A DNA stretch of 64,000 nucleotides from assembly GCA_030698625.1 (NCBI GenBank), contig JAUYMS010000048.1:282404-346403 (forward strand). The letters run 5' to 3'. Shown here one piece after another: positions 1-64,000 of the stretch. Position numbers and translations under genes: made by a program. The DNA comes from Candidatus Omnitrophota bacterium. Its GTDB lineage: Bacteria; Omnitrophota; Omnitrophia; Omnitrophales; Aquincolibacteriaceae. The notes beneath the pieces were generated by a model. The model was not told the DNA's origin and searched no databases. It saw only the letters and a list, made by a program, of their open reading frames with translations. Position 1 is the stretch's first letter. Each line of letters opens with the position of its first letter.

Positions 1-1
1 G

Positions 2-427
2 ACCGGCGAGCAAGTGGATTTGCTCGTGGAAAAGACATTCGAATCGCTGCCTGAGGGAAGTCTGCTCTACGCGGAAGATCAGATTTCAGATCAAAACGTG
101 CGCTTTCTTGCGGGCGAGTTGATACGCGAGAAGCTTTTCCGGTATACGCAGAAAGAGATCCCGTACGGAACGGCCGTTATCATTGATGAGTTTAAGGAAC
201 GCGATGAGAGGATTACCGACATTGAAGCAACGGTCATTGTGGATAAAGAATCGCAGAAAGCCATCGTGATCGGTAAGGGCGGAGAAATGATGAAAAAAAT
301 CGGAGGCATGGCGCGCAAGGACCTCGAACAACTTCTGGGGAAAAAGGTTTTTTTGAAATTGTGGGTAAAGACCTTACCCGGATGGAAGGACAGCAAGACG
401 GCCCTAGGCCGTTTGGGTTATCAGTGA
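2..427 (+). CDS. era: GTPase Era, C-terminal part (cut by window start)
   Basis: The reading frame is open from base 2, so the gene begins upstream of the window. The visible 141 residues are the C-terminal half of Era, a GTPase that binds the 3' end of 16S rRNA and assists 30S assembly. Seen: the 'LIREKLF' and 'EIPYGTAVIIDEF' segments typical of the link into the KH domain, then the RNA-binding loop 'VIGKGGEMMKKIG' and the ending 'KKVFLKLWVKTLPGW'. The G domain is outside the window. The stop codon overlaps the GTG start of the next gene (GTGA), implying translational coupling with panE, an unusual partner. Family identity is very likely from the KH motif and the C-terminal signature. Confidence 0.95.
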   Translation, partial: TGEQVDLLVEKTFESLPEGSLLYAEDQISDQNVRFLAGELIREKLFRYTQKEIPYGTAVIIDEFKERDERITDIEATVIVDKESQKAIVIGKGGEMMKKIGGMARKDLEQLLGKKVFLKLWVKTLPGWKDSKTALGRLGYQ

Positions 428-1362
428 AGATACTCGTGTTGGGCGCTGGAGCGATTGGGATGACCTTCGGAGGATATCTGTCGCGTCAACATGAAGTAAC
501 CCTGCTAGGGCGTAAGTCTCATATGGATGCAATCCGGCGCGAAGGTATCCGCGTCTCGGGAATCTGGGGCCGGCATACTTTCAGGCCTGCCCGGGCTGTG
601 ACGGATCTTCGCTCGCTCGGAAGCCGTCGCTGCGATTTTAATCTCATCCTGGTTACAGTAAAAAGTTACGATACCTCGAAGGCTGCAGCGAAGTTGCGGT
701 CCGTGTTAGGGCCCGGAGCATTGGTTCTGTCACTGCAGAATGGGTTGGGCAATATCGACGCCCTGCACCGGGCAGTTCCCAGGAGCGGGGTTCTTGCCGG
801 CCGTGTGATTACCGGTGTGGAAATCAAAGGGCCCGGTAGTATCCGCATTACGGTAACGGCGAATCCGACGGCTGTGGGGGAGACAACCTGCAAGCGGATA
901 ACGCCGCGCGTCCGATCTATAGCTAGGATGATCTCCCGCGCCGGCATACCCTGCATTGCGCACCGGGATGTTGTTAGTCTTCTTTGGGGGAAAGTCGTCT
1001 ATAATTGTGCGCTAAACCCATTAGCTTCTTTGCTTGGTTGTCATTATGGGGCGCTGACGAGGCATGAATTAACGCGCGCCATCATGGAAGAGGTCATCAA
1101 GGAAGTTTATAAAGTGGCGCGCCGGGCACGCGTCGATCTAAAACCGTCTTCGGCAGACCGATATATGAAATTATTTTACGACAAGTTGGTGCCTCGAACT
1201 TATCATCATCACCCGTCGATGCTTCATGATTTGAAAATGAGGAGAAAGACGGAGATCAGCGCCATGAACGGTAAAATTGCCGATCTCGGCCGGGGCTGGG
1301 GAATTGAGACACCGGTTAACCGCGGACTTTGCCGCTGGATCCGTGAGAAGGAAAGGTTATGA
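424..1362 (+). CDS. panE: 2-dehydropantoate 2-reductase
   Basis: Ketopantoate reductase uses NADPH to reduce 2-dehydropantoate to pantoate in pantothenate and coenzyme A synthesis. The protein of 312 residues opens directly with the Rossmann dinucleotide-binding motif 'VLGAGAIGMTFGGYL'. Later come 'LVTVKSYDT', 'LQNGLGN' and the helical C-terminal segment with 'LWGKVVYNCALNPLASLLG', where K and N match the family's catalytic lysine and substrate asparagine. The GTG at 424 is chosen because it puts the glycine-rich loop at the N-terminus and overlaps the era stop. A longer frame from 361 would add 21 unlikely residues. The stop overlaps the next ATG (ATGA). Length is normal for the family. Confidence 0.92.
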   Translation: MKILVLGAGAIGMTFGGYLSRQHEVTLLGRKSHMDAIRREGIRVSGIWGRHTFRPARAVTDLRSLGSRRCDFNLILVTVKSYDTSKAAAKLRSVLGPGALVLSLQNGLGNIDALHRAVPRSGVLAGRVITGVEIKGPGSIRITVTANPTAVGETTCKRITPRVRSIARMISRAGIPCIAHRDVVSLLWGKVVYNCALNPLASLLGCHYGALTRHELTRAIMEEVIKEVYKVARRARVDLKPSSADRYMKLFYDKLVPRTYHHHPSMLHDLKMRRKTEISAMNGKIADLGRGWGIETPVNRGLCRWIREKERL

Positions 1363-2156
1363 CCCTGCCGCGTTTGCTCATGAGCCCGCCGGAGTATTTT
1401 GACGTGGTCTACGAAATCAATCCGTGGATGAGTGTGCGGCGGAAAGTCGAAAAGAAGCACGCCGTTAAGCAGTGGGAAAATTATCACCGGCTGCTTGTAG
1501 ACCAGCTCAAGGTCAAAGTGGAGATTTTGGACCCCGTACGCGGCCTTCCGGACATGGTTTTTACCGCCAATGCCGGCCTCGTTTATAAACGGCTGTTTGT
1601 GCGCAGTAATTTCCGTCACCGTGAGCGACAGGGGGAAGAGCCCTACTATGAGAAGTGGTTTAAGAAAAAGGGTTACAAGGTCAAGACGGTCGATGCGCCC
1701 TTGAATTTCGAGGGAGAGGGCGACGCGCTTTTTATGGGCGGTGAACTCTTTGCGGGTTTTCATTTCCGTACGGATGTTGTCGCGCATGAAATCATTTCGG
1801 GGTATATCAAACGACCTTACTTTTCACTGGAACTCTGCGATAAGCGTTTCTACCATCTCGACACCTGTTTCGCTCCCGTAGATGATAAGACTGCCCTTGT
1901 ATTCATGGATGCATTTGAGCCTTACTCAAGGCTTGGGCTATTGGAAAATATTCCGGATCCGATTGAGGTTCCGGAAAAAGAGGCCTTGAACTTTGCGTGT
2001 AATGCGGTTATCTTGGGCCAAGATGTGATCCTCCCCGAAGGTTGCCCCAAGACGGAAGATGCCTTGAAAAAAAGAGGGTTCCGTTCCCATTCTTTGGATT
2101 TTACGGAATTTTTGAAAGCGGGCGGGGCGGCTAAATGCCTCGTGCTCAAGCTGTAA
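1359..2156 (+). CDS. Dimethylarginine dimethylaminohydrolase-like amidinohydrolase
   Basis: This 265-residue protein belongs to the guanidino-group modifying (amidinotransferase) superfamily. Seen: 'PDMVFTANAGLV' near residue 65, 'FEGEGDALF' near 115, the catalytic-histidine segment 'FYHLDTCFAP' near 165 and a C-terminal 'GGAAKCL' that supplies the nucleophilic cysteine. These are the positions expected for a DDAH-like hydrolase that releases an amine or ammonia and leaves a citrulline-type product. The exact substrate (methylarginine, arginine or another guanidine) cannot be read from the sequence. The start ATG overlaps the panE stop by four bases, so it sits in the same transcription unit. 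Confidence 0.8.
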   Translation: MTLPRLLMSPPEYFDVVYEINPWMSVRRKVEKKHAVKQWENYHRLLVDQLKVKVEILDPVRGLPDMVFTANAGLVYKRLFVRSNFRHRERQGEEPYYEKWFKKKGYKVKTVDAPLNFEGEGDALFMGGELFAGFHFRTDVVAHEIISGYIKRPYFSLELCDKRFYHLDTCFAPVDDKTALVFMDAFEPYSRLGLLENIPDPIEVPEKEALNFACNAVILGQDVILPEGCPKTEDALKKRGFRSHSLDFTEFLKAGGAAKCLVLKL

Positions 2157-2186
2157 TCAAAAAGACAACTAAAAGGTGCCCAACTC

Positions 2187-3173
2187 GTGAATAAGAAAGC
2201 AGTATCCCTTCTGTCGGGCGGATTGGACTCAACCTTGGCAACCTGTATCCTAAAGGAACAAGGGATCGAGATCGAAGCCATTAATTTTCAGACGATGTTC
2301 GGGTGTTGTAAAGACGATGCACGTGAGGTGGCGACACGCCTTGGGGTCGGGTTTACGCTTCTTAAAGTCGGCGACGACTATCTCGACATGATCAAGAACC
2401 CAAAATACGGTTATGGCCGAGCCATTAACCCTTGCGTCGATTGCCGCAGCTATATGTTTACGATGGCCAAGAAATGGATGGATCAGATGGGGGCCTCTTT
2501 TATGATTTCAGGCGAAGTGCTCAATCAGCGGCCAATGTCCCAGAAAATGAGGGATTTCGAGCTCATTGAGGCCGAATGCGGTCTCGAAGGCAGGATCTTG
2601 CGGCCGCTTTCCGCCAAGCGCTTGCCGGAGACGGAGCCCGAAAAGGCCGGTATCGTGGATCGCTCCAAGCTTTTCGGGATCGAAGGCCGTTCGCGTGCGG
2701 AACTTTTGAAGCTTGCCGCCAAGTATGGAATCGAAAACCCACCGTCGGCTTCCAGTGGCTGTGCCCTGACAGAGAAACCGTTTGCCGAGAAGGTTCGAGA
2801 TGTTTTTGAAAACCGCCCCGACTATAAGCGCTGGGAGTTTGAAGTACTAAAGACCGGGCGCCACTTTCGTTTGAGTTCGGAAGCCAAGGTGATTCTCGGA
2901 AGGAATGAAAATGAGAATCAGTACTTGATATCACTTCATCCCGAAGGGACGTGGTTGCTCGAACCAGAACAGTTTATTGGCCCGTATGCCCTTGTCGTCG
3001 GGACGGCTAGCGACGAGGATCTCGGCATGGCCGGGGCCATCATGCTCCGGTATTCACAGAACCCGCGACCCCAAAGCGGAGTTGTACGGGCTGTACAGAA
3101 CGAGAATGCCAAGACGATCCGAGTTCCGCACGGCGCCTCTGAAGAACTCATCAATTCCCTAAGAATTGCTTAA
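2187..3173 (+). CDS. PP-loop ATPase, tRNA thiolation-like, with NFACT-R-like C-terminus
   Basis: This is an ATP-pyrophosphatase of the ThiI/MnmA group. The N-terminal PP-loop reads 'LLSGGLDSTLA', which activates a base or carboxylate by adenylation. 'NPCVDCRSYMF' and 'SSGCALTE' provide cysteines that could carry sulfur, as in tRNA thiolases. The C-terminal third has 'GRHFRLS' and 'VILGRNENEN', which resembles the RNA-binding NFACT-R (DUF814) domain found on some such proteins. A role in tRNA sulfur modification is therefore likely, but the target base is not known. It starts with GTG at 2187, shortly after an AAAAGGTG ribosome site. The 328 residues are complete. Confidence 0.75.
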   Translation: MNKKAVSLLSGGLDSTLATCILKEQGIEIEAINFQTMFGCCKDDAREVATRLGVGFTLLKVGDDYLDMIKNPKYGYGRAINPCVDCRSYMFTMAKKWMDQMGASFMISGEVLNQRPMSQKMRDFELIEAECGLEGRILRPLSAKRLPETEPEKAGIVDRSKLFGIEGRSRAELLKLAAKYGIENPPSASSGCALTEKPFAEKVRDVFENRPDYKRWEFEVLKTGRHFRLSSEAKVILGRNENENQYLISLHPEGTWLLEPEQFIGPYALVVGTASDEDLGMAGAIMLRYSQNPRPQSGVVRAVQNENAKTIRVPHGASEELINSLRIA

Positions 3174-3187
3174 GGGGGGTTTAACGC

Positions 3188-3790
3188 ATGATTAAGGCAG
3201 TTATTTTTGATCTAGGCAATGTTCTTTTAAATTATGATGCTCGCAAAGCGGCAAAACGGTTTGCGAAAGAATGCAAAGTTCCGATGACGCGTGTTTGGAT
3301 TCATTTTTTTATATCTCCTGTGGAGAAGGCCTACACGCGCGGCGAGATTTCATCCTATGCTTTTTACAGGCATGCCAAACAGTCACTGGCGGTTCGGGTG
3401 AACTACGAAACATTTAAGCATTTCTGGAATGACATCTTCTGGGAGAACAAGGGGATGGATCAGCTGCTGACCCGCCTGAAGAAGAGCTACCCGCTCTACT
3501 TAATTTCGAATACCAACAAGATGCACTTTGAGCACATTAAGAAGAACTTTCGTATCCTGAGGCATTTTAAGAAAACCTTTCCGTCCCACGAAGTGGGGCA
3601 CCGTAAACCGGAGGCGAAGATTTATGCGAAGGTCCTGAAAAGCATAAAACTGGACGCCCAAAACACCGTCTTTATTGACGATGTCCCAAAATTTGTTCGG
3701 GGTGCGCGGAAGGCGGGGATGAAGGCTATCCGCTATCGCCGCAAAGACCAACTTATACGCGATTTGAAGAAATTGGGCGTTAAGGTATAA
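3188..3790 (+). CDS. HAD-family phosphatase (YihX-like)
   Basis: A 200-residue haloacid dehalogenase hydrolase. Motif I is 'VIFDLGNVLLNYD', in which the second acidic residue of DxD is replaced by Gly-Asn, the pattern seen in the YihX and epoxide-hydrolase-like subgroup. Motif II is 'YLISNTNKMH', motif III the lysine of 'GHRKPEAKIY', and motif IV 'TVFIDDVPKFV'. Proteins of this subgroup dephosphorylate sugar phosphates or nucleotides; the substrate is not predictable here. It begins 14 bases after the previous stop, preceded by an AAGGGGGG ribosome site, and is the last gene of the first transcription unit before a new promoter. Confidence 0.85.
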   Translation: MIKAVIFDLGNVLLNYDARKAAKRFAKECKVPMTRVWIHFFISPVEKAYTRGEISSYAFYRHAKQSLAVRVNYETFKHFWNDIFWENKGMDQLLTRLKKSYPLYLISNTNKMHFEHIKKNFRILRHFKKTFPSHEVGHRKPEAKIYAKVLKSIKLDAQNTVFIDDVPKFVRGARKAGMKAIRYRRKDQLIRDLKKLGVKV

Positions 3791-3878
3791 CGTCGCCAAG
3801 TCAGACATGGTATGAATAAGACCCTGTCAGAACCCCTGTGGGAGAAGGGCTTCTGCGCGGTTAATCCTTCTGAAATTA

Positions 3879-3907
3879 TTGACGATATATAGGGATCAAG
3901 ATAGAAT
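3879..3907 (+). promoter_or_regulatory. Sigma-70 promoter of the ferredoxin pair
   Basis: A near-consensus -35 box TTGACG (3879-3884) and -10 box TAGAAT (3902-3907) are separated by exactly 17 bases. The strong ribosome site AAGGAGG (3923-3929) and the ATG of the first ferredoxin follow. This fits an independent start of transcription for the two tandem ferredoxin genes. Confidence 0.75.
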
Positions 3908-3937
3908 AACCCGCCTTAACGCAAGGAGGTTTAGCCG

Positions 3938-4252
3938 ATGTCGTACGTTATTAATGAAAAATGCCTGGGTGAGCGCTATGCGTCCTGTGTGGCGGTTTGT
4001 CCGGTAGACTGCATTTATCCCGGTGAATATAAGGGCGAAGAGTACATGGTTATAGATCCCGCCATCTGCATTACTTGCGGGGCCTGTCTCCCGGAGTGCC
4101 CGATCGGAGCCATCGTAGAATCCGAAGACTATGCCCCTGATTGGGCCAAAGTTAACGAAGAACTATCACCCCAGTGGAAAGATAACCCCAAGGTATCGGA
4201 GCGTCCCAAAGACGATCCGCCGCGAAAAGAAGGCAACCAGTTGGTTCAGTAG
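3938..4252 (+). CDS. Seven/eight-iron ferredoxin, copy 1
   Basis: A soluble electron carrier of 104 residues with two iron-sulfur cluster motifs. The first is spaced C-x7-C-x3-C-x3-C in 'CLGERYASCVAVCPVDC', the arrangement seen in 7Fe/8Fe ferredoxins of the Azotobacter and Thermus type. The second is the regular 'CITCGACLPECP'. The C-terminal tail 'LSPQWKDNPKVSERPKDDP' is lysine and proline rich. It has its own promoter and a perfect AAGGAGG ribosome site. The next gene is a close copy, so the two probably arose by tandem duplication and may serve different partners or redox states. Confidence 0.93.
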   Translation: MSYVINEKCLGERYASCVAVCPVDCIYPGEYKGEEYMVIDPAICITCGACLPECPIGAIVESEDYAPDWAKVNEELSPQWKDNPKVSERPKDDPPRKEGNQLVQ

Positions 4253-4277
4253 CTGCACCTGAGAGAGAGGTCAAAAG

Positions 4278-4592
4278 ATGTCTTATGTGATCAATGATAA
4301 GTGTCTTGGCGAGCGCTATGCGTCCTGTGTGGCGGTTTGCCCGGTGGATTGCATTTACCCCGGAGAATACCAGGAGAAGCCATTTATGGTAATCGACCCG
4401 GAGGTTTGCATTAGTTGCGGTGCATGTGAGCCGGAATGTCCGATCGGTGCGATTGTTGCCGAAGAAGATATGGCTCCGGACTACGCCGTGATCAATGCCG
4501 AGTTGTCGCCGAAGTGGAAGGACAATCCCAAGGTGGAAGAGAGACCGAAGGACGATCCGCCGCACCGGCCTGAAAATAAGCTGATTCAATAG
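4278..4592 (+). CDS. Seven/eight-iron ferredoxin, copy 2
   Basis: This 104-residue ferredoxin is a tandem paralogue of the one 25 bases upstream. All eight cysteines are kept ('CLGERYASCVAVCPVDC' and 'CISCGACEPECP'), and the tail 'LSPKWKDNPKVEERPKDDP' is almost identical. Differences cluster around the second cluster (Pro-Ala-Ile to Pro-Glu-Val before it, Leu to Glu inside it) and in the acidic stretch after it. Such changes could tune redox potential or partner choice, but that is inference. It shares the upstream promoter and is followed by a strong hairpin. Confidence 0.93.
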   Translation: MSYVINDKCLGERYASCVAVCPVDCIYPGEYQEKPFMVIDPEVCISCGACEPECPIGAIVAEEDMAPDYAVINAELSPKWKDNPKVEERPKDDPPHRPENKLIQ

Positions 4593-4616
4593 GTTCAATC
4601 ACAAATTTCGCTTGTC

Positions 4617-4649
4617 CATCCGCCAGAAGCAAACGCTCTCTGGCGGATG
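4617..4649 (+). terminator. Hairpin after the ferredoxin pair
   Basis: A perfect 11-base-pair stem (CATCCGCCAGA with TCTGGCGGATG) encloses an 11-base loop 25 bases after the ferredoxin stop. It is followed by TGTTTCT, not by a long T run, so it is a likely but not textbook intrinsic terminator. It may also stabilise the 3' end of the mRNA. Confidence 0.6.
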
Positions 4650-4671
4650 CTGTTTCTAACCCCTTTCGTGC

Positions 4672-5322
4672 ATGATGACATCTGAGAAAGAGCAACTATC
4701 TCCGTTAGGTCCTGATTCCGCAAGCAGCGATCCCCTTGAAAGGCTGCTCCGCGAGCATTTAGAAGAGTTCGTTTCCGGGAATCGTGCGGCACGTGTGGTT
4801 GCGCAAGGTTTGCATGTGATCGGGGTTGGGTTTCGACCGCTGCTTGATCATCTTGCATTTCGTACCCTTGATTCAGAGGAACGCGCCAGGGAGTTTGAAA
4901 CCTACGGCTATATGTTTGACGCGAGTCTCGGTGTTCTGGAGTACGATAGTTGGCAGACCAAGGTTTACCGCAGGACGGGCTACCCGGCCCTTCTTTTCGA
5001 TCAGCCTCTCGAGGGCGACAAGGGCAAGGCCAGCCTAATCCCCGAGTGGGTCAGTACTTTTGGTGATAAAACATTGCATCATGCCGCTATTCTCGTAGAC
5101 AATATCAACGAGGCGGTCTTTTACCTCGAAAAGCAGGGGGTTCCTTTTAGCGGAAAAGTTGTGGGGCAGGGGGGCTCGAACTTACGCCAGACATTCTCGA
5201 TGCCGGAAATAAAGGACGGGAAAGTCTTCAGCGTGCTGGAGTTAGTCGAGCGGCACGAAGGTTACACGGGTTTTCTGCCGCATCAAGCGGCAGGTATCAT
5301 GGAGGAGGCGCGAACCAAATGA
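4672..5322 (+). CDS. Glyoxalase/VOC-fold protein (DUF1338-like)
   Basis: A 216-residue protein of the vicinal-oxygen-chelate type. Seen: 'RPLLDHLAFRTLD' near residue 57, with a histidine in a metal-ligand context; 'TLHHAAILVDNINEAVFYL' near 140, another candidate metal-binding strand; and a glutamate in 'FSVLELVERH' near 190. The His...His...Glu spacing is what a VOC metal site needs, and the first motif recalls DUF1338 (2-oxoadipate dioxygenase/decarboxylase-like) proteins. Substrate unknown. Start ATG at 4672 or two codons later; no strong ribosome site. The stop overlaps the next start (ATGA). Confidence 0.6.
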   Translation: MMTSEKEQLSPLGPDSASSDPLERLLREHLEEFVSGNRAARVVAQGLHVIGVGFRPLLDHLAFRTLDSEERAREFETYGYMFDASLGVLEYDSWQTKVYRRTGYPALLFDQPLEGDKGKASLIPEWVSTFGDKTLHHAAILVDNINEAVFYLEKQGVPFSGKVVGQGGSNLRQTFSMPEIKDGKVFSVLELVERHEGYTGFLPHQAAGIMEEARTK

Positions 5323-6329
5323 TTATCGGACTTACCGGGAAGAATGGGTCGGGCAAGGGTGAAATCGCTAAGTTTTTGAAAGAGCGGGGTTACCATTACT
5401 ATTCCCTTTCCGATGTGCTGCGCGAAGAGGCAGCAAAAGAGGGGAAACCTGTTACACGTGATATCTTAATTGATCTCGGCAATCGCCTGCGCCATGCGGA
5501 AGGTCCGGGAGTTCTGGCCGAAAAGATTTATCCGCGCTTGGACCCAGACAAACACTATGTTATCGATTCCGTCCGTCACCCCTCCGAGGTTCAAGTCTTG
5601 AAGCGTCGTGCCGACTTTTATCTGGCTAACGTCTATGCCCCGGAGCGACTGCGCTTTGAGCGGATGAAACAACGCGATAGGGAAAATGATCCGCAGAGCT
5701 ACGGCGAATTCCAGACCTTAGAGAATAAGGAAGCGGAGAGTAAGAATAAAAGCGATCAGCAGCTCGACGCGGCTATCTCTCTGGCCGATGTGACAATCGA
5801 GAATTCCGGTCCTTTAAAGATGCTTCACGAGAAAGTAAAAGAAATCCTCCTGGAATTCTCAAGGAAAGAGGTGCGGCCGGATTGGGACGATTACTTCATG
5901 GGAATCGCGAAAGTCGTGGCCCTGCGTTCCAATTGTATCAAACGTAAAGTTGCCGCAGTGATCGTTAAGGATAAGCGCATTATTGCCACCGGCTACAACG
6001 GAACCCCTCGAGGTGTGAAGAATTGCAGCGAAGGGGGATGTCCGCGCTGCAATTCGATCGGGCAGTCCGGCCAAGGCTTAGAGGAATGTCTTTGTTCCCA
6101 CGCAGAAGAAAACGCGATTGTGCAGTCAGCCTACCACGGAGTCAGCATCAAGGATTCCATGCTTTATACAACGTTTTCGCCGTGTCTCATGTGTGCGAAA
6201 ATGATTATAAACGGTGGGATACGTGAAGTCGTCTATAATGTGCAATATCCGATGCCAGAGATTGCGCGCGGCCTGCTGGCCGGGTCGAATGTTATTACCA
6301 AACAGCTTTCGGTCATACGGAACCCATGA
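5319..6329 (+). CDS. Fusion of NMP/dephospho-CoA kinase-like domain with dCMP deaminase
   Basis: Two domains are joined in 336 residues. Residues 1 to about 175 form a P-loop kinase-like domain with Walker A 'GLTGKNGSGKGE' and a lid-like 'RFERMKQRDRENDP'. Residues about 185-336 form a zinc deaminase with 'CSHAEENAI' (H near 261 and the catalytic E) and 'SPCLMCAKM' (two zinc cysteines), the pattern of deoxycytidylate deaminase, which turns dCMP into dUMP for dTMP synthesis. An additional Cys-rich insert, 'CSEGGCPRC', is also typical of dCMP deaminases. The kinase part may phosphorylate a nucleotide, sense dNTPs, or be regulatory. Overlaps neighbours on both sides by four bases. Confidence 0.85.
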   Translation: MIIGLTGKNGSGKGEIAKFLKERGYHYYSLSDVLREEAAKEGKPVTRDILIDLGNRLRHAEGPGVLAEKIYPRLDPDKHYVIDSVRHPSEVQVLKRRADFYLANVYAPERLRFERMKQRDRENDPQSYGEFQTLENKEAESKNKSDQQLDAAISLADVTIENSGPLKMLHEKVKEILLEFSRKEVRPDWDDYFMGIAKVVALRSNCIKRKVAAVIVKDKRIIATGYNGTPRGVKNCSEGGCPRCNSIGQSGQGLEECLCSHAEENAIVQSAYHGVSIKDSMLYTTFSPCLMCAKMIINGGIREVVYNVQYPMPEIARGLLAGSNVITKQLSVIRNP

Positions 6330-7492
6330 CAAAAAATGTAGAAATCATAAGAAAAAGCTTTGGTCTTAAAGAGCAGGTGCGCCCTGATCTTGAGGCCAGT
6401 TACCGCAGCCCGCTGATCGACCGCCTTAAAGCGGACGGCTTTAGCCTGACGAAGGGCCGCCTCCATATTCGCTTGGCCGAAGAATTTGGCTTTTGCTACG
6501 GCGTGGATCGGGCGATCGATTACGCCTATGAAACAAAGGCAAAGTTTCCGGACCGTAGAATCTTCCTTACCAGTGAGATTATTCACAACCCCAGGGTTAA
6601 TTGGAAGTTGAGTGAGATGGGAGTTGAATTCCTCTCGGGGCCCTACGCAAAAAAGATGACGGTCAAGGATATCCGTCAAGAGGATGTCGTTATAATCCCG
6701 GCTTTCGGAACGACCACCGCAGAGCTTGCCGACTTGCAGAAGGTCGGGTGCGTTCTCGTCGATACGACCTGCGGTTCCGTGATGAGCGTGTGGAAACGGG
6801 TCGAGGCCTATAAACGCGACGGGTTTACCTCTTTAATTCACGGCAAGTACGATCACGAAGAGACGCTTGCAACCAGTTCCCGCGCCAGAAAGTTTTTGAT
6901 TGTGCGCGACAAGGAGCAGACGGCCAAAGTGTGTGAGCATATTGAAGGACGCAGGGACCGAGAGTCCTTTTTTGAGGATTTTAAGCATGCGGCATCACCG
7001 GATTTCGACCCGGATCTAGATCTTGAACGAATCGGTTGCGCAAATCAGACGACCATGCTCTCCAGCGAATCTATGGACATTGCCAATATGCTGCGCAGCT
7101 CATTATCGAAGCGCTATGGCGCGGAGAGCCTTGCTCAACATTTCCGCCATTACGATACGATTTGTTCAGCGACGCAGGACCGGCAGGATGCAGTTATGAA
7201 GCTCATGCGTGAAGGCGTGGACCTAATGATCGTCGTGGGGGGATATAACTCCAGCAATACGGCTCATCTCGTAGAGATGTCGTTGGAATTCTGCCCCGCT
7301 TATCATATTAAAGACGCGGCTTGTATTCTTTCCCCCGGCCGGATTCAGCACAAAAAAGTGCTGAGCTCCGAGCTTGTCGAAACGGATGACTGGTTCCCTG
7401 AGGGAGAGATTCGTTTGGGAGTCACGGGAGGGGCGTCAACGCCCGACCGAGTCATTGCAGAGGTCATCGAACGAGTCCTTGAGGTTGTCTGA
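6326..7492 (+). CDS. ispH: 4-hydroxy-3-methylbut-2-enyl diphosphate reductase (IspH/LytB), long type
   Basis: The last enzyme of the MEP isoprenoid pathway. It reduces HMBPP to IPP and DMAPP using a [4Fe-4S] cluster. The three cluster cysteines are visible in 'EFGFCYGVDRAI' (C57), 'VDTTCGSVM' and 'DTICSATQDRQ'. The protein is 388 residues, longer than the roughly 310 of E. coli, and begins with about 45 extra residues. Together with 'LTSEIIHNPRVN' this places it in the plant/cyanobacterial-like subgroup. Electron supply from the neighbouring ferredoxins is plausible but not shown. The presence of a MEP pathway matters for the HMG-CoA reductase-like gene at 47457. Confidence 0.93.
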   Translation: MTKNVEIIRKSFGLKEQVRPDLEASYRSPLIDRLKADGFSLTKGRLHIRLAEEFGFCYGVDRAIDYAYETKAKFPDRRIFLTSEIIHNPRVNWKLSEMGVEFLSGPYAKKMTVKDIRQEDVVIIPAFGTTTAELADLQKVGCVLVDTTCGSVMSVWKRVEAYKRDGFTSLIHGKYDHEETLATSSRARKFLIVRDKEQTAKVCEHIEGRRDRESFFEDFKHAASPDFDPDLDLERIGCANQTTMLSSESMDIANMLRSSLSKRYGAESLAQHFRHYDTICSATQDRQDAVMKLMREGVDLMIVVGGYNSSNTAHLVEMSLEFCPAYHIKDAACILSPGRIQHKKVLSSELVETDDWFPEGEIRLGVTGGASTPDRVIAEVIERVLEVV

Positions 7493-7495
7493 GGC

Positions 7496-7771
7496 ATGCC
7501 GGAAAACCCCGAACGATCCAAAGAAGTTAAGATCTACACAACCACGTATTGTCCCCACTGCACCCGTGCTAAGAATTTGCTCAAAGGAAAGGGTGTTTCC
7601 TTTCAAGAGATCGACGTTACCGCAGATGATGAGCTCAGAGAAAAACTCAGCGCGGAGACCGGGTGGATGACGGTTCCGATGATTTTCATCGGTGATGAGT
7701 TTATCGGCGGTGCGGACGAGCTTTACGCCCTGGACGGCTCCGGCGATCTAGACGGCAAGATCACACCATAG
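7496..7771 (+). CDS. Glutaredoxin
   Basis: A 91-residue thioredoxin-fold thiol oxidoreductase. The active site is 'TYCPHCTRAKNLL', a CPHC variant of the usual CPYC. The cis-proline loop 'WMTVPMIFIGDEFIGGADEL' follows at the normal distance and contains the glutathione-binding TVP and GG-D elements. It starts three bases after the ispH stop and is probably cotranscribed, so one conceivable role is thiol repair near Fe-S enzymes. That link is inference from position only. Confidence 0.93.
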   Translation: MPENPERSKEVKIYTTTYCPHCTRAKNLLKGKGVSFQEIDVTADDELREKLSAETGWMTVPMIFIGDEFIGGADELYALDGSGDLDGKITP

Positions 7772-7776
7772 CTCCC

Positions 7777-8016
7777 ATGGAACCTGCGCCGCAAAAGCCG
7801 AAGTGGTATTACGGCATCGTGACCGTCCTGGCCGCGCTCTTTCTCGTTCTCGGCCCTCTTGCATTTCCATTACTATGGAAGAGCCCTTGTTTTAACCGCT
7901 TCTGGAAGATCTTCCTGACGGTATTTGTGAGCGGTCTCACCATAGCCCTTATGGCGGGCTCCTGGCATACCTTCAATACCCTGATGGAGAAGCTCCGCGA
8001 ATACGGAGTTATTTGA
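7777..8016 (+). CDS. Small two-helix membrane protein
   Basis: An unrecognised protein of 79 residues with a proline-rich start and two predicted membrane helices (about residues 13-32 and 44-62), joined by 'WKSPCFNRFWK'. It starts five bases after the glutaredoxin stop, probably as the last gene of that operon, and its end overlaps by eight bases the end of the convergent MFS gene. No function is proposed. Confidence 0.6.
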   Translation: MEPAPQKPKWYYGIVTVLAALFLVLGPLAFPLLWKSPCFNRFWKIFLTVFVSGLTIALMAGSWHTFNTLMEKLREYGVI

Positions 8017-9202
8017 GCGGTACCATTGCGCTCGCGATAAGGAAGGCGCAGCCTACCGCCGCAGGGAAGACGAGAATCCAGAGGGCGCTCTGGAAGCCTG
8101 ATACATCTGCCGTGACCGAAAAGAGCAGGCTTGCCACCACCGAAATCTTTGTCGTGAGTCCGTAGAGGCCAAAATACTCACCCACGCTGTTGGCGGGGGC
8201 AAGCTCCAGAAGGACTTTGCGGCCCGCCGTCCATATCCCTGAAATCGCAAAGGCACCGGCTGTAACAGCAACCAAGCGAAATAGCCAAAAGTCGGTGATG
8301 AATGTGAGGCCGACAAGCATGAGAGCCAGAGTTGCAGAGGACAAAATCATCGTCGGGAAGGCGCGTATACGGTCTGTCAAGACACCGTTGAGCAAGCCCA
8401 TTGCAAATGCGGACGCGTTGAGGATCAGTAAGAACGAGATGATGTCGCTTTGACCGGGGTTGAATACTTCGCGCGTGTAGACGGATACCCAGAATATCAA
8501 GCTGTTCATAGCGTCGACGACGAAGAAATTTCCTCCGAGAAAAAGTAATAGCTTAGGCTCTGTCGCCAGCCCCCTTATGGTCCCCCTGAGCTTACGCCAC
8601 TCCTCTCCCCACAGCTGCCGGCGAAACTTGATGGGATGTTCCACATCTCTCTCCGGCACGAATAAAAAAAGCGGGAGCGCAAAGAGAAGAAAAAGGATGC
8701 CGCTTGCAGGAAAGACCCAAACACGTCCTAAAGAGCCGTCGACGATATGCATCAGAGGAAGCGCAACAACGACGCCGAGGTAACCCAAGCCCGTGCCCAG
8801 GCCCGAAGCAAATCCCTGATGTTCCGGGGGTGCCGCAACAGGCAGTAAAGTATTATAGAAGACGAGAGAGGCGTGGAAGAAAAAGCAGGCGATAAGAAAG
8901 AGGATCGTCAGGAGGATCGGGTTTTTCGTGAGTACAAAGCAGAATAGAAATGCGACCGCTAGGACGGTCGTTCGTATCAAGTAATTCTTTGTCTTTCCTG
9001 TTTGATCACTCAGCGCGCCTAAGACCGGAATCGCCAGGGCCGCAAGTACCATGCTCCCCGTTGTGGCCGCCCCCAGTGACCAGTTTGTTCCGGTGATCTC
9101 GGTCAAATAGAGGGGGAAATAGGTGGTCAGGACCACCGCCGAAAAGATGGTGTTCGCAAAGTCGTAAAACGCCCAACTTACCAGAGTGCGATGCGCCCTC
9201 AA
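8009..9202 (-). CDS. MFS transporter, UMF1/Atg22-like family
   Basis: A 397-residue integral membrane protein of the major facilitator superfamily. The start 'SWAFYDFANTIFS' is the signature of the UMF1 family (related to yeast Atg22). The family loop 'GALSDQTGKTKNYL' follows helix 2, and about twelve hydrophobic segments can be followed. Members are thought to export amino acids or other small molecules, but the substrate here is unknown. Translation appears to start with TTG at 9202. It is the only minus-strand gene of its stretch, ends convergently with the small membrane protein, and is divergent from the pseudopilin operon. Confidence 0.88.
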   Translation of the reverse strand: MRAHRTLVSWAFYDFANTIFSAVVLTTYFPLYLTEITGTNWSLGAATTGSMVLAALAIPVLGALSDQTGKTKNYLIRTTVLAVAFLFCFVLTKNPILLTILFLIACFFFHASLVFYNTLLPVAAPPEHQGFASGLGTGLGYLGVVVALPLMHIVDGSLGRVWVFPASGILFLLFALPLFLFVPERDVEHPIKFRRQLWGEEWRKLRGTIRGLATEPKLLLFLGGNFFVVDAMNSLIFWVSVYTREVFNPGQSDIISFLLILNASAFAMGLLNGVLTDRIRAFPTMILSSATLALMLVGLTFITDFWLFRLVAVTAGAFAISGIWTAGRKVLLELAPANSVGEYFGLYGLTTKISVVASLLFSVTADVSGFQSALWILVFPAAVGCAFLIASAMVPLK

Positions 9203-9219
9203 GGCGCACCCACAAGGTG

Positions 9220-9237
9220 TTTGCGCATTAGCGCAAA
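9220..9237. repeat. Palindromic hairpin between divergent genes
   Basis: TTTGCGC and GCGCAAA flank ATTA, giving a perfect 7-base-pair stem with a 4-base loop. It lies just upstream of the minus-strand MFS start in the 196-base gap that also holds the start region of the pseudopilin operon. An operator or leader hairpin is possible. No other clear signal was seen in this gap. Confidence 0.4.
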
Positions 9238-9398
9238 TACTAGCTTTTTCGAGCTTCTAGAGGCCATAAAAGGGTACTTTTTTAAACCCTGAAATGAAGA
9301 GTCTTGCTAAGTCCTGCCCATTGTACAGTTAAAGGATATGGGTTACCTTTATAGCGTGTTAGTAATCTGCGTTTTGTGAGCTATGAAGCGCATACGCT

Positions 9399-9827
9399 AT
9401 GATAACTAGATTATATTCTAGAAGGAAAAAAAACGAAGCGGGTTTTTCGCTTGTGGAGGTCATGATCTCGATTCCGATCGTGGTCTTGGCTTTGCTCGGC
9501 ATTCTATATTCGAATACCGTCATTCAGCAGTCGAGTGAAGCAGCTTTTGAACGCACGGTGGCCACACAGGATGCCCATCGCATTATCGAGCAGATCAGGG
9601 ACCAAGCGGTTGACGGGGTGTTCCCGGCAAATGTGACGGCTCAGTTCCCGGATGGTGGTGAAGGTGCGGGTTTTGACAGCCTCGAGGATGAAGCGATTGT
9701 CGTGGCTTATGCCGATGCGACAGCCAATCCGCTGGATGTCTCGGTAACCGTAACCTGGCAAGATCAGCACGGGCGGGCTATGGATATTACATTAAGAACA
9801 TTGGTGACCCAAAGGGTAAACTCATGA
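9399..9827 (+). CDS. Type IV pseudopilin-like protein (PilV-like)
   Basis: This 142-residue protein has a prepilin leader ending in basic residues and then 'AGFSLVEVMISIPIVVLALLG'. That is the prepilin peptidase site with Gly at -1, Phe at +1 and Glu at +5, followed by the hydrophobic N-terminal helix. The rest is a short beta-rich domain. PilV-type minor pilins prime type IV pilus or type II secretion pseudopilus assembly. It is the first of three such genes in a row, with a stop that overlaps the next start (ATGA). There is no clear ribosome site before ATG 9399. Confidence 0.88.
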   Translation: MITRLYSRRKKNEAGFSLVEVMISIPIVVLALLGILYSNTVIQQSSEAAFERTVATQDAHRIIEQIRDQAVDGVFPANVTAQFPDGGEGAGFDSLEDEAIVVAYADATANPLDVSVTVTWQDQHGRAMDITLRTLVTQRVNS

Positions 9828-10366
9828 TGCGCTCGAACCGCGGTTTTACTCTTTTAGAGCTAATGGTTGTGGTCGCGATCTCGTCCATTATTTTTTACGG
9901 GATTTACCTGGTGACAATGGTCGGTGACCGACAGGGGCAGAGCCTGGAAGTGAAAATGACGGTACAGGATTCGGCGCGCGAAAGCCTTTACCGTATGATT
10001 CAAGAGATAAGATTATCAGCACCTGATCGGGTCGATATCTCAGTTGATGGTGCGAGTATACAGTTTCAAGTTCCGGATAATGATAACCCCTTGGCCGGGA
10101 ACTTTGCCGTGGATTGGGATGCTGCCCCCACGATTGAGTATGCCCTGGGCGGCGACAACGACGACCAGATTATAAGAACGGTGGTCGGGACGCTGGAAGA
10201 ACGTGTTGTGGGTAATGATGTAACGAGCTTGGAATTCGTCGGGGATGCGGACAACCCGAACGTCGTGACTATTACGATGCAGGTTCAGCGGCAAACGGTT
10301 CACGGCCGTTTGATTCCGGCGGCGCCTTTGGAGCTGACAGCGCAGGCCGAGATCCGAAATACCTAA
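9824..10366 (+). CDS. Type IV pseudopilin-like protein (PilW-like)
   Basis: A 180-residue protein with a very short leader and the prepilin motif 'RGFTLLELMVVVAISSII' (cleavage after Gly, Glu at +5). The long N-terminal helix and the C-terminal beta domain are those of PilW/GspJ-type minor pilins. It is read from an ATG overlapping the previous stop and is followed closely by the PilX-like gene, so the three are probably cotranscribed and form the tip complex of a pilus or secretion pseudopilus. No assembly ATPase or secretin gene is in the window. Confidence 0.87.
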   Translation: MMRSNRGFTLLELMVVVAISSIIFYGIYLVTMVGDRQGQSLEVKMTVQDSARESLYRMIQEIRLSAPDRVDISVDGASIQFQVPDNDNPLAGNFAVDWDAAPTIEYALGGDNDDQIIRTVVGTLEERVVGNDVTSLEFVGDADNPNVVTITMQVQRQTVHGRLIPAAPLELTAQAEIRNT

Positions 10367-10382
10367 GTTGAAGGAGGGCATC

Positions 10383-11618
10383 ATGGACTATTCAAAGAGA
10401 ATTGGCAGAAAGGCGTCTGAAAGGGGCTTCCTGCTGTTTACGACTTACATGCTTATCTCGGTGCTTTCTATTTTTTCGCTGGCCTTCCTCGCGCGAGGAA
10501 CGCAGTTCCTGCAGGCGACGGAACGTAATCAGAACAGGGTTGTGGCCTTCAATATGGCCGAAGCAGCCGTTGATCTTGCCATTGCCGAGCTCACAGCAGA
10601 CGATACGTATGCAGGGATAGACGGTTTTACGGATCTAAGCACGGATCAGATTCAGGGGGGATATACCTTGACGGTTACGACTCCGGAAGGCAATGAAGCT
10701 GTCCGGCTTATTCAGGCGACCGGTTTCGCTCCCAATAATGAGAATACTTCGCGTGCCTTCGAGACACGTTCCGTAATAACCTATGTCGTTATCGGTGAAG
10801 TCGGGTTTTTCGATTTTGCGATTTTCGCTGAGGAGAGCATTGATCTTAACGGGACGTCTTTGATCGACAGCTACAACTCCAGCGAAGGGGAAGGGGAATA
10901 TGACGCCGAAGATGCGAATAGTAACGGTGATCTTGGAACTGACAGTGGTGAGGGGGATGCTGTTGATATCGGCGGGAACTCTTCGGTTCAAGGTAATGCC
11001 GTCGTCGGCCCTGATGGGAATCCGAATCTGGAGGAAGAAAATAGTGTTGTGGATCTGGGTCCGAACGCATCAATTTCGGGCACTATCTCCGCGGCTCCCG
11101 AAGAACGTGATTATGACGTACAGACAACCGGTCTCGTATCTGAGGGTCAGCTTAAACTGAGCGGGTCAACGGTTCAGGAACTTCCGGCCGGCACTTATCA
11201 TTACGACTCTATCAGCATTTCGGGTAACGCACAGTTGCAGGCCTTGGGTCCCGTCGAGATCTTCGTCAGCGGCACCGTCAGTATCGGCGGAAACGGGGTT
11301 TCGACGTCATCGAACCTTCCGCCAAACTTCATCATCTACGTCACAACAGATGCCACCGTCAGTGTGGGGGGAAACGGGAACTTCTACGGGGCCATCTATG
11401 CCCCCGATTCGAGCGTTAACCTCAATGGCGGCGGTAATCCCAATGATACGACAGATTTCCACGGGGCGATTGTCGCCAATCAGCTGAATCAAAACGGTCA
11501 CATGAATATCCACTACGACGAGGCCCTGGAAGACGTCGGGAGTACGGGCAGCGGAGATATTCAGATTCTCTCCTGGCAGGAAGCCAACACCTTCCTCGGT
11601 AATTCAGCTGTTTCCTAA
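10383..11618 (+). CDS. PilX-like surface protein with polar, repetitive beta-helical tail
   Basis: A 411-residue protein. The N-terminus 'ASERGFLLFTTYMLISVLSIFSLAFL' is a class III-like or degenerate pilin segment (RGF retained, but no Glu at +5), as in PilX/GspK-type proteins. The C-terminal 250 residues are rich in Gly, Ser, Asn and Asp with repeated 'I-GN/NG-S' turns such as 'VSVGGNGNFYGAIYAP', similar to the DUF7305 domain of PilX-family proteins and suggestive of a beta-helix. The start is ATG 10383, directly after AAGGAGGG; a longer TTG start at 10368 is less likely. It is the last gene of the pseudopilin operon. Confidence 0.75.
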   Translation: MDYSKRIGRKASERGFLLFTTYMLISVLSIFSLAFLARGTQFLQATERNQNRVVAFNMAEAAVDLAIAELTADDTYAGIDGFTDLSTDQIQGGYTLTVTTPEGNEAVRLIQATGFAPNNENTSRAFETRSVITYVVIGEVGFFDFAIFAEESIDLNGTSLIDSYNSSEGEGEYDAEDANSNGDLGTDSGEGDAVDIGGNSSVQGNAVVGPDGNPNLEEENSVVDLGPNASISGTISAAPEERDYDVQTTGLVSEGQLKLSGSTVQELPAGTYHYDSISISGNAQLQALGPVEIFVSGTVSIGGNGVSTSSNLPPNFIIYVTTDATVSVGGNGNFYGAIYAPDSSVNLNGGGNPNDTTDFHGAIVANQLNQNGHMNIHYDEALEDVGSTGSGDIQILSWQEANTFLGNSAVS

Positions 11619-11659
11619 CGGCTTGACCCCGCTCATGGGAGCCGATATCATGGCCCCCT

Positions 11660-12406
11660 ATGAAGTCTACGAAAACCACCCTTATTACCGGTGCATCTAA
11701 AAGGGTGGGCCGCGACATCGCCCTCACCCTCGCTGAAGCCGGCAGCGATATCCTCATCCACTACTACCGCTCGCGTCGAGATGCCCTTCAGCTCAAGAAA
11801 GATGTCGAAAGCCGCGGTGTGCGGGCCGAGGTCTTTAAAGCCGACTTTTCTGCCGGCGTGAGAAACCTGCCATCGGCGATCAAGCGTTTTGTCCGCGATG
11901 TTTATCGGGTTGCCGGGCATGTGGATCTGTTGGTCAACAATGCCGCTATTTTTTACCCGACCCCTTTAGGAAAGATTACCGGCCGCCATTGGGAAGACTT
12001 CATGACGGTGAACTTAAAATCTCCGTTTTTCCTGGCGCAGGAAATCGGGATGCGCATGCGGCGGCGAAAGTCAGGGAGCATCATCAATCTTGTCGACTGG
12101 ACCGGCCTCAGACCTCACCCGAATTACTTACCCTATGCCATTTCCAAGGCAGGCTTAATTGCGGCTACGACCGGTTTGGCAAAGGCGCTTGCACCTCATG
12201 TGCGTGTCAATTGCATTGCACCGGGCCCGATCTTGCCGGCCAATGGGGCGACGGCAAAACAGAAACGGGCCGTTATTAAAAAAACCCTTCTAAAACGTTT
12301 CGGTAATCCAAAAGACATATCAGAAACAGTGCGTTATCTTTGGCAGGGAAGTGATTTTGTCACGGGTGTGATGATCCCCGTCGATGGCGGCGCGCTCGGG
12401 AGTTAA
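11660..12406 (+). CDS. Short-chain dehydrogenase, pteridine reductase-like
   Basis: A 248-residue SDR enzyme. The cofactor loop is 'LITGASKRVGRDIA', with Arg placed as in NADPH-dependent pteridine reductases (TGxxxRxG). 'LVNNAAIF' is the NNAG-equivalent motif and the active site is 'YAISKAG' (Tyr-x3-Lys). Asp in 'NLVDWTG' replaces the usual catalytic Ser, a change known in PTR1/FolM-type enzymes. The next gene, two bases downstream, encodes a 6-pyruvoyl-tetrahydropterin synthase homologue, which supports a pterin substrate. No strong ribosome site was seen. Confidence 0.82.
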   Translation: MKSTKTTLITGASKRVGRDIALTLAEAGSDILIHYYRSRRDALQLKKDVESRGVRAEVFKADFSAGVRNLPSAIKRFVRDVYRVAGHVDLLVNNAAIFYPTPLGKITGRHWEDFMTVNLKSPFFLAQEIGMRMRRRKSGSIINLVDWTGLRPHPNYLPYAISKAGLIAATTGLAKALAPHVRVNCIAPGPILPANGATAKQKRAVIKKTLLKRFGNPKDISETVRYLWQGSDFVTGVMIPVDGGALGS

Positions 12407-12408
12407 CT

Positions 12409-12810
12409 ATGTATTTAGTGATTTGTGAAATCAATTTCAGTTACGGTCATCGCCTTCTCAATTACGACGGTAAGTGCGCGCACATCCATGGACACAATGC
12501 GCGGGTTCAACTTGAGGTTTCGAGCCAAAAGTTGAACTCGCAGGGGATGGTGATGGATTTTTACGAGATCCGTAAGGCCGTCGCGGCGCGGATTGACGAA
12601 GCCCTTGACCACCGGTTGATCCTGCAGAGTTCGGACCCGCTGGCTAAAATCATTTCTGAAACGGGAGAGCCCGTTGTGACGATGGATGGTCCTCCGACGG
12701 CGGAGGCCCTGGCGCGCTGGATATTCGACGAAGCGCGCACCCTCAGGGTTCCCGTGTCGCGAGTCACCTTATGGGAGACTCCGACATCCGCTGCCGTTTA
12801 CCATGAGTAA
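12409..12810 (+). CDS. 6-pyruvoyl-tetrahydropterin synthase / QueD family
   Basis: A 133-residue enzyme that acts on 7,8-dihydroneopterin triphosphate. The zinc histidines are in 'FSYGHRLLNY' and 'CAHIHGHNARVQ', the catalytic Cys-x3-His lies in 'GKCAHIHGH', and the C-terminal glutamate is in 'VTLWETPTSAAVYH'. It could feed queuosine (as QueD) or tetrahydropterin synthesis. The upstream pteridine-reductase-like SDR favours a pterin cofactor. Its final codons overlap the start of addB by eight bases. Confidence 0.88.
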   Translation: MYLVICEINFSYGHRLLNYDGKCAHIHGHNARVQLEVSSQKLNSQGMVMDFYEIRKAVAARIDEALDHRLILQSSDPLAKIISETGEPVVTMDGPPTAEALARWIFDEARTLRVPVSRVTLWETPTSAAVYHE

Positions 12811-15800
12811 ATCGACGAGAACCCTCCTCATAGGACCTGCCCGCTCAGGCAAGACCCATTATCTCCTCGAAGACTTCGAACGCTCCATTGCCGATGCCGC
12901 GAACCCGCTGGCAGGCGATTTTTTCTTTGCCCTGCCCTCTGCCGAACATACGGACCGCATTATTTCGCTCATCGTGCAACGAGGGATCAAGGGATTTTTT
13001 CACCGCCGCATCACCACGCTGTCACGGCTGATCTCCGACTGTTTCGGGGTCGGCGAAGACGACGTCGCTACCAATGTCACGCGCTATGTCATTCTGCGCG
13101 ATATCCTCGACCGTGAGTCCTGGCCGATTTTTGCAGAGGTCCAGAAGAGCCCCGGCTTCCTGAACCTGATGCTTTCATTCATTTCCGAATTAAAGGAATC
13201 TCTCATAGGCGTTCAGGATTTTCGCGAACGTATGAATTCCGTGAAGCAGCTGGAGCCTGATTATGCCGCCAAGTACGAGGCCGTGGCGGCCATCTATGAA
13301 GCCTATGATGCCGTCCTCGGCGAGCGCGGTTTGCGTGATCGTCAGGACGCTTTCAAGATCTACGAGGGAAAAAAGCGAAAAAAATATTTCAGGCCTCCGA
13401 CGCTCAGAAAAGTTTGGCTGGACGGTTTTTTTGACTTTTCGCCGCTGCAACTTGCCTATTTGGGAGAGCTGTGCGAGGTGACCGAAGAGATTACGCTCAC
13501 CTTGACCGCGGAGACCGGCGCAGCGCGCGAAGCCGTTTTTGGGCCCGTGCTTGAGACAGCGGCCGTACTCGAGGAAATGGGATTTAAAATAAAGACCATG
13601 CCTCGCGCGCGGGATCGCATGCCGCAAGGTGCGCTAAGGCATATTGAGGGGCAACTCTTCGCTTCAAAAAGGATGACGGCATCCGTGCCTTCAGCGGCGG
13701 AACTCGAGGTTTTTGAGGCTGTGGGCATGGAAGGCGAGGTCGAGATGATTGCCCGGGCGATCGAAAAGATGCGCCGGGAGGGAGATTATCGATTCAGTGA
13801 CTTCGCCGTGCTTCTGAGGCAGATCGGAGACTATGAAAGTGTCATCCGCTCGGTTTTCTCCCGTTACGGAATTCCGGTTGAGATCCACGAGCGTGAAAAG
13901 CTCGGCTTTTCGCCGCTCGTCCGTTCGATTGTCCGGTTGCTCAAGATCTTTCGCGAAAAATGGTCCCGCACCGACGTCATCGAGTTTCTGAAGTCTGCCT
14001 ATGTTTGCCGTTTGGGCGAGGCAGTAAAGGACTACGAGTGGGTCGCGCGGCTCGAACACTGGGCGATGCGCGAGGGTATTTTTCGCGGCCGGGAGGCCTG
14101 GCTCAAGGAAGAGCGATTGCGCGTGCTCGCGGACCTTGAGGACAGGCTGCGTTCTTCAAAAAATTTCCGGGAGCTGCGGGCAGAACTCGTCGGAGCCGTG
14201 CGGCATCTGTTCGGCATTTTTCAGATCCGTGATGATTACGAGGATTTTGTGCGGCGCGAAGCCGCGGGCTACCGTCGTTTTGAGGCCCTGCTCGATGAAT
14301 TGGAGTACTCCTTTACAAGCTCGAAAAAAGACGGCGAAGGAAATGAGTTTTCGTTGGATGCTTTCATGGACCGCTTCTTCCGACTGACCGAATTGGACCT
14401 CTATTCACTCCATGAAAAAGACAAGAATCGGGTCCAGGTTTATGACGTCTCGCTCGCCCGGCAAAAAGAATACCGCGTCGTTTTTCTGGCCGGATTGCTC
14501 GAGAAGCGTTTCCCGGTTCAGCTTAAGGAAGACCCCGTGCTTTCTGATTGGGAACGGCGGCTCTTTAACGGCGTGCAGGCAGACGATAAGGGGGCGTTAA
14601 GAGAGAGATTGCCGCGCCAGGCGATGGAACGTTATCTGTTTTATGTTGCTGTCACGCGAGTGAATGAAAAGTTGGTATTGAGTTACCCGCGCTTAGATCT
14701 GGAGGGAAAGGAATCGCTCCCGTCGTACTACGTCGCGGAGGTGCTTTCCCTGTTTGATGGGGAGGTTGCCAGAAGGAAGCAGGATCTCGGCCGCCCTTAC
14801 CCGGAACTCGACGAAGCCGTAAACCTTCGCGAGTTGGAAATGTCGGTGATGGGAGGGTTGTGGACCGCGGAGCGTGATGCGGTAAACCGGGCCCCGCTTC
14901 TCCTGTACCTGACGAACCGGTTTCTCGGGATGCAGGGCAGCCGTGACCGTTTTCGGCGCGCCTTTCACGAGATACAAAATGTACTGACGGACCCTCACAT
15001 CGCGCCGCTTGACCCGTTTCGTTCGGGTAAAACGAGCGCCACCAAATTGGAAGACTATGCGAAGTGCGCATTCAAGTACTACGCAAGGCATGTGCTCCGC
15101 TTGATGGACCCCGACGAAGACATCAACGTCATGCGTCGGGGCATTATTCTGCATGATGTCCTGGAGCGCTGTTTTCGCGATTGGTCCAAGAACCCCGCAA
15201 TCTTTACAGATGTGAAGCGCGCTGAAGCCGATGCTCTTGCTCGGCTTGAAGAGGCTCTTAAGGCGTGGCCGCTCAGGCTGGAAAAAGAATACCAGTGGGA
15301 TTTGGAGCGCGACGGTATGCGCGAGATGCTTACGCGGTTTCTCAAACGTGAGTTCGAGAGAATCCAGGCGTCACCGCTCAAGCCGGCCTATTTTGAGTTC
15401 GGCTTCGGAGCCGTTACTCGGGGAGATGCCGGGCCCCTTGCGATCGGGACTGAAACCGGAGAAATCCTCATCTCGGGGAAAATTGACCGCGTTGATGTGG
15501 ACATTGAGGGGAAAGTTGCCGGCATTTTGGACTACAAGCGGACGGCGGCTTTTAAGCGGGCGGAGCTCGAAGGAGGCGTTGCGCTGCAGCTTCCTATCTA
15601 CTCGATGGCAGTGCGCAAGTTTCTCGGCTTACAACCTGCGGGCGCGGAACTTTACTCTATTCGTGACCATGACAAGAAAGGGTTTTACCGTGACGACCTT
15701 CTGGAATTTTTCCCGGAGGCCACTGCTAGGAGAATGGTTCTCAAACCGAAGGAGTTCGAGGCACTGCTTGAGCGGACATCCGCGTTTATACGGATGTATG

Positions 15801-15973
15801 CGAATCAAATGCGTGAGTTGAATATCGCGGTGCGGCCGAGGCTATGTGATTCTTATTGCCCGTATCCTGCGGTTTGTCGTATTGAAAAATGGAGACTTCC
15901 GATGATTGGCGAAGAAGTTCGGGCCGAGGATGAAAAGGCGCTGCTGGCAGGGAAGCCCGTAGCGAAGAAATAG
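12803..15973 (+). CDS. addB: AddB-type helicase-nuclease subunit
   Basis: A 1056-residue partner subunit of the AddAB double-strand break resection enzyme. The N-terminus has a P-loop 'GPARSGKTHYL', as in Firmicute-type AddB/RexB. The helicase-like middle is inactive-looking. Near residue 910 the nuclease motif 'GILDYKRT' marks a PD-(D/E)XK domain, bracketed by 'YAKCAFKYY' and 'CDSYCPYPAVC', which together give the four cysteines of the family's iron-sulfur staple. ATG 12803 overlaps the previous gene's end; a longer frame from 12686 would overlap that gene by 125 bases and is rejected. addA follows immediately. Confidence 0.9.
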   Translation: MSKSTRTLLIGPARSGKTHYLLEDFERSIADAANPLAGDFFFALPSAEHTDRIISLIVQRGIKGFFHRRITTLSRLISDCFGVGEDDVATNVTRYVILRDILDRESWPIFAEVQKSPGFLNLMLSFISELKESLIGVQDFRERMNSVKQLEPDYAAKYEAVAAIYEAYDAVLGERGLRDRQDAFKIYEGKKRKKYFRPPTLRKVWLDGFFDFSPLQLAYLGELCEVTEEITLTLTAETGAAREAVFGPVLETAAVLEEMGFKIKTMPRARDRMPQGALRHIEGQLFASKRMTASVPSAAELEVFEAVGMEGEVEMIARAIEKMRREGDYRFSDFAVLLRQIGDYESVIRSVFSRYGIPVEIHEREKLGFSPLVRSIVRLLKIFREKWSRTDVIEFLKSAYVCRLGEAVKDYEWVARLEHWAMREGIFRGREAWLKEERLRVLADLEDRLRSSKNFRELRAELVGAVRHLFGIFQIRDDYEDFVRREAAGYRRFEALLDELEYSFTSSKKDGEGNEFSLDAFMDRFFRLTELDLYSLHEKDKNRVQVYDVSLARQKEYRVVFLAGLLEKRFPVQLKEDPVLSDWERRLFNGVQADDKGALRERLPRQAMERYLFYVAVTRVNEKLVLSYPRLDLEGKESLPSYYVAEVLSLFDGEVARRKQDLGRPYPELDEAVNLRELEMSVMGGLWTAERDAVNRAPLLLYLTNRFLGMQGSRDRFRRAFHEIQNVLTDPHIAPLDPFRSGKTSATKLEDYAKCAFKYYARHVLRLMDPDEDINVMRRGIILHDVLERCFRDWSKNPAIFTDVKRAEADALARLEEALKAWPLRLEKEYQWDLERDGMREMLTRFLKREFERIQASPLKPAYFEFGFGAVTRGDAGPLAIGTETGEILISGKIDRVDVDIEGKVAGILDYKRTAAFKRAELEGGVALQLPIYSMAVRKFLGLQPAGAELYSIRDHDKKGFYRDDLLEFFPEATARRMVLKPKEFEALLERTSAFIRMYANQMRELNIAVRPRLCDSYCPYPAVCRIEKWRLPMIGEEVRAEDEKALLAGKPVAKK

Positions 15974-18900
15974 ATGACAGAGCTCACCAAGAGTCAAGAG
16001 ATCGCAGCGCAAGCTACCGGAAAGAATATTCTCGTGTCTGCCGGTGCCGGTACCGGTAAGACGCGAGTCCTTGTCGAGCGCTTCCTTTATTTCGTGACGC
16101 ATAAACAAATACCCGTGACCGAAATCCTGGCGCTGACTTATACCGAAAAGGCCGCCAATGAAATGAAGGACCGTATCTTAAAGGAGCTGACGCGGTTGGG
16201 GCTTGAGGCCGCCAGGCGCGATCTGGAGTCGGCGTACATATCGACGATCCACGCCTTTGCGGCCCGCTTACTTCGCGAACACCCGTTGGAGGCCGGGGTC
16301 GACCCGGAATTTCGTGTCCTTGAAAGCGAGGAATCCGATCTCTGTAAGGAACAGGCTTTGGCGGAAACACTGGAAAGGCGCTGCGAGAAGGGTAACGAGA
16401 GCTTCGAATTGCTGCGCGTCTATGGCGAAAACAGGGTCCGCGAAGCGCTGTTGTCGGTTATGACGGCGGCGCGGCGCGAAGGACTCTATCTGAAGGAGTT
16501 TTTCGCGAATCATCCGTGCTCGCCGGCAAAAGATTCCAGCGTCGAAATCGCCAAGCTTTTTGCGAAAGCCGGCGAGGATGGATTAGCCGATGAGGGGAAG
16601 AGGTTTCAACATAAAAAGGAATGGGATTGGGATACGGTAGAGGCTTTTAGGGCTTGGTGTGGGACGTTTTCAAGACGGCGAGGGAGTCGTGAGGATTCGC
16701 TTTGGCCGGAGATCAAGGCGGCATGCAAAGAGCTCTTAGGTTTGAAACTGGACGTCTTTGCCGCGCCCTGGCGCGACAAATTTGAAAACCTGGCGCTGGC
16801 CTTTGAAGAGGCGTACGAATCTCTGAAAACAGAAAAGAGCTCTCTCGACTTTGATGACCTCGAGATCAAGGCCGTGCGCCTTTTTCTCAGAGAGGGCAGG
16901 GTTCATGCACGGCTGCGTGAACGCTACAGGGAGAAGTTTCGTCAGATATTGGTCGACGAGTTTCAGGACACCAATAAGTTGCAGCTTGACCTAATCCGTT
17001 CGATTGCGGCCGACGACAATCTCTTTTTTGTCGGCGATTATAAACAATCAATATACGGTTTTCGAGGGGCCGAACCCCGCCTATTTCTAGAAAGCGAACG
17101 TGCCTATGAGCAGTCTGCGACCGGTGCCCGTCTGCCCCTGGTCGAGAACTTCCGCACCGAGGGGCCCCTGCTTGATTTCATCAATCTCTTCTTTGAGCGT
17201 CTCTGGGCTGAGGATGAGATGCCGTTCGAGCCCCTTGTGGACAGGGCGGGGCAGGACCCGGAAGCCGGCGCTGAACTCATCGTTGAAACGCTCGGTGAAG
17301 GCGAACCACTCGACAATGCGCGAATGAGGGAGGCCGACAAGATTGCTGAGCGTATCGTGGAGCTGCGTGAAGAAGGGGCCGAGTATGGCGACATGGCGAT
17401 CCTTTTTCAGGCGATGACTGACATTGGGATATACGAACAGGCCCTGAAGCGAAGAGGAGTGCCTTACTACGCCATCTCGGCGCGCGGCTTTTATCATCAG
17501 CCGGAAATTCGGGATATTCTTAACTTCCTGGCTTTTCTTGAAAACCCGCTGGCGGATATCCCGCTGGCCGCGGCATTGAGGTCGCCTCTATTTCAGGCCG
17601 AGGACAATACCCTCTTCTGGCTGGCGCACTATGCAAAAAAAGACGACGGGCGTACGGCTGTCACGCCTCTCTACGAGGGGGTGAAGCATGCGGCCGAGAT
17701 TGATGAGATCCCGGAACCGGAACAGGAAAAGATACGCACCTTCCTGGAGGTGACCGCTGAGCTCGTTGCTGTCAAAGACCGGTTGCGTATGAGTGAGCTA
17801 TTGGATGTTGTTCTGGCGAGAACATCTTATGAACTGACCGTTCTCGCGGATCCCCAGGGGGTGCGCCGCTATGCCAATATGAAGAAGCTGTTGAATTTGG
17901 CGCGTGAATTTGAAGGCCGGGAGCCGTTACCGCTGGGAGCGTTTCTAAGAACAGTGAGGCGTTTGGAGACACAGGAGGTTCGGGAGTCGGAGGCCCAGAT
18001 TGAAGCCGAACAGAGCGGCCGTGTCGTGCGGCTCTTATCCGTTCATCGCGCCAAGGGGCTTGAGTTTCCGATTGTTTTCATCGCGGATTTGGGACGCTCC
18101 AAGCAGAGTTCGGAATCCGGTCTATTCGTCGCAGAAGGCGGCGTCGGCTACGCGCTTCAGGTGCGTAATGAGAAGAGCTTTGAGATGGAAAAACCGGCAA
18201 CTTGGTCACGTATTCGTGACGATGGGAACCGAAAGGGAAGAGAAGAGTGGAAGCGGCTTTTTTATGTTGCGGCTACGCGCGCAAAGAAAAAGCTGATTTT
18301 AAGTGGTGCCCACAGGGAGAGAAAAAAGGGTAAAGAGAGTTTTCACGAAATGGCGACCTGGATGGATTGGGTTTTGTCGATCGAAGACGCGTTGCCGGAG
18401 GGAATGCTGGTTCGTGTGTCCGGTAAATCTAAGCCGCAGCGGAGAATTCGAGCCCTGGCCGAAAAGAGGGACTTGCGGGATATCTTCGGCGACTTCCGAC
18501 AACGACCGCTTGAGGATCTTATTGGTACCGAAAAAGAAAGACGGCGTGTCGATCGCGAGGGGCAAAAATTGCTTATGGGTGTTATCGAGCCGCACGCGCG
18601 CATGCCTTCGCGGGTGATTGATCTTCCGGTGTCCGCGTATGTGACCTATGCGCAGGACCCGAAGGCATACTGGCGCATTTATGAGCTGGGCTATTCGGTC
18701 AGCCAAGACGAAGTCCCGCGCGAAGCTCTTACCGCTGTGGCCGATGAGGAGTGTTATGCAGACTTCGGAACGGCAATGCATCGCGTCCTTGAAAATGTAG
18801 ATTTTTCAAACTCCGACGATGGCGCCTTGACGCCGCTTGTCCAGCATCACTTCCGCCACATGTCGCAGAAGGCACAAGATGAGGCGCACCAGATCGTAAA

Positions 18901-19300
18901 GCGCTTTGTGAAAGGCGATCTTTTCAAACGTCTGGCGCGGGCAAAACGGCTTTATCGCGAGCTCCCTTTTGTTTTGAATGAGCGACACGGTGTGATCCAC
19001 GGCGTGATCGATTTACTTATTGAAGATTCCCGGGGTTCTTGGCATATTCTTGATTACAAGACTGCCGTAGGAGATGAAGCGAAGGTTGTGTCGGCAGGTT
19101 ATGCTGTGCAGATCGAGATTTATGCTCATGCGGTCAATCAGATCATGGGCGTTAGACCTTCCGGCGGAATGATCCACTTTCTCAAGAATGACTGGACTTA
19201 TCGTATGACTTGGGATGTCCGAAAGATAGCTGAGACGCAGAACTCGGTACGGGCACTTCAGGAGAGAATTTTGGAATTTGCCACTTCGGGGAGGGGGTAG
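15974..19300 (+). CDS. addA: AddA-type UvrD helicase-nuclease
   Basis: A 1108-residue superfamily 1 helicase with a C-terminal nuclease. Motif I is 'VSAGAGTGKTRVLVERF', motif Ia 'ALTYTEKAANEMKDR', motif II 'ILVDEFQDTN', motif III 'VGDYKQSIYGFRG', motif V/VI 'VHRAKGLEFPIVFI' and 'LFYVAATRAKKKL'. The nuclease core 'HILDYKTAVG' lies near residue 1020. With AddB it unwinds and degrades DNA ends and loads RecA. The ATG follows the addB TAG directly (stop ends at 15973), so the two are coupled. Both motor and nuclease motifs look intact. Confidence 0.93.
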   Translation: MTELTKSQEIAAQATGKNILVSAGAGTGKTRVLVERFLYFVTHKQIPVTEILALTYTEKAANEMKDRILKELTRLGLEAARRDLESAYISTIHAFAARLLREHPLEAGVDPEFRVLESEESDLCKEQALAETLERRCEKGNESFELLRVYGENRVREALLSVMTAARREGLYLKEFFANHPCSPAKDSSVEIAKLFAKAGEDGLADEGKRFQHKKEWDWDTVEAFRAWCGTFSRRRGSREDSLWPEIKAACKELLGLKLDVFAAPWRDKFENLALAFEEAYESLKTEKSSLDFDDLEIKAVRLFLREGRVHARLRERYREKFRQILVDEFQDTNKLQLDLIRSIAADDNLFFVGDYKQSIYGFRGAEPRLFLESERAYEQSATGARLPLVENFRTEGPLLDFINLFFERLWAEDEMPFEPLVDRAGQDPEAGAELIVETLGEGEPLDNARMREADKIAERIVELREEGAEYGDMAILFQAMTDIGIYEQALKRRGVPYYAISARGFYHQPEIRDILNFLAFLENPLADIPLAAALRSPLFQAEDNTLFWLAHYAKKDDGRTAVTPLYEGVKHAAEIDEIPEPEQEKIRTFLEVTAELVAVKDRLRMSELLDVVLARTSYELTVLADPQGVRRYANMKKLLNLAREFEGREPLPLGAFLRTVRRLETQEVRESEAQIEAEQSGRVVRLLSVHRAKGLEFPIVFIADLGRSKQSSESGLFVAEGGVGYALQVRNEKSFEMEKPATWSRIRDDGNRKGREEWKRLFYVAATRAKKKLILSGAHRERKKGKESFHEMATWMDWVLSIEDALPEGMLVRVSGKSKPQRRIRALAEKRDLRDIFGDFRQRPLEDLIGTEKERRRVDREGQKLLMGVIEPHARMPSRVIDLPVSAYVTYAQDPKAYWRIYELGYSVSQDEVPREALTAVADEECYADFGTAMHRVLENVDFSNSDDGALTPLVQHHFRHMSQKAQDEAHQIVKRFVKGDLFKRLARAKRLYRELPFVLNERHGVIHGVIDLLIEDSRGSWHILDYKTAVGDEAKVVSAGYAVQIEIYAHAVNQIMGVRPSGGMIHFLKNDWTYRMTWDVRKIAETQNSVRALQERILEFATSGRG

Positions 19301-19302
19301 AC

Positions 19303-19485
19303 ATGTTTTGTAACTTTTGTGGAAAAAACTTTGATGCGCCCGAGGGGTTCGAAGAGCTGAACCGCAGCGGGCATCATCTGATCCGGTGTGAAAAATGCGC
19401 CTATGAGAAGCGGGAAGAGGAGTATGATTGGCAATCCGAGGTGGCACATCGAGGCCACCGCATGCAAGGGGGGGGCGACCGCTGA
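19303..19485 (+). CDS. Small zinc-ribbon-like protein
   Basis: A 60-residue protein starting two bases after the addA stop. It has two CxxC pairs, 'CNFCGKNF' and 'CEKCAYEK', 27 residues apart. These could hold one zinc ion in a ribbon fold. The tail is acidic and then glycine and arginine rich. No family was recognised. Its position implies cotranscription with addAB, but a role in repair is not shown. Confidence 0.65.
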   Translation: MFCNFCGKNFDAPEGFEELNRSGHHLIRCEKCAYEKREEEYDWQSEVAHRGHRMQGGGDR

Positions 19486-19516
19486 TCTCTTTTGGCAGTG
19501 ACAGGTCGCACAAAAT

Positions 19517-19912
19517 ATGCTAGAAATGCCCTATCCTATGGAAACTCGTAAGATTCTTGTAGTGGATGACGAAGACGATGTGAGGCTTTTCCTTCAGGAC
19601 TTCCTGAGCGAACGGGAATTTGAGGTCAGCGCGGCGGCCTCGGGGGAAGAGGCGGTCTCGCTGGTTCGCGCAAGTACCCCTGATATCGTTCTCCTGGATA
19701 TCATGATGCCCGGTATGGATGGGCTGGCCTGTTTGGAAGCAATCAAGAAGGAGCAGCCTAAAACCAATGTCATCATGATTACCGCCCTCAATGATGATTC
19801 CCGAATCGCTAAAGCCAAAAAGCTAGGCGCCTACAATTACATTCTAAAGCCCTTCAGTCTCGGTTATCTGGAAAGTGAACTGATGCGGTTGATCGACAAG
19901 ATGCAGGCCTAA
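19517..19912 (+). CDS. Stand-alone response regulator receiver
   Basis: A 131-residue REC domain without an output domain. Seen: acidic pocket 'VVDDEDDVR', phospho-acceptor Asp in 'DIVLLDIMMPG', Thr of 'MITALND' and the switch Lys in 'ILKPFSLG'. It may act in a phosphorelay or by direct binding to a partner. No histidine kinase is adjacent, so it is an orphan in this window. It begins at ATG 19517, or possibly 19538; neither has a strong ribosome site. Confidence 0.9.
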   Translation: MLEMPYPMETRKILVVDDEDDVRLFLQDFLSEREFEVSAAASGEEAVSLVRASTPDIVLLDIMMPGMDGLACLEAIKKEQPKTNVIMITALNDDSRIAKAKKLGAYNYILKPFSLGYLESELMRLIDKMQA

Positions 19913-19983
19913 ATCTTTGGGTGGGAAGTGGCAGTATGTAGGGGCATTTCAAAGCTCTGCCCCTACATCGCTGAGCCACGGAA

Positions 19984-20178
19984 CTACTTGAGTCTTTTGC
20001 TGAGTCTCTTAAAGAACGTGATTTCCTTCTTAACGTTCCCAATAGCAACCTTAAAAAGAGGCTCTCTTTTAATCTTGTGCCGTGAGGCAACAGTATTAAA
20101 TTTCTTCAGTTCCTCTTTGTAGAACTTCAAGTTCTGACGTACGCGCTGCTTCAGCGCACTTTTTTGAACACGTGTCAT
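19984..20178 (-). CDS. Small highly basic protein (possible S20-like ribosomal protein)
   Basis: A 64-residue minus-strand protein with about one third Lys/Arg. It has a well-placed ribosome site (AAGGAGAATAAACC before ATG) and stands alone between two plus-strand genes. The start 'TRVQKSALKQRVRQNLKFY' resembles the N-terminal helix of ribosomal protein bS20 ('KSAKKRxRQNxK'), but the protein is about 20 residues shorter than usual S20 and the rest does not match clearly. It is therefore either a divergent S20 or another RNA-binding basic protein. Confidence 0.55.
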   Translation of the reverse strand: MTRVQKSALKQRVRQNLKFYKEELKKFNTVASRHKIKREPLFKVAIGNVKKEITFFKRLSKRLK

Positions 20179-20225
20179 GGTTTATTCTCCTTCAATAGGT
20201 AAAACCATTTTTGGTTCGGGTTAGT

Positions 20226-20252
20226 CTGCGCCGCGCATTGGCGCGCGGGCAG
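20226..20252. other. GC-rich hairpin in the divergent gap 20179-20451
   Basis: CTGC...GCAG closes a stem that continues with CCGCGC/GCGCGG around a short loop, with one bulged base. It lies between the minus-strand basic protein (start at 20178) and the plus-strand phosphatase. It would be in the 5' leader of the basic protein if that transcript starts upstream, where autoregulatory hairpins of ribosomal-protein genes are common. The remaining gap shows no gene. Confidence 0.4.
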
Positions 20253-20451
20253 CTTTCCATGTTTATAGTTAAAACGTACCCGCCCATTTCCCTAATCGCA
20301 AGACGTGCTGGCCCTATAGGTTAGGGTTATTAAAGGTTCTGGGAAAGCTGAGGAAAAGATTGGAAGCCTTAAAAAATAAGGAAAAATTGGCATGTCCCAT
20401 CGTAAGACAAAAGGTTTTAACCGCCAATCGGAAAAGGGGATTTTTTTTCCG

Positions 20452-21102
20452 ATGAAGCGCCTCATTGTTTATGATTTGGACGGAACCCTGGTTGATACAC
20501 GTGCGGACATCGTCAGCTCTGTGAACTTTATGTTGTCTGAGATGGGCGCGAAGCGCCTAGAGACCTCCGAGGTTGAACCGTTTGTGGGGAAGGGGCTGCA
20601 CTATTTGGTGGCGGGATGTCTCAAAACGGACGAGAAGAGCCAAGTTGAGGCCGGGGCCAAAATTTTTCGGAAACATTATGGCGAGCATATGCTTGACCAC
20701 TCACAACTGTATTCAGGGGCGCAGGAATTCCTGGACTATTTCAAGGAACGTAAGCAGGCGGTGATTACGAATAAGCCGAATCCGTTTACCGATCAGATGC
20801 TGGCGGCCCTGAAGATATCGGATTTCCTTTGTGCGCAGATCGCGGGCAATTCCTCGTATCCGCAGAAGCCCGATCCCAGGGCCCTAATCGCCGTAATGGA
20901 GATTGCGAAGGCTTCGAGGGAGGAGACCCTTCTCATAGGCGATAGCGCGATTGACCGGCAATTTGGTAAGAGAGCGGGTGTCGATACGGTGTTGATTACG
21001 CATGGATTTAGCGGTCGGAATGAGTTAGAATCCCAAGCTCCCGAGGTTCTCACCGATAGCTTTCATGAACTGCTTGATATTACTAAGCGCAAAGGATGGT
21101 AA
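20452..21102 (+). CDS. Phosphoglycolate phosphatase-like HAD hydrolase
   Basis: A 216-residue HAD phosphatase. Motif I 'VYDLDGTLVDTRAD' is followed by a helical cap (about residues 17-80), then motif II 'AVITNKPNPF', the lysine of 'YPQKPDPRAL' and motif IV 'LLIGDSAIDRQFG'. The domain order is that of Gph, which clears 2-phosphoglycolate formed in DNA repair. Related phosphatases act on other small phosphoesters, so the substrate is open. ATG 20452 is chosen because homologous proteins begin right at the first strand; an in-frame ATG at 20392 would add 20 residues. Confidence 0.82.
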   Translation: MKRLIVYDLDGTLVDTRADIVSSVNFMLSEMGAKRLETSEVEPFVGKGLHYLVAGCLKTDEKSQVEAGAKIFRKHYGEHMLDHSQLYSGAQEFLDYFKERKQAVITNKPNPFTDQMLAALKISDFLCAQIAGNSSYPQKPDPRALIAVMEIAKASREETLLIGDSAIDRQFGKRAGVDTVLITHGFSGRNELESQAPEVLTDSFHELLDITKRKGW

Positions 21103-21108
21103 TGTTTT

Positions 21109-21912
21109 ATGTCAACTCTTGAGCAAACCAGCGAAGTCGGTTATGCCCCCACCATTCAGGAAGGTGATGTCGTCCTCCTCTGGTTTGAGGATGATGTCAC
21201 CTACCTTGTGCAAGTGGTGCTGGGGCGGCGTGTTAGCATTCATTGCGGCAAGCCGTTGCTCGTTGACGACTGGATCGGACGCCCTTTTGCCAGTGCGGTC
21301 GAGTGCGATCACGACAAAGGTTTTTTGTTGAGGCCTACTATGGAAGATCTCATGATGAAGGCCTCGCGTGAAAGCGGTGTCGTCTATCCCAAGGATGCGG
21401 CTTATTTGATGCTCAAGGGCGGCATACGGTCAGGGGCTAAAGTCCTTGAAATTGGCACAGGTTCCGGATCCTTAACCATGGCACTTGCGCAGGCTGTGGC
21501 CCCTAACGGCATGGTCCATACCTTTGACCGTCGCACCGACCTGCCCAAAAATGCTCGCAAGAATATTGCCCGCGCCGGCTTGTCCGACTATGTCCTGTTT
21601 TGTGAACGTCAAGCGGGTGAGCCACTTCCCGAATCCGGGTTTGATGTTGCAATTCTAGATATACCCACGCCTTGGGAAGAAGTCGAAATAATTAAACAGG
21701 CGCTCAAGGGCGGTGCGAAAATAGTCAGTCTCAACCCTACTTTTAACCAGATTGAGAAAATGGCAGAGACCTTACGCGGCGCGGGCTTCCTGGGAGTCGA
21801 GTGTTTGGAGTTGTTGGAGAGGGCTATTCTGGCACGAGAGGGTAAAACCCGGCCGGTTCAGCGCATGGTTTCTCATACCGAATTCCTCTTGTTTGGCACA
21901 AGACCCGCCTAA
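21109..21912 (+). CDS. tRNA (adenine-58-N1)-methyltransferase family (TrmI)
   Basis: A 267-residue SAM-dependent methyltransferase. It has the small N-terminal beta domain of TrmI/Gcd14 ('IQEGDVVLLWF'). The Rossmann core then shows 'SGVVYPKDAAYLMLKGGI', motif I 'VLEIGTGSGSLTMALA', motif II 'VHTFDRR' and motif IV 'FDVAILDIPTPWE'. The enzyme makes m1A58 in the tRNA T-loop. A ribosome site (AAGGATGG) precedes the ATG, which starts six bases after the phosphatase stop. Confidence 0.87.
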   Translation: MSTLEQTSEVGYAPTIQEGDVVLLWFEDDVTYLVQVVLGRRVSIHCGKPLLVDDWIGRPFASAVECDHDKGFLLRPTMEDLMMKASRESGVVYPKDAAYLMLKGGIRSGAKVLEIGTGSGSLTMALAQAVAPNGMVHTFDRRTDLPKNARKNIARAGLSDYVLFCERQAGEPLPESGFDVAILDIPTPWEEVEIIKQALKGGAKIVSLNPTFNQIEKMAETLRGAGFLGVECLELLERAILAREGKTRPVQRMVSHTEFLLFGTRPA

Positions 21913-22021
21913 AGTTTTTTTGAAATCTTGCGTTTTCAGGCTTTGTAATCGTTGATTTCAGAGACTGATTTTGATAGACTCACCCAGTTAATCTTGCGAG
22001 TGTCTAAAGGAGACCGCTAAC

Positions 22022-22504
22022 ATGAATAAATCAATCGCTTACACAATATTTTCGAGTCTGGGTTTTCTGGTTCTCATAACGGGTTGTTCTTCCCGCAATG
22101 TTCAAAAAGAAGTTAACATGCTGCATGCTCAGGTGGGTGTTATCACCGACGAACTTGTGCGCATGGAGCAATCACTGCAATCGCTGCGTTCCGCGATTCA
22201 GGAAGCGGAAAACCAGCGCAACGATGCTCGGCCGCAATTTAGTGGGTCTAAAGCATCAAGCGCAGGTGCATCAGTCACCTCGGGTGTTTATCGGACACCT
22301 TCCGGCTTCGAACTGCCGTCTGCCGATATCCAACGTGCTCTGAAGAATGCCGGATATTATCAAGGTACTCTCGACGGCAAAGTCGGACCCAACACCCGTG
22401 CGGCGCTAAAGACTTTTCAGAGCGACAATGGTTTGGATGCCGACGGGGTTTGTGGTCGAAATACTTGGGACAAGCTTCGTCCCTATTTGGCGGCCTTTAA
22501 ATAG
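22022..22504 (+). CDS. Lipoprotein with peptidoglycan-binding domain
   Basis: A 160-residue envelope protein. The signal peptide ends in the lipobox 'VLITGCSS' (Cys 23). A predicted coiled coil follows (about 28-65, with 'MLHAQVGVITDELVRMEQSL'), then a low-complexity Ser/Ala linker and a C-terminal PG_binding_1 domain ('IQRALKNAGYYQGTLDGKVG...TRAALKTFQ'). It is probably anchored in a membrane and touches cell wall. Good ribosome site AAGGAGACC. Gap 22505-22656 holds only a weak inverted repeat (TTAGGC/GCCTAA). Confidence 0.9.
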   Translation: MNKSIAYTIFSSLGFLVLITGCSSRNVQKEVNMLHAQVGVITDELVRMEQSLQSLRSAIQEAENQRNDARPQFSGSKASSAGASVTSGVYRTPSGFELPSADIQRALKNAGYYQGTLDGKVGPNTRAALKTFQSDNGLDADGVCGRNTWDKLRPYLAAFK

Positions 22505-22656
22505 TTAATCGTCGTTCTCGACAATCCCTCCGATTAGGCAGTTTTTTTCAAGCCTAAACCTATCTAGAGAAGCAGGTTACGTCTGCGCCTTATTGCCCTT
22601 TGGGTGTTTCCAAACTTCTGTGTTAGAATTTTTTTGGTCATTACCAGGGAGATGGT

Positions 22657-23217
22657 ATGAATGTGCCCATAAGTTGGGTGAACTTCGATGAGCTTCACAA
22701 TATAGCGCCCGGCAAACATATGTATCAATTTTACCGCAATGCCGAAGACTATATGCGGGTCATGATTCCCTATTTTCAATCAGGACTTCACAAAGGGGAG
22801 GCCTGTTTGTGGATTGTCTCTGAGAAGATTGGTATCGAGCATGCGCGAGTTACAGCCGAAGCGGAGATTGAGCGCTATCTGTTTTATGTGGCCTGCGGAC
22901 AATTTCAGATCGTCTCTGCGGAGGAATGGTATTTTACTGAGGGCCGCATGGACGAGGAGAAGTCACTCCTCAACGCGCAGAGGCAGATCGAAAGAATACA
23001 GAAACAGGGATACCACAGGTTACGCGGTGCCGGTGATATGGGAACGCTCTCACGTGAAAATTGGCCGAGGGCTCACGACTATGAGCATAAAATCGCGGAG
23101 ATGGTTAAAGGGCAGCCCGTCATTGCTCTGTGCGCCTACCCCATCTTGGAGTGCACGATTACCGATACCAAGAATATCCTTGAGGAGCATGACGGAGTTC
23201 TGATGGGACATTTCTGA
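22657..23217 (+). CDS. MEDS-domain sensory protein (DcmR-like)
   Basis: A 186-residue cytosolic protein. 'PGKHMYQFYRNAEDYMRVMIPYF' followed by 'GLHKGEACLWIVSEKIG' and 'WYFTEGRMD' is the pattern of the MEDS domain (methanogen/methylotroph, DcmR sensory domain). This RecA-like fold is often found with histidine kinases or on its own next to anti-sigma and REC proteins. Here no output domain is attached. Ribosome site GGGAGAT precedes the ATG. It sits between a cell-wall lipoprotein and a SpoIID protein, with no obvious functional link. Confidence 0.8.
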   Translation: MNVPISWVNFDELHNIAPGKHMYQFYRNAEDYMRVMIPYFQSGLHKGEACLWIVSEKIGIEHARVTAEAEIERYLFYVACGQFQIVSAEEWYFTEGRMDEEKSLLNAQRQIERIQKQGYHRLRGAGDMGTLSRENWPRAHDYEHKIAEMVKGQPVIALCAYPILECTITDTKNILEEHDGVLMGHF

Positions 23218-23228
23218 GGATCCTTTTC

Positions 23229-24419
23229 TTGCCCACGGCCTTTCCCTTTATTCAGTGGATTTTGGTGATCTCTATTGCCTTGTGGCCGCTTCATAGTGCG
23301 GAGGCAGCTCGCGAGATTAAACCTTCTTCGCTGGTTTTGCCGGCCCAGTCCGAACCGTTACGTTGGGTGCGGGTGGCCCTTGCTCAAGACGTCCCTCAGG
23401 TTATCATAGATATTCAAGCCGCTTACCGGATTCATTCCAGCGACGGCCGCGAATTGTTCCGCGGAAACCGAATGGTCGGCACGCGCATTGAAGCAACGGC
23501 GGACGGCATACGCATTGGCCCTCAGGTTTTCTTTCAATCTCCAATTACGATTCACACGGATGAAGGCGGCATCAAATTGGGCGGGAGGCTTTATCGCGAT
23601 TCGATCACGCTTCTCCATGGTAAAAGCGGGCGTCTGTCAGTCGTTAATGCACTGCTGCTCGAAGATTACCTGAAAGGTGTTCTTCCGATAGAAGTTAACC
23701 CCAATTGGCCGTTCGAGACTTTGAAGGCTCAAGCGATTGCGTCGCGGACTTACGCTATATTTAAGTCCCTTGAAAACCGTGATGCTCCATTCAGTATGAC
23801 GCGGGATGTGTTGAGTCAGGTTTACGCGGGCAAGAGCGCAGAAAACTCGATTACGAGTCGAGCCGTGGACGAAACCGCAGGTCAGATTCTCACCTATGGC
23901 GGGAAAATATTTCCAACTTATTTCCACTCCACTTGCGGTGGAAAGACGACGGCAGCCGAGACCAACTGGGATATCGCCGCTCATCCTTCACTCCGGGGAG
24001 TTGATTGTCCCTTTTGCCAGGGCACCAAACACTATCGCTGGGAAGGCGAGTTTTCTGTGGCGGAGATTCAGGAGGCGTTAAAAAAGAATGGATTTGCGCT
24101 CTCGCGATTAGAGGATGTCACGCCGGTCGATCTGGATGCATCAGGCCGGGCACAGAATTTTTTGATCCGTTTCGACGGAAAGTCTAAGAAATTACGCGCC
24201 AATGATCTGCGCTTGTGGTTGGACCCGTTTAGGCTGCGGAGCACTTTTTTTCGGCATTTTGGCCGGTCAGGAAATACTTTTCAGATGACGGGTAGGGGTT
24301 GGGGGCACGGTGCGGGGATGTGCCAGTGGGGCTCCGAGAAGCTGGGAGAACTCGGATATTCCCACAGCCAAATCCTTGATTACTATTATCCGGATGCGCA
24401 AGTCCGTAATTTGGTTTAG
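23229..24419 (+). CDS. SpoIID/LytB-domain secreted protein
   Basis: A 396-residue exported protein with an N-terminal signal peptide (hydrophobic segment then 'HSAEA'). The SpoIID domain shows 'LLEDYLKGVLPIEVNPNWPFE', 'LKAQAIASRTYA', 'YFHSTCGGKT' and the ending 'GRGWGHGAGMCQWG'. In Bacillus SpoIID is a lytic transglycosylase acting on denuded glycan strands; Gram-negative relatives are widespread and their role is less clear. The start is TTG at 23229, 11 bases after the MEDS stop. It is the last gene before the apparent island boundary. Confidence 0.88.
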   Translation: MPTAFPFIQWILVISIALWPLHSAEAAREIKPSSLVLPAQSEPLRWVRVALAQDVPQVIIDIQAAYRIHSSDGRELFRGNRMVGTRIEATADGIRIGPQVFFQSPITIHTDEGGIKLGGRLYRDSITLLHGKSGRLSVVNALLLEDYLKGVLPIEVNPNWPFETLKAQAIASRTYAIFKSLENRDAPFSMTRDVLSQVYAGKSAENSITSRAVDETAGQILTYGGKIFPTYFHSTCGGKTTAAETNWDIAAHPSLRGVDCPFCQGTKHYRWEGEFSVAEIQEALKKNGFALSRLEDVTPVDLDASGRAQNFLIRFDGKSKKLRANDLRLWLDPFRLRSTFFRHFGRSGNTFQMTGRGWGHGAGMCQWGSEKLGELGYSHSQILDYYYPDAQVRNLV

Positions 24420-24461
24420 TATACCGGCTTTGCGATAGACTGTTCTTGATCACCAAATCAA

Positions 24462-24516
24462 GCGCCCGTAGCTCAATTGGATAGAGCGTCACCCTCCGGA
24501 GCTGAAGGTTGCGAGT
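24462..24516 (+). pseudogene. Truncated tRNA-Arg(CCG)-like gene
   Basis: Positions 24462-24516 read as the 5' two thirds of a tRNA: acceptor strand GCGCCCG, D-arm GCTC...GAGC, and an anticodon loop CTCCGGA giving anticodon CCG (Arg). The 5' half of the T-stem (GCGAGTT) is present, but the sequence then diverges and the expected TTCGAATC loop and CGGGCGC acceptor strand are absent. The anticodon stem also has a mismatch. The 3' end of a tRNA is a common integration site, so this looks like a scar or edge of acquired DNA. Confidence 0.6.
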
Positions 24517-24646
24517 TTATATCCAAATCTTCGCAAGATCAAGATTTCCCCTCAAATTCATCATCGTAACCTATTATAGAGCAATAAGAAGTGGAAAATT
24601 TTATCCTTCCTGCTCATTTTCTGATCTAGAAGTGGATTGATCTCCG

Positions 24647-24684
24647 AATGAGACTATATGCATGGCGAAATGAGACTATATGCA
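24647..24684. repeat. Two 16-bp direct repeats upstream of the SOS cassette
   Basis: AATGAGACTATATGCA occurs at 24647-24662 and again at 24669-24684, a centre-to-centre distance of 22 bases, or about two helical turns. It is in the otherwise gene-free stretch 24517-24794 at the left edge of the island. Binding sites for a dimeric protein, or remains of an attachment site, are both possible. Confidence 0.6.
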
Positions 24685-24722
24685 ATATTGTTCAGGGCTG
24701 GTATAGGGAGCATTATGGAACA

Positions 24723-24745
24723 TTCTGCAGACACTGTCTGCGGAA
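24723..24745. promoter_or_regulatory. 23-bp palindrome, candidate operator
   Basis: GCAGACA-C-TGTCTGC (24727-24741) is a perfect 7-base inverted repeat around a single base. It extends to 24723-24745 with TTC/GAA arms and one mismatch pair. It lies 14 bases before the -35 box of the LexA-like gene. The short centre argues against a terminator loop and for a protein-binding site. Confidence 0.55.
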
Positions 24746-24758
24746 TCAATAAAGCTTC

Positions 24759-24788
24759 TTGATAAACGGACGTTTGTACGTTTATAAT
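24759..24788 (+). promoter_or_regulatory. Promoter with internal operator for the LexA/UmuC cassette
   Basis: -35 TTGATA (24759-24764) and -10 TATAAT (24783-24788) are 18 bases apart. Between and touching both boxes is an inverted repeat AAACG-N10-CGTTT (24764-24783), a good candidate for the autoregulatory site of the LexA-like protein. The ATG at 24795 begins seven bases after the -10, so the transcript is probably leaderless. Confidence 0.7.
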
Positions 24789-24794
24789 TGATTC

Positions 24795-25382
24795 ATGGCT
24801 AGACAAATTGATTTTAGCTCTATTACTTTAAAGTTAAAGACCTTTTACTCTAAGCAGAAGCGCTGCCCCAGTTATTCTGAGCTCCAAAACCTCCTTGGCT
24901 ACCGCTCCAAAGGCGGAGTATCGGTTCTTATCCCGCATCTGATCAAAAAAGGCCTATTAAGGCGCGATTCCACAGGTCGATTGCTTCCCACACCAATATT
25001 ACAGGGGGGAATTAAATGGCTTGGATTCGTGCAGGCAGGTTTTCCATCGCCGGCCGAAGAAGAACTTCTCGATACGCTTACTCTTGATGAGTTTCTCATT
25101 AAAAAACCCAATGCCACATACATCGTAAAGGTAAGTGGCGATTCGATGATTGATGAAGGGATAAAAGAGGGTGATCTCGTTTTAGTTGAGCGAGGACGAC
25201 AAGCCCAGCATGGGGATATTGTGATTGCACAAGTGGACGGCCAGTGGACCATGAAATATTTTGAAAAGAAGAACGGCAAAGTTACTTTAAGGGCAGCCAA
25301 TAAAAGATATCCAGACATTGAGCCCAAAAGGGAACTGGTAATTGGCGGAGTCGTGGTGGCCAATGTCCGAAAATACAAATAA
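24795..25382 (+). CDS. LexA-like self-cleaving repressor
   Basis: A 195-residue S24-family protein. The N-terminal winged helix is LexA-like ('CPSYSELQNLLGYRSKGGVSVLIPHL', residues about 24-49 in part). The cleavage site Ala81-Gly82 is in 'GFVQAGFPSP'. Catalytic Ser117 is in 'VSGDSMID' and Lys154 in 'QWTMKYF'. RecA-stimulated self-cleavage would lift repression of itself and the Y-family polymerase it overlaps. The gene combines the LexA and UmuD roles, a layout common on mobile elements. No ribosome site precedes the ATG because the message is probably leaderless. Confidence 0.9.
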   Translation: MARQIDFSSITLKLKTFYSKQKRCPSYSELQNLLGYRSKGGVSVLIPHLIKKGLLRRDSTGRLLPTPILQGGIKWLGFVQAGFPSPAEEELLDTLTLDEFLIKKPNATYIVKVSGDSMIDEGIKEGDLVLVERGRQAQHGDIVIAQVDGQWTMKYFEKKNGKVTLRAANKRYPDIEPKRELVIGGVVVANVRKYK

Positions 25383-26685
25383 TATCCTCAGTCTTTCCTC
25401 CTTCCCCCGACCTATTATTCACATTGATTGCGATGCGTTTTTTACTTCCGTTGAACAAGCCCTCCATCCAGAGCTAAAAGGAAAGCCTGTTGTCACAGGA
25501 AAAGAACGTGGCATTGTCGCATGCGCAAGCTATGAGGCTAAAGCCTTAGGTGTTAAAAGGCCGATGCGCCTTTGGGAAGCAAAGAAGCATCTCCCGCAAC
25601 TTATTTGCCTTCCGAGTGACTATGAAACTTATTCTCTGTATTCCAAACGTATGATTTCGATTGTCCGGGAATTTACACCTGATGTGGAGGAATACTCGAT
25701 TGATGAAGTGTTCGCGGATCTCTCCGGCCTGCGTCGAGTTTACAGAACCGGATATCCGGAAATCGCATTTAAGATAAAGCAAACAATCCAAGAACAGCTA
25801 GGGCTCACAGTTTCGGTGGGTGTGAGCGCGTCAAAGACGCTCGCAAAAATAGCCTCCAAGCATAAAAAACCTGATGGGTTTACAGTCGTTCGGGCAAATG
25901 AGCTGCATCAATTCCTTCCCAAAGTGGAACTGGAACAGGTTTGCGGTTTTGGGCCTAACACCATTGCTCTTTTAATGAAGAAAGGCGTTCACACCGTTTG
26001 GGACTATGTTGCGCGGCCGGAAATTTGGGCAAAGCAATTATTAGGGAAAATAGGAGTCGAGTTGTGGCACGAGTTAAGAGGCGAAGCGGTCTATCCGATT
26101 GTCACGCAAGAAAAAACCGATTACGCTTCCATCAGCAAAACCAAAACCTTTACCCCGCCATCCTGTAATAAAGATTTTGTGCGTGCTCAACTTGTCCGCA
26201 ACACTGAATCAGCATTCATTAAATTAAGGAGATACAAGCTCAGGGCGAAATGGATTTGTATTTTTCTGCGGGACCAGGAATTCCGATCCTGGGGTACGGA
26301 GGCTGAACTCGACCGCAGCATTTGTTCGACCCTGGAAATTGTGCCGATCGTGAATCAGCTATTTGAGAAAATTTTCAAGGAAAAAGTGTTATACCGTTTA
26401 ACCGGCATTGTTCTTTCCAAAATTGAAGCGGACAAAATCGTGCAGTATTCCCTTTTTGATGATGTTCCAAAACTGCAATCCTACCTGGCGATTAACCGGG
26501 TTATTGATGGGGTCAACGAGCTGTACGGCAAGCACAAGCTTCACTTGGGTACGAGTCTTTGGCTGGCGGGCCATAAACAGCATATTTCTGAACGAGGCGA
26601 CCTTCCGGAGAGGAAAATGGACCTGATGAAAGGCGAAACCTTCCGCCAGCGCCTTGGCATTCCAGTTTGGAACGTGAAGGTTTAA
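25363..26685 (+). CDS. Y-family DNA polymerase (UmuC/DinB type)
   Basis: A 440-residue translesion polymerase. The catalytic carboxylates are in 'HIDCDAFFTSVEQ' (near residue 22) and 'YSIDEVFADLSG' (near 112). Helix-hairpin-helix and thumb elements follow ('VCGFGPNTIALLMKKGV') and then a little-finger region. The protein resembles ImuB/DinP relatives more than E. coli UmuC in length, and no RecA-like partner is seen. ATG 25363 is preferred, with GGTGG four bases upstream; it lies 20 bases inside the LexA-like gene, so the pair is translationally coupled and SOS regulated. Confidence 0.9.
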   Translation: MSENTNNILSLSSFPRPIIHIDCDAFFTSVEQALHPELKGKPVVTGKERGIVACASYEAKALGVKRPMRLWEAKKHLPQLICLPSDYETYSLYSKRMISIVREFTPDVEEYSIDEVFADLSGLRRVYRTGYPEIAFKIKQTIQEQLGLTVSVGVSASKTLAKIASKHKKPDGFTVVRANELHQFLPKVELEQVCGFGPNTIALLMKKGVHTVWDYVARPEIWAKQLLGKIGVELWHELRGEAVYPIVTQEKTDYASISKTKTFTPPSCNKDFVRAQLVRNTESAFIKLRRYKLRAKWICIFLRDQEFRSWGTEAELDRSICSTLEIVPIVNQLFEKIFKEKVLYRLTGIVLSKIEADKIVQYSLFDDVPKLQSYLAINRVIDGVNELYGKHKLHLGTSLWLAGHKQHISERGDLPERKMDLMKGETFRQRLGIPVWNVKV

Positions 26686-26716
26686 GTTTCATTATCCCAC
26701 CCGGCAGTAGCTCTTA

Positions 26717-26746
26717 TATCTCGTGTCCTATAGAGAAGACGAGATA
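26717..26746 (+). terminator. Inverted repeat after the SOS cassette
   Basis: TATCTCGT and ACGAGATA form an 8-base-pair stem around a 14-base loop, 31 bases after the polymerase stop. There is no T run, so termination is uncertain; it could also be a regulatory site ahead of the CBASS promoter. Confidence 0.4.
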
Positions 26747-26766
26747 AGGAGGGAAAGATTCATTTG

Positions 26767-26795
26767 TTGACACCGTTAGCTAACACAGATAACAT
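26767..26795 (+). promoter_or_regulatory. CBASS operon promoter with palindromic operator
   Basis: -35 TTGACA (26767-26772) and -10 TAACAT (26790-26795) are spaced by exactly 17 bases. The perfect 10-base palindrome GTTAGCTAAC (26775-26784) sits in the spacer, where a bound repressor would block RNA polymerase. The first gene, with an N-terminal XRE helix-turn-helix, starts at 26804, only eight bases after the -10, so its mRNA is probably leaderless. Autoregulation is the simplest reading. Confidence 0.7.
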
Positions 26796-26803
26796 CCTCC
26801 CTC

Positions 26804-28063
26804 ATGTCTAAAGAATCCCTAGGGAACAAGATCAAACGAGAAAGACAAGCAAAAGGTCTATCCTTAAGGAAGCTGGCCGAAAAGCTTGAGATAACAGCTG
26901 CTTACCTCGTTGATATTGAAAAAAATAGAAGAATACCAACTCAAGAACTCATTCAAAAGTTGGCCGATTTACTGGATATCCCTGTTGCTGACTTCCAGCA
27001 ATTTGGTTCTGAAATTCCCAAGCCCGTAAAAGAATGGTTTGACGAAAATCCGGTTATTTCAAAAGTATTTAAACTGATTCAAAAATCCGAGGCACCTGAG
27101 AAAGCGGCTTCTGATTTTGAAATCTTCATGAAAAATCCAAAAAGTAAGCAACCCATCCTTGCGATATATGAATCTGAATTACAAGCAATCGGAGAAGAAA
27201 GTATTTCTTGGAATACAGAAACTGGCGGCGATCTTTTCGGTATTTGGGGAGAAATACCGGTGATTTATTTAGCTACGAAGTCTGGTCCCAATGCTGTCAG
27301 AGACCATGCTCATTTTCGTTTAGACGTTGAATATCTCATAAAGTTGAGCATTAATTTGGACAACGATTGGGGCTTGCGTTATTTCGGAGATTGGCATTCG
27401 CATCATCGTCTACGGCTTCAAACCCCCAGCGGTGGAGATCAACGACGGATTCACCAAGTTGCTCGTAAAAATCATTTCTTGGAAATGGCAGAAATGATAA
27501 TTACATTTTCGCCATCATTTGATATTGATAAAAAAGTACAAGTAAATCCCTATATTTATAGTGAAGCTAGCTCTGAAACGCCAACAGAAGCATCTTTAAT
27601 CATTTTGAAAGGATTGAGTCCTGTCCGAGAGGCCATGATGAGCGCTTCTGGATTTCCGGAGCAGAGATTATCTTCATATTCCACATTCCCAATCGAGCAA
27701 ATAATCTCGCCTAAGGAACCTTTGGGAAGGCTGCAGAGCGTGGAAGGACTTCCAATAGATCAAATCGCTAATAGATTACTAAGGCGGACGGTTCTTGAAT
27801 TAGAAAAATGGTCTTCCGAAAAAGTTGAAGAACATAAAACTAAATTCGGGTTCATTTTGGTTACTTCGATGGGACGTGATGAATGCGTCGGCATGGCTGT
27901 AGACGGCAAATGGCCGCATCAAATCCTTCAAATCAATTGGATTGACAGGAAACTCGGGAAGACAGAAGAGCTGGAGATGGATTTGGGGAATACTACGCTG
28001 GTAAACATAACTGGTTTGAAAGAACTTTTTTATAAAATAAAAGAATTGAAAGAGAAGAAATGA
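26804..28063 (+). CDS. XRE HTH fused to JAB/MPN metalloprotease (Cap3-like)
   Basis: A 419-residue fusion. Residues 1-65 are an XRE DNA-binding domain ('LSLRKLAEKLEITAAYLVDIEKN'). Residues about 120-270 look like a JAMM/JAB isopeptidase: 'ETGGDLFGIWG' supplies the glutamate and 'GDWHSHHRLRLQTPSGGD' the zinc histidines (H198, H200) and aspartate, with one residue more than the canonical spacing. In type II CBASS the JAB protein Cap3 removes the CD-NTase from its targets. The remaining C-terminal part (about 280-419) is unknown. A regulator and deconjugase in one chain is unusual. It overlaps the E2 gene by four bases. Confidence 0.8.
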   Translation: MSKESLGNKIKRERQAKGLSLRKLAEKLEITAAYLVDIEKNRRIPTQELIQKLADLLDIPVADFQQFGSEIPKPVKEWFDENPVISKVFKLIQKSEAPEKAASDFEIFMKNPKSKQPILAIYESELQAIGEESISWNTETGGDLFGIWGEIPVIYLATKSGPNAVRDHAHFRLDVEYLIKLSINLDNDWGLRYFGDWHSHHRLRLQTPSGGDQRRIHQVARKNHFLEMAEMIITFSPSFDIDKKVQVNPYIYSEASSETPTEASLIILKGLSPVREAMMSASGFPEQRLSSYSTFPIEQIISPKEPLGRLQSVEGLPIDQIANRLLRRTVLELEKWSSEKVEEHKTKFGFILVTSMGRDECVGMAVDGKWPHQILQINWIDRKLGKTEELEMDLGNTTLVNITGLKELFYKIKELKEKK

Positions 28064-28515
28064 CTTTGCAGGAACGCGTAACCTTCGAAAATCAGCTTCT
28101 TGTGAGGGAAGGATTTTCTCAGTTTCAAATTTATGCGTTGCAGACTCCGGGGACTTACGGGCTTTGGGGTGAGCATAAGACAAACAGCGGACGGCTCTAC
28201 AAAATATGGAGCCCTATACCCGCCACTTATCCTTATTCGAAACCTCCTGTTTATGTGCATGAACCTAATCCGCTCTGGGGATATGGATATTCAAAAACAG
28301 TAAACAGCTACGGCACTTCACATTACATGCACACACTTTCAAATGGTCCGAATGGACAGGCGCAGATTTGTCATTGGCATTCAGATCGATGGCACAGTGC
28401 AATCACTTTCAATCGAGTAATGCTCAAAGTTGTTTTGTGGCTAGAAGCGTACGAACAACATTTTGAAACTGGAAAAAATATAAGCGATTTTGTAACGACT
28501 ATGAGTCAAAGCTAG
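28060..28515 (+). CDS. Prokaryotic E2-like conjugating enzyme
   Basis: A 151-residue protein with the plan of bacterial E2-family proteins. Helix-rich start, then a beta region with 'WSPIPATYPYSKPPVYVHEP', which matches the E2 'P-x-Y-P' sheet region. After it comes the presumed catalytic cysteine in 'AQICHWHSDRWHSAITFNRV' with a C-terminal helix. In CBASS the E2 domain is normally part of Cap2 or a separate short protein; here it is a separate gene placed before E1. ATGA overlap with the JAB gene. Confidence 0.75.
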   Translation: MTLQERVTFENQLLVREGFSQFQIYALQTPGTYGLWGEHKTNSGRLYKIWSPIPATYPYSKPPVYVHEPNPLWGYGYSKTVNSYGTSHYMHTLSNGPNGQAQICHWHSDRWHSAITFNRVMLKVVLWLEAYEQHFETGKNISDFVTTMSQS

Positions 28516-28524
28516 GAGATAAGT

Positions 28525-28707
28525 ATGGGAACTCAAAAGGACATGATTCGGGAAGCTATGGAATCTATCGCTGCCCGAAAGCCAGGAAGAACAAAGCTTG
28601 TTTACGATAAAAATTTAAGAACGATCGTGGCCGTTTCTGCGACTGATCAAACTGTAAGAGGATTAAACATTTCAGCGGAGGATGCTGATATGTTTTTATA
28701 TCAATGA
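28525..28707 (+). CDS. Unknown 60-residue protein within the E2/E1 operon
   Basis: A short protein with a good ribosome site (AGGAGATAAGT before the ATG) and an ATGA overlap with the E1 gene, so it is very likely translated. It has an N-terminal helix ('DMIREAMESIAARKPG') followed by probable strands ('TKLVYDKNLRTIVAVSA') and an acidic end. It does not end in Gly-Gly and does not look like a known ubiquitin-like protein. It could be a substrate or adaptor of the conjugation module. No function is assigned. Confidence 0.65.
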   Translation: MGTQKDMIREAMESIAARKPGRTKLVYDKNLRTIVAVSATDQTVRGLNISAEDADMFLYQ

Positions 28708-30002
28708 TAACTATTACTGCCGAATACTTAACCCAAAATTGGAATATTCTTCAGACCAGTTCTATCCTGCCCACACCTTTATCCGAATGGGACAATGGAG
28801 ACGCATATACATTGGCTTCCTTGGGGCAGTTTCCAAGTTCTAAAATTGCATATGCAGCTATTGTTGTGGGGGACAAGCAGGTAAGTGATTTTTCTTTAGT
28901 CATTCGCTTACATAAACAAACGGAAAGCGTAAATGCCGAATGTTTTCGAGCTCCTTCGGGTGACTTGTATCAGGTAACCGCTCAAATCATGATAGATAAA
29001 AGCTATAAAGACACTGAAATAAAAATCGCAAGTCTTGTTAAGGATCTTACGCGCCGGAACCAAGGATTGATCGAGACGAATTTACTTAAAGATGCCGCTG
29101 TTTTTATTATCGGTTTAGGGACAGGCGGTATTCAGATTGCTTTGGATTTAGCGAAAGCTGGTGTGGGTAAATTCAAATTGATGGATCCCGACAGGTTGGA
29201 GGTCGGAAATATATCTCGACACCACGCAGGAATTTCTTTAGTTGGACGGAAAAAAGTATCGGCGGCGAAAGATTTAATTTTAGAAAAAAATCCAACCGCT
29301 GAAGTTGAAACCTATCCTTTGTCCGCAGGACATGAACAAAGAGAAGCGTTGAAAGAGTTGATTGAAAAAAGTTCTGTGGTTATTTGTGCCACTGATAATC
29401 GTCAAAGCAAGCTTTTAATCAATGAGCTAGCAGTAACTTGCCGGAAACCTATAATTTTTGGCGGAGCGTTTCGCCGGGCTTATGGTGGCCAAGTCTTTCG
29501 AGTAATTCCCGGAAGTTCTCCATGCTACCACTGTTTTGTTTTAGCTATGCCTGATAAAGAAGCAGACATGGAAATTTCGTCTCAAAGAAATGCTGATTCG
29601 ATTGCTTATTCTGATATGCCGGTGGCCGTAGAACCTGGTCTTTCAATAGATGTTACTCCAATTGCTAATATGGTATCCAAGCTCGCTATCATGGAGTTAA
29701 TAAAAGGGAAAGAATCAACACTGCACATGCTTGATAGAGATTTTATTGCGCCTTGGTATTTCTGGATAAATCGACCCGAACCCAATACGGAGTATGCAAC
29801 AATTGAACCGCTTAGCGAAAGCGCGGATGGTTTGACTATTCTACGCTGGTATGGAGTTGATTTAGAAAAAGATCCGGCTTGTCCCACCTGTGGAGATTTT
29901 GAGGGGGAGTTACGGAAACAATACGGATTGGTAGAGGGAGATAAACCCTCTATTCTGCCCTTACCTTTTTCAGAGCCGGGATTAGATAAAGGAAATAAAT
30001 AA
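28704..30002 (+). CDS. E1/ThiF-like adenylating enzyme (Cap2 E1 part)
   Basis: A 432-residue protein. An N-terminal domain of about 125 residues of unknown type is followed by a ThiF/E1 adenylation domain: 'FIIGLGTGGIQIALDLAKAG', 'LMDPDRLEVGNISRHH', 'VICATDNRQSK', 'KPIIFGGAFRRAYGGQ'. Two CxxC pairs ('PCYHC' and 'ACPTC') probably bind structural zinc. In type II CBASS, E1 and E2 activity attaches the CD-NTase C-terminus to target proteins and primes it. Here the E1 is not fused to E2, unlike typical Cap2. The CD-NTase gene begins two bases after the stop. Confidence 0.85.
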   Translation: MITITAEYLTQNWNILQTSSILPTPLSEWDNGDAYTLASLGQFPSSKIAYAAIVVGDKQVSDFSLVIRLHKQTESVNAECFRAPSGDLYQVTAQIMIDKSYKDTEIKIASLVKDLTRRNQGLIETNLLKDAAVFIIGLGTGGIQIALDLAKAGVGKFKLMDPDRLEVGNISRHHAGISLVGRKKVSAAKDLILEKNPTAEVETYPLSAGHEQREALKELIEKSSVVICATDNRQSKLLINELAVTCRKPIIFGGAFRRAYGGQVFRVIPGSSPCYHCFVLAMPDKEADMEISSQRNADSIAYSDMPVAVEPGLSIDVTPIANMVSKLAIMELIKGKESTLHMLDRDFIAPWYFWINRPEPNTEYATIEPLSESADGLTILRWYGVDLEKDPACPTCGDFEGELRKQYGLVEGDKPSILPLPFSEPGLDKGNK

Positions 30003-30003
30003 T

Positions 30004-30882
30004 ATGCAGTTGAATTCGCATTTTCAAGGTTTGCTCAGCAATATCGAGCCAGATGATAAAGCAGTAGCGAAAGCAAAAAAATCGCATGAGGATCTGAGGG
30101 CGATTTTACAAAACGATCCGGAAATATCGAAAGCTGACCCAGACACCTACTTATCAGGATCGTATGCGAGAAATACGGCCACGAATTATATTAAAGATGT
30201 GGATGTAATTCTATTAGTCAATCTTGACTCGGCCACGACAACGCCGCATGTTGCCGTCGCATGGGTACAAGCATCATTACAAGAGCATTATTCTGAAGTT
30301 ATTCCGCAAGGACGATCCGTTCAAGTGAAAACAGACAGCGGCTTTGAACTGGATGTGGTCCCATCCATTCCGATTGGAAATCGTAACGGGCCTATTTTGG
30401 TACCCGACAGAGATGTGAAAAACTGGGTTGCCTCTCATCCTAAAGGACAAATTGCATTCGGAGTCCAGAAGAATCAAGATACAAATGGATATTACAAACC
30501 GCTCGTAAAAATTATGAAATTTTGGAGAGATAGATTTAGCGGTGAGGAAGCAAAGGTGAAATCTTATATTCTGGAAAACTTAGTCGGAGAGAATCTAACG
30601 GCGGAGCCCGCCAGTTACGGAGCAGGGGTTCTTTTGATTCTGCAAAACATATACCAGAAATATGCTACGTATTTAGCTAATGGATTTGTTCCAAGAATTA
30701 CCGATTTAGGATATCCATCGGTAAATGTAGCGAAAAGGTGGAAATTTAATGAATTCACAGCATTTATGGAGGAGGTAAGAAAAGGCCAGCTAGTGGCAGG
30801 CTCGGCCTTGAGATCCCAGGATGAGCAAGAAAGTGTAAGGCTTTGGAGACAATTGTTTGGAATGAAATTCGAGGTTAAATAA
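30004..30882 (+). CDS. CD-NTase oligonucleotide cyclase (CBASS sensor)
   Basis: A 292-residue nucleotidyltransferase of the cGAS/DncV-like superfamily. Seen: 'LSGSYARNT' (GS at 52-53), the metal-binding pair in 'KDVDVIL' (D65, D67) and the third aspartate in 'FELDVVPS' (D117). After phage infection such enzymes make cyclic di- or trinucleotides that switch on the effector. The neighbouring SAVED effector suggests a cyclic trinucleotide. The C-terminus 'LWRQLFGMKFEVK' would be the site of conjugation in a Cap2-type mechanism; it lacks an obvious Gly or Ala tail. Clade not assigned. Confidence 0.88.
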   Translation: MQLNSHFQGLLSNIEPDDKAVAKAKKSHEDLRAILQNDPEISKADPDTYLSGSYARNTATNYIKDVDVILLVNLDSATTTPHVAVAWVQASLQEHYSEVIPQGRSVQVKTDSGFELDVVPSIPIGNRNGPILVPDRDVKNWVASHPKGQIAFGVQKNQDTNGYYKPLVKIMKFWRDRFSGEEAKVKSYILENLVGENLTAEPASYGAGVLLILQNIYQKYATYLANGFVPRITDLGYPSVNVAKRWKFNEFTAFMEEVRKGQLVAGSALRSQDEQESVRLWRQLFGMKFEVK

Positions 30883-32045
30883 TGCAGCCACCTAAATTTT
30901 TTCTTAGCCACTGTCGTAAGGACGCAGAAGAACTTAAGATTATTGCTAGAATTCTAATGGCTCACGGTATTAGGACTTGGCAGGATATCAACAATCTTGG
31001 TTCGGGATTAACAGAGTCCGAAATTCGTCGAGCGATTCAAGAGGATTGTAACGGGCTTGTTTTTTATAGTACCGCCGACAGTTTGAAATCACCAATGGTT
31101 CGTGACGTAGAACTTAAAGTCGGCGAGGAAAAATTTTTGAAGGACAAAAACTTTCACATCGTCCCCGTTTTTAAATCGACAATTGATGAAGCCAATACAG
31201 CGCTTCGTGGTTATTTGAAAACTAATATATCCGACTTTAACGGAGCTATTGTCAAGGGAGATGACTTTCTGGTAGCTGGCATAAGGACTGCCGCGGTGAT
31301 TTTTAAAAATTTAGTTTTTTCCAATACCGATTTTATGTCAGTTGGCCTTTGCTCATATCAAAAGACTTGCGAAGAAGTTTCTTTGGATTGTGATTTCACT
31401 CCTTATTTTTCGCTAGGATTGCCGCCGGAGAAAGTCTGGAATGAGGAATTTGTTCCCGCGCTGCGTGGTTTAAAAGACGCGCTTTTGTCTAAAAATAATA
31501 CAAAACTACGGTTGTTTTCTCGAGCGCATCTTTCTCTTGGGATTATGTTTGGGTATATTTTTCGAGACAGGACAGGATTTACTCTTGAGATAGAACAGAT
31601 TAACAAACCAGATAAAAAAATATGGAGCACAGTTGCGAAGGAAGAACCAAATCTTGTTAAAATTGAAATCACTCCAGTCGGTAATTTAGATTCAAAAAAT
31701 CTTGTAGTGAATATTAATCTTATATCGAATGACAATAATTCGTTTAGCAATTATGTTCAAAAATCTGGCCTTCGTTATCGTGCAATGATCGAAGCTCACC
31801 CAGTCTCTTACCCGTGTTTGGTTTCTAATGGAGAAGCGCTTAGCTTTACTAAAGAATTGATTGATAAAATTAAATCAGCGCACGGAGCCTTCGGTACCAA
31901 CACCGTCCATATCTTTGCCGCTATTCCTCTGGGGCTAGCTTTATTCATTGGATATCATTTAAATGCTTGCGGACAAGTTCAGTGCTATGAATTTGATAAA
32001 GCTAAACGGGAATACTTTCCTTCAGCGAATCTTGAGAATTTTTAA
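30882..32045 (+). CDS. TIR-SAVED effector (CBASS)
   Basis: A 387-residue effector. Residues 1 to about 130 are TIR-like ('KFFLSHCRKDAEELKIIARIL', shown in part, 'GIRTWQDINNLGSG', 'GLVFYSTADSLKSPMV'). The C-terminal half is a SAVED domain that binds cyclic oligonucleotides; the end shows the usual 'HIFAAIPLGLALFIGYHL' helix and a final acidic tail. Known TIR-SAVED proteins assemble on a cyclic trinucleotide and destroy NAD+, stopping phage growth. The start overlaps the CD-NTase stop (TAATG). The gap 32046-32255 contains no convincing gene. Confidence 0.85.
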   Translation: MQPPKFFLSHCRKDAEELKIIARILMAHGIRTWQDINNLGSGLTESEIRRAIQEDCNGLVFYSTADSLKSPMVRDVELKVGEEKFLKDKNFHIVPVFKSTIDEANTALRGYLKTNISDFNGAIVKGDDFLVAGIRTAAVIFKNLVFSNTDFMSVGLCSYQKTCEEVSLDCDFTPYFSLGLPPEKVWNEEFVPALRGLKDALLSKNNTKLRLFSRAHLSLGIMFGYIFRDRTGFTLEIEQINKPDKKIWSTVAKEEPNLVKIEITPVGNLDSKNLVVNINLISNDNNSFSNYVQKSGLRYRAMIEAHPVSYPCLVSNGEALSFTKELIDKIKSAHGAFGTNTVHIFAAIPLGLALFIGYHLNACGQVQCYEFDKAKREYFPSANLENF

Positions 32046-32255
32046 TAATTGTTTAATAGCAATTTTGTCGAATAGCGATATTTGTTGGAGCCTTCTGGCC
32101 AAACCGCCATCCCAAATCCATGTATTTAGTGTAAAGAAATCCCCACGACTTTTGACCCTAAGTGATTTATAATCAACCATTTGCCATTTGTCTTTCTTTT
32201 CCGCTTTTGGTAAATAGAGCACTAAATACGCTTTTGAAATGGAGATAAATTTTTG

Positions 32256-35200
32256 ATGGAACTTCAGTCAATTAATACTGGTATGACGCTTGTTGGAATT
32301 GAACCCACTGTTCTTGTAACGGTTGTTGCCGTGGTTCCAATTGCTGATGGCGCTCTCCAAGTTATTTACAAGACGCCTGACGGCACGTTGAAAGACCGTC
32401 TTCTCGGTCACACCGATGAGGCCAGTATTAGCGTTGCGATGGTCGAACGACCTTGGTCGTTTGATGGAGACGGTGAGATATTCAAACTCACTGTTGAAGC
32501 AAAACGCATTGATTTGGCGTTTCTCTTTGATCCGATGATGGCGGTTCACACGTCGAATGTGGAGCCGTTGCCGCATCAGATTACCGCCGTTTATGAGTCC
32601 ATGCTTCCGCGCCACCCATTGCGTTTCGTGCTTGCTGATGATCCGGGTGCAGGGAAGACCATCATGGCGGGCTTATATATCCGCGAACTTTTGATGCGTG
32701 CCGATTCCCGTCGTATCCTTATAGTGGCGCCCGGTAGTTTGGTGGAGCAGTGGCGAGATGAGTTGTTTGAAAAGTTTGGTTTGGAGTTCCGTATTTTTTC
32801 TAAAGAATTGGAAGATGCTTCTCCGAGTGGTAATCCTTTTGAGGATGTGGATCAGCTTATCGTCCGCTTGGATCAAATGGCACGCAACGAAGAGTTGCAG
32901 GAAAAGCTCTGCAATGCAGGGTGGGATTTGGTTGTCTTCGATGAAGCACACAAGCTTGCGGCCCATTTTTACGGTTCCAAGTTAGAAAAAACTGGTCGGT
33001 TTAAGCTTGCTGAAAAGATTGGCGCACACGCAAGACACCTTCTGTTGATGACCGCGACACCGCATAACGGCAAGGAAGAAGATTTCCAACTCTTCCTTTC
33101 GCTTCTTGATTCAGATCGTTTCTATGGAAAATTTCGCGATGGTGTTCACAAGGTGGATTGCTCCGACCTTATTCGCCGCATGGTGAAGGAAAAGTTGGTT
33201 AAGTTCGATGGCACGCCTCTCTTTCCGGAGCGACGTGCTTACACCGTCAACTATAAGCTCTCCGACCTCGAATCCGTGCTTTACGAAGCAGTCACCCAAT
33301 ACGTGAAGACCGAAATGGGCAAGGCCGACCGCCTCGATGGCAAGCGTAAAGGTTCGGTCGGTTTTGCACTCACTGCTCTCCAGCGGCGTCTTGCTTCCAG
33401 TCCGGAAGCTATTTTCCAATCGCTGAAACGCCGTCGCGAACGCCTCGAACGCCGCCTCCGCGAGGAAAAGATGGGCGCTCGCGGCCAACAAATTCTGGCC
33501 GAAACCATCGCCGATGTTCCCGATGATGACGATGATCTTAATGCCGAGGAACAGGAGAACCTTGAGGAAACGCTTGTGGATCAGGCCACGGCTTCTCAAA
33601 CCATTGCGGAATTGGCAGCTGAAATTGTCAGCCTCCAAGACTTAGAAAAACAGGCGAAGGCTCTTGTCGTATCTGGAAAAGATCGCAAGTGGGACGAGCT
33701 TTCCCGCATCCTTCAAAACGAACCCCTGCTACACGACGCGGGAGGACGCATGCGAAAAATCATCATATTCAGTGAGCACCGCGACACCCTAAACTACTTG
33801 CATGAGAAAATTGCTGGTGTGCTCGGCAGCCACGATGCCATTGTCGTCATTCATGGTGGCGTCCATCGCGACGAACGACGCAAACTGCAGGCGCTTTTTC
33901 GCTCTGATCCTGACGTGCGCGTGCTCGTTGCCACTGATGCCGCAGGCGAAGGGGTGAACCTTCAGAATGCCAATCTGATGGTGAATTACGATCTGCCGTG
34001 GAATCCGAACCGCCTCGAACAACGATTTGGTCGCATCCATCGCATTGGGCAACAAGAGGTTTGCCACCTTTGGAATCTAGTCGCCAAAGAAACGCGCGAG
34101 GGTGATGTCTTTTTCCGCTTGCTCGAAAAAATTCGTATCATAAGCGAAGCGCTCCAAGGCCAAGTGTTCAACGTTCTCGGCGAAGTCTTTGATGGAAACA
34201 GTCTCAAGGACATGCTGTTGGAAGCCATCCGCTATGGCGATAGACCAGAGGTGCGCGCTCGTCTCAGCCAAAAGATCGATAACGCACTTGATATTGATCA
34301 CATCTCGAGCATTCTCAAGCGCGACGCACTCGCCCAGGAAAGCATGAGCGCAGATCGGCTGTTTGCTGTGAAGGAAGAAATGGATAAAGCAGAGGCCCGT
34401 CGTCTTCAGCCGTATTTTGTGCGGTCCTTTTTTATGAAAGCATTTGAGAAACTGGGTGGTACCATGCATCCGCGCGAAGTTACACGATTTGAGATTACGC
34501 ATGTTCCAGCTTCCATCCGTGAAAGAGATCGTTTGATAACAGGACGGAACCGACGTGAACTTGCACCGGTGCTCAAGCGCTATGAACGAGTTTGCTTCAC
34601 AAAAGATGCAGTCCGTCCAATGGACAAACCGGGAGTGGCATTCGCCAACATGATTCATCCGGGGCATCCTTTGATGCTTGCCGTCAGCGACATCATTCTG
34701 GAACAACATAGCAATTTGCTTCGCCAAGGCGCGGTGCTGGTTGACTCGGCAGATGAAGGAGATCAGGCGTCACTACTGTTTCTTCTTACGCATGAGATCA
34801 AATCCGGTGACGGACAGATTCTTTCCAAGCGCCTTCAATTTGTGCGTGTCGCATCAGATGGTAGCGCAAGTTTTGCAGGTTGGGCACCACACCTTGATTT
34901 GGAAGCGCTTGGTTCCACTGACCGCTCATTGCTCAACGATTTGTTTTCTGCGCCGTGGATTCGCGCAGACCAGGAGCAGCGTGCGCTCGCTCTCGCCGCT
35001 TCAACTTTAGTGCCTGAGCATTATCAGGAAGTTGCCGTTCGCCGCATTGCTCATGTGGACAAGACGCTTGCGGCTGTTCATGAACGGCTGACCAAAGAAA
35101 TTGATTTCTGGTCTGACCGTTGGATGCGCCTCAAGGAAGATCAAGAAGCGGGGAAAGACGTGCGGCTGAATCTTGAAAATGTTCGTCGCACAATCACGGA

Positions 35201-35759
35201 TCTCGAAGGCCGTCTGGAGAATCGCAAGAAAGAACTACAATCTATGAGGCATGTCGTTTCGGCTACGCCGATTGCCCTCGGCGGGGCTCTCGTGGTGCCA
35301 ATCGGACTATTGCGACGCCTACGCGGAGAAACGGAAATGTCGCCACCCTTCACAGCAGATGCCGCTGCTAGGAAGCGGATTGAAGATCTCGCGATGGCAG
35401 CTGTGCAAAAAGCGGAAGAGTCTCGCGGCTGTCGTGTGGTAAATGTGGCAGCGCAAAAGTGTGGTTGGGATTTAAGTTCCTACCCGCCTGCATCGAATGG
35501 TAAGCAGACCGAAGTGCGACATATTGAAGTGAAGGGAAAAGCTAAAGATTCACCGACGGTCACGATTACTCGAAACGAAATTTTGTACGCGTTCAATCAG
35601 GCAGAAAAGTTTTTACTGGCTATTGTTCTTGTTGGCGAGGACGGTTCTTCAGAAGGTCCATTTTATTTGCGAAACCCTTTTGACACAGAACCTGGCTGGG
35701 GCGTTTCGTCTGTGAATTACGATCTCAAGGCACTCTTACAAAATGCCGGTGAATTCTAA
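32256..35759 (+). CDS. SNF2-type helicase, DrmD-like, with DUF3883-like end
   Basis: A 1167-residue superfamily 2 helicase. Motif I '[13 protein letters not shown]' is near residue 130, motif II '[10 protein letters not shown]' near 228, motif III 'MTATPHNGK'. The second RecA domain has '[13 protein letters not shown]', '[12 protein letters not shown]' and '[12 protein letters not shown]'. The C-terminal 150 residues ('[18 protein letters not shown]', then '[10 protein letters not shown]') resemble DUF3883, a nuclease-like fold. It matches the DrmD-type helicase of class 1 DISARM, but the partners DrmA, DrmB and DrmC are absent. ATG 32256 has GGAGA upstream. Base composition is richer in GC than the CBASS genes, which suggests separate arrival. 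Confidence 0.85.
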
Positions 35760-35761
35760 TC

Positions 35762-38674
35762 ATGGCATATCCTATAAAATCCCCCCGCAAGCTTATAGAA
35801 GTAGCTCTCCCGCTGGATGCGATTAATGCGGCTTGTGCTTATGAGAAGATGCCGGGTATCGGTGCTCATCCGCGAGGTATTCATTTATGGTGGGCGCGCC
35901 GACCATTGGCGGCAGCCCGTGCGGTTCTCTTTGCTCAACTTGTCAACGACCCCGGCACAAACATTGGCAGAGGTTTCAAATATGGGATGAATAAGAAAGA
36001 TGCGGCCGTGGAGCGTAAGCGACTCTTTAAAATCATTGAAGACCTTGTGAAATGGGAGAACAGCACCAACGAACAAGTGCTAGAAAGTGCCCGTGCTGAG
36101 ATTCGCCGCTCGTGGCGCGAGGTTTGCGAATTGAATAAGGAGCATCCACAGGCCATCGAGCTGTTCAATCCCGACAGACTTCCTGCATTTCATGATCCTT
36201 TTGCAGGTGGAGGGGCCATCCCGTTGGAAGCCCAGCGCCTTGGTTTGGAATCATACGCCTCTGATCTCAATCCCGTCGCTGTGGTTATCAACAAGGCGAT
36301 GATCGAGATTCCGCCTAAATTTGCTGGAGGCCAGCCCGTGAGCATTGCAGCGAAGAATGTGAGGGGCGGCAAAAAAGAGCTGGATTTAGAGAAAGAATGG
36401 TCCGGTGCTTGCGGGCTAGCAGATGATGTCCGCTACTATGGCGCGTGGATAAGAGATCAAGCTCAGAAACGAATTGGTGATCTCTATCCTTGCGTTGAAA
36501 TCACTGCTGAGTTAGCTATGAAACGGGTTGACTTGAAGCCCTTAATTGGCCAAAAAGTCAGCGTTATCGCGTGGCTTTGGGCGCGTACAGTTAAAAGCCC
36601 AAACCCCGCCTTTTCTCACGTCAATGTACCTCTTGCGTCATCATTTATCCTTGCGAACAAAGACGGTAAGGAGGCCTATGTCCAACCTGTTGTCGATGGT
36701 GATAAATACCACTTCACAGTAAAATTAGGGACACCACCTCATGATGCAGAAGCAGGTACAAAGTCTAATGGAGCCAATTTCAGGTGTCTAATTTCAGGCA
36801 TCCCAATCTCTGCTGAATACATCAGGGCTGAAGCCCAAGCTGGGCGTATGGGACAGCGTTTGATGGGCATTGTTGCGGAAGGATTAAAGGGGAGAATTTA
36901 CCTTCCTCCGTTCCAAGATAGCGAAAATGTTGCGTTATCGGCTACTCCCACTTGGAAACCTGAAACCGAATTCTTCCAACAGGCTCTAGGTTTCCGTGTC
37001 GGCAATTATGGCATGTCAAAATGGTCTGACCTTTTCACCCCGCGACAATTGGTGGCCCTAGTAACACTCAGTGATCTTGTTGGTGAGGCGCGCGAGCTCA
37101 TTCGACAAGATGCTCTCTCATCTGGACTATCTGATGAAGAGAAAGGTCTTGAAATTGGTGGGGTAGGAGCAACCGCGTATGCTGAAGCCGTAAGCGTATA
37201 TCTTGCTTTCGCTGTCGATCGCTGTGCGGACTTTTCCAATTCCCTAACACGCTGGGTACCAGGCAATCAAAAAGTCATGAACTTATTTGGTAAACAGACA
37301 GTCTCTATGACTTGGGATTATCCCGAAGCGGCTATTCTTGCTGATACAGTTGGGGGTTTCGCGCCAGCATCAGAATACATCGCCGATTGCATCGAGAAAC
37401 TTTCTCCCTCGGCCGGTGGTTTTTCAACTCAGGCAGACGCACAAACGCAGGCTATTTCACAGTACAAAGTAGTCTCTACGGACCCGCCTTATTATGACAA
37501 TATTGGCTATGCTGACTTATCAGATTTTTTCTATGTTTGGTTACGGCGTTCACTGCGTTCAGTGTTTCCAACAACGCTTGCCACAATGACCGTCCCAAAG
37601 GCTGAGGAATTAGTGGCTACACCAATACGTCACGGCACCAAGGAAGATGCCGAAGTATTTTTTTTGGAGGGCATGACACAAGTTATCCATAACATCGCTG
37701 AACAATCGCACCCTGCGGCACCAGTCACAATTTATTACGCCTTTAAGCAGTCGGACACGAATGAGGAAGCTGGCACATCATCGACTGGTTGGGAGACATT
37801 TCTTAACGCAGTATTGCGGGGCGGATTTTCTATTTTAGGAACCTGGCCGTTGCGCAGTGAGCAGGAGTTTCGTATGCGAAGTATGGGCTCAAACGCTCTT
37901 GCTTCCAGTATCGTTCTTGTTTGCCGAAAGCGAGCAGCGGACTCCCCAACGATTTCTCGTCGTGAGTTCATTCGCGAATTGAATGGTGTTCTTCCCAATG
38001 CACTCGACGAAATGACCAAAGGAGCGGGGGATGAGCGTTCGCCGGTCGCGGCAGTTGATTTGTCGCAGGCAATCATCGGTCCGGGTATGGCAGTCTTTTC
38101 TAAATATAAAGCTGTACTGGAGGCCGATGGCTCGGTCATGAGTGTCCGAACCGCGCTTCAGCTTATCAACCGATTTCTCGCTGAGGATGATTTCGATGCG
38201 GACACCCAGTTTTGCCTCCACTGGTTTGAGCAACATGGCTGGGCCGAAGGTGTCTTTGGTGATGCAGATACTTTATCTCGGGGAAAAGGCACCAGCGTGG
38301 AAGGTATGAAGGATGCTGGTGTACTATACAGCGGTGGCGGGAAAGTCCGGCTTCTAAAATGGTCCGAATATCCGAAGGATTGGGATCCAAAAAAAGATAC
38401 GCGACTACCTGTCTGGGAAGCTTTACACCAGCTTATCCGCGCGTTGAAGCAAGGCGGAGAGTCTGCTTCCGGATTGCTTCTATCGTTACTCGGCGGTAAA
38501 GCCGAAGCTGTGCGGCAGCTCGCTTATCGCCTTTACACGCTGTGTGAACGTCTTGGTCAAGCCGAAGACGCACGTGCTTACAATGAACTTATTACTTCAT
38601 GGACAGGCATCGAGTCTGCAGCTGGTGAAACTGCAGCATTACCTCAACTTAATTTGTTTGGAGAACCCCAATGA
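35762..38674 (+). CDS. DUF1156 adenine-specific DNA methylase (COG1743-like)
   Basis: A 970-residue protein. The N-terminus '[20 protein letters not shown]' and '[20 protein letters not shown]' are the DUF1156 signature. The SAM-binding loop '[18 protein letters not shown]' is near residue 145 and the catalytic motif '[20 protein letters not shown]' (DPPY) near 574, the permuted order found in COG1743 N6-adenine methylases. It probably marks host DNA so that the defence module can tell self from phage. It starts two bases after the helicase stop and overlaps the ATPase gene by four bases. Confidence 0.88.
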
Positions 38675-41484
38675 AACCCTGGCGTGAGATAGCAGTGCCC
38701 CATAAAGATGTGCTCGAAGGCACGTTTCAACAATCCGAGTTTGCTGCCGACATAACGGCTGTGTACACAGGGAAAGCTACACGTGAATATCAAGATGCAG
38801 CAGCATTTTTTGAACGTACGTTTATTACGGAGGGGATGCGCTTGCTACTCACGTCAGTAGCTAAGCGTTTGAATGGGCAAGGTGGAGACCCGGTGATTCA
38901 GCTTCAAACTGTTTTTGGCGGCGGCAAAACACACACGATGCTGGCGGTTTATCATCTCGCCATGCGCTCTTGCCCTTTGAAGGAACTGCTCGGCATTCCT
39001 GTGTTGCTCGATCAAGCGCACTTGATGGATGTGCCAAAGGCTCGCGTGGTGGTGTTGGATGGAACCGCTCTCTCTCCTGGACAGGCGTGGAAACACGGCA
39101 AGCAGATCATCCATACCTTATGGGGGGAACTGGCCTGGCAACTTGGTGGTGATGAAGGTTATGCTTTATTGAAGGAAGCGGACGCAAACGGCACCTCACC
39201 GGGAAAAGATGTCCTCAAGAAATTATTGGAATCTTATGCGCCCTGCGTGGTGTTGGTAGATGAATTGGTCGCTTATATCCGGCAGTTTCAGGACGGTCAA
39301 CCGTTGAGCGGTGGCAGTTACGATAGCAACATGTCGTTTGTGCAATCGCTCACTGAGGCGGCGAAGATGGTACCAAATGCGTTGATTCTTGCTTCGCTCC
39401 CTGAGTCCGAAGTTGAGGCCGGAAGCATTCGTGGGGTGTCCGTGTTGAAAGCCTTGGAAAAAACATTTGGGCGCGTTCAAGCTCTCTGGAGACCGGTCGC
39501 AACGGAAGAGGCATTCGAGATTGTGCGCCGCCGTCTTTTTGAACCGATACGCGACGCTGAAACCCGCGAGACAGTGTGCCGCGCTTTCGCTAAAACATAT
39601 ATTGAAGAGGGAGCAAAGCTACCATCAGAAACACAAGAATCGCGCTACTTTGATAGGCTAGTGCAAGCCTATCCAATTCATCCAGAAGTTTTCGACCGGC
39701 TTTATGAAGATTGGACAACTCTCGAAAGTTTTCAGCGGACACGTGGCGTACTGAAACTAATGGCAAAGGTTATTTATCGACTTTGGAAAGATCAGAATCC
39801 AGATCTCTTGATCATGCCGGGCAGTTTGCCGCTTTACGATGGCGACTCACGCAACGAACTTACTTATTATCTTCAGCCAGGATGGGATGCTGTGTTGGAA
39901 AAAGATGTGGATGGAGATCGTGCTGAGACAACTGAACTGGAAACAAAAGAGCCGCGATTTGGTGCGGTGAATGCGGCACGTCGTGTTGCGCGGACTCTCT
40001 TTCTCGGAAGCGCTCCGTCTGCCGCTGGAGTCCAGAAAGGTGTTCGTGGTTTGGATCGTGGACGCGTGCTCTTAGGCTGTCTCCAGCCTGGTCAAACAGC
40101 GTCCACTTATTTAGATGCACTTAACCGGCTGTCTGATCGTCTGCATTACCTGAACTCGTCAGGAGACAAAGCTCTGGATTCAACACGCTACTGGTTTGAC
40201 ACGCGCGCGAATCTTCGACGGGAGATGGAAGATCGCAAATCACGTTTCAACGAAAAGAATGAGGTTCAAGGCAAGCTCGCCGAAGTACTACGCAAGCTGG
40301 CGGGCAGTGCCACAATCTTCGATGGTGTACATATTTTCACGCCGCATGCGGATGTGTCGGACGATGGAGCGCTTCGCCTGGTGTACCTCAGGCCTGAAAA
40401 ATTTTATTCGAAACAGGAAGCTCGCCTCGCTTTTGACGAGGTTCTGGATTTTATTCGCAACAACGGATCAAAGCCGCGCTATCGTGGTAACCGATTAGTT
40501 TTTATTGCACCTGATCATGCGTCGATGAGTCGTCTGCACGATTGTGTGCGCATGGTGCTGGCTTGGAATTCTATCGTGGAAGACGTGAAGGATGGCCGCT
40601 TGAATATTGATCGCCTTCAAGAGCAACAAGCGAAAAAAGAACTTCAAACAGCGGAAGATGTTCTGCCCCGCGCTGCGCGTGAGTGCTATAAATGGCTTTT
40701 GTGTCCGGGTATGGCAACGCCCACCGACCGGCAGCCTACGGTCGAAGTATTTCCACTCAATACCAGTGGCTCCGCTTTTGGCGCGGAGGTTGAACGTGTT
40801 TGCCAGGAAAATGAACTGATCATAACAGCCTGGTCGCCGATTCACTTACGGACCAAGTTGCAGGAACTCTACTGGAAACCTGAAAAGATTGCCACTGGCG
40901 CGCTGTCATTTTGGGAAGATTTGCAGCGGTATCTTTATTTACCACGTCTCAGGAGTCGTGGCGTGCTGGAGCAAGCCATCGTGAAAGCCGCAAGTAGCAA
41001 GGATTTCTTCGGCACTGCTTACGCGCAAAATGGAGATATTTTTGAGGGCTTCAAGTTTGGGGACTCCAATATTCAGATTGATGATACCTTGTTGCTGATC
41101 GAGCCTGAGGCAGCAAAACAGTATGAAATGAGAATCATGAAACCTGCGTCCGGTGGAGCGGGTGATGGGGCGCAAACGCATTTACCTGCTTCAGAAATAT
41201 TACCAACTGGTAGTGGCGCAAAGTCTGGTGTGGCCGGGAATCAACCGGCGACGAAAGCGCATGGATTTTATGGTTCCGTTGAAATCAATGCTTCAACGGC
41301 CAAGATGAGGTTGGTGCAGCTTACTGAAGAAATCATCAACGTTCTAGCGAAAGATCCGCAAGCTGCACTCAAGATTGTTGTGGAAATCACGGCAGAGTTT
41401 CCGACTGGTGTTTCAGATCAAATTAAGCGGGCTGTCTCGGAGAACGCGACAAATCTTGGTTTCAAAAACAAAACTTGGGAATAA
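38671..41484 (+). CDS. DUF499 AAA+ ATPase (COG1483-like)
   Basis: A 937-residue ATPase. The start '[20 protein letters not shown]' and the P-loop '[19 protein letters not shown]' near residue 85 are typical for DUF499. Walker B is probably in '[15 protein letters not shown]'. The rest is a long unassigned alpha-beta region. DUF499 ATPases travel with DUF1156 methylases and SNF2 helicases, and are related in layout to BrxC/PglY of BREX. In this trio it may be the sensor or motor that decides on restriction. Translationally coupled to the methylase. Confidence 0.85.
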
Positions 41485-41542
41485 ATAACAATAGATCGAG
41501 CTGCGACCTTTTGCATGAGGAATTTCGTAATCGACCTTAAAT

Positions 41543-41740
41543 ATGATTTTAAAAAATAAAGTTAAACAAATGCAAAATTACGGAGAATTGATCAAGATAA
41601 TTCGTAAAGAAAAACAAATAACTATTGTCGATCTGGCCAAAAGAATGGGTGTAGCCCAAGCTTATATTGTCAGAATCGAAAGAAATGAAATAAAGCCTAC
41701 GCAAGAACAAATCGAAGTAATACATTCGTTTCTGCATTAA
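41543..41740 (+). CDS. Small XRE-family HTH protein
   Basis: A 65-residue protein that consists of one helix-turn-helix domain: 'ITIVDLAKRMGVAQAYIVRIE' plus 'KPTQEQIEVIHSFL'. Start may be ATG 41543 or the ATG at 41570 (56 residues); neither has a ribosome site. It stands right after the helicase/methylase/ATPase trio and before a secreted nuclease, so it may regulate one of them. Target unknown. Confidence 0.75.
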   Translation: MILKNKVKQMQNYGELIKIIRKEKQITIVDLAKRMGVAQAYIVRIERNEIKPTQEQIEVIHSFLH

Positions 41741-41761
41741 AAGTTTTCATCGTAGGAGATT

Positions 41762-42295
41762 ATGATATTTTCGAAATCCCTTCAATTTTTTGTTCTTATA
41801 CTTGTAGTTCTCACATTCGGATTTCCCACATCAAGCTTAGCGGCCGTTCAAAATTCTCAATCGGAGTATTCTGATTCCAAATCCAGTTCGGAGCTAATCA
41901 AAAGGGAAAAGGTGGCCAGGGCCGTGGATGGGGATACGCTGATATTAGCCAGCGGGGAACGCATCCGATTAATTGGTGTGGATACTCCAGAGACCGTTCA
42001 TCCGAACAAGCCGGTGGAATATTTTGGGAAGCAAGCGTCAGCTTTTACGAAGCGAGAAATTGAAGGAAGGGATGTGATTCTTAAATATGACGTACAGAGG
42101 AAAGACAAATATGGGCGGACGCTTGCATACGTCTATCGTGTAGACGATGGATTCTTTTTGAATGAAGAGATCATCAAGCAAGGTTACGGACATGCGTATA
42201 CCAAGTTTCCTTTTAAATATATGGATCAATTTCGAAATGCTGAAAGCGAAGCGAGAACCAATCAATCAGGGCTTTGGGCAGATGAAGAATTGTAA
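41762..42295 (+). CDS. Secreted staphylococcal-nuclease-like (SNase) protein
   Basis: A 177-residue exported nuclease. Signal peptide over residues 1-28 ('FFVLILVVLTFGFPTSSLAA' in part). The SNase fold shows 'RAVDGDTLIL' (metal Asp), 'RIRLIGVDTPETVHP' (catalytic Arg and Glu/Asp residues) and 'YGRTLAYVYR' (second Arg). It cuts DNA or RNA outside the cell or in the periplasm using calcium. Ribosome site TAGGAG is four bases before the ATG. This looks like cargo of the island, perhaps another barrier to foreign DNA. That role is inference. Confidence 0.9.
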   Translation: MIFSKSLQFFVLILVVLTFGFPTSSLAAVQNSQSEYSDSKSSSELIKREKVARAVDGDTLILASGERIRLIGVDTPETVHPNKPVEYFGKQASAFTKREIEGRDVILKYDVQRKDKYGRTLAYVYRVDDGFFLNEEIIKQGYGHAYTKFPFKYMDQFRNAESEARTNQSGLWADEEL

Positions 42296-42447
42296 GCCTC
42301 TTTGCGTTAAGACGATTGGTGGCGGGATTAGGTCGTAATCCTACGCGGTGCGCATCCTCACACGCTGGTTCTTAACTTTAAACTTTCAAATTCGGCAGGC
42401 GGGATCAGCCGTATCGGATATAATTTACAAAAAGAGGCATGATATTT

Positions 42448-43080
42448 ATGGTGGATCTAAAATCCCATTGGGAAAAAGTTTACCAAACTAAAAGACCGAC
42501 AGAGGTAAGTTGGTTTCAGCCCCATCTTGCCCAATCGCTAGAGATAATTTCGCGTATGGATTTTGATCGTAACGTTGAGATCATTGATATTGGCGGTGGC
42601 GCATCTGCATTAGTTGATGATCTTTTGAACCATGGGTATAGGCATATGACCGTCCTGGACATGTCTCAAGAAGCATTGAATATTTCAAAGCGTCGACTTG
42701 GGGGCCAATCGAAAAACGTTACTTGGATTGAAGGGGATATTACCGCAGTTGATTTACCGCAGCACCATTATGATCTATGGCATGATCGCGCAGTGTTTCA
42801 TTTCCTCACCCGAGCTGACGAGCGCTACAGATATATGGACATCCTCAAAAAGACACTAAAACCTGGAGGCCACGTTATTATTGCCACCTTTGGGCCGCAG
42901 GGGCCCACTCATTGCAGCGGACTCGATGTGGCACGATACAGCCCGGAAGGTTTACTGGCTGAATTGGGGCAGAATTTCAAGCTAGCCGAAAGTCTTGAGG
43001 AAGATCACAAAACGCCCGGTGGGACGGCGCAAAAATTCATCTATTGTCATTTTATCCGTGGGAGTTCTAACGCAAAATGA
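42448..43080 (+). CDS. Class I SAM-dependent methyltransferase
   Basis: A 210-residue soluble methyltransferase beginning 'MVDLKSHWEKVYQTKRPTEV', typical of small thiol/thiocyanate or unspecified methyltransferases. Motif I is 'VEIIDIGGGASALVDDLL', motif II 'MTVLDMSQEAL', motif IV 'YDLWHDRAVFHFL'. Near the end, 'ATFGPQGPTHCSGLDVARYS' is a strong family signature. The substrate is unknown. Start 42448 is preferred because GAGG is ten bases upstream; the ATG at 42439 is too close to that site. It overlaps the winged-helix gene by four bases (ATGA). Confidence 0.85.
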   Translation: MVDLKSHWEKVYQTKRPTEVSWFQPHLAQSLEIISRMDFDRNVEIIDIGGGASALVDDLLNHGYRHMTVLDMSQEALNISKRRLGGQSKNVTWIEGDITAVDLPQHHYDLWHDRAVFHFLTRADERYRYMDILKKTLKPGGHVIIATFGPQGPTHCSGLDVARYSPEGLLAELGQNFKLAESLEEDHKTPGGTAQKFIYCHFIRGSSNAK

Positions 43081-43298
43081 TTACCTGGATCGGTCTTTGT
43101 GCTGGAGAAATTTGGCGTTACCTTGATAACCACCAAGGGAAAGCTTACCTGAAAGACCTCATAGCCGGAATAAAGGCACCTGAACAAACCATCTTAATGG
43201 CGGTAGGTTGGCTAAGCCGTGAGGGTTATATCATCATTGAAGGCAATTTGCCCAATCCGTTAATAAAACTGAACCTTGCACCGCCTTCAAAAGTCTAG
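43077..43298 (+). CDS. Winged-helix protein (DUF2582-like)
   Basis: A 73-residue protein: 'CAGEIWRYLDNHQGKAYLKD', then 'TILMAVGWLSREGYIII'. This is the pattern of the DUF2582 winged helix-turn-helix family, widespread and mostly single-domain. It could bind DNA or only proteins. The start overlaps the methyltransferase stop, so both are made from one message. The gap 43299-43377 has no gene. Confidence 0.75.
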   Translation: MITWIGLCAGEIWRYLDNHQGKAYLKDLIAGIKAPEQTILMAVGWLSREGYIIIEGNLPNPLIKLNLAPPSKV

Positions 43299-43377
43299 CG
43301 TGGCGTCCATCTTTGTCCACATTCCACGCTGTAGAATACAGCTGTTGATGTCGATTCTTTAAAGAATAAGGGAAAAA

Positions 43378-43770
43378 ATGCCAACAGCACTAATTATTGA
43401 CCCCGATCCTAAACTCTGCGAAATCATTGATGAGACGCTCAGGGAAGAAATTCCAGGGCTGATTGGCTATAACGCTCAGAACGGCACGGATGGAGTCAGG
43501 CTAGCGAATGAACATCCCTTCGATTTAATTATCCTAAGCTTGTTTTTGAAAACCAAAATGCCGGCAGACCAAATTATCCAACAAATAAAATCAATTCGGC
43601 CAAATGTGAGAATAATTATTCTCTCTGGTTCTGATTTTGATTTGGCTCGCGCTCAGGACGAAGCAACCATGCAGCGTCTTCAAGAATTAGGGTGGGATGC
43701 CTACCTCGTTAAGGGGAATAGTGAACTTGAGCTTATCAATGCCGTCAAAAAGATTTTTCAAGAAAAGTAA
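43378..43770 (+). CDS. Pseudo-receiver domain protein
   Basis: A 130-residue REC-fold protein. The acidic pocket 'LIIDPDPKL' is only partly kept. At the phospho-acceptor position the sequence is 'DLIILSLFLK' with Ser in place of Asp. The Ser/Thr position ('IILSGSD') and the switch Lys ('YLVKGN') remain. It therefore probably cannot be phosphorylated in the normal way and may serve as a binding module. It comes right before a kinase whose own receiver is broken, at the left end of the receiver-rich region. Confidence 0.8.
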   Translation: MPTALIIDPDPKLCEIIDETLREEIPGLIGYNAQNGTDGVRLANEHPFDLIILSLFLKTKMPADQIIQQIKSIRPNVRIIILSGSDFDLARAQDEATMQRLQELGWDAYLVKGNSELELINAVKKIFQEK

Positions 43771-43807
43771 CCTTTACAATAAATCAGATAATCAAAGTGG
43801 TATTAAA

Positions 43808-44860
43808 ATGAACGATGGGAAGAAAATGGAGCAGGAATTAGCTCAAGCAAAGAAAAAAATACAGACTTTGGAATCTCGTCTCGCCGAAGTTGAGCAAAAG
43901 ACGAAGGTCGTAAGTATGGCGCAAGCGTTCCTGCATGAAATAACGTCAACGCTAACTTATATTAAAGCGCCTATCGAATTCTTGAATCGATTCTATTTAA
44001 AAGAATTGAAAAATATTTATGGAACCATCGAGCAACATTTGTCTGATGCTGAAAGAACTAAATTTTTCAAAAATTTCGATTCGATTGATAAAAATCTAAA
44101 AGCGATCTTAACCGGCTCCGAAAAAATCCGCACTATGACTGAATTTTCAAAGGGCACCTTAGCCTCCGAAGAAAATACGTATGGAAACGTTTATCTGTCC
44201 TTAGTTCTAGATTCGGCGAAAGAATCAGGCGGAATCCCGGGGACAGGATGTGCGTTCGATGTAGATATGCCGGATGGCTTTATCGTTTGGGGGAACTCTA
44301 TCCTTCTGGAAAGAGTATTTGCGAATCTCATTACCAACTCACTTGAAGCAATGTCGGGGCAAAAGGATAAGGAAATCACTCTCCGATGCTCATATCGGAA
44401 ACTCAATGGAGCCAAAGCGACTTATTTTGAATACAGTGATAGTGGTCCTGGAATACCTTCGCATCTTCGAGAAACAGTTTTTCGTCAAGGAGTCTCCACA
44501 AAGAATTCTGGTCACGGCCTTCATGTATGCCGAGAAATCATAGAGGGGTTTCATGGCGGGAAGATAGATATTCAAGATGATGCAAATAAGAAATCAAAAT
44601 TTGCTTTTTGGTTTCCTTTTGCTAATGCTGATAAAGCAATCGGTTCTGATAAAGGAAACGGAATTCATTCTGAGACAGAAAAAACGCTAGGTCCCAATAA
44701 AGGTAACAAACATGCGGTGTTAATAATTGAAGATTACAAGGACATCCGGGAAATACTGGAAGAGAAATTTGAGGAATGGGATCTAGAGGTGAGTTGCGCA
44801 AAGAATGTTGAAGAAGCTCAAAAACTTAGAACAAGAGGCATTGGCTGCGGGCGCGATTGA
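43808..44860 (+). CDS. Soluble histidine kinase with disrupted receiver domain
   Basis: A 350-residue cytosolic kinase. A coiled coil (about 8-40) leads to an H-box 'AFLHEITSTLTYIKAP' (His43), then the GHKL ATPase with N-box 'VFANLITNSLEAM', G1 'EYSDSGPGIPSHL' and G2 'STKNSGHGLHVCREIIEG'. After a linker, a receiver domain begins ('HAVLIIEDYKDIREIL') but ends after 40 residues by frameshift. The kinase core is very like that of the large kinase at 56248, so it is probably a relative from the same signalling set. Start at 43808 has no strong ribosome site. The catalytic core is intact. Confidence 0.8.
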   Translation: MNDGKKMEQELAQAKKKIQTLESRLAEVEQKTKVVSMAQAFLHEITSTLTYIKAPIEFLNRFYLKELKNIYGTIEQHLSDAERTKFFKNFDSIDKNLKAILTGSEKIRTMTEFSKGTLASEENTYGNVYLSLVLDSAKESGGIPGTGCAFDVDMPDGFIVWGNSILLERVFANLITNSLEAMSGQKDKEITLRCSYRKLNGAKATYFEYSDSGPGIPSHLRETVFRQGVSTKNSGHGLHVCREIIEGFHGGKIDIQDDANKKSKFAFWFPFANADKAIGSDKGNGIHSETEKTLGPNKGNKHAVLIIEDYKDIREILEEKFEEWDLEVSCAKNVEEAQKLRTRGIGCGRD

Positions 44861-44942
44861 TTATCTTACAAAACCCGATGATTTAAGGATGGATGTTTTT
44901 GATGGCAAAATTAGATCGTTGCTTGAAAAAGACGCAGCTTAA
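44838..44942 (+). pseudogene. Detached C-terminal piece of the kinase's receiver domain
   Basis: In the +1 frame relative to the kinase, bases 44838-44942 read 'ALAAGAIDYLTKPDDLRMDV' and continue to a stop. This is the end of a REC domain including the conserved Lys-Pro. The middle of the domain with the phospho-Asp is missing. So the receiver suffered a deletion of roughly 40 codons and a frame change. Confidence 0.7.
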
Positions 44943-45328
44943 GGCTCTCTTGAAGCAGCTTTCTGAAAAACACGGCCACATTCGGGTTCTTATTGCCGTT
45001 CCCTCCATTCAACAAGTACCTACTTTCTGCTAGAACTTACCCTTAGCTTTAAAAAATCTTCGAACTTTGAAAGCAAACAAAAAAATATTTAAAATGAAAA
45101 AATAGCTCTTACTTATAAATACCCCTTTCTTCCTGGGGGAGTTCTTACCCCCTTTAAAATACCCATAGTGTTACTTTCTGAATGTCTTTACCGCTTAAGG
45201 ACCGCTAGTTCTTACTTATCAATTTTTACTTATTTTTGGATGTGAACAGAACGTAAATTCGCTATAATTTCCTTATCTGCCATAAGCGTACCTGTAACGG
45301 CATATGACTGTTTTTGAGCGGAGAAATA
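44943..45328. other. Gene-free stretch with repeated TTAC-containing motifs
   Basis: No plausible gene was seen in these 386 bases. Short words of the type GTTCTTAC/TCTTACTTAT recur about six times (for example near 45110, 45145, 45210 and 45225). A CCTGGGGGA-GTTCTTA-CCCCC inverted segment lies near 45140-45155. A TATAAT sequence near 45263 could be the -10 of a promoter for the following GNAT pseudogene. Confidence 0.35.
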
Positions 45329-45924
45329 ATGAGCGGTAAATTAAGCGAAGAGAGAAAGAATATTCCCTTTGTAGGCTCTGGAGGACGTGCTCTAATTTTA
45401 GACGCAGTACAACTGGAGTCAGAACGGCTGATCTTCCGTAAACTATCCAAAGAATTCGCTGCTCAGATTTTCGAAGGTATTGATGATGAGATAGTACGGT
45501 ATACATCATTTCAAAAGCCAAACGCGATTTCTGATACTCAAAAATTCATCCAGGAATTCATAAAAAAAATGGCTTGGGAACTGATCTGATTTTTGCAGTT
45601 TTCAGGAAAGACATTCAGGAATTTATAGGATGTTGTGGAATACATTCAAATATGAAACCAAGAACACCTGAACTGGGTGTTTGGGTCAAGAAAGCAGCCC
45701 AGGGCCGGAAATACGGCAAGGAAATGATTACCGAACTCGTTCAATGGGCGAGGGGAAATATTGATTTTGATTACCTGGCATACCCTGTCGCGCGAGACAA
45801 TGTCCCGAGCCGCAAAATACCTGAAGGGCTTGGCATATTGACGTTCGAAGAGAAGGGAAAGGAAAGTCGCGATAATTGCACATTCGACATAATTATTTAC
45901 AAATTTTATGCTCTCAATTCGTAA
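45329..45924 (+). pseudogene. GNAT acetyltransferase, frameshifted
   Basis: The first part (45329 to about 45585) reads 'QLESERLIFRKLSKEFAAQI', a RimJ/RimL-type N-acetyltransferase start. The second part in another frame (about 45574-45924) gives 'FIGCCGIHS...ELGVWVKKAAQGRKYGKEMI', which holds the acetyl-CoA-binding loop (Q-G-R-K-Y-G). Together they make one complete GNAT domain of about 198 residues, interrupted near 45575-45590. A good ribosome site (GGAG) is still present. Recent decay is likely; a sequencing error cannot be excluded. Confidence 0.8.
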
Positions 45925-45962
45925 TTGGCAGGCCAACTCCAAAGCTGAACGGCAAAGCAAAA

Positions 45963-46055
45963 ATTAAAATTATCGGTAATTCATATGAAGACGCAGAGCG
46001 AATGAAGAAAGTGAAAGATGTCATTGGATATTTACAGAAACATTTTTCTGCCTGA
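45963..46055 (+). pseudogene. 3' remnant of an acyl carrier protein gene
   Basis: Bases 45963-46055 translate to a 30-residue tail with '[20 protein letters not shown]' followed by a stop. The complete ACP at 52675 ends '[20 protein letters not shown]', nearly identical. The serine-bearing first half is missing. This shows that a second ACP gene once stood directly before the receiver gene at 46074, in an arrangement similar to ACP followed by REC-KAS at 52675-52930. Confidence 0.8.
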
Positions 46056-46073
46056 CGGATCAAGGATCATTTA

Positions 46074-46445
46074 ATGAAAACTATATTAATTATTGATGAC
46101 GAAGAACTTATTGTGAGATCTCTTTCAAATGCGCTTAAGAGAAGCGGGTATGAGGTGACATTTGCAAAGCGCCCCGAAGATGCAATTGTTATGGTAGAGG
46201 AGGAGGATTTTGATCTCATAATAAGTGACATTCGAATGCCGGGTCTTAACGGCATTGAAACTGTGCAAAGAATCTTTGAATCTCTAAAGGAACGCGGCGC
46301 AAGCAAAGTGCCAACTATATTTATTACGGGCTATGCCGACGAGAAGCTGGAAGCGGAAGCTAAAAACTTAAATCCAAAAGCCTATATTCACAAGCCGTTT
46401 GATCTTGTCGATTTTCTGAAGAAAATTAAAGAGGCATTGGCATGA
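46074..46445 (+). CDS. Single-domain response regulator
   Basis: A 123-residue receiver: 'LIIDDEELIV', phospho-acceptor D52 in 'DLIISDIRMPG', Thr/Gly of 'FITGYADEK', Lys in 'YIHKPFDL'. No output domain is attached. Its sequence is close to the receivers fused to enzymes at 47457, 49353 and 52930, which share the 'GYA(D/E)E' loop. Ribosome site AAGGA, seven bases before the ATG. It overlaps the methyltransferase gene by four bases (ATGA) and opens the operon-like run 46074-49043. Confidence 0.92.
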   Translation: MKTILIIDDEELIVRSLSNALKRSGYEVTFAKRPEDAIVMVEEEDFDLIISDIRMPGLNGIETVQRIFESLKERGASKVPTIFITGYADEKLEAEAKNLNPKAYIHKPFDLVDFLKKIKEALA

Positions 46446-47464
46446 GTGTTCAAGCGTCCATTAAATCAGAATCGAATCTTCGCTCAAGAGTAAAATTTTA
46501 TAAAAAATGGATCGATGAAATCCAAAAATACCTTTCATCCCAACCGCAAGAGTGGGGGCGTTTCCAAAGCGAATTTAATCAGGAGGTTAATGGGGTTTTT
46601 CGCGATCTGATGCTTTTTGAGAAAGAAACTATTAAGCGGGGCAGCGAAGAAAAAGTGTATAAATTAAAAATGTTTTTTGTTCGGTGGTTTAGAGAGGACT
46701 TTGTGAGAGGATGGTACATTCCGCATAGTGTAAAGCAACCTTATGGGTATGCGGGAGATTTTGAAATAATCGATTTGATTTACAAAAACAATCCGAACTC
46801 TTTAGGATTGGAACGCCTTTACGATAATTACTTCCAAATGTCTGCAATTTCAATAGCGGTTAGAAATCGCAAAGAGGATTTTAAGAAAATAATCTCGAAT
46901 TTTGTCCAGAAAAGCCCAAAGAAAAATTTGAAAATTATGGATCTAGCTTCAGGGCCGTGTCGTGATGTGTACGAGTTACTTTGCGAGAAACATTTGGAAC
47001 CCAAGAACGTTCAATTTGATTGTTATGACAGTGATCCGAATTCTAGTCAGTATGCAAAACAAATTTTAGAAAGTCATCCCTCCGTAGCTTTTTTTAACCA
47101 AAATGCCGTGAGGATCGCATTAATGAGAGATGTGGCAGTAAAGATTCCTTATAAATACGACGTCATTTTTTCAACAGGGCTTTTTGATTACTTGGATTAT
47201 GGTGTTTCCGTGCGCCTAATTTCGAATTTAAAAAAACTGTTGGCGGATGGCGGGATCTTGGCTATTTCTGATGTGAGAGATAAATTTAGTAACCCTTCGA
47301 TTTACTTTATGGAGTGGGTTGCGGAATGGAATTTGATTTACAGGCCAGATGATGAATTTCGTAATATTTTTCTTGAAGCTGGATTCAGTAGAAATAATCT
47401 CTCGTTTGATTATGAGCAGCAGGGTGTTATGCAGTATGTGATAGCAAAGAGTGACTATGAGTAA
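46442..47464 (+). CDS. PhcB-like SAM-dependent methyltransferase
   Basis: A 340-residue enzyme. The N-terminal helical part leads to 'KQPYGYAGDFEIIDLIY' and 'ISIAVRNRKEDF', segments that I recognise from proteins annotated as 3-hydroxypalmitate methyl ester synthesis proteins (PhcB of Ralstonia). The methyltransferase core has 'KIMDLASGPCRDVYELL' as motif I, 'FDCYDSDPNS' as motif II and 'YDVIFSTGLFDYLDYGV' as motif IV. PhcB makes a fatty acid methyl ester quorum signal. Here it lies among ACP, ketosynthase and thioesterase genes, so methylation of an acyl product is a reasonable guess. Overlaps both neighbours. Confidence 0.75.
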   Translation: MSVQASIKSESNLRSRVKFYKKWIDEIQKYLSSQPQEWGRFQSEFNQEVNGVFRDLMLFEKETIKRGSEEKVYKLKMFFVRWFREDFVRGWYIPHSVKQPYGYAGDFEIIDLIYKNNPNSLGLERLYDNYFQMSAISIAVRNRKEDFKKIISNFVQKSPKKNLKIMDLASGPCRDVYELLCEKHLEPKNVQFDCYDSDPNSSQYAKQILESHPSVAFFNQNAVRIALMRDVAVKIPYKYDVIFSTGLFDYLDYGVSVRLISNLKKLLADGGILAISDVRDKFSNPSIYFMEWVAEWNLIYRPDDEFRNIFLEAGFSRNNLSFDYEQQGVMQYVIAKSDYE

Positions 47465-49043
47465 AAGTATTCTAGTTGTAGATGACGACAAATTAGTGCT
47501 TGGGAGCGTCTCCAATCTTTTTATAAAAAATGGATGGAGAGTTAACGCATGCTCAAGCGGTAAAGAGGGATTAAAACAATTAGCTATCGATCATTATGAT
47601 TGCATCCTCCTTGATATAAAAATGCCTGATCTGGATGGGACGCAAGTCTTAGAGCGCTTGAGGAGCTTAGAGTGCGAGAGAAAAATTGATCATCAGAGAG
47701 TCATTATAATGACCGGATTTGCTGATGAAGAAGCTTCTGTCAAAGCGTTTCAGCTAGGAGCGTTTAATTATATAAACAAGCCATTTGAAATCGAAGACGT
47801 TTTGCAGAAAGCCGAAGAATGCGCCAATTCTAAAAGCGTTAGCCAAACATTCGAATCCCCGCCGACAGAAGAATCGGAAGAGATGGTTTTAAAGAAGATA
47901 AGGAAATCCTATGAGCCTGCTGATGTTCAGAAGAAAGCCTCTATACTTTCAAAAAAATTGAATGTCCCTCTCCAGCATATAAAAGGTTGCACTTACGACA
48001 CCAATCATTTTAAAGGGAATATTGAAAATCCTATAGGAATTGTTCAGATTCCACTAGGACTGATCGGGCCGCTTGCCATTAATGGAAATCATGCAAAGGG
48101 TGATTTTTGGGTTCCTCTGGCCACAAGCGAAGGAGCTCTTAGCTTGACTTATGATTTAGGTGCGCGGCTATTAAGGATGTCTGGTCCCGTGGAAGTGGAA
48201 ATTATTTCAAAGGGCGTTCATATTGCACCGATGTTCCCGCTGGTGGGTGATAATGGGCAGCTTATATCGGAATTTGTTGATAAAAGTTATAACGAAATTA
48301 AAAAAGTCGCCGAGGGTGCGAGTAATCACACAAAACTTTTGAGAATCGAAAAAAAGAAAACGGCGAATAATTTCCTACTGAAGTTTGTTTATGATACAGG
48401 GGATGCTCAAGGGCTGAATATGATTAACCAAGCATGTTTTAATGCTTGTAAATATATTCAAGCCAAAACCGGATTCAGATTTTATCATCGCTCTCACTAC
48501 AGTGGAATAAAGCATTTTTCACCGCTTAATGAAAGGGAAGGACAAGGGCGGAAAGTTAAAGCAAGCGCGATTATTTCTTCTAAAGCGCTTGGAATGTTGA
48601 AAGTTAAAGCTGATCAGATGAAAGATTTTTTTGACAGATGTATTGAGTGTGCGCATGCTGCCGGCATTTCTTCTGTGAATGTTCACGCCGCTAACGGAGT
48701 CACAGCAATTTTTTTAGCGTGTGGTCAAGATATGGCTGACATAAGTTGTTCTCATTCTGCCGCTACCGCCGTCGAAATCATAGACGGAAAAGATCTTAAA
48801 ATTGATGTTGTCCTGAATAATCTTATGGTTGCAACGGTCGGCGGAGGGACGGGGCTTGGGACTCAGCGTGAATGTATGGAAATAATGGGCTGTCTTGGTA
48901 CTGGAAAATCGGACAAATTTGCTGAAATTATCGCAGCGACTGTATTGGCGGGTGAATTCCCCACGGCAGCTGCCGTTATTACTGAAACCTATGTGGATAT
49001 ACATAATAAATATGGCCGCAATAGAAATAAATTAGTCTGTTAA
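47457..49043 (+). CDS. Receiver domain fused to HMG-CoA reductase
   Basis: A 528-residue fusion. Residues 1 to about 120 are a REC domain ('LVVDDDKLVLG', phospho-acceptor D53 in 'CILLDIKMPD', 'MTGFADE', 'INKPFE'). Residues about 150-528 are an HMG-CoA reductase catalytic domain: 'ENPIGIVQIPLGLIGPL', 'PLATSEGAL' (catalytic Glu, about 225), 'DTGDAQGLNM' (cofactor motif), Lys about 352 in 'GIKHFSPLN', 'ACGQDMAD' (Asp about 425), 'ATVGGGTGLGTQ' and His about 516 in 'DIHNKYGR'. The four catalytic residues appear kept, though the usual D-K-K is I-K-H. The reaction could be NAD(P)H reduction of HMG-CoA or of a related thioester. Start ATG 47457 (47451 also possible). Confidence 0.87.
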   Translation: MSKSILVVDDDKLVLGSVSNLFIKNGWRVNACSSGKEGLKQLAIDHYDCILLDIKMPDLDGTQVLERLRSLECERKIDHQRVIIMTGFADEEASVKAFQLGAFNYINKPFEIEDVLQKAEECANSKSVSQTFESPPTEESEEMVLKKIRKSYEPADVQKKASILSKKLNVPLQHIKGCTYDTNHFKGNIENPIGIVQIPLGLIGPLAINGNHAKGDFWVPLATSEGALSLTYDLGARLLRMSGPVEVEIISKGVHIAPMFPLVGDNGQLISEFVDKSYNEIKKVAEGASNHTKLLRIEKKKTANNFLLKFVYDTGDAQGLNMINQACFNACKYIQAKTGFRFYHRSHYSGIKHFSPLNEREGQGRKVKASAIISSKALGMLKVKADQMKDFFDRCIECAHAAGISSVNVHAANGVTAIFLACGQDMADISCSHSAATAVEIIDGKDLKIDVVLNNLMVATVGGGTGLGTQRECMEIMGCLGTGKSDKFAEIIAATVLAGEFPTAAAVITETYVDIHNKYGRNRNKLVC

Positions 49044-49044
49044 T

Positions 49045-49261
49045 GTGGGTAACATACTCTCTCCCTTCTTCCTTCTTTCATCAGCAGCCACTTTCCTATT
49101 AGGAATTTGGGTTGTCAGTTTAAATTCACGAAACAAGATCTATCTTTCCTGGTTTTTTTTGTCTCAGTGTTTCTCTATGGAGTTTTGGCCTAGGTGTTTT
49201 GACTTGTGTAAGAGATCAACTTAATATGGTCGCGAATCTGATTAAATACCGTCCCCAATAA
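49045..49261 (+). pseudogene. Frameshifted N-terminal remnant of a multi-helix sensor kinase
   Basis: From GTG 49045 the frame gives 'MGNILSPFFLLSSAATFLLG' and a first membrane helix, then 'SLNSRNKIYLSWFF'. At a run of eight T (near 49154) one extra base breaks the frame; the other frame continues 'SVSLWSFGLGVLTCVRDQ'. 'ALWSFGL' after a short basic loop is typical for the second helix of seven-helix histidine kinase sensor domains. The rest is lost, with a stop at 49261. It starts right after the REC-HMGR stop, so a kinase gene probably once followed there. This accounts for the gap before 49353; a TATAAT box at 49327-49332 precedes the next gene. Confidence 0.65.
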
Positions 49262-49352
49262 TGCCTCGCTTTTTTATCATTACCCCAGTATAATTTAGCA
49301 AAAAATCGACATTCCCATTGTTTGCATATAATACTTTTTGTACCCATATTTT

Positions 49353-50264
49353 ATGAAAACTTCACAAAAGATTCTCATCCTTGAAGACGACCCGCTTGTA
49401 CGAAGGACTTTGAAATCTCTTCTGGAACAACGAGGTTACGCCGTTTCTGTAGTTATGAATGGACGCGAAGGGATTGAGATGGCGTCAAAGGAAATTTTCG
49501 ATCTAGTCATCAGTGACATCCGAATGCCGGAAATGAATGGTATAAAGGCTGTGGAAGAAATTCAGAAAATTCAAAAAAAAACCTCTCAGAAGACAAACTA
49601 TATGTTCATAACAGGATATGCAGAAGAAGATGCACCTGGTTCTGCAATCAAGTTAGGCGTTACCGACTTCCTGTTAAAACCTTTTGATGTTGAACAATTT
49701 CTAACAACAGTGAAAAGAAATTTAGAAGATGGTGAGGCTGAAGAGTTTAAAGAGCTAGTAGTTCAAGTGAAAGCTTATTCGCCGGAAGGTAGATGGCAAT
49801 TTCCAGCGAGAGAATTTATCTTTGAAAAATTGATTACTCTTAAGGAAACTAATATGGAGCAAAACGTCTATTTTGCAAATTATGTTGTATGGCAGGGAGA
49901 AGCTCGCGAAGTTTTTCTGTTATCACACCCTCATTTTGAAGACGAATTCAAAAAGAATAGCCAGATCAAGATGATTACTCATAGCGTCTATCATAGCTTC
50001 CAACACGAGTCGTTTTTTGGCGATTTTGTCCAGATTAAAATCACCACCCGTGAGATCAAAAGATGCAGTTTTGTTTTGGTTTTTAAATTTTTCAACAAGA
50101 AAACAAGTGCTTTTCTTGGGCAAGGGTGGCAAAGGATTGCATTTTCCGATTTGAAGACAGGAAAAATATGTCAAATTCCACATTATATTCTGGATTTGGC
50201 CACCCCTGTCCTTGAGGATTCTATTCGAAGCTCCTCGACATTAATAAAACCGAATTTGCAATAG
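49353..50264 (+). CDS. Receiver domain fused to hotdog-fold thioesterase
   Basis: A 303-residue fusion. Residues 1-120 are REC ('LILEDDPLVRR', D55 in 'LVISDIRMPE', 'ITGYAEEDAPG', 'LLKPFD'). Residues about 150-300 look like a 4HBT-type hotdog thioesterase: 'ITLKETNMEQNVYFANYVVW' followed by QGEAREVF. This variant with E-T-N and W-Q-G recalls thioesterases of enediyne polyketide pathways. These release acyl chains from ACP or CoA. TTG 49338 also opens the frame, but ATG 49353 is preferred. A -10 box TATAAT (49327-49332) precedes it, while the -35 is poor. The receiver is very like that of REC-KAS. Confidence 0.8.
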   Translation: MKTSQKILILEDDPLVRRTLKSLLEQRGYAVSVVMNGREGIEMASKEIFDLVISDIRMPEMNGIKAVEEIQKIQKKTSQKTNYMFITGYAEEDAPGSAIKLGVTDFLLKPFDVEQFLTTVKRNLEDGEAEEFKELVVQVKAYSPEGRWQFPAREFIFEKLITLKETNMEQNVYFANYVVWQGEAREVFLLSHPHFEDEFKKNSQIKMITHSVYHSFQHESFFGDFVQIKITTREIKRCSFVLVFKFFNKKTSAFLGQGWQRIAFSDLKTGKICQIPHYILDLATPVLEDSIRSSSTLIKPNLQ

Positions 50265-50296
50265 ATTCATTCTAAGTCGAGGCGGACTTTCCATCT

Positions 50297-50698
50297 ATGG
50301 GTGAATTCAAATATCGATTCTGGGTAGATGGCAAAATGGTCCTCCCTAATGATCCCGCCAATGATTTTATTATTCATCCAACTGGAACAATACAACGGTG
50401 GGACAAGAACCAAGGGCGTTTAGTGCCCGTTCCAGGTGTTATCGCGCTGCTTTATGCCGGCCCTACCGATGCTAATGATAAGGAAGTCTGTGAGGCAGAT
50501 TTTTTGAGTTTCGCTGGAAATAAGGTAGGGGAGGTGTTCTACAAAAAACAGACCGGATCTTTTCAGGTACGGTTTGCATCACCTAAAAATGATTCCACTC
50601 TAACCTTCTTCCTCCAAATGAACCCGGATGCCAAAATAATTGGCAATGGTCTTCAAAATCCTGAACTAAAAAAATCAATCGGAAATAGTGAGCCATAA
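50297..50698 (+). CDS. YopX-like protein
   Basis: A 133-residue protein. 'YRFWVDGKMVLPNDP' at the start and 'LLYAGPTDANDKEVCEADFL' in the middle match the YopX family ('L-Y-G-x-x-D-x-x-G-K-x-I-Y-E-G-D'), known mainly from phages and mobile elements. Its function is unknown. It separates two parts of the biosynthetic cluster and is a sign of insertion or mosaic history. Confidence 0.7.
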   Translation: MGEFKYRFWVDGKMVLPNDPANDFIIHPTGTIQRWDKNQGRLVPVPGVIALLYAGPTDANDKEVCEADFLSFAGNKVGEVFYKKQTGSFQVRFASPKNDSTLTFFLQMNPDAKIIGNGLQNPELKKSIGNSEP

Positions 50699-50702
50699 AT
50701 AA

Positions 50703-51209
50703 ATGTGGCTGCTCGATTGTATTAAAAAATTTATCCGAGGAAACCTCTCTGAGAAATGTTTAAAAATCGATGCTTCAATTTTAAAATTCGATAAGGATAT
50801 AGCAAACGTAATTTCAATGTGCCTTAATTTCAAAGAAGAATTAAAGGAATTAAGAGCAGAAATGAATGAAGTTGGAAATAGTTACTCAGCAAAGCTGCTT
50901 AGCAATGAGAAAATCGATATTTTTGTAAAGCGCTATTCGGAAATCGTAATAAGTTATGATTTAGCGTGTAAAGAATTTGCGAAGACAGATCCGGACCTCG
51001 AAAAGATCATGTTTTCGGATGGCGACGTGATAGATCTTGCCCGTGACGTTGAGACTTTAATCGCTGAAGTGAAATCGCATCAGAGTTTCGGGGCAAATTT
51101 TGAAGGCGCTGTATCCTATATTTTCGAAACACTCGCCCCAACAGTAGATCGCATTATAGAGGTTGGCCGCGCTATTCAGGAAAAGGCTCGAGAGACTCCA
51201 CCCCACTAA
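50703..51209 (+). CDS. Unknown alpha-helical protein
   Basis: A 168-residue protein, almost entirely helical by composition, with a probable coiled coil around 'LNFKEELKELRAEMNEVGN' and an ending 'IFETLAPTVDRIIEVGRAI'. No family was recognised. The C-terminal 30 codons and bases after the stop occur again in decayed form at 52132-52254. It starts four bases after the YopX-like gene. The gap 51210-51446 has only a 34-codon open frame of unclear meaning. Confidence 0.6.
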   Translation: MWLLDCIKKFIRGNLSEKCLKIDASILKFDKDIANVISMCLNFKEELKELRAEMNEVGNSYSAKLLSNEKIDIFVKRYSEIVISYDLACKEFAKTDPDLEKIMFSDGDVIDLARDVETLIAEVKSHQSFGANFEGAVSYIFETLAPTVDRIIEVGRAIQEKARETPPH

Positions 51210-51446
51210 AACTTAATTTGTCATATTTGGGCTTGAGCTTAAAAATAGTTGCTAACGCGTATTGGTGATTCATAGGATGAAGCTTGGATGCAATTGTACG
51301 TTTTCAAAACAAGCGCTTAGGCAAAATTGTTTGTGAAACACAGCACACACTTGTTTTGTGTAGACTCACGCTCAGGTAAATTTACACATATTCCTGAACT
51401 AATCAAATCCGCTGTTCTTAAATATCAGGAAACACCGTAACTGAGA

Positions 51447-52139
51447 ATGAATAAAAAAATCACATTGGTTAAGTTTTTTATGTTTGCCGGCAATATCTTA
51501 GTGCCATGCTATGCCATCGCCATGTGCATTTTATTCAAACGAACATTTGGCGGTATATCGTTTGCGCTATTTATTTCTGCGATGATCATGGAGAGAGCGT
51601 GGGAGACGTTTAAAACTTCAAAGGAACAGCATCGAGAGGAATTCCATGGTGACTGGACTCTCGCAGTTGTTACCTTTTCATATCTTTTTTTATTCATTCT
51701 AACAATCACCGAGTTTTACCTATTTAAACAAAGTAGTAATATTTATTTAGCTGCATTAGGGGTTATCTTATTAGGGAGTTCATTCCGAATGCGATTTTGG
51801 GGGATGGCAGCATTAGGAAAGCAATGGGCTGTTCACGCGGTTGGGGCTCAAAAGATAAGGAAGGTAAGAATTGTAAAAGTTGGCCCCTATAAATATATAA
51901 GGCACCCAATCTACTTGGGAATAATTTTTGAGGAGTTGTCGTATCCGCTAATTGCCAATGCAAACTATGCATTATTCTTTGCCGCTTTTGTATGCATCCC
52001 TTTGGTTGTGATTAGAGCATTGACCGAAGAAAAATTCTCAGTGAGGCGCTTTGGTGAAAAGTATTTAAGTTACAAAAAAGAAGTTGGGATGCTATTTCCT
52101 GTACAGTTGTTAAAAAATAATGGACATTCATCCTTTTGA
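51447..52139 (+). CDS. ICMT-type membrane methyltransferase
   Basis: A 230-residue integral membrane protein with about five helices. The C-terminal 'VKVGPYKYIRHPIYLGIIFE' and 'RALTEEKFSVRRFGEKYLSY' are the SAM-binding signature of the isoprenylcysteine carboxyl methyltransferase / phospholipid methyltransferase family. Such enzymes methylate carboxylates or amines of lipid-like substrates at the membrane. Here it could act on the product of the REC-fused enzymes. It starts with ATG 51447 without a clear ribosome site, and is flanked by the two copies of a roughly 100-base repeat. Confidence 0.82.
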   Translation: MNKKITLVKFFMFAGNILVPCYAIAMCILFKRTFGGISFALFISAMIMERAWETFKTSKEQHREEFHGDWTLAVVTFSYLFLFILTITEFYLFKQSSNIYLAALGVILLGSSFRMRFWGMAALGKQWAVHAVGAQKIRKVRIVKVGPYKYIRHPIYLGIIFEELSYPLIANANYALFFAAFVCIPLVVIRALTEEKFSVRRFGEKYLSYKKEVGMLFPVQLLKNNGHSSF

Positions 52140-52254
52140 AACACTGGCTCCCTCGGGTAATCGCATTAAAGAAGTTGGTCTGGCAATTCGGGAAAAGGCT
52201 AGCGAAACCCCTACCAAAACGTTAAATATTCCGCCCCTTCATGTAGTGGTCTAA
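52132..52254 (+). pseudogene. Decayed duplicate of the 3' end of the gene at 50703
   Basis: This stretch reads 'PFETLAPSGNRIKEVGLAIR' and 'EKASETPTK', compared with 'IFETLAPTVDRIIEVGRAIQ' and 'EKARETPPH' at the end of the helical protein. It overlaps the last bases of the ICMT gene and has no start. The two copies bracket the ICMT gene about 1 kb apart, as after a tandem duplication or an insertion. The following bases to 52387 contain no gene. Confidence 0.7.
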
Positions 52255-52387
52255 ATACGTCACGAGCCCAGATATAGTTCATTTAATCCTATCAAGTCTT
52301 TTACATAAAAAATGCATATTATATTAAGGTTTTAGCCTTACAATAGGGAACAATAAGGAATAACAAGGAATGGGGAGGCTCCTTTAA

Positions 52388-52561
52388 ATGGATCTTAGTG
52401 GTTATTTGACTGTGCGGAAAGTTGCTAGAAAGCTTGATCTGACGGAAGAACGAGTTAGGGAGCTGATTAATTTGAAGCAAATTAAAGCAACCAAGGTGGG
52501 AAAGTGGCGGATTAAACCCGTGGATTTAGAAAAATTTATTAAATCTAGGACGAATCGATAA
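52388..52561 (+). CDS. Excisionase/MerR-like small HTH protein
   Basis: A 57-residue protein: 'YLTVRKVARKLDLTEERVRE' then 'LINLKQIKATKVGKWRIKPV' and 'DLEKFIKS'. This is the HTH_17 pattern of excisionase-family DNA-binding proteins. GGGAGG lies about ten bases before the ATG. Such proteins regulate small operons or take part in excision. It directly precedes the ACP/REC-KAS operon and could be its local regulator. Confidence 0.75.
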   Translation: MDLSGYLTVRKVARKLDLTEERVRELINLKQIKATKVGKWRIKPVDLEKFIKSRTNR

Positions 52562-52674
52562 GAAATCAGATAGAAAAATGATCATTTTTGAGCTTCAATC
52601 CAATGAATTTAAGGCCGATAATTATTCGATAAGATGTAGTTTATTTTGTAAGCATTTAAAGCTTGGGAAATCTG

Positions 52675-52914
52675 ATGCAAATTGAACAGCGCGTGTCACA
52701 AATTATAGTTGATCAGTTAGGGGTTAAACCCGAACGAGTGACGATTGACTCTGACATTGTGGATGAGTTGGGTGCAGACAGTTTGGATACGGTAGAGCTA
52801 GTCATGGCGTTGGAAGAAGAGTTTGAAATTGAAATCTCCGATGAAGACGCGGAACGAATGAAAAAGGTCAAGGATGTAATAGCTTATTTAAAAAAACGTT
52901 TGGATCAAAAATAG
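52675..52914 (+). CDS. Acyl carrier protein
   Basis: A 79-residue ACP. The 4'-phosphopantetheine serine is in '[20 protein letters not shown]', and the remainder ('[20 protein letters not shown]') is a standard type II ACP. It differs from a housekeeping acpP only by context: it stands 15 bases before REC-KAS and not in a fab operon. It would carry the growing acyl chain for the REC-fused ketosynthase and thioesterase. ATG 52675 is preferred to the TTG at 52663. A remnant of a sister gene lies at 45963. Confidence 0.93.
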
Positions 52915-52929
52915 GAAACTATTCAATCA

Positions 52930-54621
52930 GTGAATCCGAAAATTAAAATCCTTTTGATTGATGATGATCAGCTTGTCGTAAAGACGTTGACAATTCTTCT
53001 GACTAGAAAAGGCTATAGCATTACGACAGCGAACAATGCTATCGAAGCAATATCTAAAGTTGCAGTTTCGGATTTTGACTTGGTTATTTCTGATATCCGA
53101 ATGCCTGGGGATAACGGTATCATCGCGATTGAAAAAATTAAACAGATTCATGAAAATCGGCAAGTTGTTTGTGGGTACATATTTCTTTCAGGTTACGCAG
53201 AAGAAGATACGCCCGCACACGCAATTCGCTTAGGTGTAGATAAATTCTTATATAAGCCATTTGATAATGAAGTACTAATAAAAAATATTGAGGAAGAAAT
53301 TGATCTTGTCAGTAAAAAGAGAGAATTAAAGAGTCCTAGTGTACGTCCCACCATAATTTTAACCAAAGATGAAATAGATAGACCTAAACGTAGACGGGCA
53401 GTCATAACAGGTGTTGGAGTCGTCGCTCCGAATGGTATTGGAAAAGATGCTTATTGGAATGGTTTAAAAGAAGGAAAAAACTGTGTTAACGAAATTACCT
53501 TTTTTGATATATCAACGTACCCTTCAAAAATGGCTGCTGAGGTTCTTAATTTTAATCCGTCAGATTTTATTTCACAGCACTCTGATATTAAGCGAATGGC
53601 CCGTTCTTCCCACTTAGCAATTGCTGCCGCAAGGCTTGCGTTTCAAGATTCCGGTTTAAATGGCACAAGCAATCGTAACTTATCAGTCATACTCGGAAGT
53701 GCGACGGCCGGTATTGAATACATAGTGCCAGAAGTTCGTGCTTTAGAACGAGGTGGAATCCGAAAAATTAGGCCATATTTGGGTATTGCGGGGTTTGGCG
53801 GCTCTATTTCGAGTGAAATTTCTCGGTCGATAGGCGCGCAAGCGGCAAGCCATACAATCTCAACTGGGTGTACTTCATCGACTGACGCCATGGGCTATGC
53901 GCTGCGCCAAATTCAATTTGGTTTAGCTGATTACATTCTTACTGGCGGTGCTGATGCCTGCGTTGAGTCTGGTATTTTAGGTGCTTTCTGCCAAATGGGA
54001 GCTGTTTCCACCAGGAACCATGAGTTCAAAAAAGCTTCAAGGCCGTTTAATAAAGATCGCGATGGATTCGTTATTGCAGAAGGTAGCTGGATTTTTATTT
54101 TAGAAGAGTTAGAGCACGCATTAAAAAGAAAGGCAAAAATTTATGGCGAGCTTGTCGGCTATGCGTCAACTTGTGATGCTTGGCATATGGCTAAGCCGCA
54201 CCCGTCTGGGGAACATACAGCAAAAGCAATTGAACTTGCATTGCAAGATGCATCTATAACACCAGATCAGGTAGATATTTTTGAAGCATATGGAAACGCA
54301 ACTCCAATAAATGACAGTTATGAAACAGCGGTCATAAAAAAAATATTTGGTAAGCATGCCTATAAAATGGCTGTGCCTTCCGTCAAATCCATGCTAGGCC
54401 ATCCCATTGGGGCCGCAGGTTCACAACAAATGGCTGCTGCATTGTTTGCCCTCAATGAAGGGTGGATTCATCCGACAATAAATTATGAAGTTCCTGACCC
54501 AGAATGTGACCTGAACTGTATTCCTAATGTCGCTCAACAAGGCAAATTCAATATCGCGATTTGCAACAGTCTTGCCTTTGGTTCAAAAAATTCAACGATC
54601 ATTGTAAAAAAATATGATTAA
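52930..54621 (+). CDS. Receiver domain fused to beta-ketoacyl-ACP synthase
   Basis: A 563-residue fusion. Residues 1 to about 125 are REC ('LLIDDDQLVVK', D55 in 'LVISDIRMPG', 'LSGYAEEDTP', 'LYKPFD'). Residues about 155-563 are a FabF-type ketosynthase starting 'RRAVITGVGVVAPNGIG'. The nucleophile Cys314 is in 'ISTGCTSSTDAMG' and one active-site His (491) in 'SVKSMLGHPIGAAG'. The other position, normally His in 'AHGTST', is Tyr454 in 'EAYGNATPIND', so the triad is Cys-Tyr-His. That may change decarboxylation or the extender used. Start is GTG 52930. It overlaps the next gene by eight bases. Confidence 0.9.
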   Translation: MNPKIKILLIDDDQLVVKTLTILLTRKGYSITTANNAIEAISKVAVSDFDLVISDIRMPGDNGIIAIEKIKQIHENRQVVCGYIFLSGYAEEDTPAHAIRLGVDKFLYKPFDNEVLIKNIEEEIDLVSKKRELKSPSVRPTIILTKDEIDRPKRRRAVITGVGVVAPNGIGKDAYWNGLKEGKNCVNEITFFDISTYPSKMAAEVLNFNPSDFISQHSDIKRMARSSHLAIAAARLAFQDSGLNGTSNRNLSVILGSATAGIEYIVPEVRALERGGIRKIRPYLGIAGFGGSISSEISRSIGAQAASHTISTGCTSSTDAMGYALRQIQFGLADYILTGGADACVESGILGAFCQMGAVSTRNHEFKKASRPFNKDRDGFVIAEGSWIFILEELEHALKRKAKIYGELVGYASTCDAWHMAKPHPSGEHTAKAIELALQDASITPDQVDIFEAYGNATPINDSYETAVIKKIFGKHAYKMAVPSVKSMLGHPIGAAGSQQMAAALFALNEGWIHPTINYEVPDPECDLNCIPNVAQQGKFNIAICNSLAFGSKNSTIIVKKYD

Positions 54622-56248
54622 AATTCTAATCTCTTTACTTGTGATATGGACAATTTATGATCGAATTAAAACCACGTTTGGTCAAACCGCCTTTCACACA
54701 GAACGCGTAGAGAGTAAAACCAAATTATATTCAGTCTTAATGATCGCATTTTACACATCGATTACCTTATACGGGTTTTATCAGTTTGTTTTTTTATTAA
54801 AGGCCATTAATTTTTTTCTCAGTATAGCGGGAATTTTTTTATTTTTACTTGCGAGATTATGTAGGAACATCGGGATTAATACTCTCGGGTTACAATGGAA
54901 CAGTCATACATCCGCCGCCCCAATAAAAAGGCTGATTACGGTAGGAATATTTCAATATAGCCGTCATCCCTATTATTTGGGCACCTTTCTGGAACTCATC
55001 GCATACTCGCTGATTTTTAATTCGTTTTTGATGATTATTCTGATCTTTACATGCTTCCTTCCATTGTTGATGCTTCGGGCTCGCTCAGAGGAAAAAAATC
55101 TTATAAATAAATTTCATGATGCTTATTCGAGATATAAGCGCGAAGTGCCGCTCATTTTTAATATTAAAAAATTTTATGCTGATAATATTAAACAGAGTGA
55201 TTTGTCGCAAATTATATCGATTATAAAGCGGTTTGGTATTCAACAGTTAATAAATATTAAATTTATGGCAAGCACTGTGACGAAATATTCTCGTGGATAT
55301 GCTGTTGCGAGAATCGCGGGAAGTTTAATAGACATTGGCTTAATAGATATTATTCGTGAAAGGGGAAGTGTTAATGTCCAAGATGTCTGCGCGGAAAAAA
55401 GATGGGAAGTTAAGCCGCTAAAAGTTGTCTGCGATTATTTTGTGATTATGGGAATTTTTTCGAAGGACGGTTTAACGTATGGCCTAACGAACTATGGGAA
55501 AAAATTGTTTAATAATTCCAAGGGCGCATTTTCACTTTTATATGCATATATGCCTATTTTTGAGAATCTCCCAGAAATAATAAAAAAAGAAAAAATATAC
55601 GGCCGAGATATTCATCGTAAAAGTGAGTTTGTCGGTAAAGGAAGTGCTGAATTGGCTAAGCTCTTACCATTTCCATATGCTAAGGATATTTTGAAAAGGC
55701 ATAATCTCCACCGCATATTGGATTTAGGGTGTGGGTCAGGAGATTTTTTAATAAACGCCTGTTCAGAAAACGGATTTTATGGATTCGGGATCGATTTATC
55801 GTCAGAAGTAATCTCTATTGCCAAGGAACGAGCACGAAGTGCGAATGTAGAAGATAAAATAGAATTTACGATTGGCGATGTCCATAAACTTAATGAGTTG
55901 CCTGATAATTTTAAGCAAGTGGATGTCATCACCAGCATGTTTGTTATTCATGAATTTTTACCAGAAGGCCATGAAAAGGTTGTAGAGATTCTAAGGTCTA
56001 TCAGAGAAGTGTTTCCTGATAAATATCTTCTAATATGTGAAGTATGTCTATGGAATTTGAGACAATTGATAAAAACGCCTGTGGCAATTGCAGAACATCA
56101 TCTTTTTCACAAATTGTCTAATCAGGGTTTGGCAACGCGTAAAGAATGGCATGCTCTTTTTAAGAATGCCGGATTTGAGAGTGTTGAAGAAAAAAGGTTT
56201 GATAAGGCTTCCCAGGCGTATTTCCTTTTGAAGGCGCATAATTCTTAA
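54614..56248 (+). CDS. ICMT-like membrane domain fused to SAM-dependent methyltransferase
   Basis: A 544-residue protein with two methyltransferase modules. Residues 1 to about 195 are a membrane ICMT-like domain (helices near 1-15, 38-60, 65-85 and 120-160) with 'GIFQYSRHPYYLGTFLELIA' and 'RARSEEKNLINKFHDAYSRY'. Residues about 200-330 form a winged-helix dimerisation-like region. Residues about 360-544 are a class I methyltransferase ('RILDLGCGSGDFLINACS', 'GFGIDLSSEVISIA', 'VDVITSMFVIHEF'). This could methylate a carboxyl and a hydroxyl of one product. It overlaps both REC-KAS and the kinase genes, so it is in the same operon. Confidence 0.82.
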   Translation: MIKILISLLVIWTIYDRIKTTFGQTAFHTERVESKTKLYSVLMIAFYTSITLYGFYQFVFLLKAINFFLSIAGIFLFLLARLCRNIGINTLGLQWNSHTSAAPIKRLITVGIFQYSRHPYYLGTFLELIAYSLIFNSFLMIILIFTCFLPLLMLRARSEEKNLINKFHDAYSRYKREVPLIFNIKKFYADNIKQSDLSQIISIIKRFGIQQLINIKFMASTVTKYSRGYAVARIAGSLIDIGLIDIIRERGSVNVQDVCAEKRWEVKPLKVVCDYFVIMGIFSKDGLTYGLTNYGKKLFNNSKGAFSLLYAYMPIFENLPEIIKKEKIYGRDIHRKSEFVGKGSAELAKLLPFPYAKDILKRHNLHRILDLGCGSGDFLINACSENGFYGFGIDLSSEVISIAKERARSANVEDKIEFTIGDVHKLNELPDNFKQVDVITSMFVIHEFLPEGHEKVVEILRSIREVFPDKYLLICEVCLWNLRQLIKTPVAIAEHHLFHKLSNQGLATRKEWHALFKNAGFESVEEKRFDKASQAYFLLKAHNS

Positions 56249-58512
56249 TGGGCGCAACAGCTCATTTTTATCTGTCGGCCGTACTTACCGCTGTGTTAAA
56301 TTTTCTTCTATTATTATTTGTATCCAAATTTGCAAGAAACCAAGTATTGAAAATCAGGTTTATTTGGTATGGAATCGCTATTGCTTGGTGGGCGCTTTTT
56401 TTGTTTCTATTTTCATTTATAGGTGACCAAAAGCTATCTTATTTGTTTTGTCAACTACTTCATGGAAGCTCGATCTTTATCCCCCCCCTCTTCTTCCATT
56501 TTCTTTTGTCTTATCTGCAAATAGACAAAAAAAGAGAATGGGTCATTCTGCGTATTTCCTATATCGTAAGCGCCTTTTTTTGGCTCATTAATATTTTTAA
56601 ATCTGAATACTTTATTTTGAGCGTCACTCCAAAACTTGGATTCCCATATTTTATGAATCCAGGCTCATTATATACAGCATGGATGGTGTATTTTTTTGTG
56701 GTTGTTATATATGGGCATGTGACCCTGCTTATGAGTGTCATTAAATCGGAGGACATAACAAGGAAGCAGCGGTTGTTTTTTTTGATTGGAAACTCGCTTG
56801 GATATGTCGGTGGTATAGGGACATTTTTACCAGTATACAACATTACATATTTTCCATACCCATATGGAGTTTATGGAGTCGCTTTGTTTAGTCTAGTAAC
56901 TGCATATACAAGTATAAGGTTTAAATTTATTGACATTGAAGTAATTTTAAAAAAGACGCTTGTCTTCGCGGGGATTGTGACCGCCGCCGTTTCCACTATT
57001 GCGCTTCCGCTCGCAATATTTCAAGCTGTAATCGGGAAAGCTTTTGGAGTTCCTCATCCCTTTGCTCTCATGGCGCTTGGCATTGCCACTACAGTGCTCA
57101 TCTACCGACCCGTGGAGCGATTTCTTGTCAACATTACTGATAAATTTCTTTTCCAGAAAAAGTCAGAAATTAAAGTCATTCTCAATCGGCTGTCGGAGCG
57201 GGTTATTACGATTGTCGATATGGAGCAGATTGGGAAAACAATTCTTTCTACATTGGAAGAAACGTTGCGGCTAGAATCCGGACTGATTTTTTTACAAAAC
57301 AAAAAAACGGTGGGTGGTTATCGGATATTAGATCATTTTGGAATGACAGCCGTCGAGCTTACAGCCAGCTTTCAATCGTTGATTGATGCCCCTTCAATCA
57401 TAGGTTACTTTTCCAACAACGGTCAGACTGTTTTAAACCTTGATCATTTTGATGAAAAACTCGATTTATCTGAAACTGTTTCAAATTGGCTGAAAATATC
57501 GAAATCCCGCGTTTGCATTCCTTTGATTATTAATGAGGAACAATTTGGCCTTCTGGTGCTTGGCGAAAAGAAGTCGGATCAGGAATTTACCCAAGAAGAA
57601 ATGGATTTTTTTCCAACTATAGCCAGTCAAGCTGCGTTAGCGATTCGAAATGCCCGTTTAATTGAGACAGTAGTTCAGGAAAGGGAAGCAAAAGCAAAAG
57701 CTCAGCATGAAGCGAAAAGGGTTCATTATGCTGAAATGCTGGCGCATGAAGTCAAAAATGCAGTCACGGCCGCTGATTTACAAGGCCGGTCGCTATATGA
57801 GCAAGTCGAGCCAAAATTCAGACTGATTCAGGGAAAGTTTTTCAATGATTCGTTGCCTCCCGTGGCAATTAAGCAGTATGAAAAGATGTGTCAAAAACTT
57901 GTCGAAATCGGTCATGGGATTCAGGATCGTTGCAGAAAAATCAGAATCATCACAAAGACTGCACAACATTATCTCTCATCCGACAAAACTATTTATGAAG
58001 AAATTTACGTTAAGATGTTGTGGGAAGATGCTGTAACTGAAAGCGATGTTCAAAATGTGATCTTTGAATTTAAAGGGCCAAAGGAAAAGGACCTGTATGT
58101 ATATGGGAATCCTGTGCTTTTGCAGCGGGTTTTTGTGAATCTTATTAAAAACGCCGATGATGCCATGCGTGATCAACTGGGAAAGAAGATTGCTTTGGAA
58201 TGTGATTACAGAGATGTGGATTCAAATCATGTTGGCTATTTTAAATTCAAAGACAATGGCCCGGGCATTGCTAAAGGAAATTTAGAAAAGATATTCGAAC
58301 GGGGATTCTCAACCAAACTGAAACCCAAAAGCGGGGACTTGTTCGCTTCAGGTTCCGGCTATGGACTCTATTCATGCCGGGAAACCATCGAAGAGTTTCA
58401 TAGTGGTAAGATATGGGCAGAGAGCACTGATGGGGAAGGCGCTTGTTTTATTTTCTGGATTCCAGTTCAAAAGAATGAAGCCGATAAAAATAATCAGCAA
58501 GCAAATGCATAA
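56248..58512 (+). CDS. Seven-helix GAF histidine kinase
   Basis: A 754-residue membrane kinase. Residues 1 to about 225 hold seven or more helices, the layout of 7TM sensor domains that can bind small ligands. Residues about 310-480 form a GAF domain ('SRVCIPLIINEEQFGLLVLG', 'FFPTIASQAALAIRNARL'). The H-box is 'YAEMLAHEVKNAVTAA' (His500). The GHKL ATPase has 'VFVNLIKNADDAM', 'KDNGPGIAKGNLEKIFERGF' and 'SGYGLYSCRETIEEF'. It could sense the compound made by the cluster and phosphorylate the receivers next to it and perhaps those fused to the enzymes. Overlaps the previous gene (TAATG) and the next one. Confidence 0.88.
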   Translation: MGATAHFYLSAVLTAVLNFLLLLFVSKFARNQVLKIRFIWYGIAIAWWALFLFLFSFIGDQKLSYLFCQLLHGSSIFIPPLFFHFLLSYLQIDKKREWVILRISYIVSAFFWLINIFKSEYFILSVTPKLGFPYFMNPGSLYTAWMVYFFVVVIYGHVTLLMSVIKSEDITRKQRLFFLIGNSLGYVGGIGTFLPVYNITYFPYPYGVYGVALFSLVTAYTSIRFKFIDIEVILKKTLVFAGIVTAAVSTIALPLAIFQAVIGKAFGVPHPFALMALGIATTVLIYRPVERFLVNITDKFLFQKKSEIKVILNRLSERVITIVDMEQIGKTILSTLEETLRLESGLIFLQNKKTVGGYRILDHFGMTAVELTASFQSLIDAPSIIGYFSNNGQTVLNLDHFDEKLDLSETVSNWLKISKSRVCIPLIINEEQFGLLVLGEKKSDQEFTQEEMDFFPTIASQAALAIRNARLIETVVQEREAKAKAQHEAKRVHYAEMLAHEVKNAVTAADLQGRSLYEQVEPKFRLIQGKFFNDSLPPVAIKQYEKMCQKLVEIGHGIQDRCRKIRIITKTAQHYLSSDKTIYEEIYVKMLWEDAVTESDVQNVIFEFKGPKEKDLYVYGNPVLLQRVFVNLIKNADDAMRDQLGKKIALECDYRDVDSNHVGYFKFKDNGPGIAKGNLEKIFERGFSTKLKPKSGDLFASGSGYGLYSCRETIEEFHSGKIWAESTDGEGACFIFWIPVQKNEADKNNQQANA

Positions 58513-58909
58513 AGCAAAGAAAAAGATACTTATTATTGACGATGAAGTCGATATTTGCCAGGTATTCAAGGATCTCTTAGAGTTTGAAGATGTCCGTGGA
58601 TATGAAGTCGAATATGTGACGACAGCCGAAGAAGGCATTGAAAAGCTTGAGAATGGACAATACAGCGTTCTTTTTGTTGATATTAAATTGGGCGGAACAA
58701 TTTCAGGCATTGACATCATTAAACGTGCCAGAGGACTTATCCACAGACCAATAATCGTAGTCATTTCTGCGATTCCAGGGAGCGCCTTGGCGCCCATTTT
58801 TTTAAAGGAAGGTGTGAAGGATTTAATTTATAAATATTATGAGAAAACAGACAGTTTGACGCCCGACGTCATCCTTAAAATAATCCAGAATCTTATGCAA
58901 AAATTATGA
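58505..58909 (+). CDS. Single-domain response regulator
   Basis: A 134-residue receiver: 'ILIIDDEVDICQVF', phospho-Asp 59 in 'SVLFVDIKLGG', Ser of 'VVISAIPGS'. The usual Lys-Pro-Phe is replaced by 'LIYKYYEK', where Lys is kept but Pro is lost. The ATG at 58505 overlaps the kinase stop by eight bases; longer in-frame starts inside the kinase gene are rejected. It is the likely first phosphate acceptor of the seven-helix kinase. Confidence 0.88.
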   Translation: MHKAKKKILIIDDEVDICQVFKDLLEFEDVRGYEVEYVTTAEEGIEKLENGQYSVLFVDIKLGGTISGIDIIKRARGLIHRPIIVVISAIPGSALAPIFLKEGVKDLIYKYYEKTDSLTPDVILKIIQNLMQKL

Positions 58910-58919
58910 AGGTGAGATC

Positions 58920-59729
58920 ATGAATCAAGTAAAGAAAACCGTGTTAGTTGTTGATGATGAAAAGCCGGTGGTTGCCCAAATTTATTCTTATTTGAAAGCC
59001 TGGCGGAATTACGAACCTATCGCAACCGCTAATCCTGCAATGGTCGAGAAAGTTTTGGACACGTGCCAGGTTCAGCTTATTATTGCTGATCTTAGAATGC
59101 CCAATATTAGTGGATTTGACATTATTAGGATGGTTCGTGCTCGGGGATTGAACATACCTATTGTCATTATTACGGCCTATCTGGCGACTGAGTTTCCGAA
59201 ACTGAAAGAGCTGGGCCTGACTGAAGACGACGTCGTTGAGAAACCATTTGAGCCAAAAACATTGGAAGAAAAAATTGGCAAGAAATTGAAAATTGAACCA
59301 TCTGCTGCTGAAGCTGATGGAGTGATGGTGGAAAATAGTGCAAAAATTTTAATCGTGGATGATGAGCAGGAAATTGCCGAGATTTTTGCCACTACCCTCC
59401 GGGAAGATGAGTACGAAGTTACAACTTTTGGAAATGGCAAGCAAGCGTTAGAGCATTTAAAGGAACATGCAAACGAATACCATATTGCCGTAATCGATAT
59501 CGCGATCCCTGGACTACTTGGGCATCAACTGATACAAGGACTTTTAAAATTAAATCCCAAAATAGCTGTTATCCCTATTTCTGCCCGTTATCCTGATAGT
59601 ATTAAAGAACAACTCAAAAGTGTGGGTTTTGATCCGGAGAAACTTGTTACGAAGCCATTTGACCTTACGGCGCTTATGACGCAAATCAAGGAATATGCGA
59701 TCAAGGCGGGTGTTTATAAAGAACATTAA
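58920..59729 (+). CDS. Double-receiver response regulator
   Basis: A 269-residue protein made of two REC domains. REC1 (1-125): 'VLVVDDEKPVVAQ', 'LIIADLRMPNISG', 'VITAYLAT', 'EKPFEP'. REC2 (about 138-262): 'ILIVDDEQEIAEIF', 'IAVIDIAIPGLLG', 'PISARYPD', 'TKPFDL'. Both phospho-acceptor aspartates are kept, and there is no output domain. A double receiver suits a phosphorelay hub or phosphate sink. AAGGTGA ribosome site before the ATG. Its end overlaps by four bases the end of the convergent XRE-cupin gene. Confidence 0.9.
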   Translation: MNQVKKTVLVVDDEKPVVAQIYSYLKAWRNYEPIATANPAMVEKVLDTCQVQLIIADLRMPNISGFDIIRMVRARGLNIPIVIITAYLATEFPKLKELGLTEDDVVEKPFEPKTLEEKIGKKLKIEPSAAEADGVMVENSAKILIVDDEQEIAEIFATTLREDEYEVTTFGNGKQALEHLKEHANEYHIAVIDIAIPGLLGHQLIQGLLKLNPKIAVIPISARYPDSIKEQLKSVGFDPEKLVTKPFDLTALMTQIKEYAIKAGVYKEH

Positions 59730-61057
59730 AGTTGTATTGCTTTATGTGTAGCAAAAAATACTTGAGCCTGTGTTTTTGATGCGTTGCGCAAAGCGTAGCC
59801 GAGATTTCCATCAAGATAAGCGCTCTCTCCTTTAGAAAGAGAAATAGTCTTTTTTCTCTTTCCCACGAAGACTTGAATCTCTCCTTCCTCAACATAAAGT
59901 GCAACCATCGATTTATCTTTACGCTCCCAAGTATCTTTTGATACTTGTCCCGCCCCTTCAATGAAAATCTGACCGCAGAAGAATAGATTATTGATCCCCG
60001 GCGGGGTGCACGCATAAATTTTTAATCCATGATGTATATATTCTATCCATGCTCGAGTTTTAGCATTCGCAACGGAGAAGGGATGGTCCTTCAATCCTTG
60101 CGCCCATAAAAGAAATTCATCCATTGACACATTCGTAGCGCTAAGAAGATCTTCGATTTTCTCCCAATAAACTACGGAAGCACCTTGTTTAAGACGCATG
60201 ATTTCAATAAGCTGTCGTTCATTCAAAGTATCCGTCAGATCGGCCAAATGACGCAGTGACATTTGCTTGTTTGCTCGTTCGGATCGGTAAGATCGGATCG
60301 CGTCAACCCCTTGAGAAATATTAATAGGTGAAGGATTGCAAGCCGGTCCTGATTTTAGCCTGGAAAGTTTGTCAAAGTTCGGGAGCTTTGTAATCAAATA
60401 AATAATGGCTGAATGATCTTCATCTTCGTTAAAGATGGAATGAGGGAAAAAACCATCAAGTGAATAGGCTTGTCCACTGGTCAAACTATAGGGTTTCTTG
60501 TCACCGCATAAAACTTTAATGTTAAATCCTTCCGCGATATAGGAAATGATAGGCATGTGAACTCCAAGCAGCAAATTTTCGATTGTCCTTTTTGGAGGCA
60601 GTACCAATCGGCAAACAAAAAAATCTTTTTTGCTATTAATGGGTGGAGAGATAGGGGTTAAATCAAAATCTTTCAATCGTAGTCTGATGCTTTGGAACCA
60701 ATCTTCAGGGGTATGCTTCCTTTTCCGGATGCCTTCGATCTCAGGGATTTCATCCGACCGCTTCATAATAAAAAAGTTTCCAGGATCATACTCGCGGCCT
60801 AGAAGGATTAGTTCATCAGTCGTCACATTTAGCGCTTTAGCGCATCGTTCCAGGTTATCAACAGTAGTAGCTTTTTGGTGGTCATTTTCAAAGGACTTGA
60901 ATGTGGAATGATTGATTCTCACCTCATCAGCCAGATCCATCTGACGCAATCCTCGATTGGTGCGGATTTCCCTGATCACAGAACCCACCCGTGGTCTTCG
61001 TGTCGATGGGAAGTCTGGAAGTTTGTCCCGGTAATGTTTGAAAATCTCTCTGAGCAT
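59726..61057 (-). CDS. XRE HTH regulator with two cupin-like domains
   Basis: A 443-residue transcription regulator. Residues about 25-85 form the HTH ('IREIRTNRGLRQMDLADEVR', then 'INHSTFKSFENDHQKA'). Two cupin-like sensor parts follow, one near 150-225 ('SLTSGQAYSLDGFFPHSIFN') and one near 345-440 ('MVALYVEEGEIQVFVGKRKK', 'SLSKGESAYLDGNLGYALRN'). Between them is another helical segment with HTH-like character ('QMSLRHLADLTDTLNERQLI'). Such regulators bind small ligands in the cupin pocket, so this could sense the cluster's product. ATG 61057 (AAAGG upstream) or 61075. Minus strand, convergent with the double receiver. Confidence 0.8.
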   Translation of the reverse strand: MLREIFKHYRDKLPDFPSTRRPRVGSVIREIRTNRGLRQMDLADEVRINHSTFKSFENDHQKATTVDNLERCAKALNVTTDELILLGREYDPGNFFIMKRSDEIPEIEGIRKRKHTPEDWFQSIRLRLKDFDLTPISPPINSKKDFFVCRLVLPPKRTIENLLLGVHMPIISYIAEGFNIKVLCGDKKPYSLTSGQAYSLDGFFPHSIFNEDEDHSAIIYLITKLPNFDKLSRLKSGPACNPSPINISQGVDAIRSYRSERANKQMSLRHLADLTDTLNERQLIEIMRLKQGASVVYWEKIEDLLSATNVSMDEFLLWAQGLKDHPFSVANAKTRAWIEYIHHGLKIYACTPPGINNLFFCGQIFIEGAGQVSKDTWERKDKSMVALYVEEGEIQVFVGKRKKTISLSKGESAYLDGNLGYALRNASKTQAQVFFATHKAIQL

Positions 61058-61091
61058 AAAATTTTTGCCTTTCAATTAAAGACTTTTACAT

Positions 61092-61101
61092 ACTTTAAAG
61101 T
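61092..61101. promoter_or_regulatory. Palindrome upstream of the XRE-cupin gene
   Basis: ACTTTAAAGT is a perfect 10-base palindrome, 17-35 bases upstream of the regulator's possible starts and in the divergent gap to the next plus-strand gene. It may be an autoregulatory operator. ATTGAG words recur three times (about 61111-61150) in the same gap. Confidence 0.4.
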
Positions 61102-61247
61102 CCCTAACTATTGAGTTTACATGGAGATAATTGAGATGTCAATATTGAGTATAAATGTCATTAAAATTAACTCTTAACATGGTCTTGTATAACCTAAATA
61201 TGAATGGTAACTTCCAACTAGAAGCAAGGGAACGGAGGTATAAGAAA

Positions 61248-61838
61248 ATGATATCAAAAGTTAATAATTATAATAAAAAAAATCAAAATAAACAACATGA
61301 ATCCATGCTCTTTAATAATATCCCAATCCAAGAACAGGTTGAAGGGGGAATTGTCAGAATTGTTTCTAAGTCGCCCTTAACCCCGGAAATCAGAACCATG
61401 CAGGAAAGCCATAATGCAAATCATGCCCTCTACTATCTGAGTTTGATGACTTATGCAATTACGTACGGAATGAGGAGAGATTGGAGTAATCAAAGCAAAG
61501 CCGAGCGAATCGTTGCTCATTTGTCTTCATTATCCGAATTCATCTGTGAAGAAGAAATTCAATTGAAAGAAACGATTGAGAATTTAATCGGTTTGCTTAC
61601 AGAAACAACGTTTGCCACAGCTGACGATTGGGGGATTTTTCTATATGAGAATTGGAGCTTATTCGAAACGTTGTCTCATAAATATAGCCATGACAGCAAC
61701 AGCTTTTCAGATAACAAGCATGAAAAGCTAGGCGATGTTATTTTCGGCCGGAAATGCGCAAAAATTTGGTGGTGGAAAGCCAGGACAGGAAAGCTTGGTA
61801 TGAGATTAAAAAAATTTATCAACGAGGTGACAAAATGA
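61248..61838 (+). CDS. Unknown protein, 196 residues
   Basis: No family recognised. The start ATG 61248 is chosen because GGAGG is eleven bases upstream; the same frame is open from 61155 but without such a site. Features: an Asn/Lys-rich first 20 residues, a helical middle ('NANHALYYLSLMTYAITYGM', 'LSSLSEFICEEEIQLKETIE') and a basic, tryptophan-rich end ('CAKIWWWKARTGKLGMRLKK'). It is followed with a four-base overlap by another unknown gene, so they form an operon. Confidence 0.6.
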   Translation: MISKVNNYNKKNQNKQHESMLFNNIPIQEQVEGGIVRIVSKSPLTPEIRTMQESHNANHALYYLSLMTYAITYGMRRDWSNQSKAERIVAHLSSLSEFICEEEIQLKETIENLIGLLTETTFATADDWGIFLYENWSLFETLSHKYSHDSNSFSDNKHEKLGDVIFGRKCAKIWWWKARTGKLGMRLKKFINEVTK

Positions 61839-62212
61839 TCAGTCTTGATGAACTTGAACCCGCGGAGAAAAAATATCGGGCTTGGGTGAACAATAGGGTC
61901 CAGTCCCTTACGCTAACGATCCAAGCGAGGACAATAAAGGATTTCGAAATCTTGTTGAAGCACAAATTCTTTCTTGAGGAAATTGAGCACCACTTTATGC
62001 ATTCCCACGCGGATCGAAGAGTCTGGAAGACTTTTTATTATTTAAAACGGTATCTTAAAAATTTGCCCCATACAAAAGTCAATCACCAAAGAAGTGCTTT
62101 GAAAATGCTGGCGTTCATTTATGACCGGCTCGGATTCGATGGGAGAAAGATTTTGCCTTCAATTATCAAGAATGAGAGGGGGAATAATGAAACCCAAAAC
62201 GACAAAAATTAA
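61835..62212 (+). CDS. Unknown protein, 125 residues
   Basis: No family recognised. It starts at ATG 61835, overlapping the previous stop (ATGA), with a GAGGTG ribosome site. The protein is helical and basic, with 'LLKHKFFLEEIEHHFMHSHA' and 'RRVWKTFYYLKRYLKNLP'. An end of 'NNETQNDKN' overlaps the next small gene. Position suggests that the three genes 61248-62324 are translated together. Confidence 0.6.
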   Translation: MISLDELEPAEKKYRAWVNNRVQSLTLTIQARTIKDFEILLKHKFFLEEIEHHFMHSHADRRVWKTFYYLKRYLKNLPHTKVNHQRSALKMLAFIYDRLGFDGRKILPSIIKNERGNNETQNDKN

Positions 62213-62324
62213 AAGAAATGTCGAGAAGTATTACCGCTGGTTCCGGCGGTCTTGGCATCGGTCGTATATGAAAACCGTCAAGATTCTTGAGCTGGAACTC
62301 GGTTATGAAATACATGCATGCTAG
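62187..62324 (+). CDS. Unknown basic 45-residue protein
   Basis: A very short, Lys/Arg/Tyr-rich protein ('KIKRNVEKYYRWFRRSWHRS') that starts at ATG 62187 after a strong GAGGGGG ribosome site, inside the end of the previous gene. A longer frame from 62121 is possible but less likely. It may bind nucleic acid or membrane. Function unknown. Confidence 0.5.
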   Translation: MKPKTTKIKRNVEKYYRWFRRSWHRSYMKTVKILELELGYEIHAC

Positions 62325-62365
62325 GAATAAAAGATTATTTTGATGTTTGATTATTCTCCGAGAAA

Positions 62366-62432
62366 AGCACCCCGCAAGTAATTGCGGCCCGCAAAGGTGA
62401 GAGACCCGCAAGGGTTAGTCTCCTGCCCCACC
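62366..62432 (+). ncRNA. Candidate structured RNA with GNRA tetraloops
   Basis: Two adjacent hairpins: CCGCAA-GTAA-TTGCGG (62372-62387), and ACCC-GCAA-GGGT (62404-62415) inside longer arms GAGA/TCTC and GGTG/CACC (62396-62432). Both loops are GNRA type, which is rare by chance in two neighbouring perfect stems. The element lies 54 bases before the gene at 62486 and could be its leader, a riboswitch-like element or a separate RNA. No known RNA family was recognised. Confidence 0.5.
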
Positions 62433-62485
62433 TAAAGAAATGCATCAAATAAAAAGATTAATATCGATTTAATAGGGAGGGAAAA

Positions 62486-62887
62486 ATGCTTAACGAGATT
62501 TGCCAATTTCGAGCAAAAAATCAGGCCGCTTATGATTTTATCCGGGAGGTTCTGACGCAGACTGTAAGAGCCGGACGGCTTGAGAAGGAAGCCATGGAAA
62601 AAGTTATGAGATACATGATTGGTGAGGGGGAAAAAAAAGGTTATGAAGCGGTGGATCTCAATGAATTATTTCGCTTTATTCTTTATGACCAGTATGTGCT
62701 TGTGATTCCGAAAGCAAGATTTGGAGAAAATGATTTTTTGATTTTAAAGAACCTTCATCCGGAGGCAAAGTTGAACGCGGAACTAATTGAATTTAATCCG
62801 AAAGGTTTTGAGGTTAATCCGATCGTGTATTTCCCGGGATATTTAAGGCGTTGTTTGAAACGAGGGTTACACGATGGGTCTCAATAA
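62486..62887 (+). CDS. Unknown protein, 133 residues
   Basis: No family recognised. A strong AGGGAGGG ribosome site precedes ATG 62486. The N-terminal half is helical ('NQAAYDFIREVLTQTVRAGR'), the second half mixed ('YDQYVLVIPKARFGENDFLI', 'FEVNPIVYFPGYLRRCLKRG'). It is bracketed by hairpin-rich DNA on both sides, so it may belong with the structured RNA. Confidence 0.6.
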   Translation: MLNEICQFRAKNQAAYDFIREVLTQTVRAGRLEKEAMEKVMRYMIGEGEKKGYEAVDLNELFRFILYDQYVLVIPKARFGENDFLILKNLHPEAKLNAELIEFNPKGFEVNPIVYFPGYLRRCLKRGLHDGSQ

Positions 62888-62892
62888 GTCTT

Positions 62893-62943
62893 GGGACGTA
62901 AGTCCCGGGGTAGGGCGAGCGAAAAGGTCTATGGCCATAGACC
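62893..62943 (+). ncRNA. Second hairpin pair after the gene at 62486
   Basis: GGGAC-GTAA-GTCCC (62893-62906), again with a GNRA loop, and the 18-base perfect palindrome GGTCTATGGCCATAGACC (62926-62943). They follow the stop codon by 6 and 39 bases. They may be terminators or the 3' part of a larger structured RNA together with 62366-62432. The remaining gap to 63323 holds the promoter and repeats listed below and no gene. Confidence 0.5.
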
Positions 62944-63108
62944 CTGGTGGTGAATTCCTTGGTCGGAGTTAAACCATCTAGCTCCTCTATTTTTAACTCT
63001 ACACGGCAGGCAGCGCTTTTACAAGAGTGGCGGGTGGCGGAAAAAGCATGGGGAGTTTTATTCTGCTATAAATTGCCAATAAAATAAAAAACAAAAGCGC
63101 CCGTTTCC

Positions 63109-63137
63109 TTGACAGTTGGAATAACAGCAGGTAGAAT
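63109..63137 (+). promoter_or_regulatory. Strong sigma-70 promoter
   Basis: A perfect -35 TTGACA (63109-63114) and a -10 TAGAAT (63132-63137) are separated by exactly 17 bases. The downstream genes at 63324 and 63623 are the probable targets, with a leader of about 180 bases that contains four direct repeats. Confidence 0.75.
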
Positions 63138-63176
63138 TTGACCCACATTTGGGATGAAGTGCTTTTTCCCAATTGA

Positions 63177-63247
63177 AACTCCGACCACGTAAAGAACTCC
63201 GACCAAGAAGTTCGATTAAACTCCGACCGAAATTAGTAACTCCGACC
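63177..63247 (+). repeat. Four direct repeats AACTCCGACC
   Basis: AACTCCGACC occurs at 63177, 63195, 63219 and 63238 (spacings 18, 24 and 19 bases). Inverted copies GGTCGGAGTT and GGTCGGAGCT lie at 62961-62970 and 63331-63340. The inverted copies could pair with the direct ones in RNA. Iteron-like binding sites, or part of a leader switching between hairpins, are both possible. Confidence 0.75.
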
Positions 63248-63323
63248 AGAACGGAAGGACCTTAAGAGTCATTTTTTGATTTCTTAAGCTCAATCTCATC
63301 TTCCGTTCATCCCTGAGCTAAAC

Positions 63324-63626
63324 GTGAAGAGGTCGGAGCTTATTTATTTTGTTTTTCTATTTAGAAAGTCATTTCTGACTTTCGTAATTTTTCTGCTGAT
63401 CTTCTTTTCAGAAAAATCCGCGTTTTCATCCTTTTCTGTTCCTGTTTTTTCACATTCGCTTTCGATCCCGGATTGGTTTTCGCCTTCACATGCTGAGAAA
63501 GGCGCTTTTAAGCTGCTCTCTCTTTCTCCTGAAAACGAAAAGCGTCTACAAAAAAAGTCTAATCCCACCCTTGATGCTGTTTCACGCCAGATCAGGTGTC
63601 TTGAAATCATGTGGAGGTCCGCATGA
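63324..63626 (+). CDS. Small membrane or secreted protein
   Basis: A 100-residue protein starting with GTG 63324. Basic residues are followed by a strong hydrophobic stretch ('FLTFVIFLLIFFSEKSAFSS'), so it is a signal peptide or anchor. The rest is Ser/Pro rich with 'SHAEKGAFKLLSLSPENEKR'. Its stop overlaps the ATG of the next secreted protein (ATGA), which supports translation. No family was recognised. The start codon falls just before the last GGTCGGAGC copy of the repeat, so the repeat is inside the coding region. Confidence 0.55.
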   Translation: MKRSELIYFVFLFRKSFLTFVIFLLIFFSEKSAFSSFSVPVFSHSLSIPDWFSPSHAEKGAFKLLSLSPENEKRLQKKSNPTLDAVSRQIRCLEIMWRSA

Positions 63627-64000
63627 AAGCATCCCGATCTCATTGGTTTCGTGTTATTGCGATAGCCCTCGTTTTAACCATGATTTGCCATGACGTCACT
63701 TGGGCAAATCAGGCAGCCCTGTCGTCCGGTGGAATTCCGAGCGCTTTTCCAAAAGCGGCAGGAACCGCCTATCTTCCGCAAGAGATAGGGCGGGTTGATG
63801 AGATTGCGACACATCAGAAAAGCAAGACTTCGGCTGTTTTGGTTTACCACATTCAAGATGCCCACTCGATTTATGAAGCGCAAAGCAATCTCGCGAAGAT
63901 TCTTGAAAGGCTGATTCAGCAAGAGGGTGTATCACTTGTTCTTGTTGAGGGTGGTTCGGGGAAGGTGAGCCTCTCTCCCTTAAGAAAAACAGCTTGGAAA
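63623..64000 (+). CDS. Large secreted protein, N-terminal part (cut by window end)
   Basis: The frame is open to the last base (126 residues). A signal peptide 'FRVIAIALVLTMICHDVTWA' is followed by a Ser/Gly-rich link, 'GTAYLPQEIGRVDEI' and 'VYHIQDAHSIYEAQSNLAKI', then 'VSLVLVEGGSG'. The 'HIQDAH...Q..L' motif is one I associate with long exported proteins of Omnitrophota, with a fold reminiscent of TraB/PrgY-type hydrolases; function unknown. GGAGG ribosome site before ATG 63623. The 3' end is outside the window. Confidence 0.7.
   Translation, partial: MKASRSHWFRVIAIALVLTMICHDVTWANQAALSSGGIPSAFPKAAGTAYLPQEIGRVDEIATHQKSKTSAVLVYHIQDAHSIYEAQSNLAKILERLIQQEGVSLVLVEGGSGKVSLSPLRKTAWK

Follow-up and report, generated by a model that had tools for sequence, protein, structure and literature searches.

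HMG-CoA reductase (HMGR), the target of the statins, is among the most studied of enzymes, and its bacterial homologues are routinely annotated as mevalonate makers. The protein considered here shares with the class I enzymes (human HMGCR, 1DQ8; archaeal, 6HR7) a full PF00368 domain, the catalytic Glu, Lys, Asp, and His, the ENxIG dimer motif (ENPIG in this case), and the DAxGxNM and TVGGGT cofactor motifs. It differs from them in having a receiver (REC) domain in place of the membrane anchor, in changes at the HMG site (R590I, S684R, D690I, K692H, and L853T, with K735 also altered) and at the CoA site (including N567D and R568L), in the lack of a recognizable mevalonate pathway in its genome, and in its linkage to a 7TM sensor.

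Possible functional parallels come from chemical signaling. RpfF, of the DSF system, is an enzyme of the enoyl-CoA hydratase (crotonase) type. The REC domain of RpfC binds and represses this synthase (PMC5391125), which offers, by analogy, a precedent for a signal enzyme under the control of a receiver. The RpfF/RpfC/RpfG system is also like the present one in combining a fatty-acyl signal enzyme under REC control with a membrane kinase, and in its HD-GYP output (here REC-HD-GYP in genome G133 and 7TM-HD-GYP in G239), but its controlling REC sits on RpfC rather than on the enzyme. A crotonase encoded near a 7TM gene in G046 (L097) was considered as an RpfF orthologue and rejected, its nearest solved relatives being ordinary enoyl-CoA hydratases. 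Synthase and kinase are encoded together in the alpha-hydroxyketone systems CqsA/CqsS and LqsA/LqsS (PMC3376566), which like this locus have genes for an acyl-thioester-using enzyme, a polytopic histidine kinase, and response regulators; here, however, the enzyme is HMGR-like and has the REC fused to it, and the sensor is of a PF16927-GAF type with 7 TM, where CqsS is of a 6-TM type. A further likeness is an alpha-oxoamine synthase near a 7TM gene in G284 (L089); it was rejected as a CqsA, since it is nearest to serine palmitoyltransferases and matches CqsA only at 2e-21. Synthase and kinase are also encoded together in phcBSR of Ralstonia (PMC11960443), where a SAM methyltransferase gene and a histidine kinase share an operon, as here (homology to PhcB is not implied). 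No description of the present system was found in literature on HMGR with histidine kinases or receiver fusions, or on Omnitrophota signaling, within a coverage that was partial and took in few subscription papers.

The window (the whole 64,000-nucleotide stretch of Omnitrophota DNA analyzed here, from genome G000) contains an intact ORF with an ATG start at 47457-49043 on the forward strand, whose 528-aa product has a REC domain (47457-47828, aa 1-124) fused to a complete class I HMGR-like domain (47925-49040, aa 157-528). Pfam places Response_reg at residues 5-119 (E 1.2e-26) and HMG-CoA_red at residues 157-521, over profile positions 2-368 of 368 (E 2.6e-85); this is the only protein with a PF00368 match in the 3.5-Mb genome. 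Read from its sequence, the REC domain meets the usual criteria for a response regulator, with an acidic pocket (D9/D10), a phosphoacceptor Asp (D53), a Thr/Ser (T86), and a Lys (K108), and is thus predicted to be competent for phosphorylation; D53, T86, and K108 are invariant across four REC-HMGR fusion proteins. Full-length orthologues were found, among 47 genomes of the order, in G046 (67% identity), G004, and G005 (61% each), all outside the genus of the window genome; in a fifth relative, L038 (JACPAX010000066.1), the same HMGR domain occurs with no REC attached. Nucleotide differences between the window gene and its orthologues run to 0.60-0.64 at codon position 3 vs. 0.18-0.21 at position 2. 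This excess, the full-length orthologues, and the retention of an altered active-site motif (below) argue against a product of chance or decay. Gene calls were mechanical, and all of the evidence is from sequence. The structure predicted for REC-HMGR (from five sequences) was poor (pLDDT 51.6, pTM 0.33), and for this reason was used neither for fold searches nor for residue distances; the HMGR active site is built between two subunits, which a one-chain model cannot show.

R590 is counted below as an HMG-pocket position in addition to the published list used for the others. The remaining site residues follow that binding-site list (PMC7503714), and all were located by aligning the protein in MAFFT to human, yeast, and archaeal HMGRs; a check of the numbering was passed. 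The initial annotation, working from a manual alignment, had the four catalytic residues kept and the D-K-K motif reading I-K-H, and had named loss of catalytic residues in a proper alignment as a refuting result. Both statements hold: E225, K352, D425, and H516 occupy the positions of human E559, K691, D767, and H866, and I351-K352-H353 stands where the human enzyme has D690-K691-K692, with [I/V]-K-H in all REC-HMGR orthologues. The change to the pocket is larger than was then seen, taking in six of seven HMG-pocket positions and most of the CoA contacts. Only N755 is kept from the set R590, S684, D690, K692, K735, N755, and L853 (at K735, the placement of a single gap decides whether R or D is aligned), while the archaeal and yeast reference enzymes have all seven; one of five CoA-site residues is identical, and 6 of 11 at the NADPH site are kept. 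This pattern of changes is common to all the REC fusions and L038, save for I/L at 590 and I/V at 690. A substrate bound to ACP rather than to CoA would be in keeping with the loss of N567 and R568 in the window's subgroup, an inference from these residues.

Partial loss of substrate and cofactor contacts (as at the NADPH site), together with a change of the catalytic Glu559 to Gln in the G239 HMGR, might instead point to a pseudoenzyme, in which the HMGR fold would serve as a sensor or scaffold for REC without catalysis. That the window protein and its orthologues retain the whole catalytic tetrad, and that divergence is so strongly biased to the third codon position, makes this very hard to credit.

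HMGR-like proteins were found in 21 of 384 Omnitrophota genomes, two of these at weak E-values only. Two groups stand out, an R684-type and an E684-type. In a tree that also took in reference enzymes and homologues from plasmids, the R684-type, with its changes at R590 and S684, is monophyletic (support 100/98). All sensor-linked sequences covering these two positions combine R684 with a non-Arg residue at 590, and no other sequence does; the wider clade with these changes mostly retains K692. Plasmid-borne homologues from Alteromonas, Sinorhizobium, Vibrio, and Photobacterium were considered as members of the clade, but none has R684. One of them, a Sinorhizobium "HMG-CoA reductase" (L082:6010-7254), is in an operon with an acyl-CoA carboxylase and an indolepyruvate ferredoxin oxidoreductase, has a shortened 684 loop, and probably acts on another substrate. 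The E684-type group (L072, L073, L074, L075, and L076) probably does not consist of mevalonate enzymes either; in L073-L076 the gene adjoins acyl-AMP-ligase-like, DUF3419/BtaA-like, and dolichol-kinase-like genes (names from sequence reading).

R684 could be a carboxylate-binding Arg that has moved, and an HMG-like dicarboxylate is not excluded as a substrate. The protein might even be a genuine HMGR with its substrate Arg relocated (loss of R590, gain of R684), whose product, mevalonate or mevaldehyde, would serve some non-isoprenoid purpose: the catalytic tetrad is intact, and the Arg loss and gain go together across the whole clade. We consider this improbable. D690, K692, K735, and L853 are changed as well in the window protein, the CoA contacts are mostly lost, and REC-HMGR scores 241.1 bits with TIGR00533, the curated NADPH-HMGR equivalog, for which the cut-off is 441.8. 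Nor is a mevalonate pathway recognizable, a result that, had it been otherwise, would have refuted the reading of the initial annotation: neither HMG-CoA synthase (PF01154) nor mevalonate kinase (TIGR00549) exceeded its cut-off in any of 19 Omnitrophota genomes that have an HMGR. Such mevalonate-kinase matches as exist are weak and below cut-off, and we read them as other GHMP kinases. These genomes are incomplete drafts, so that absence is weak evidence in any one of them, but not in all 19. The initial annotation had inferred the MEP pathway from ispH, which is at 6326-7492 in the window; dxs is over cut-off elsewhere in the genome (as in 15 of the 19, this one included). With these genes present, and HMG-CoA synthase and mevalonate kinase not over cut-off, mevalonate is an unlikely product of REC-HMGR.

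The genomic setting gives a different indication. An enzyme gene next to that of a polytopic sensor across genomes is what a synthase/receptor cassette should have, and this is met by 14 of 15 R684-type HMGRs, each in a different genome and each with a PF16927 (HisKA_7TM) gene beside it. Usually this is the next gene downstream, overlapping or after a short gap (G004, G005, G046, L038, G074, G133, G062, G284, G125, G181, and G230). In G274 the HMGR is split over two contigs, and the 7TM gene comes after its second half; in G239 a single gene, for a GMC oxidoreductase, intervenes; in the window, REC-HMGR and the 7TM kinase are in the same co-directional cluster, the kinase seven genes downstream and beyond gaps of 294, 237, and 790 nt. 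The sole unlinked case is G163, where the HMGR gene includes a stretch of N close to the end of a contig and the genome yielded no PF16927. None of the five E684-type HMGRs is linked to PF16927. The domain is rare (46 genes in 11 genomes, 1-7 per genome), and in G074 and G133 the HMGR-adjacent copy is the only one in the genome. The chance of adjoining a 7TM gene, multiplied over nine genomes, is about 10^-24.6, an order of magnitude only, which assumes an independence that shared ancestry breaks. Distances among the HMGRs correlate with those among the 7TM domains (Mantel r = 0.63, ten pairs, 0 of 20,000 permutations; r = 0.69, 16 of 5,000, for a reduced set of seven pairs), suggesting that the pair tends to be co-inherited; shared ancestry was not removed from these statistics or from those on adjacency. 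The HMGR-adjacent 7TM domains do not form one clade (6 changes on the tree), but are clustered nonetheless (0 of 500 shuffles). No known ligand was found for the PF16927 domain, which is also present in haloarchaeal kinases (PMC5847659).

Some of these loci have features of their own. G133 has a PilZ-HMGR fusion (L066:1572-3143), likely the same enzyme under c-di-GMP control; a 7TM histidine kinase and a REC-HD-GYP protein come after it. In G239 (L067:7828-16155), genes for a ketosynthase (KAS), an ACP, the HMGR with Glu559 changed to Gln, the GMC oxidoreductase, and two 7TM-GAF-HD-GYP proteins stand in a row, so that the sensor output is HD-GYP and not a kinase; these two loci suggest a link to c-di-GMP. 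In G046, an IS21-like transposase pair (by sequence reading) directly upstream of REC-HMGR (L032:4603-7520) suggests that the cassette there is mobile.

The cluster in the window (46074-59729, all on the forward strand) begins with a stand-alone REC protein (46074-46445), overlapping by 4 nt a SAM-dependent methyltransferase gene (46442-47464, with weak Pfam methyltransferase matches), which in turn overlaps REC-HMGR by 8 nt. Homologues of this methyltransferase are found directly upstream of 7TM histidine kinases elsewhere in G000 and also in G004 and G046 (phmmer 4e-126 for L099, 4e-120 for L101, and 9e-124 for L105). After REC-HMGR come a REC fused to a 4HBT-type hotdog thioesterase (49338-50264; PF00072 1.7e-27, PF13279 5.2e-10), two small proteins without Pfam matches (50297-50698 and 50703-51209), an ICMT-like membrane methyltransferase (51447-52139; PF04140 7.1e-13), and a REC fused to a FabF-like beta-ketoacyl-ACP synthase (REC-KAS, 52930-54621). 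REC-KAS is overlapped by 8 nt by an ICMT-like domain with a SAM O-methyltransferase (54614-56248), on whose last base starts the 7TM (PF16927)-GAF-histidine kinase, the putative receptor (56248-58512; PF16927 match at G000:C13:338684-339340). A stand-alone REC protein (58505-58909, ATG at 58505) overlaps the kinase by 8 nt, and a double-REC protein (58920-59729) ends the series; the same succession, REC and then REC-REC, is seen behind the 7TM kinase in G004, G005, G046, G010, G036, and G022. REC-KAS has full-length orthologues (64-75% identity) in G005, G010, and G036 and a 76% fragment in G022, all four of these relatives in the order being in cassettes that end with 7TM kinase, REC, and REC-REC; in G005, G036, and G022 a homologue of the ICMT-like protein at 51447-52139 lies between REC-KAS and the kinase. 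The window appears to hold two cassettes abreast, REC/methyltransferase/REC-HMGR and REC-KAS/methyltransferase/7TM kinase/REC/REC-REC. Convergent with the cluster is an XRE-HTH regulator with a cupin domain (59726-61075, reverse strand). Similar regulators, several with cupin, are repeatedly convergent to cassette ends (L033:4881-5525, L065:14755-15318, L101:122-751, L179:2152-2793, and L181:1033-2352; identified by Pfam in the window, L033, L065, and L101, by sequence resemblance only in L179 and L181), and may belong to the system.

The initial annotation had suggested an HMG-like or other acyl-thioester reductase within an acyl pathway. A reductase, its activity inferred, is still the best enzymatic reading, with "other" favored because the HMG pocket is rewritten; a place in general acyl metabolism now seems less likely than signal synthesis, given the linkage of the clade to PF16927 sensors. 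We lean, without great confidence, toward REC-HMGR being an acyl-thioester reductase that does not use HMG-CoA, in a signaling cassette of enzymes and a 7TM receptor where synthesis would be controlled through the fused REC. From its fold and catalytic set, the enzyme is predicted to be NAD(P)H-dependent and to reduce an acyl thioester (possibly ACP-bound) to an aldehyde or alcohol in two hydride steps. Together with the methyltransferases, the REC-ketosynthase, and the REC-thioesterase, it would produce or modify a small molecule, acyl or methylated and presumed diffusible, that the 7TM kinase would detect and be switched by; the kinase would phosphorylate the stand-alone REC proteins, and probably the enzyme-fused RECs as well, the latter adjusting signal production at the enzyme level. 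Least certain of all is the assumption that the enzyme product and the 7TM ligand are one and the same. Adjacency would also allow the enzyme to be a sensor output instead of the source of the ligand, and no chemistry, expression, or ligand data stand behind the proposal.

The other PF16927 genes in the same genomes bear on this question, since most directly follow enzyme genes: KAS and ACP (L096); REC, KAS, ACP, and thioesterase (L103); the alpha-oxoamine synthase with a methyltransferase (L089); a methyltransferase alone or REC-fused (L095, L098, L099, L100, L101, L105, and L110); an acyl reductase (NAD_binding_4; L093); an FAD oxidoreductase with an ICMT-like gene nearby (L102); or a GMC oxidoreductase (L112). 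A few lack such a neighbor (e.g., L106, L107, L108, and L111). Twenty ordinary histidine kinases, from G000 only, follow gyrase, tRNA synthetase, response regulators, and similar genes instead, and 7 of them lack a co-directional neighbor within 300 nt, vs. 1 of the 46 7TM genes. Histidine-kinase ATPase domains also occur in giant open frames of 14,273 and 8,869 residues (G000:C48 near 6633-16238 and G000:C41:68215-68589). Most 7TM genes of G181 (L091, L092, L096, and L100) and several in G230 reach the ends of their contigs, as would happen if the assembly had broken at a near-identical repeat.

The same 7TM linkage would fit membrane-lipid adaptation, with the kinase sensing the state of the membrane or a lipid from the environment, and the REC-fused enzymes acting as lipid-remodeling outputs rather than ligand makers. 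KAS, thioesterase, and ICMT-like methyltransferase are enzymes typical of lipid metabolism, and fusion to REC puts enzymes downstream of the kinase. However, the 7TM input module is the constant partner while outputs vary (kinase or HD-GYP), and many cassettes have a single stand-alone enzyme with no REC (e.g., L038, L065, and L068), which better fits a ligand maker. We regard lipid adaptation as rather unlikely, if by no means dismissible.

If the enzymes do make ligands, the Omnitrophota may have modular signal systems in which receptors of a single type, PF16927, are paired with signal-making enzymes that can stand in for one another (an HMGR-like reductase, a ketosynthase with ACP, a methyltransferase, an acyl reductase, an alpha-oxoamine synthase, or a GMC oxidoreductase), the HMGR fold being a new signal synthase, controlled by REC phosphorylation in the window's lineage. 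This broader reading remains tentative, and we stop short of asserting it. What can be said is that a conserved clade with a rewritten HMG pocket goes with a membrane sensor, in a phylum known almost only from metagenomes, which suggests that the HMGR-like enzyme makes a chemical signal rather than mevalonate. If confirmed, this would be a new role for the HMGR fold, would give a pointer to the ligands of the orphan HisKA_7TM sensor domain, and would make chemical communication in the Omnitrophota, with receiver-controlled signal synthesis, open to test.
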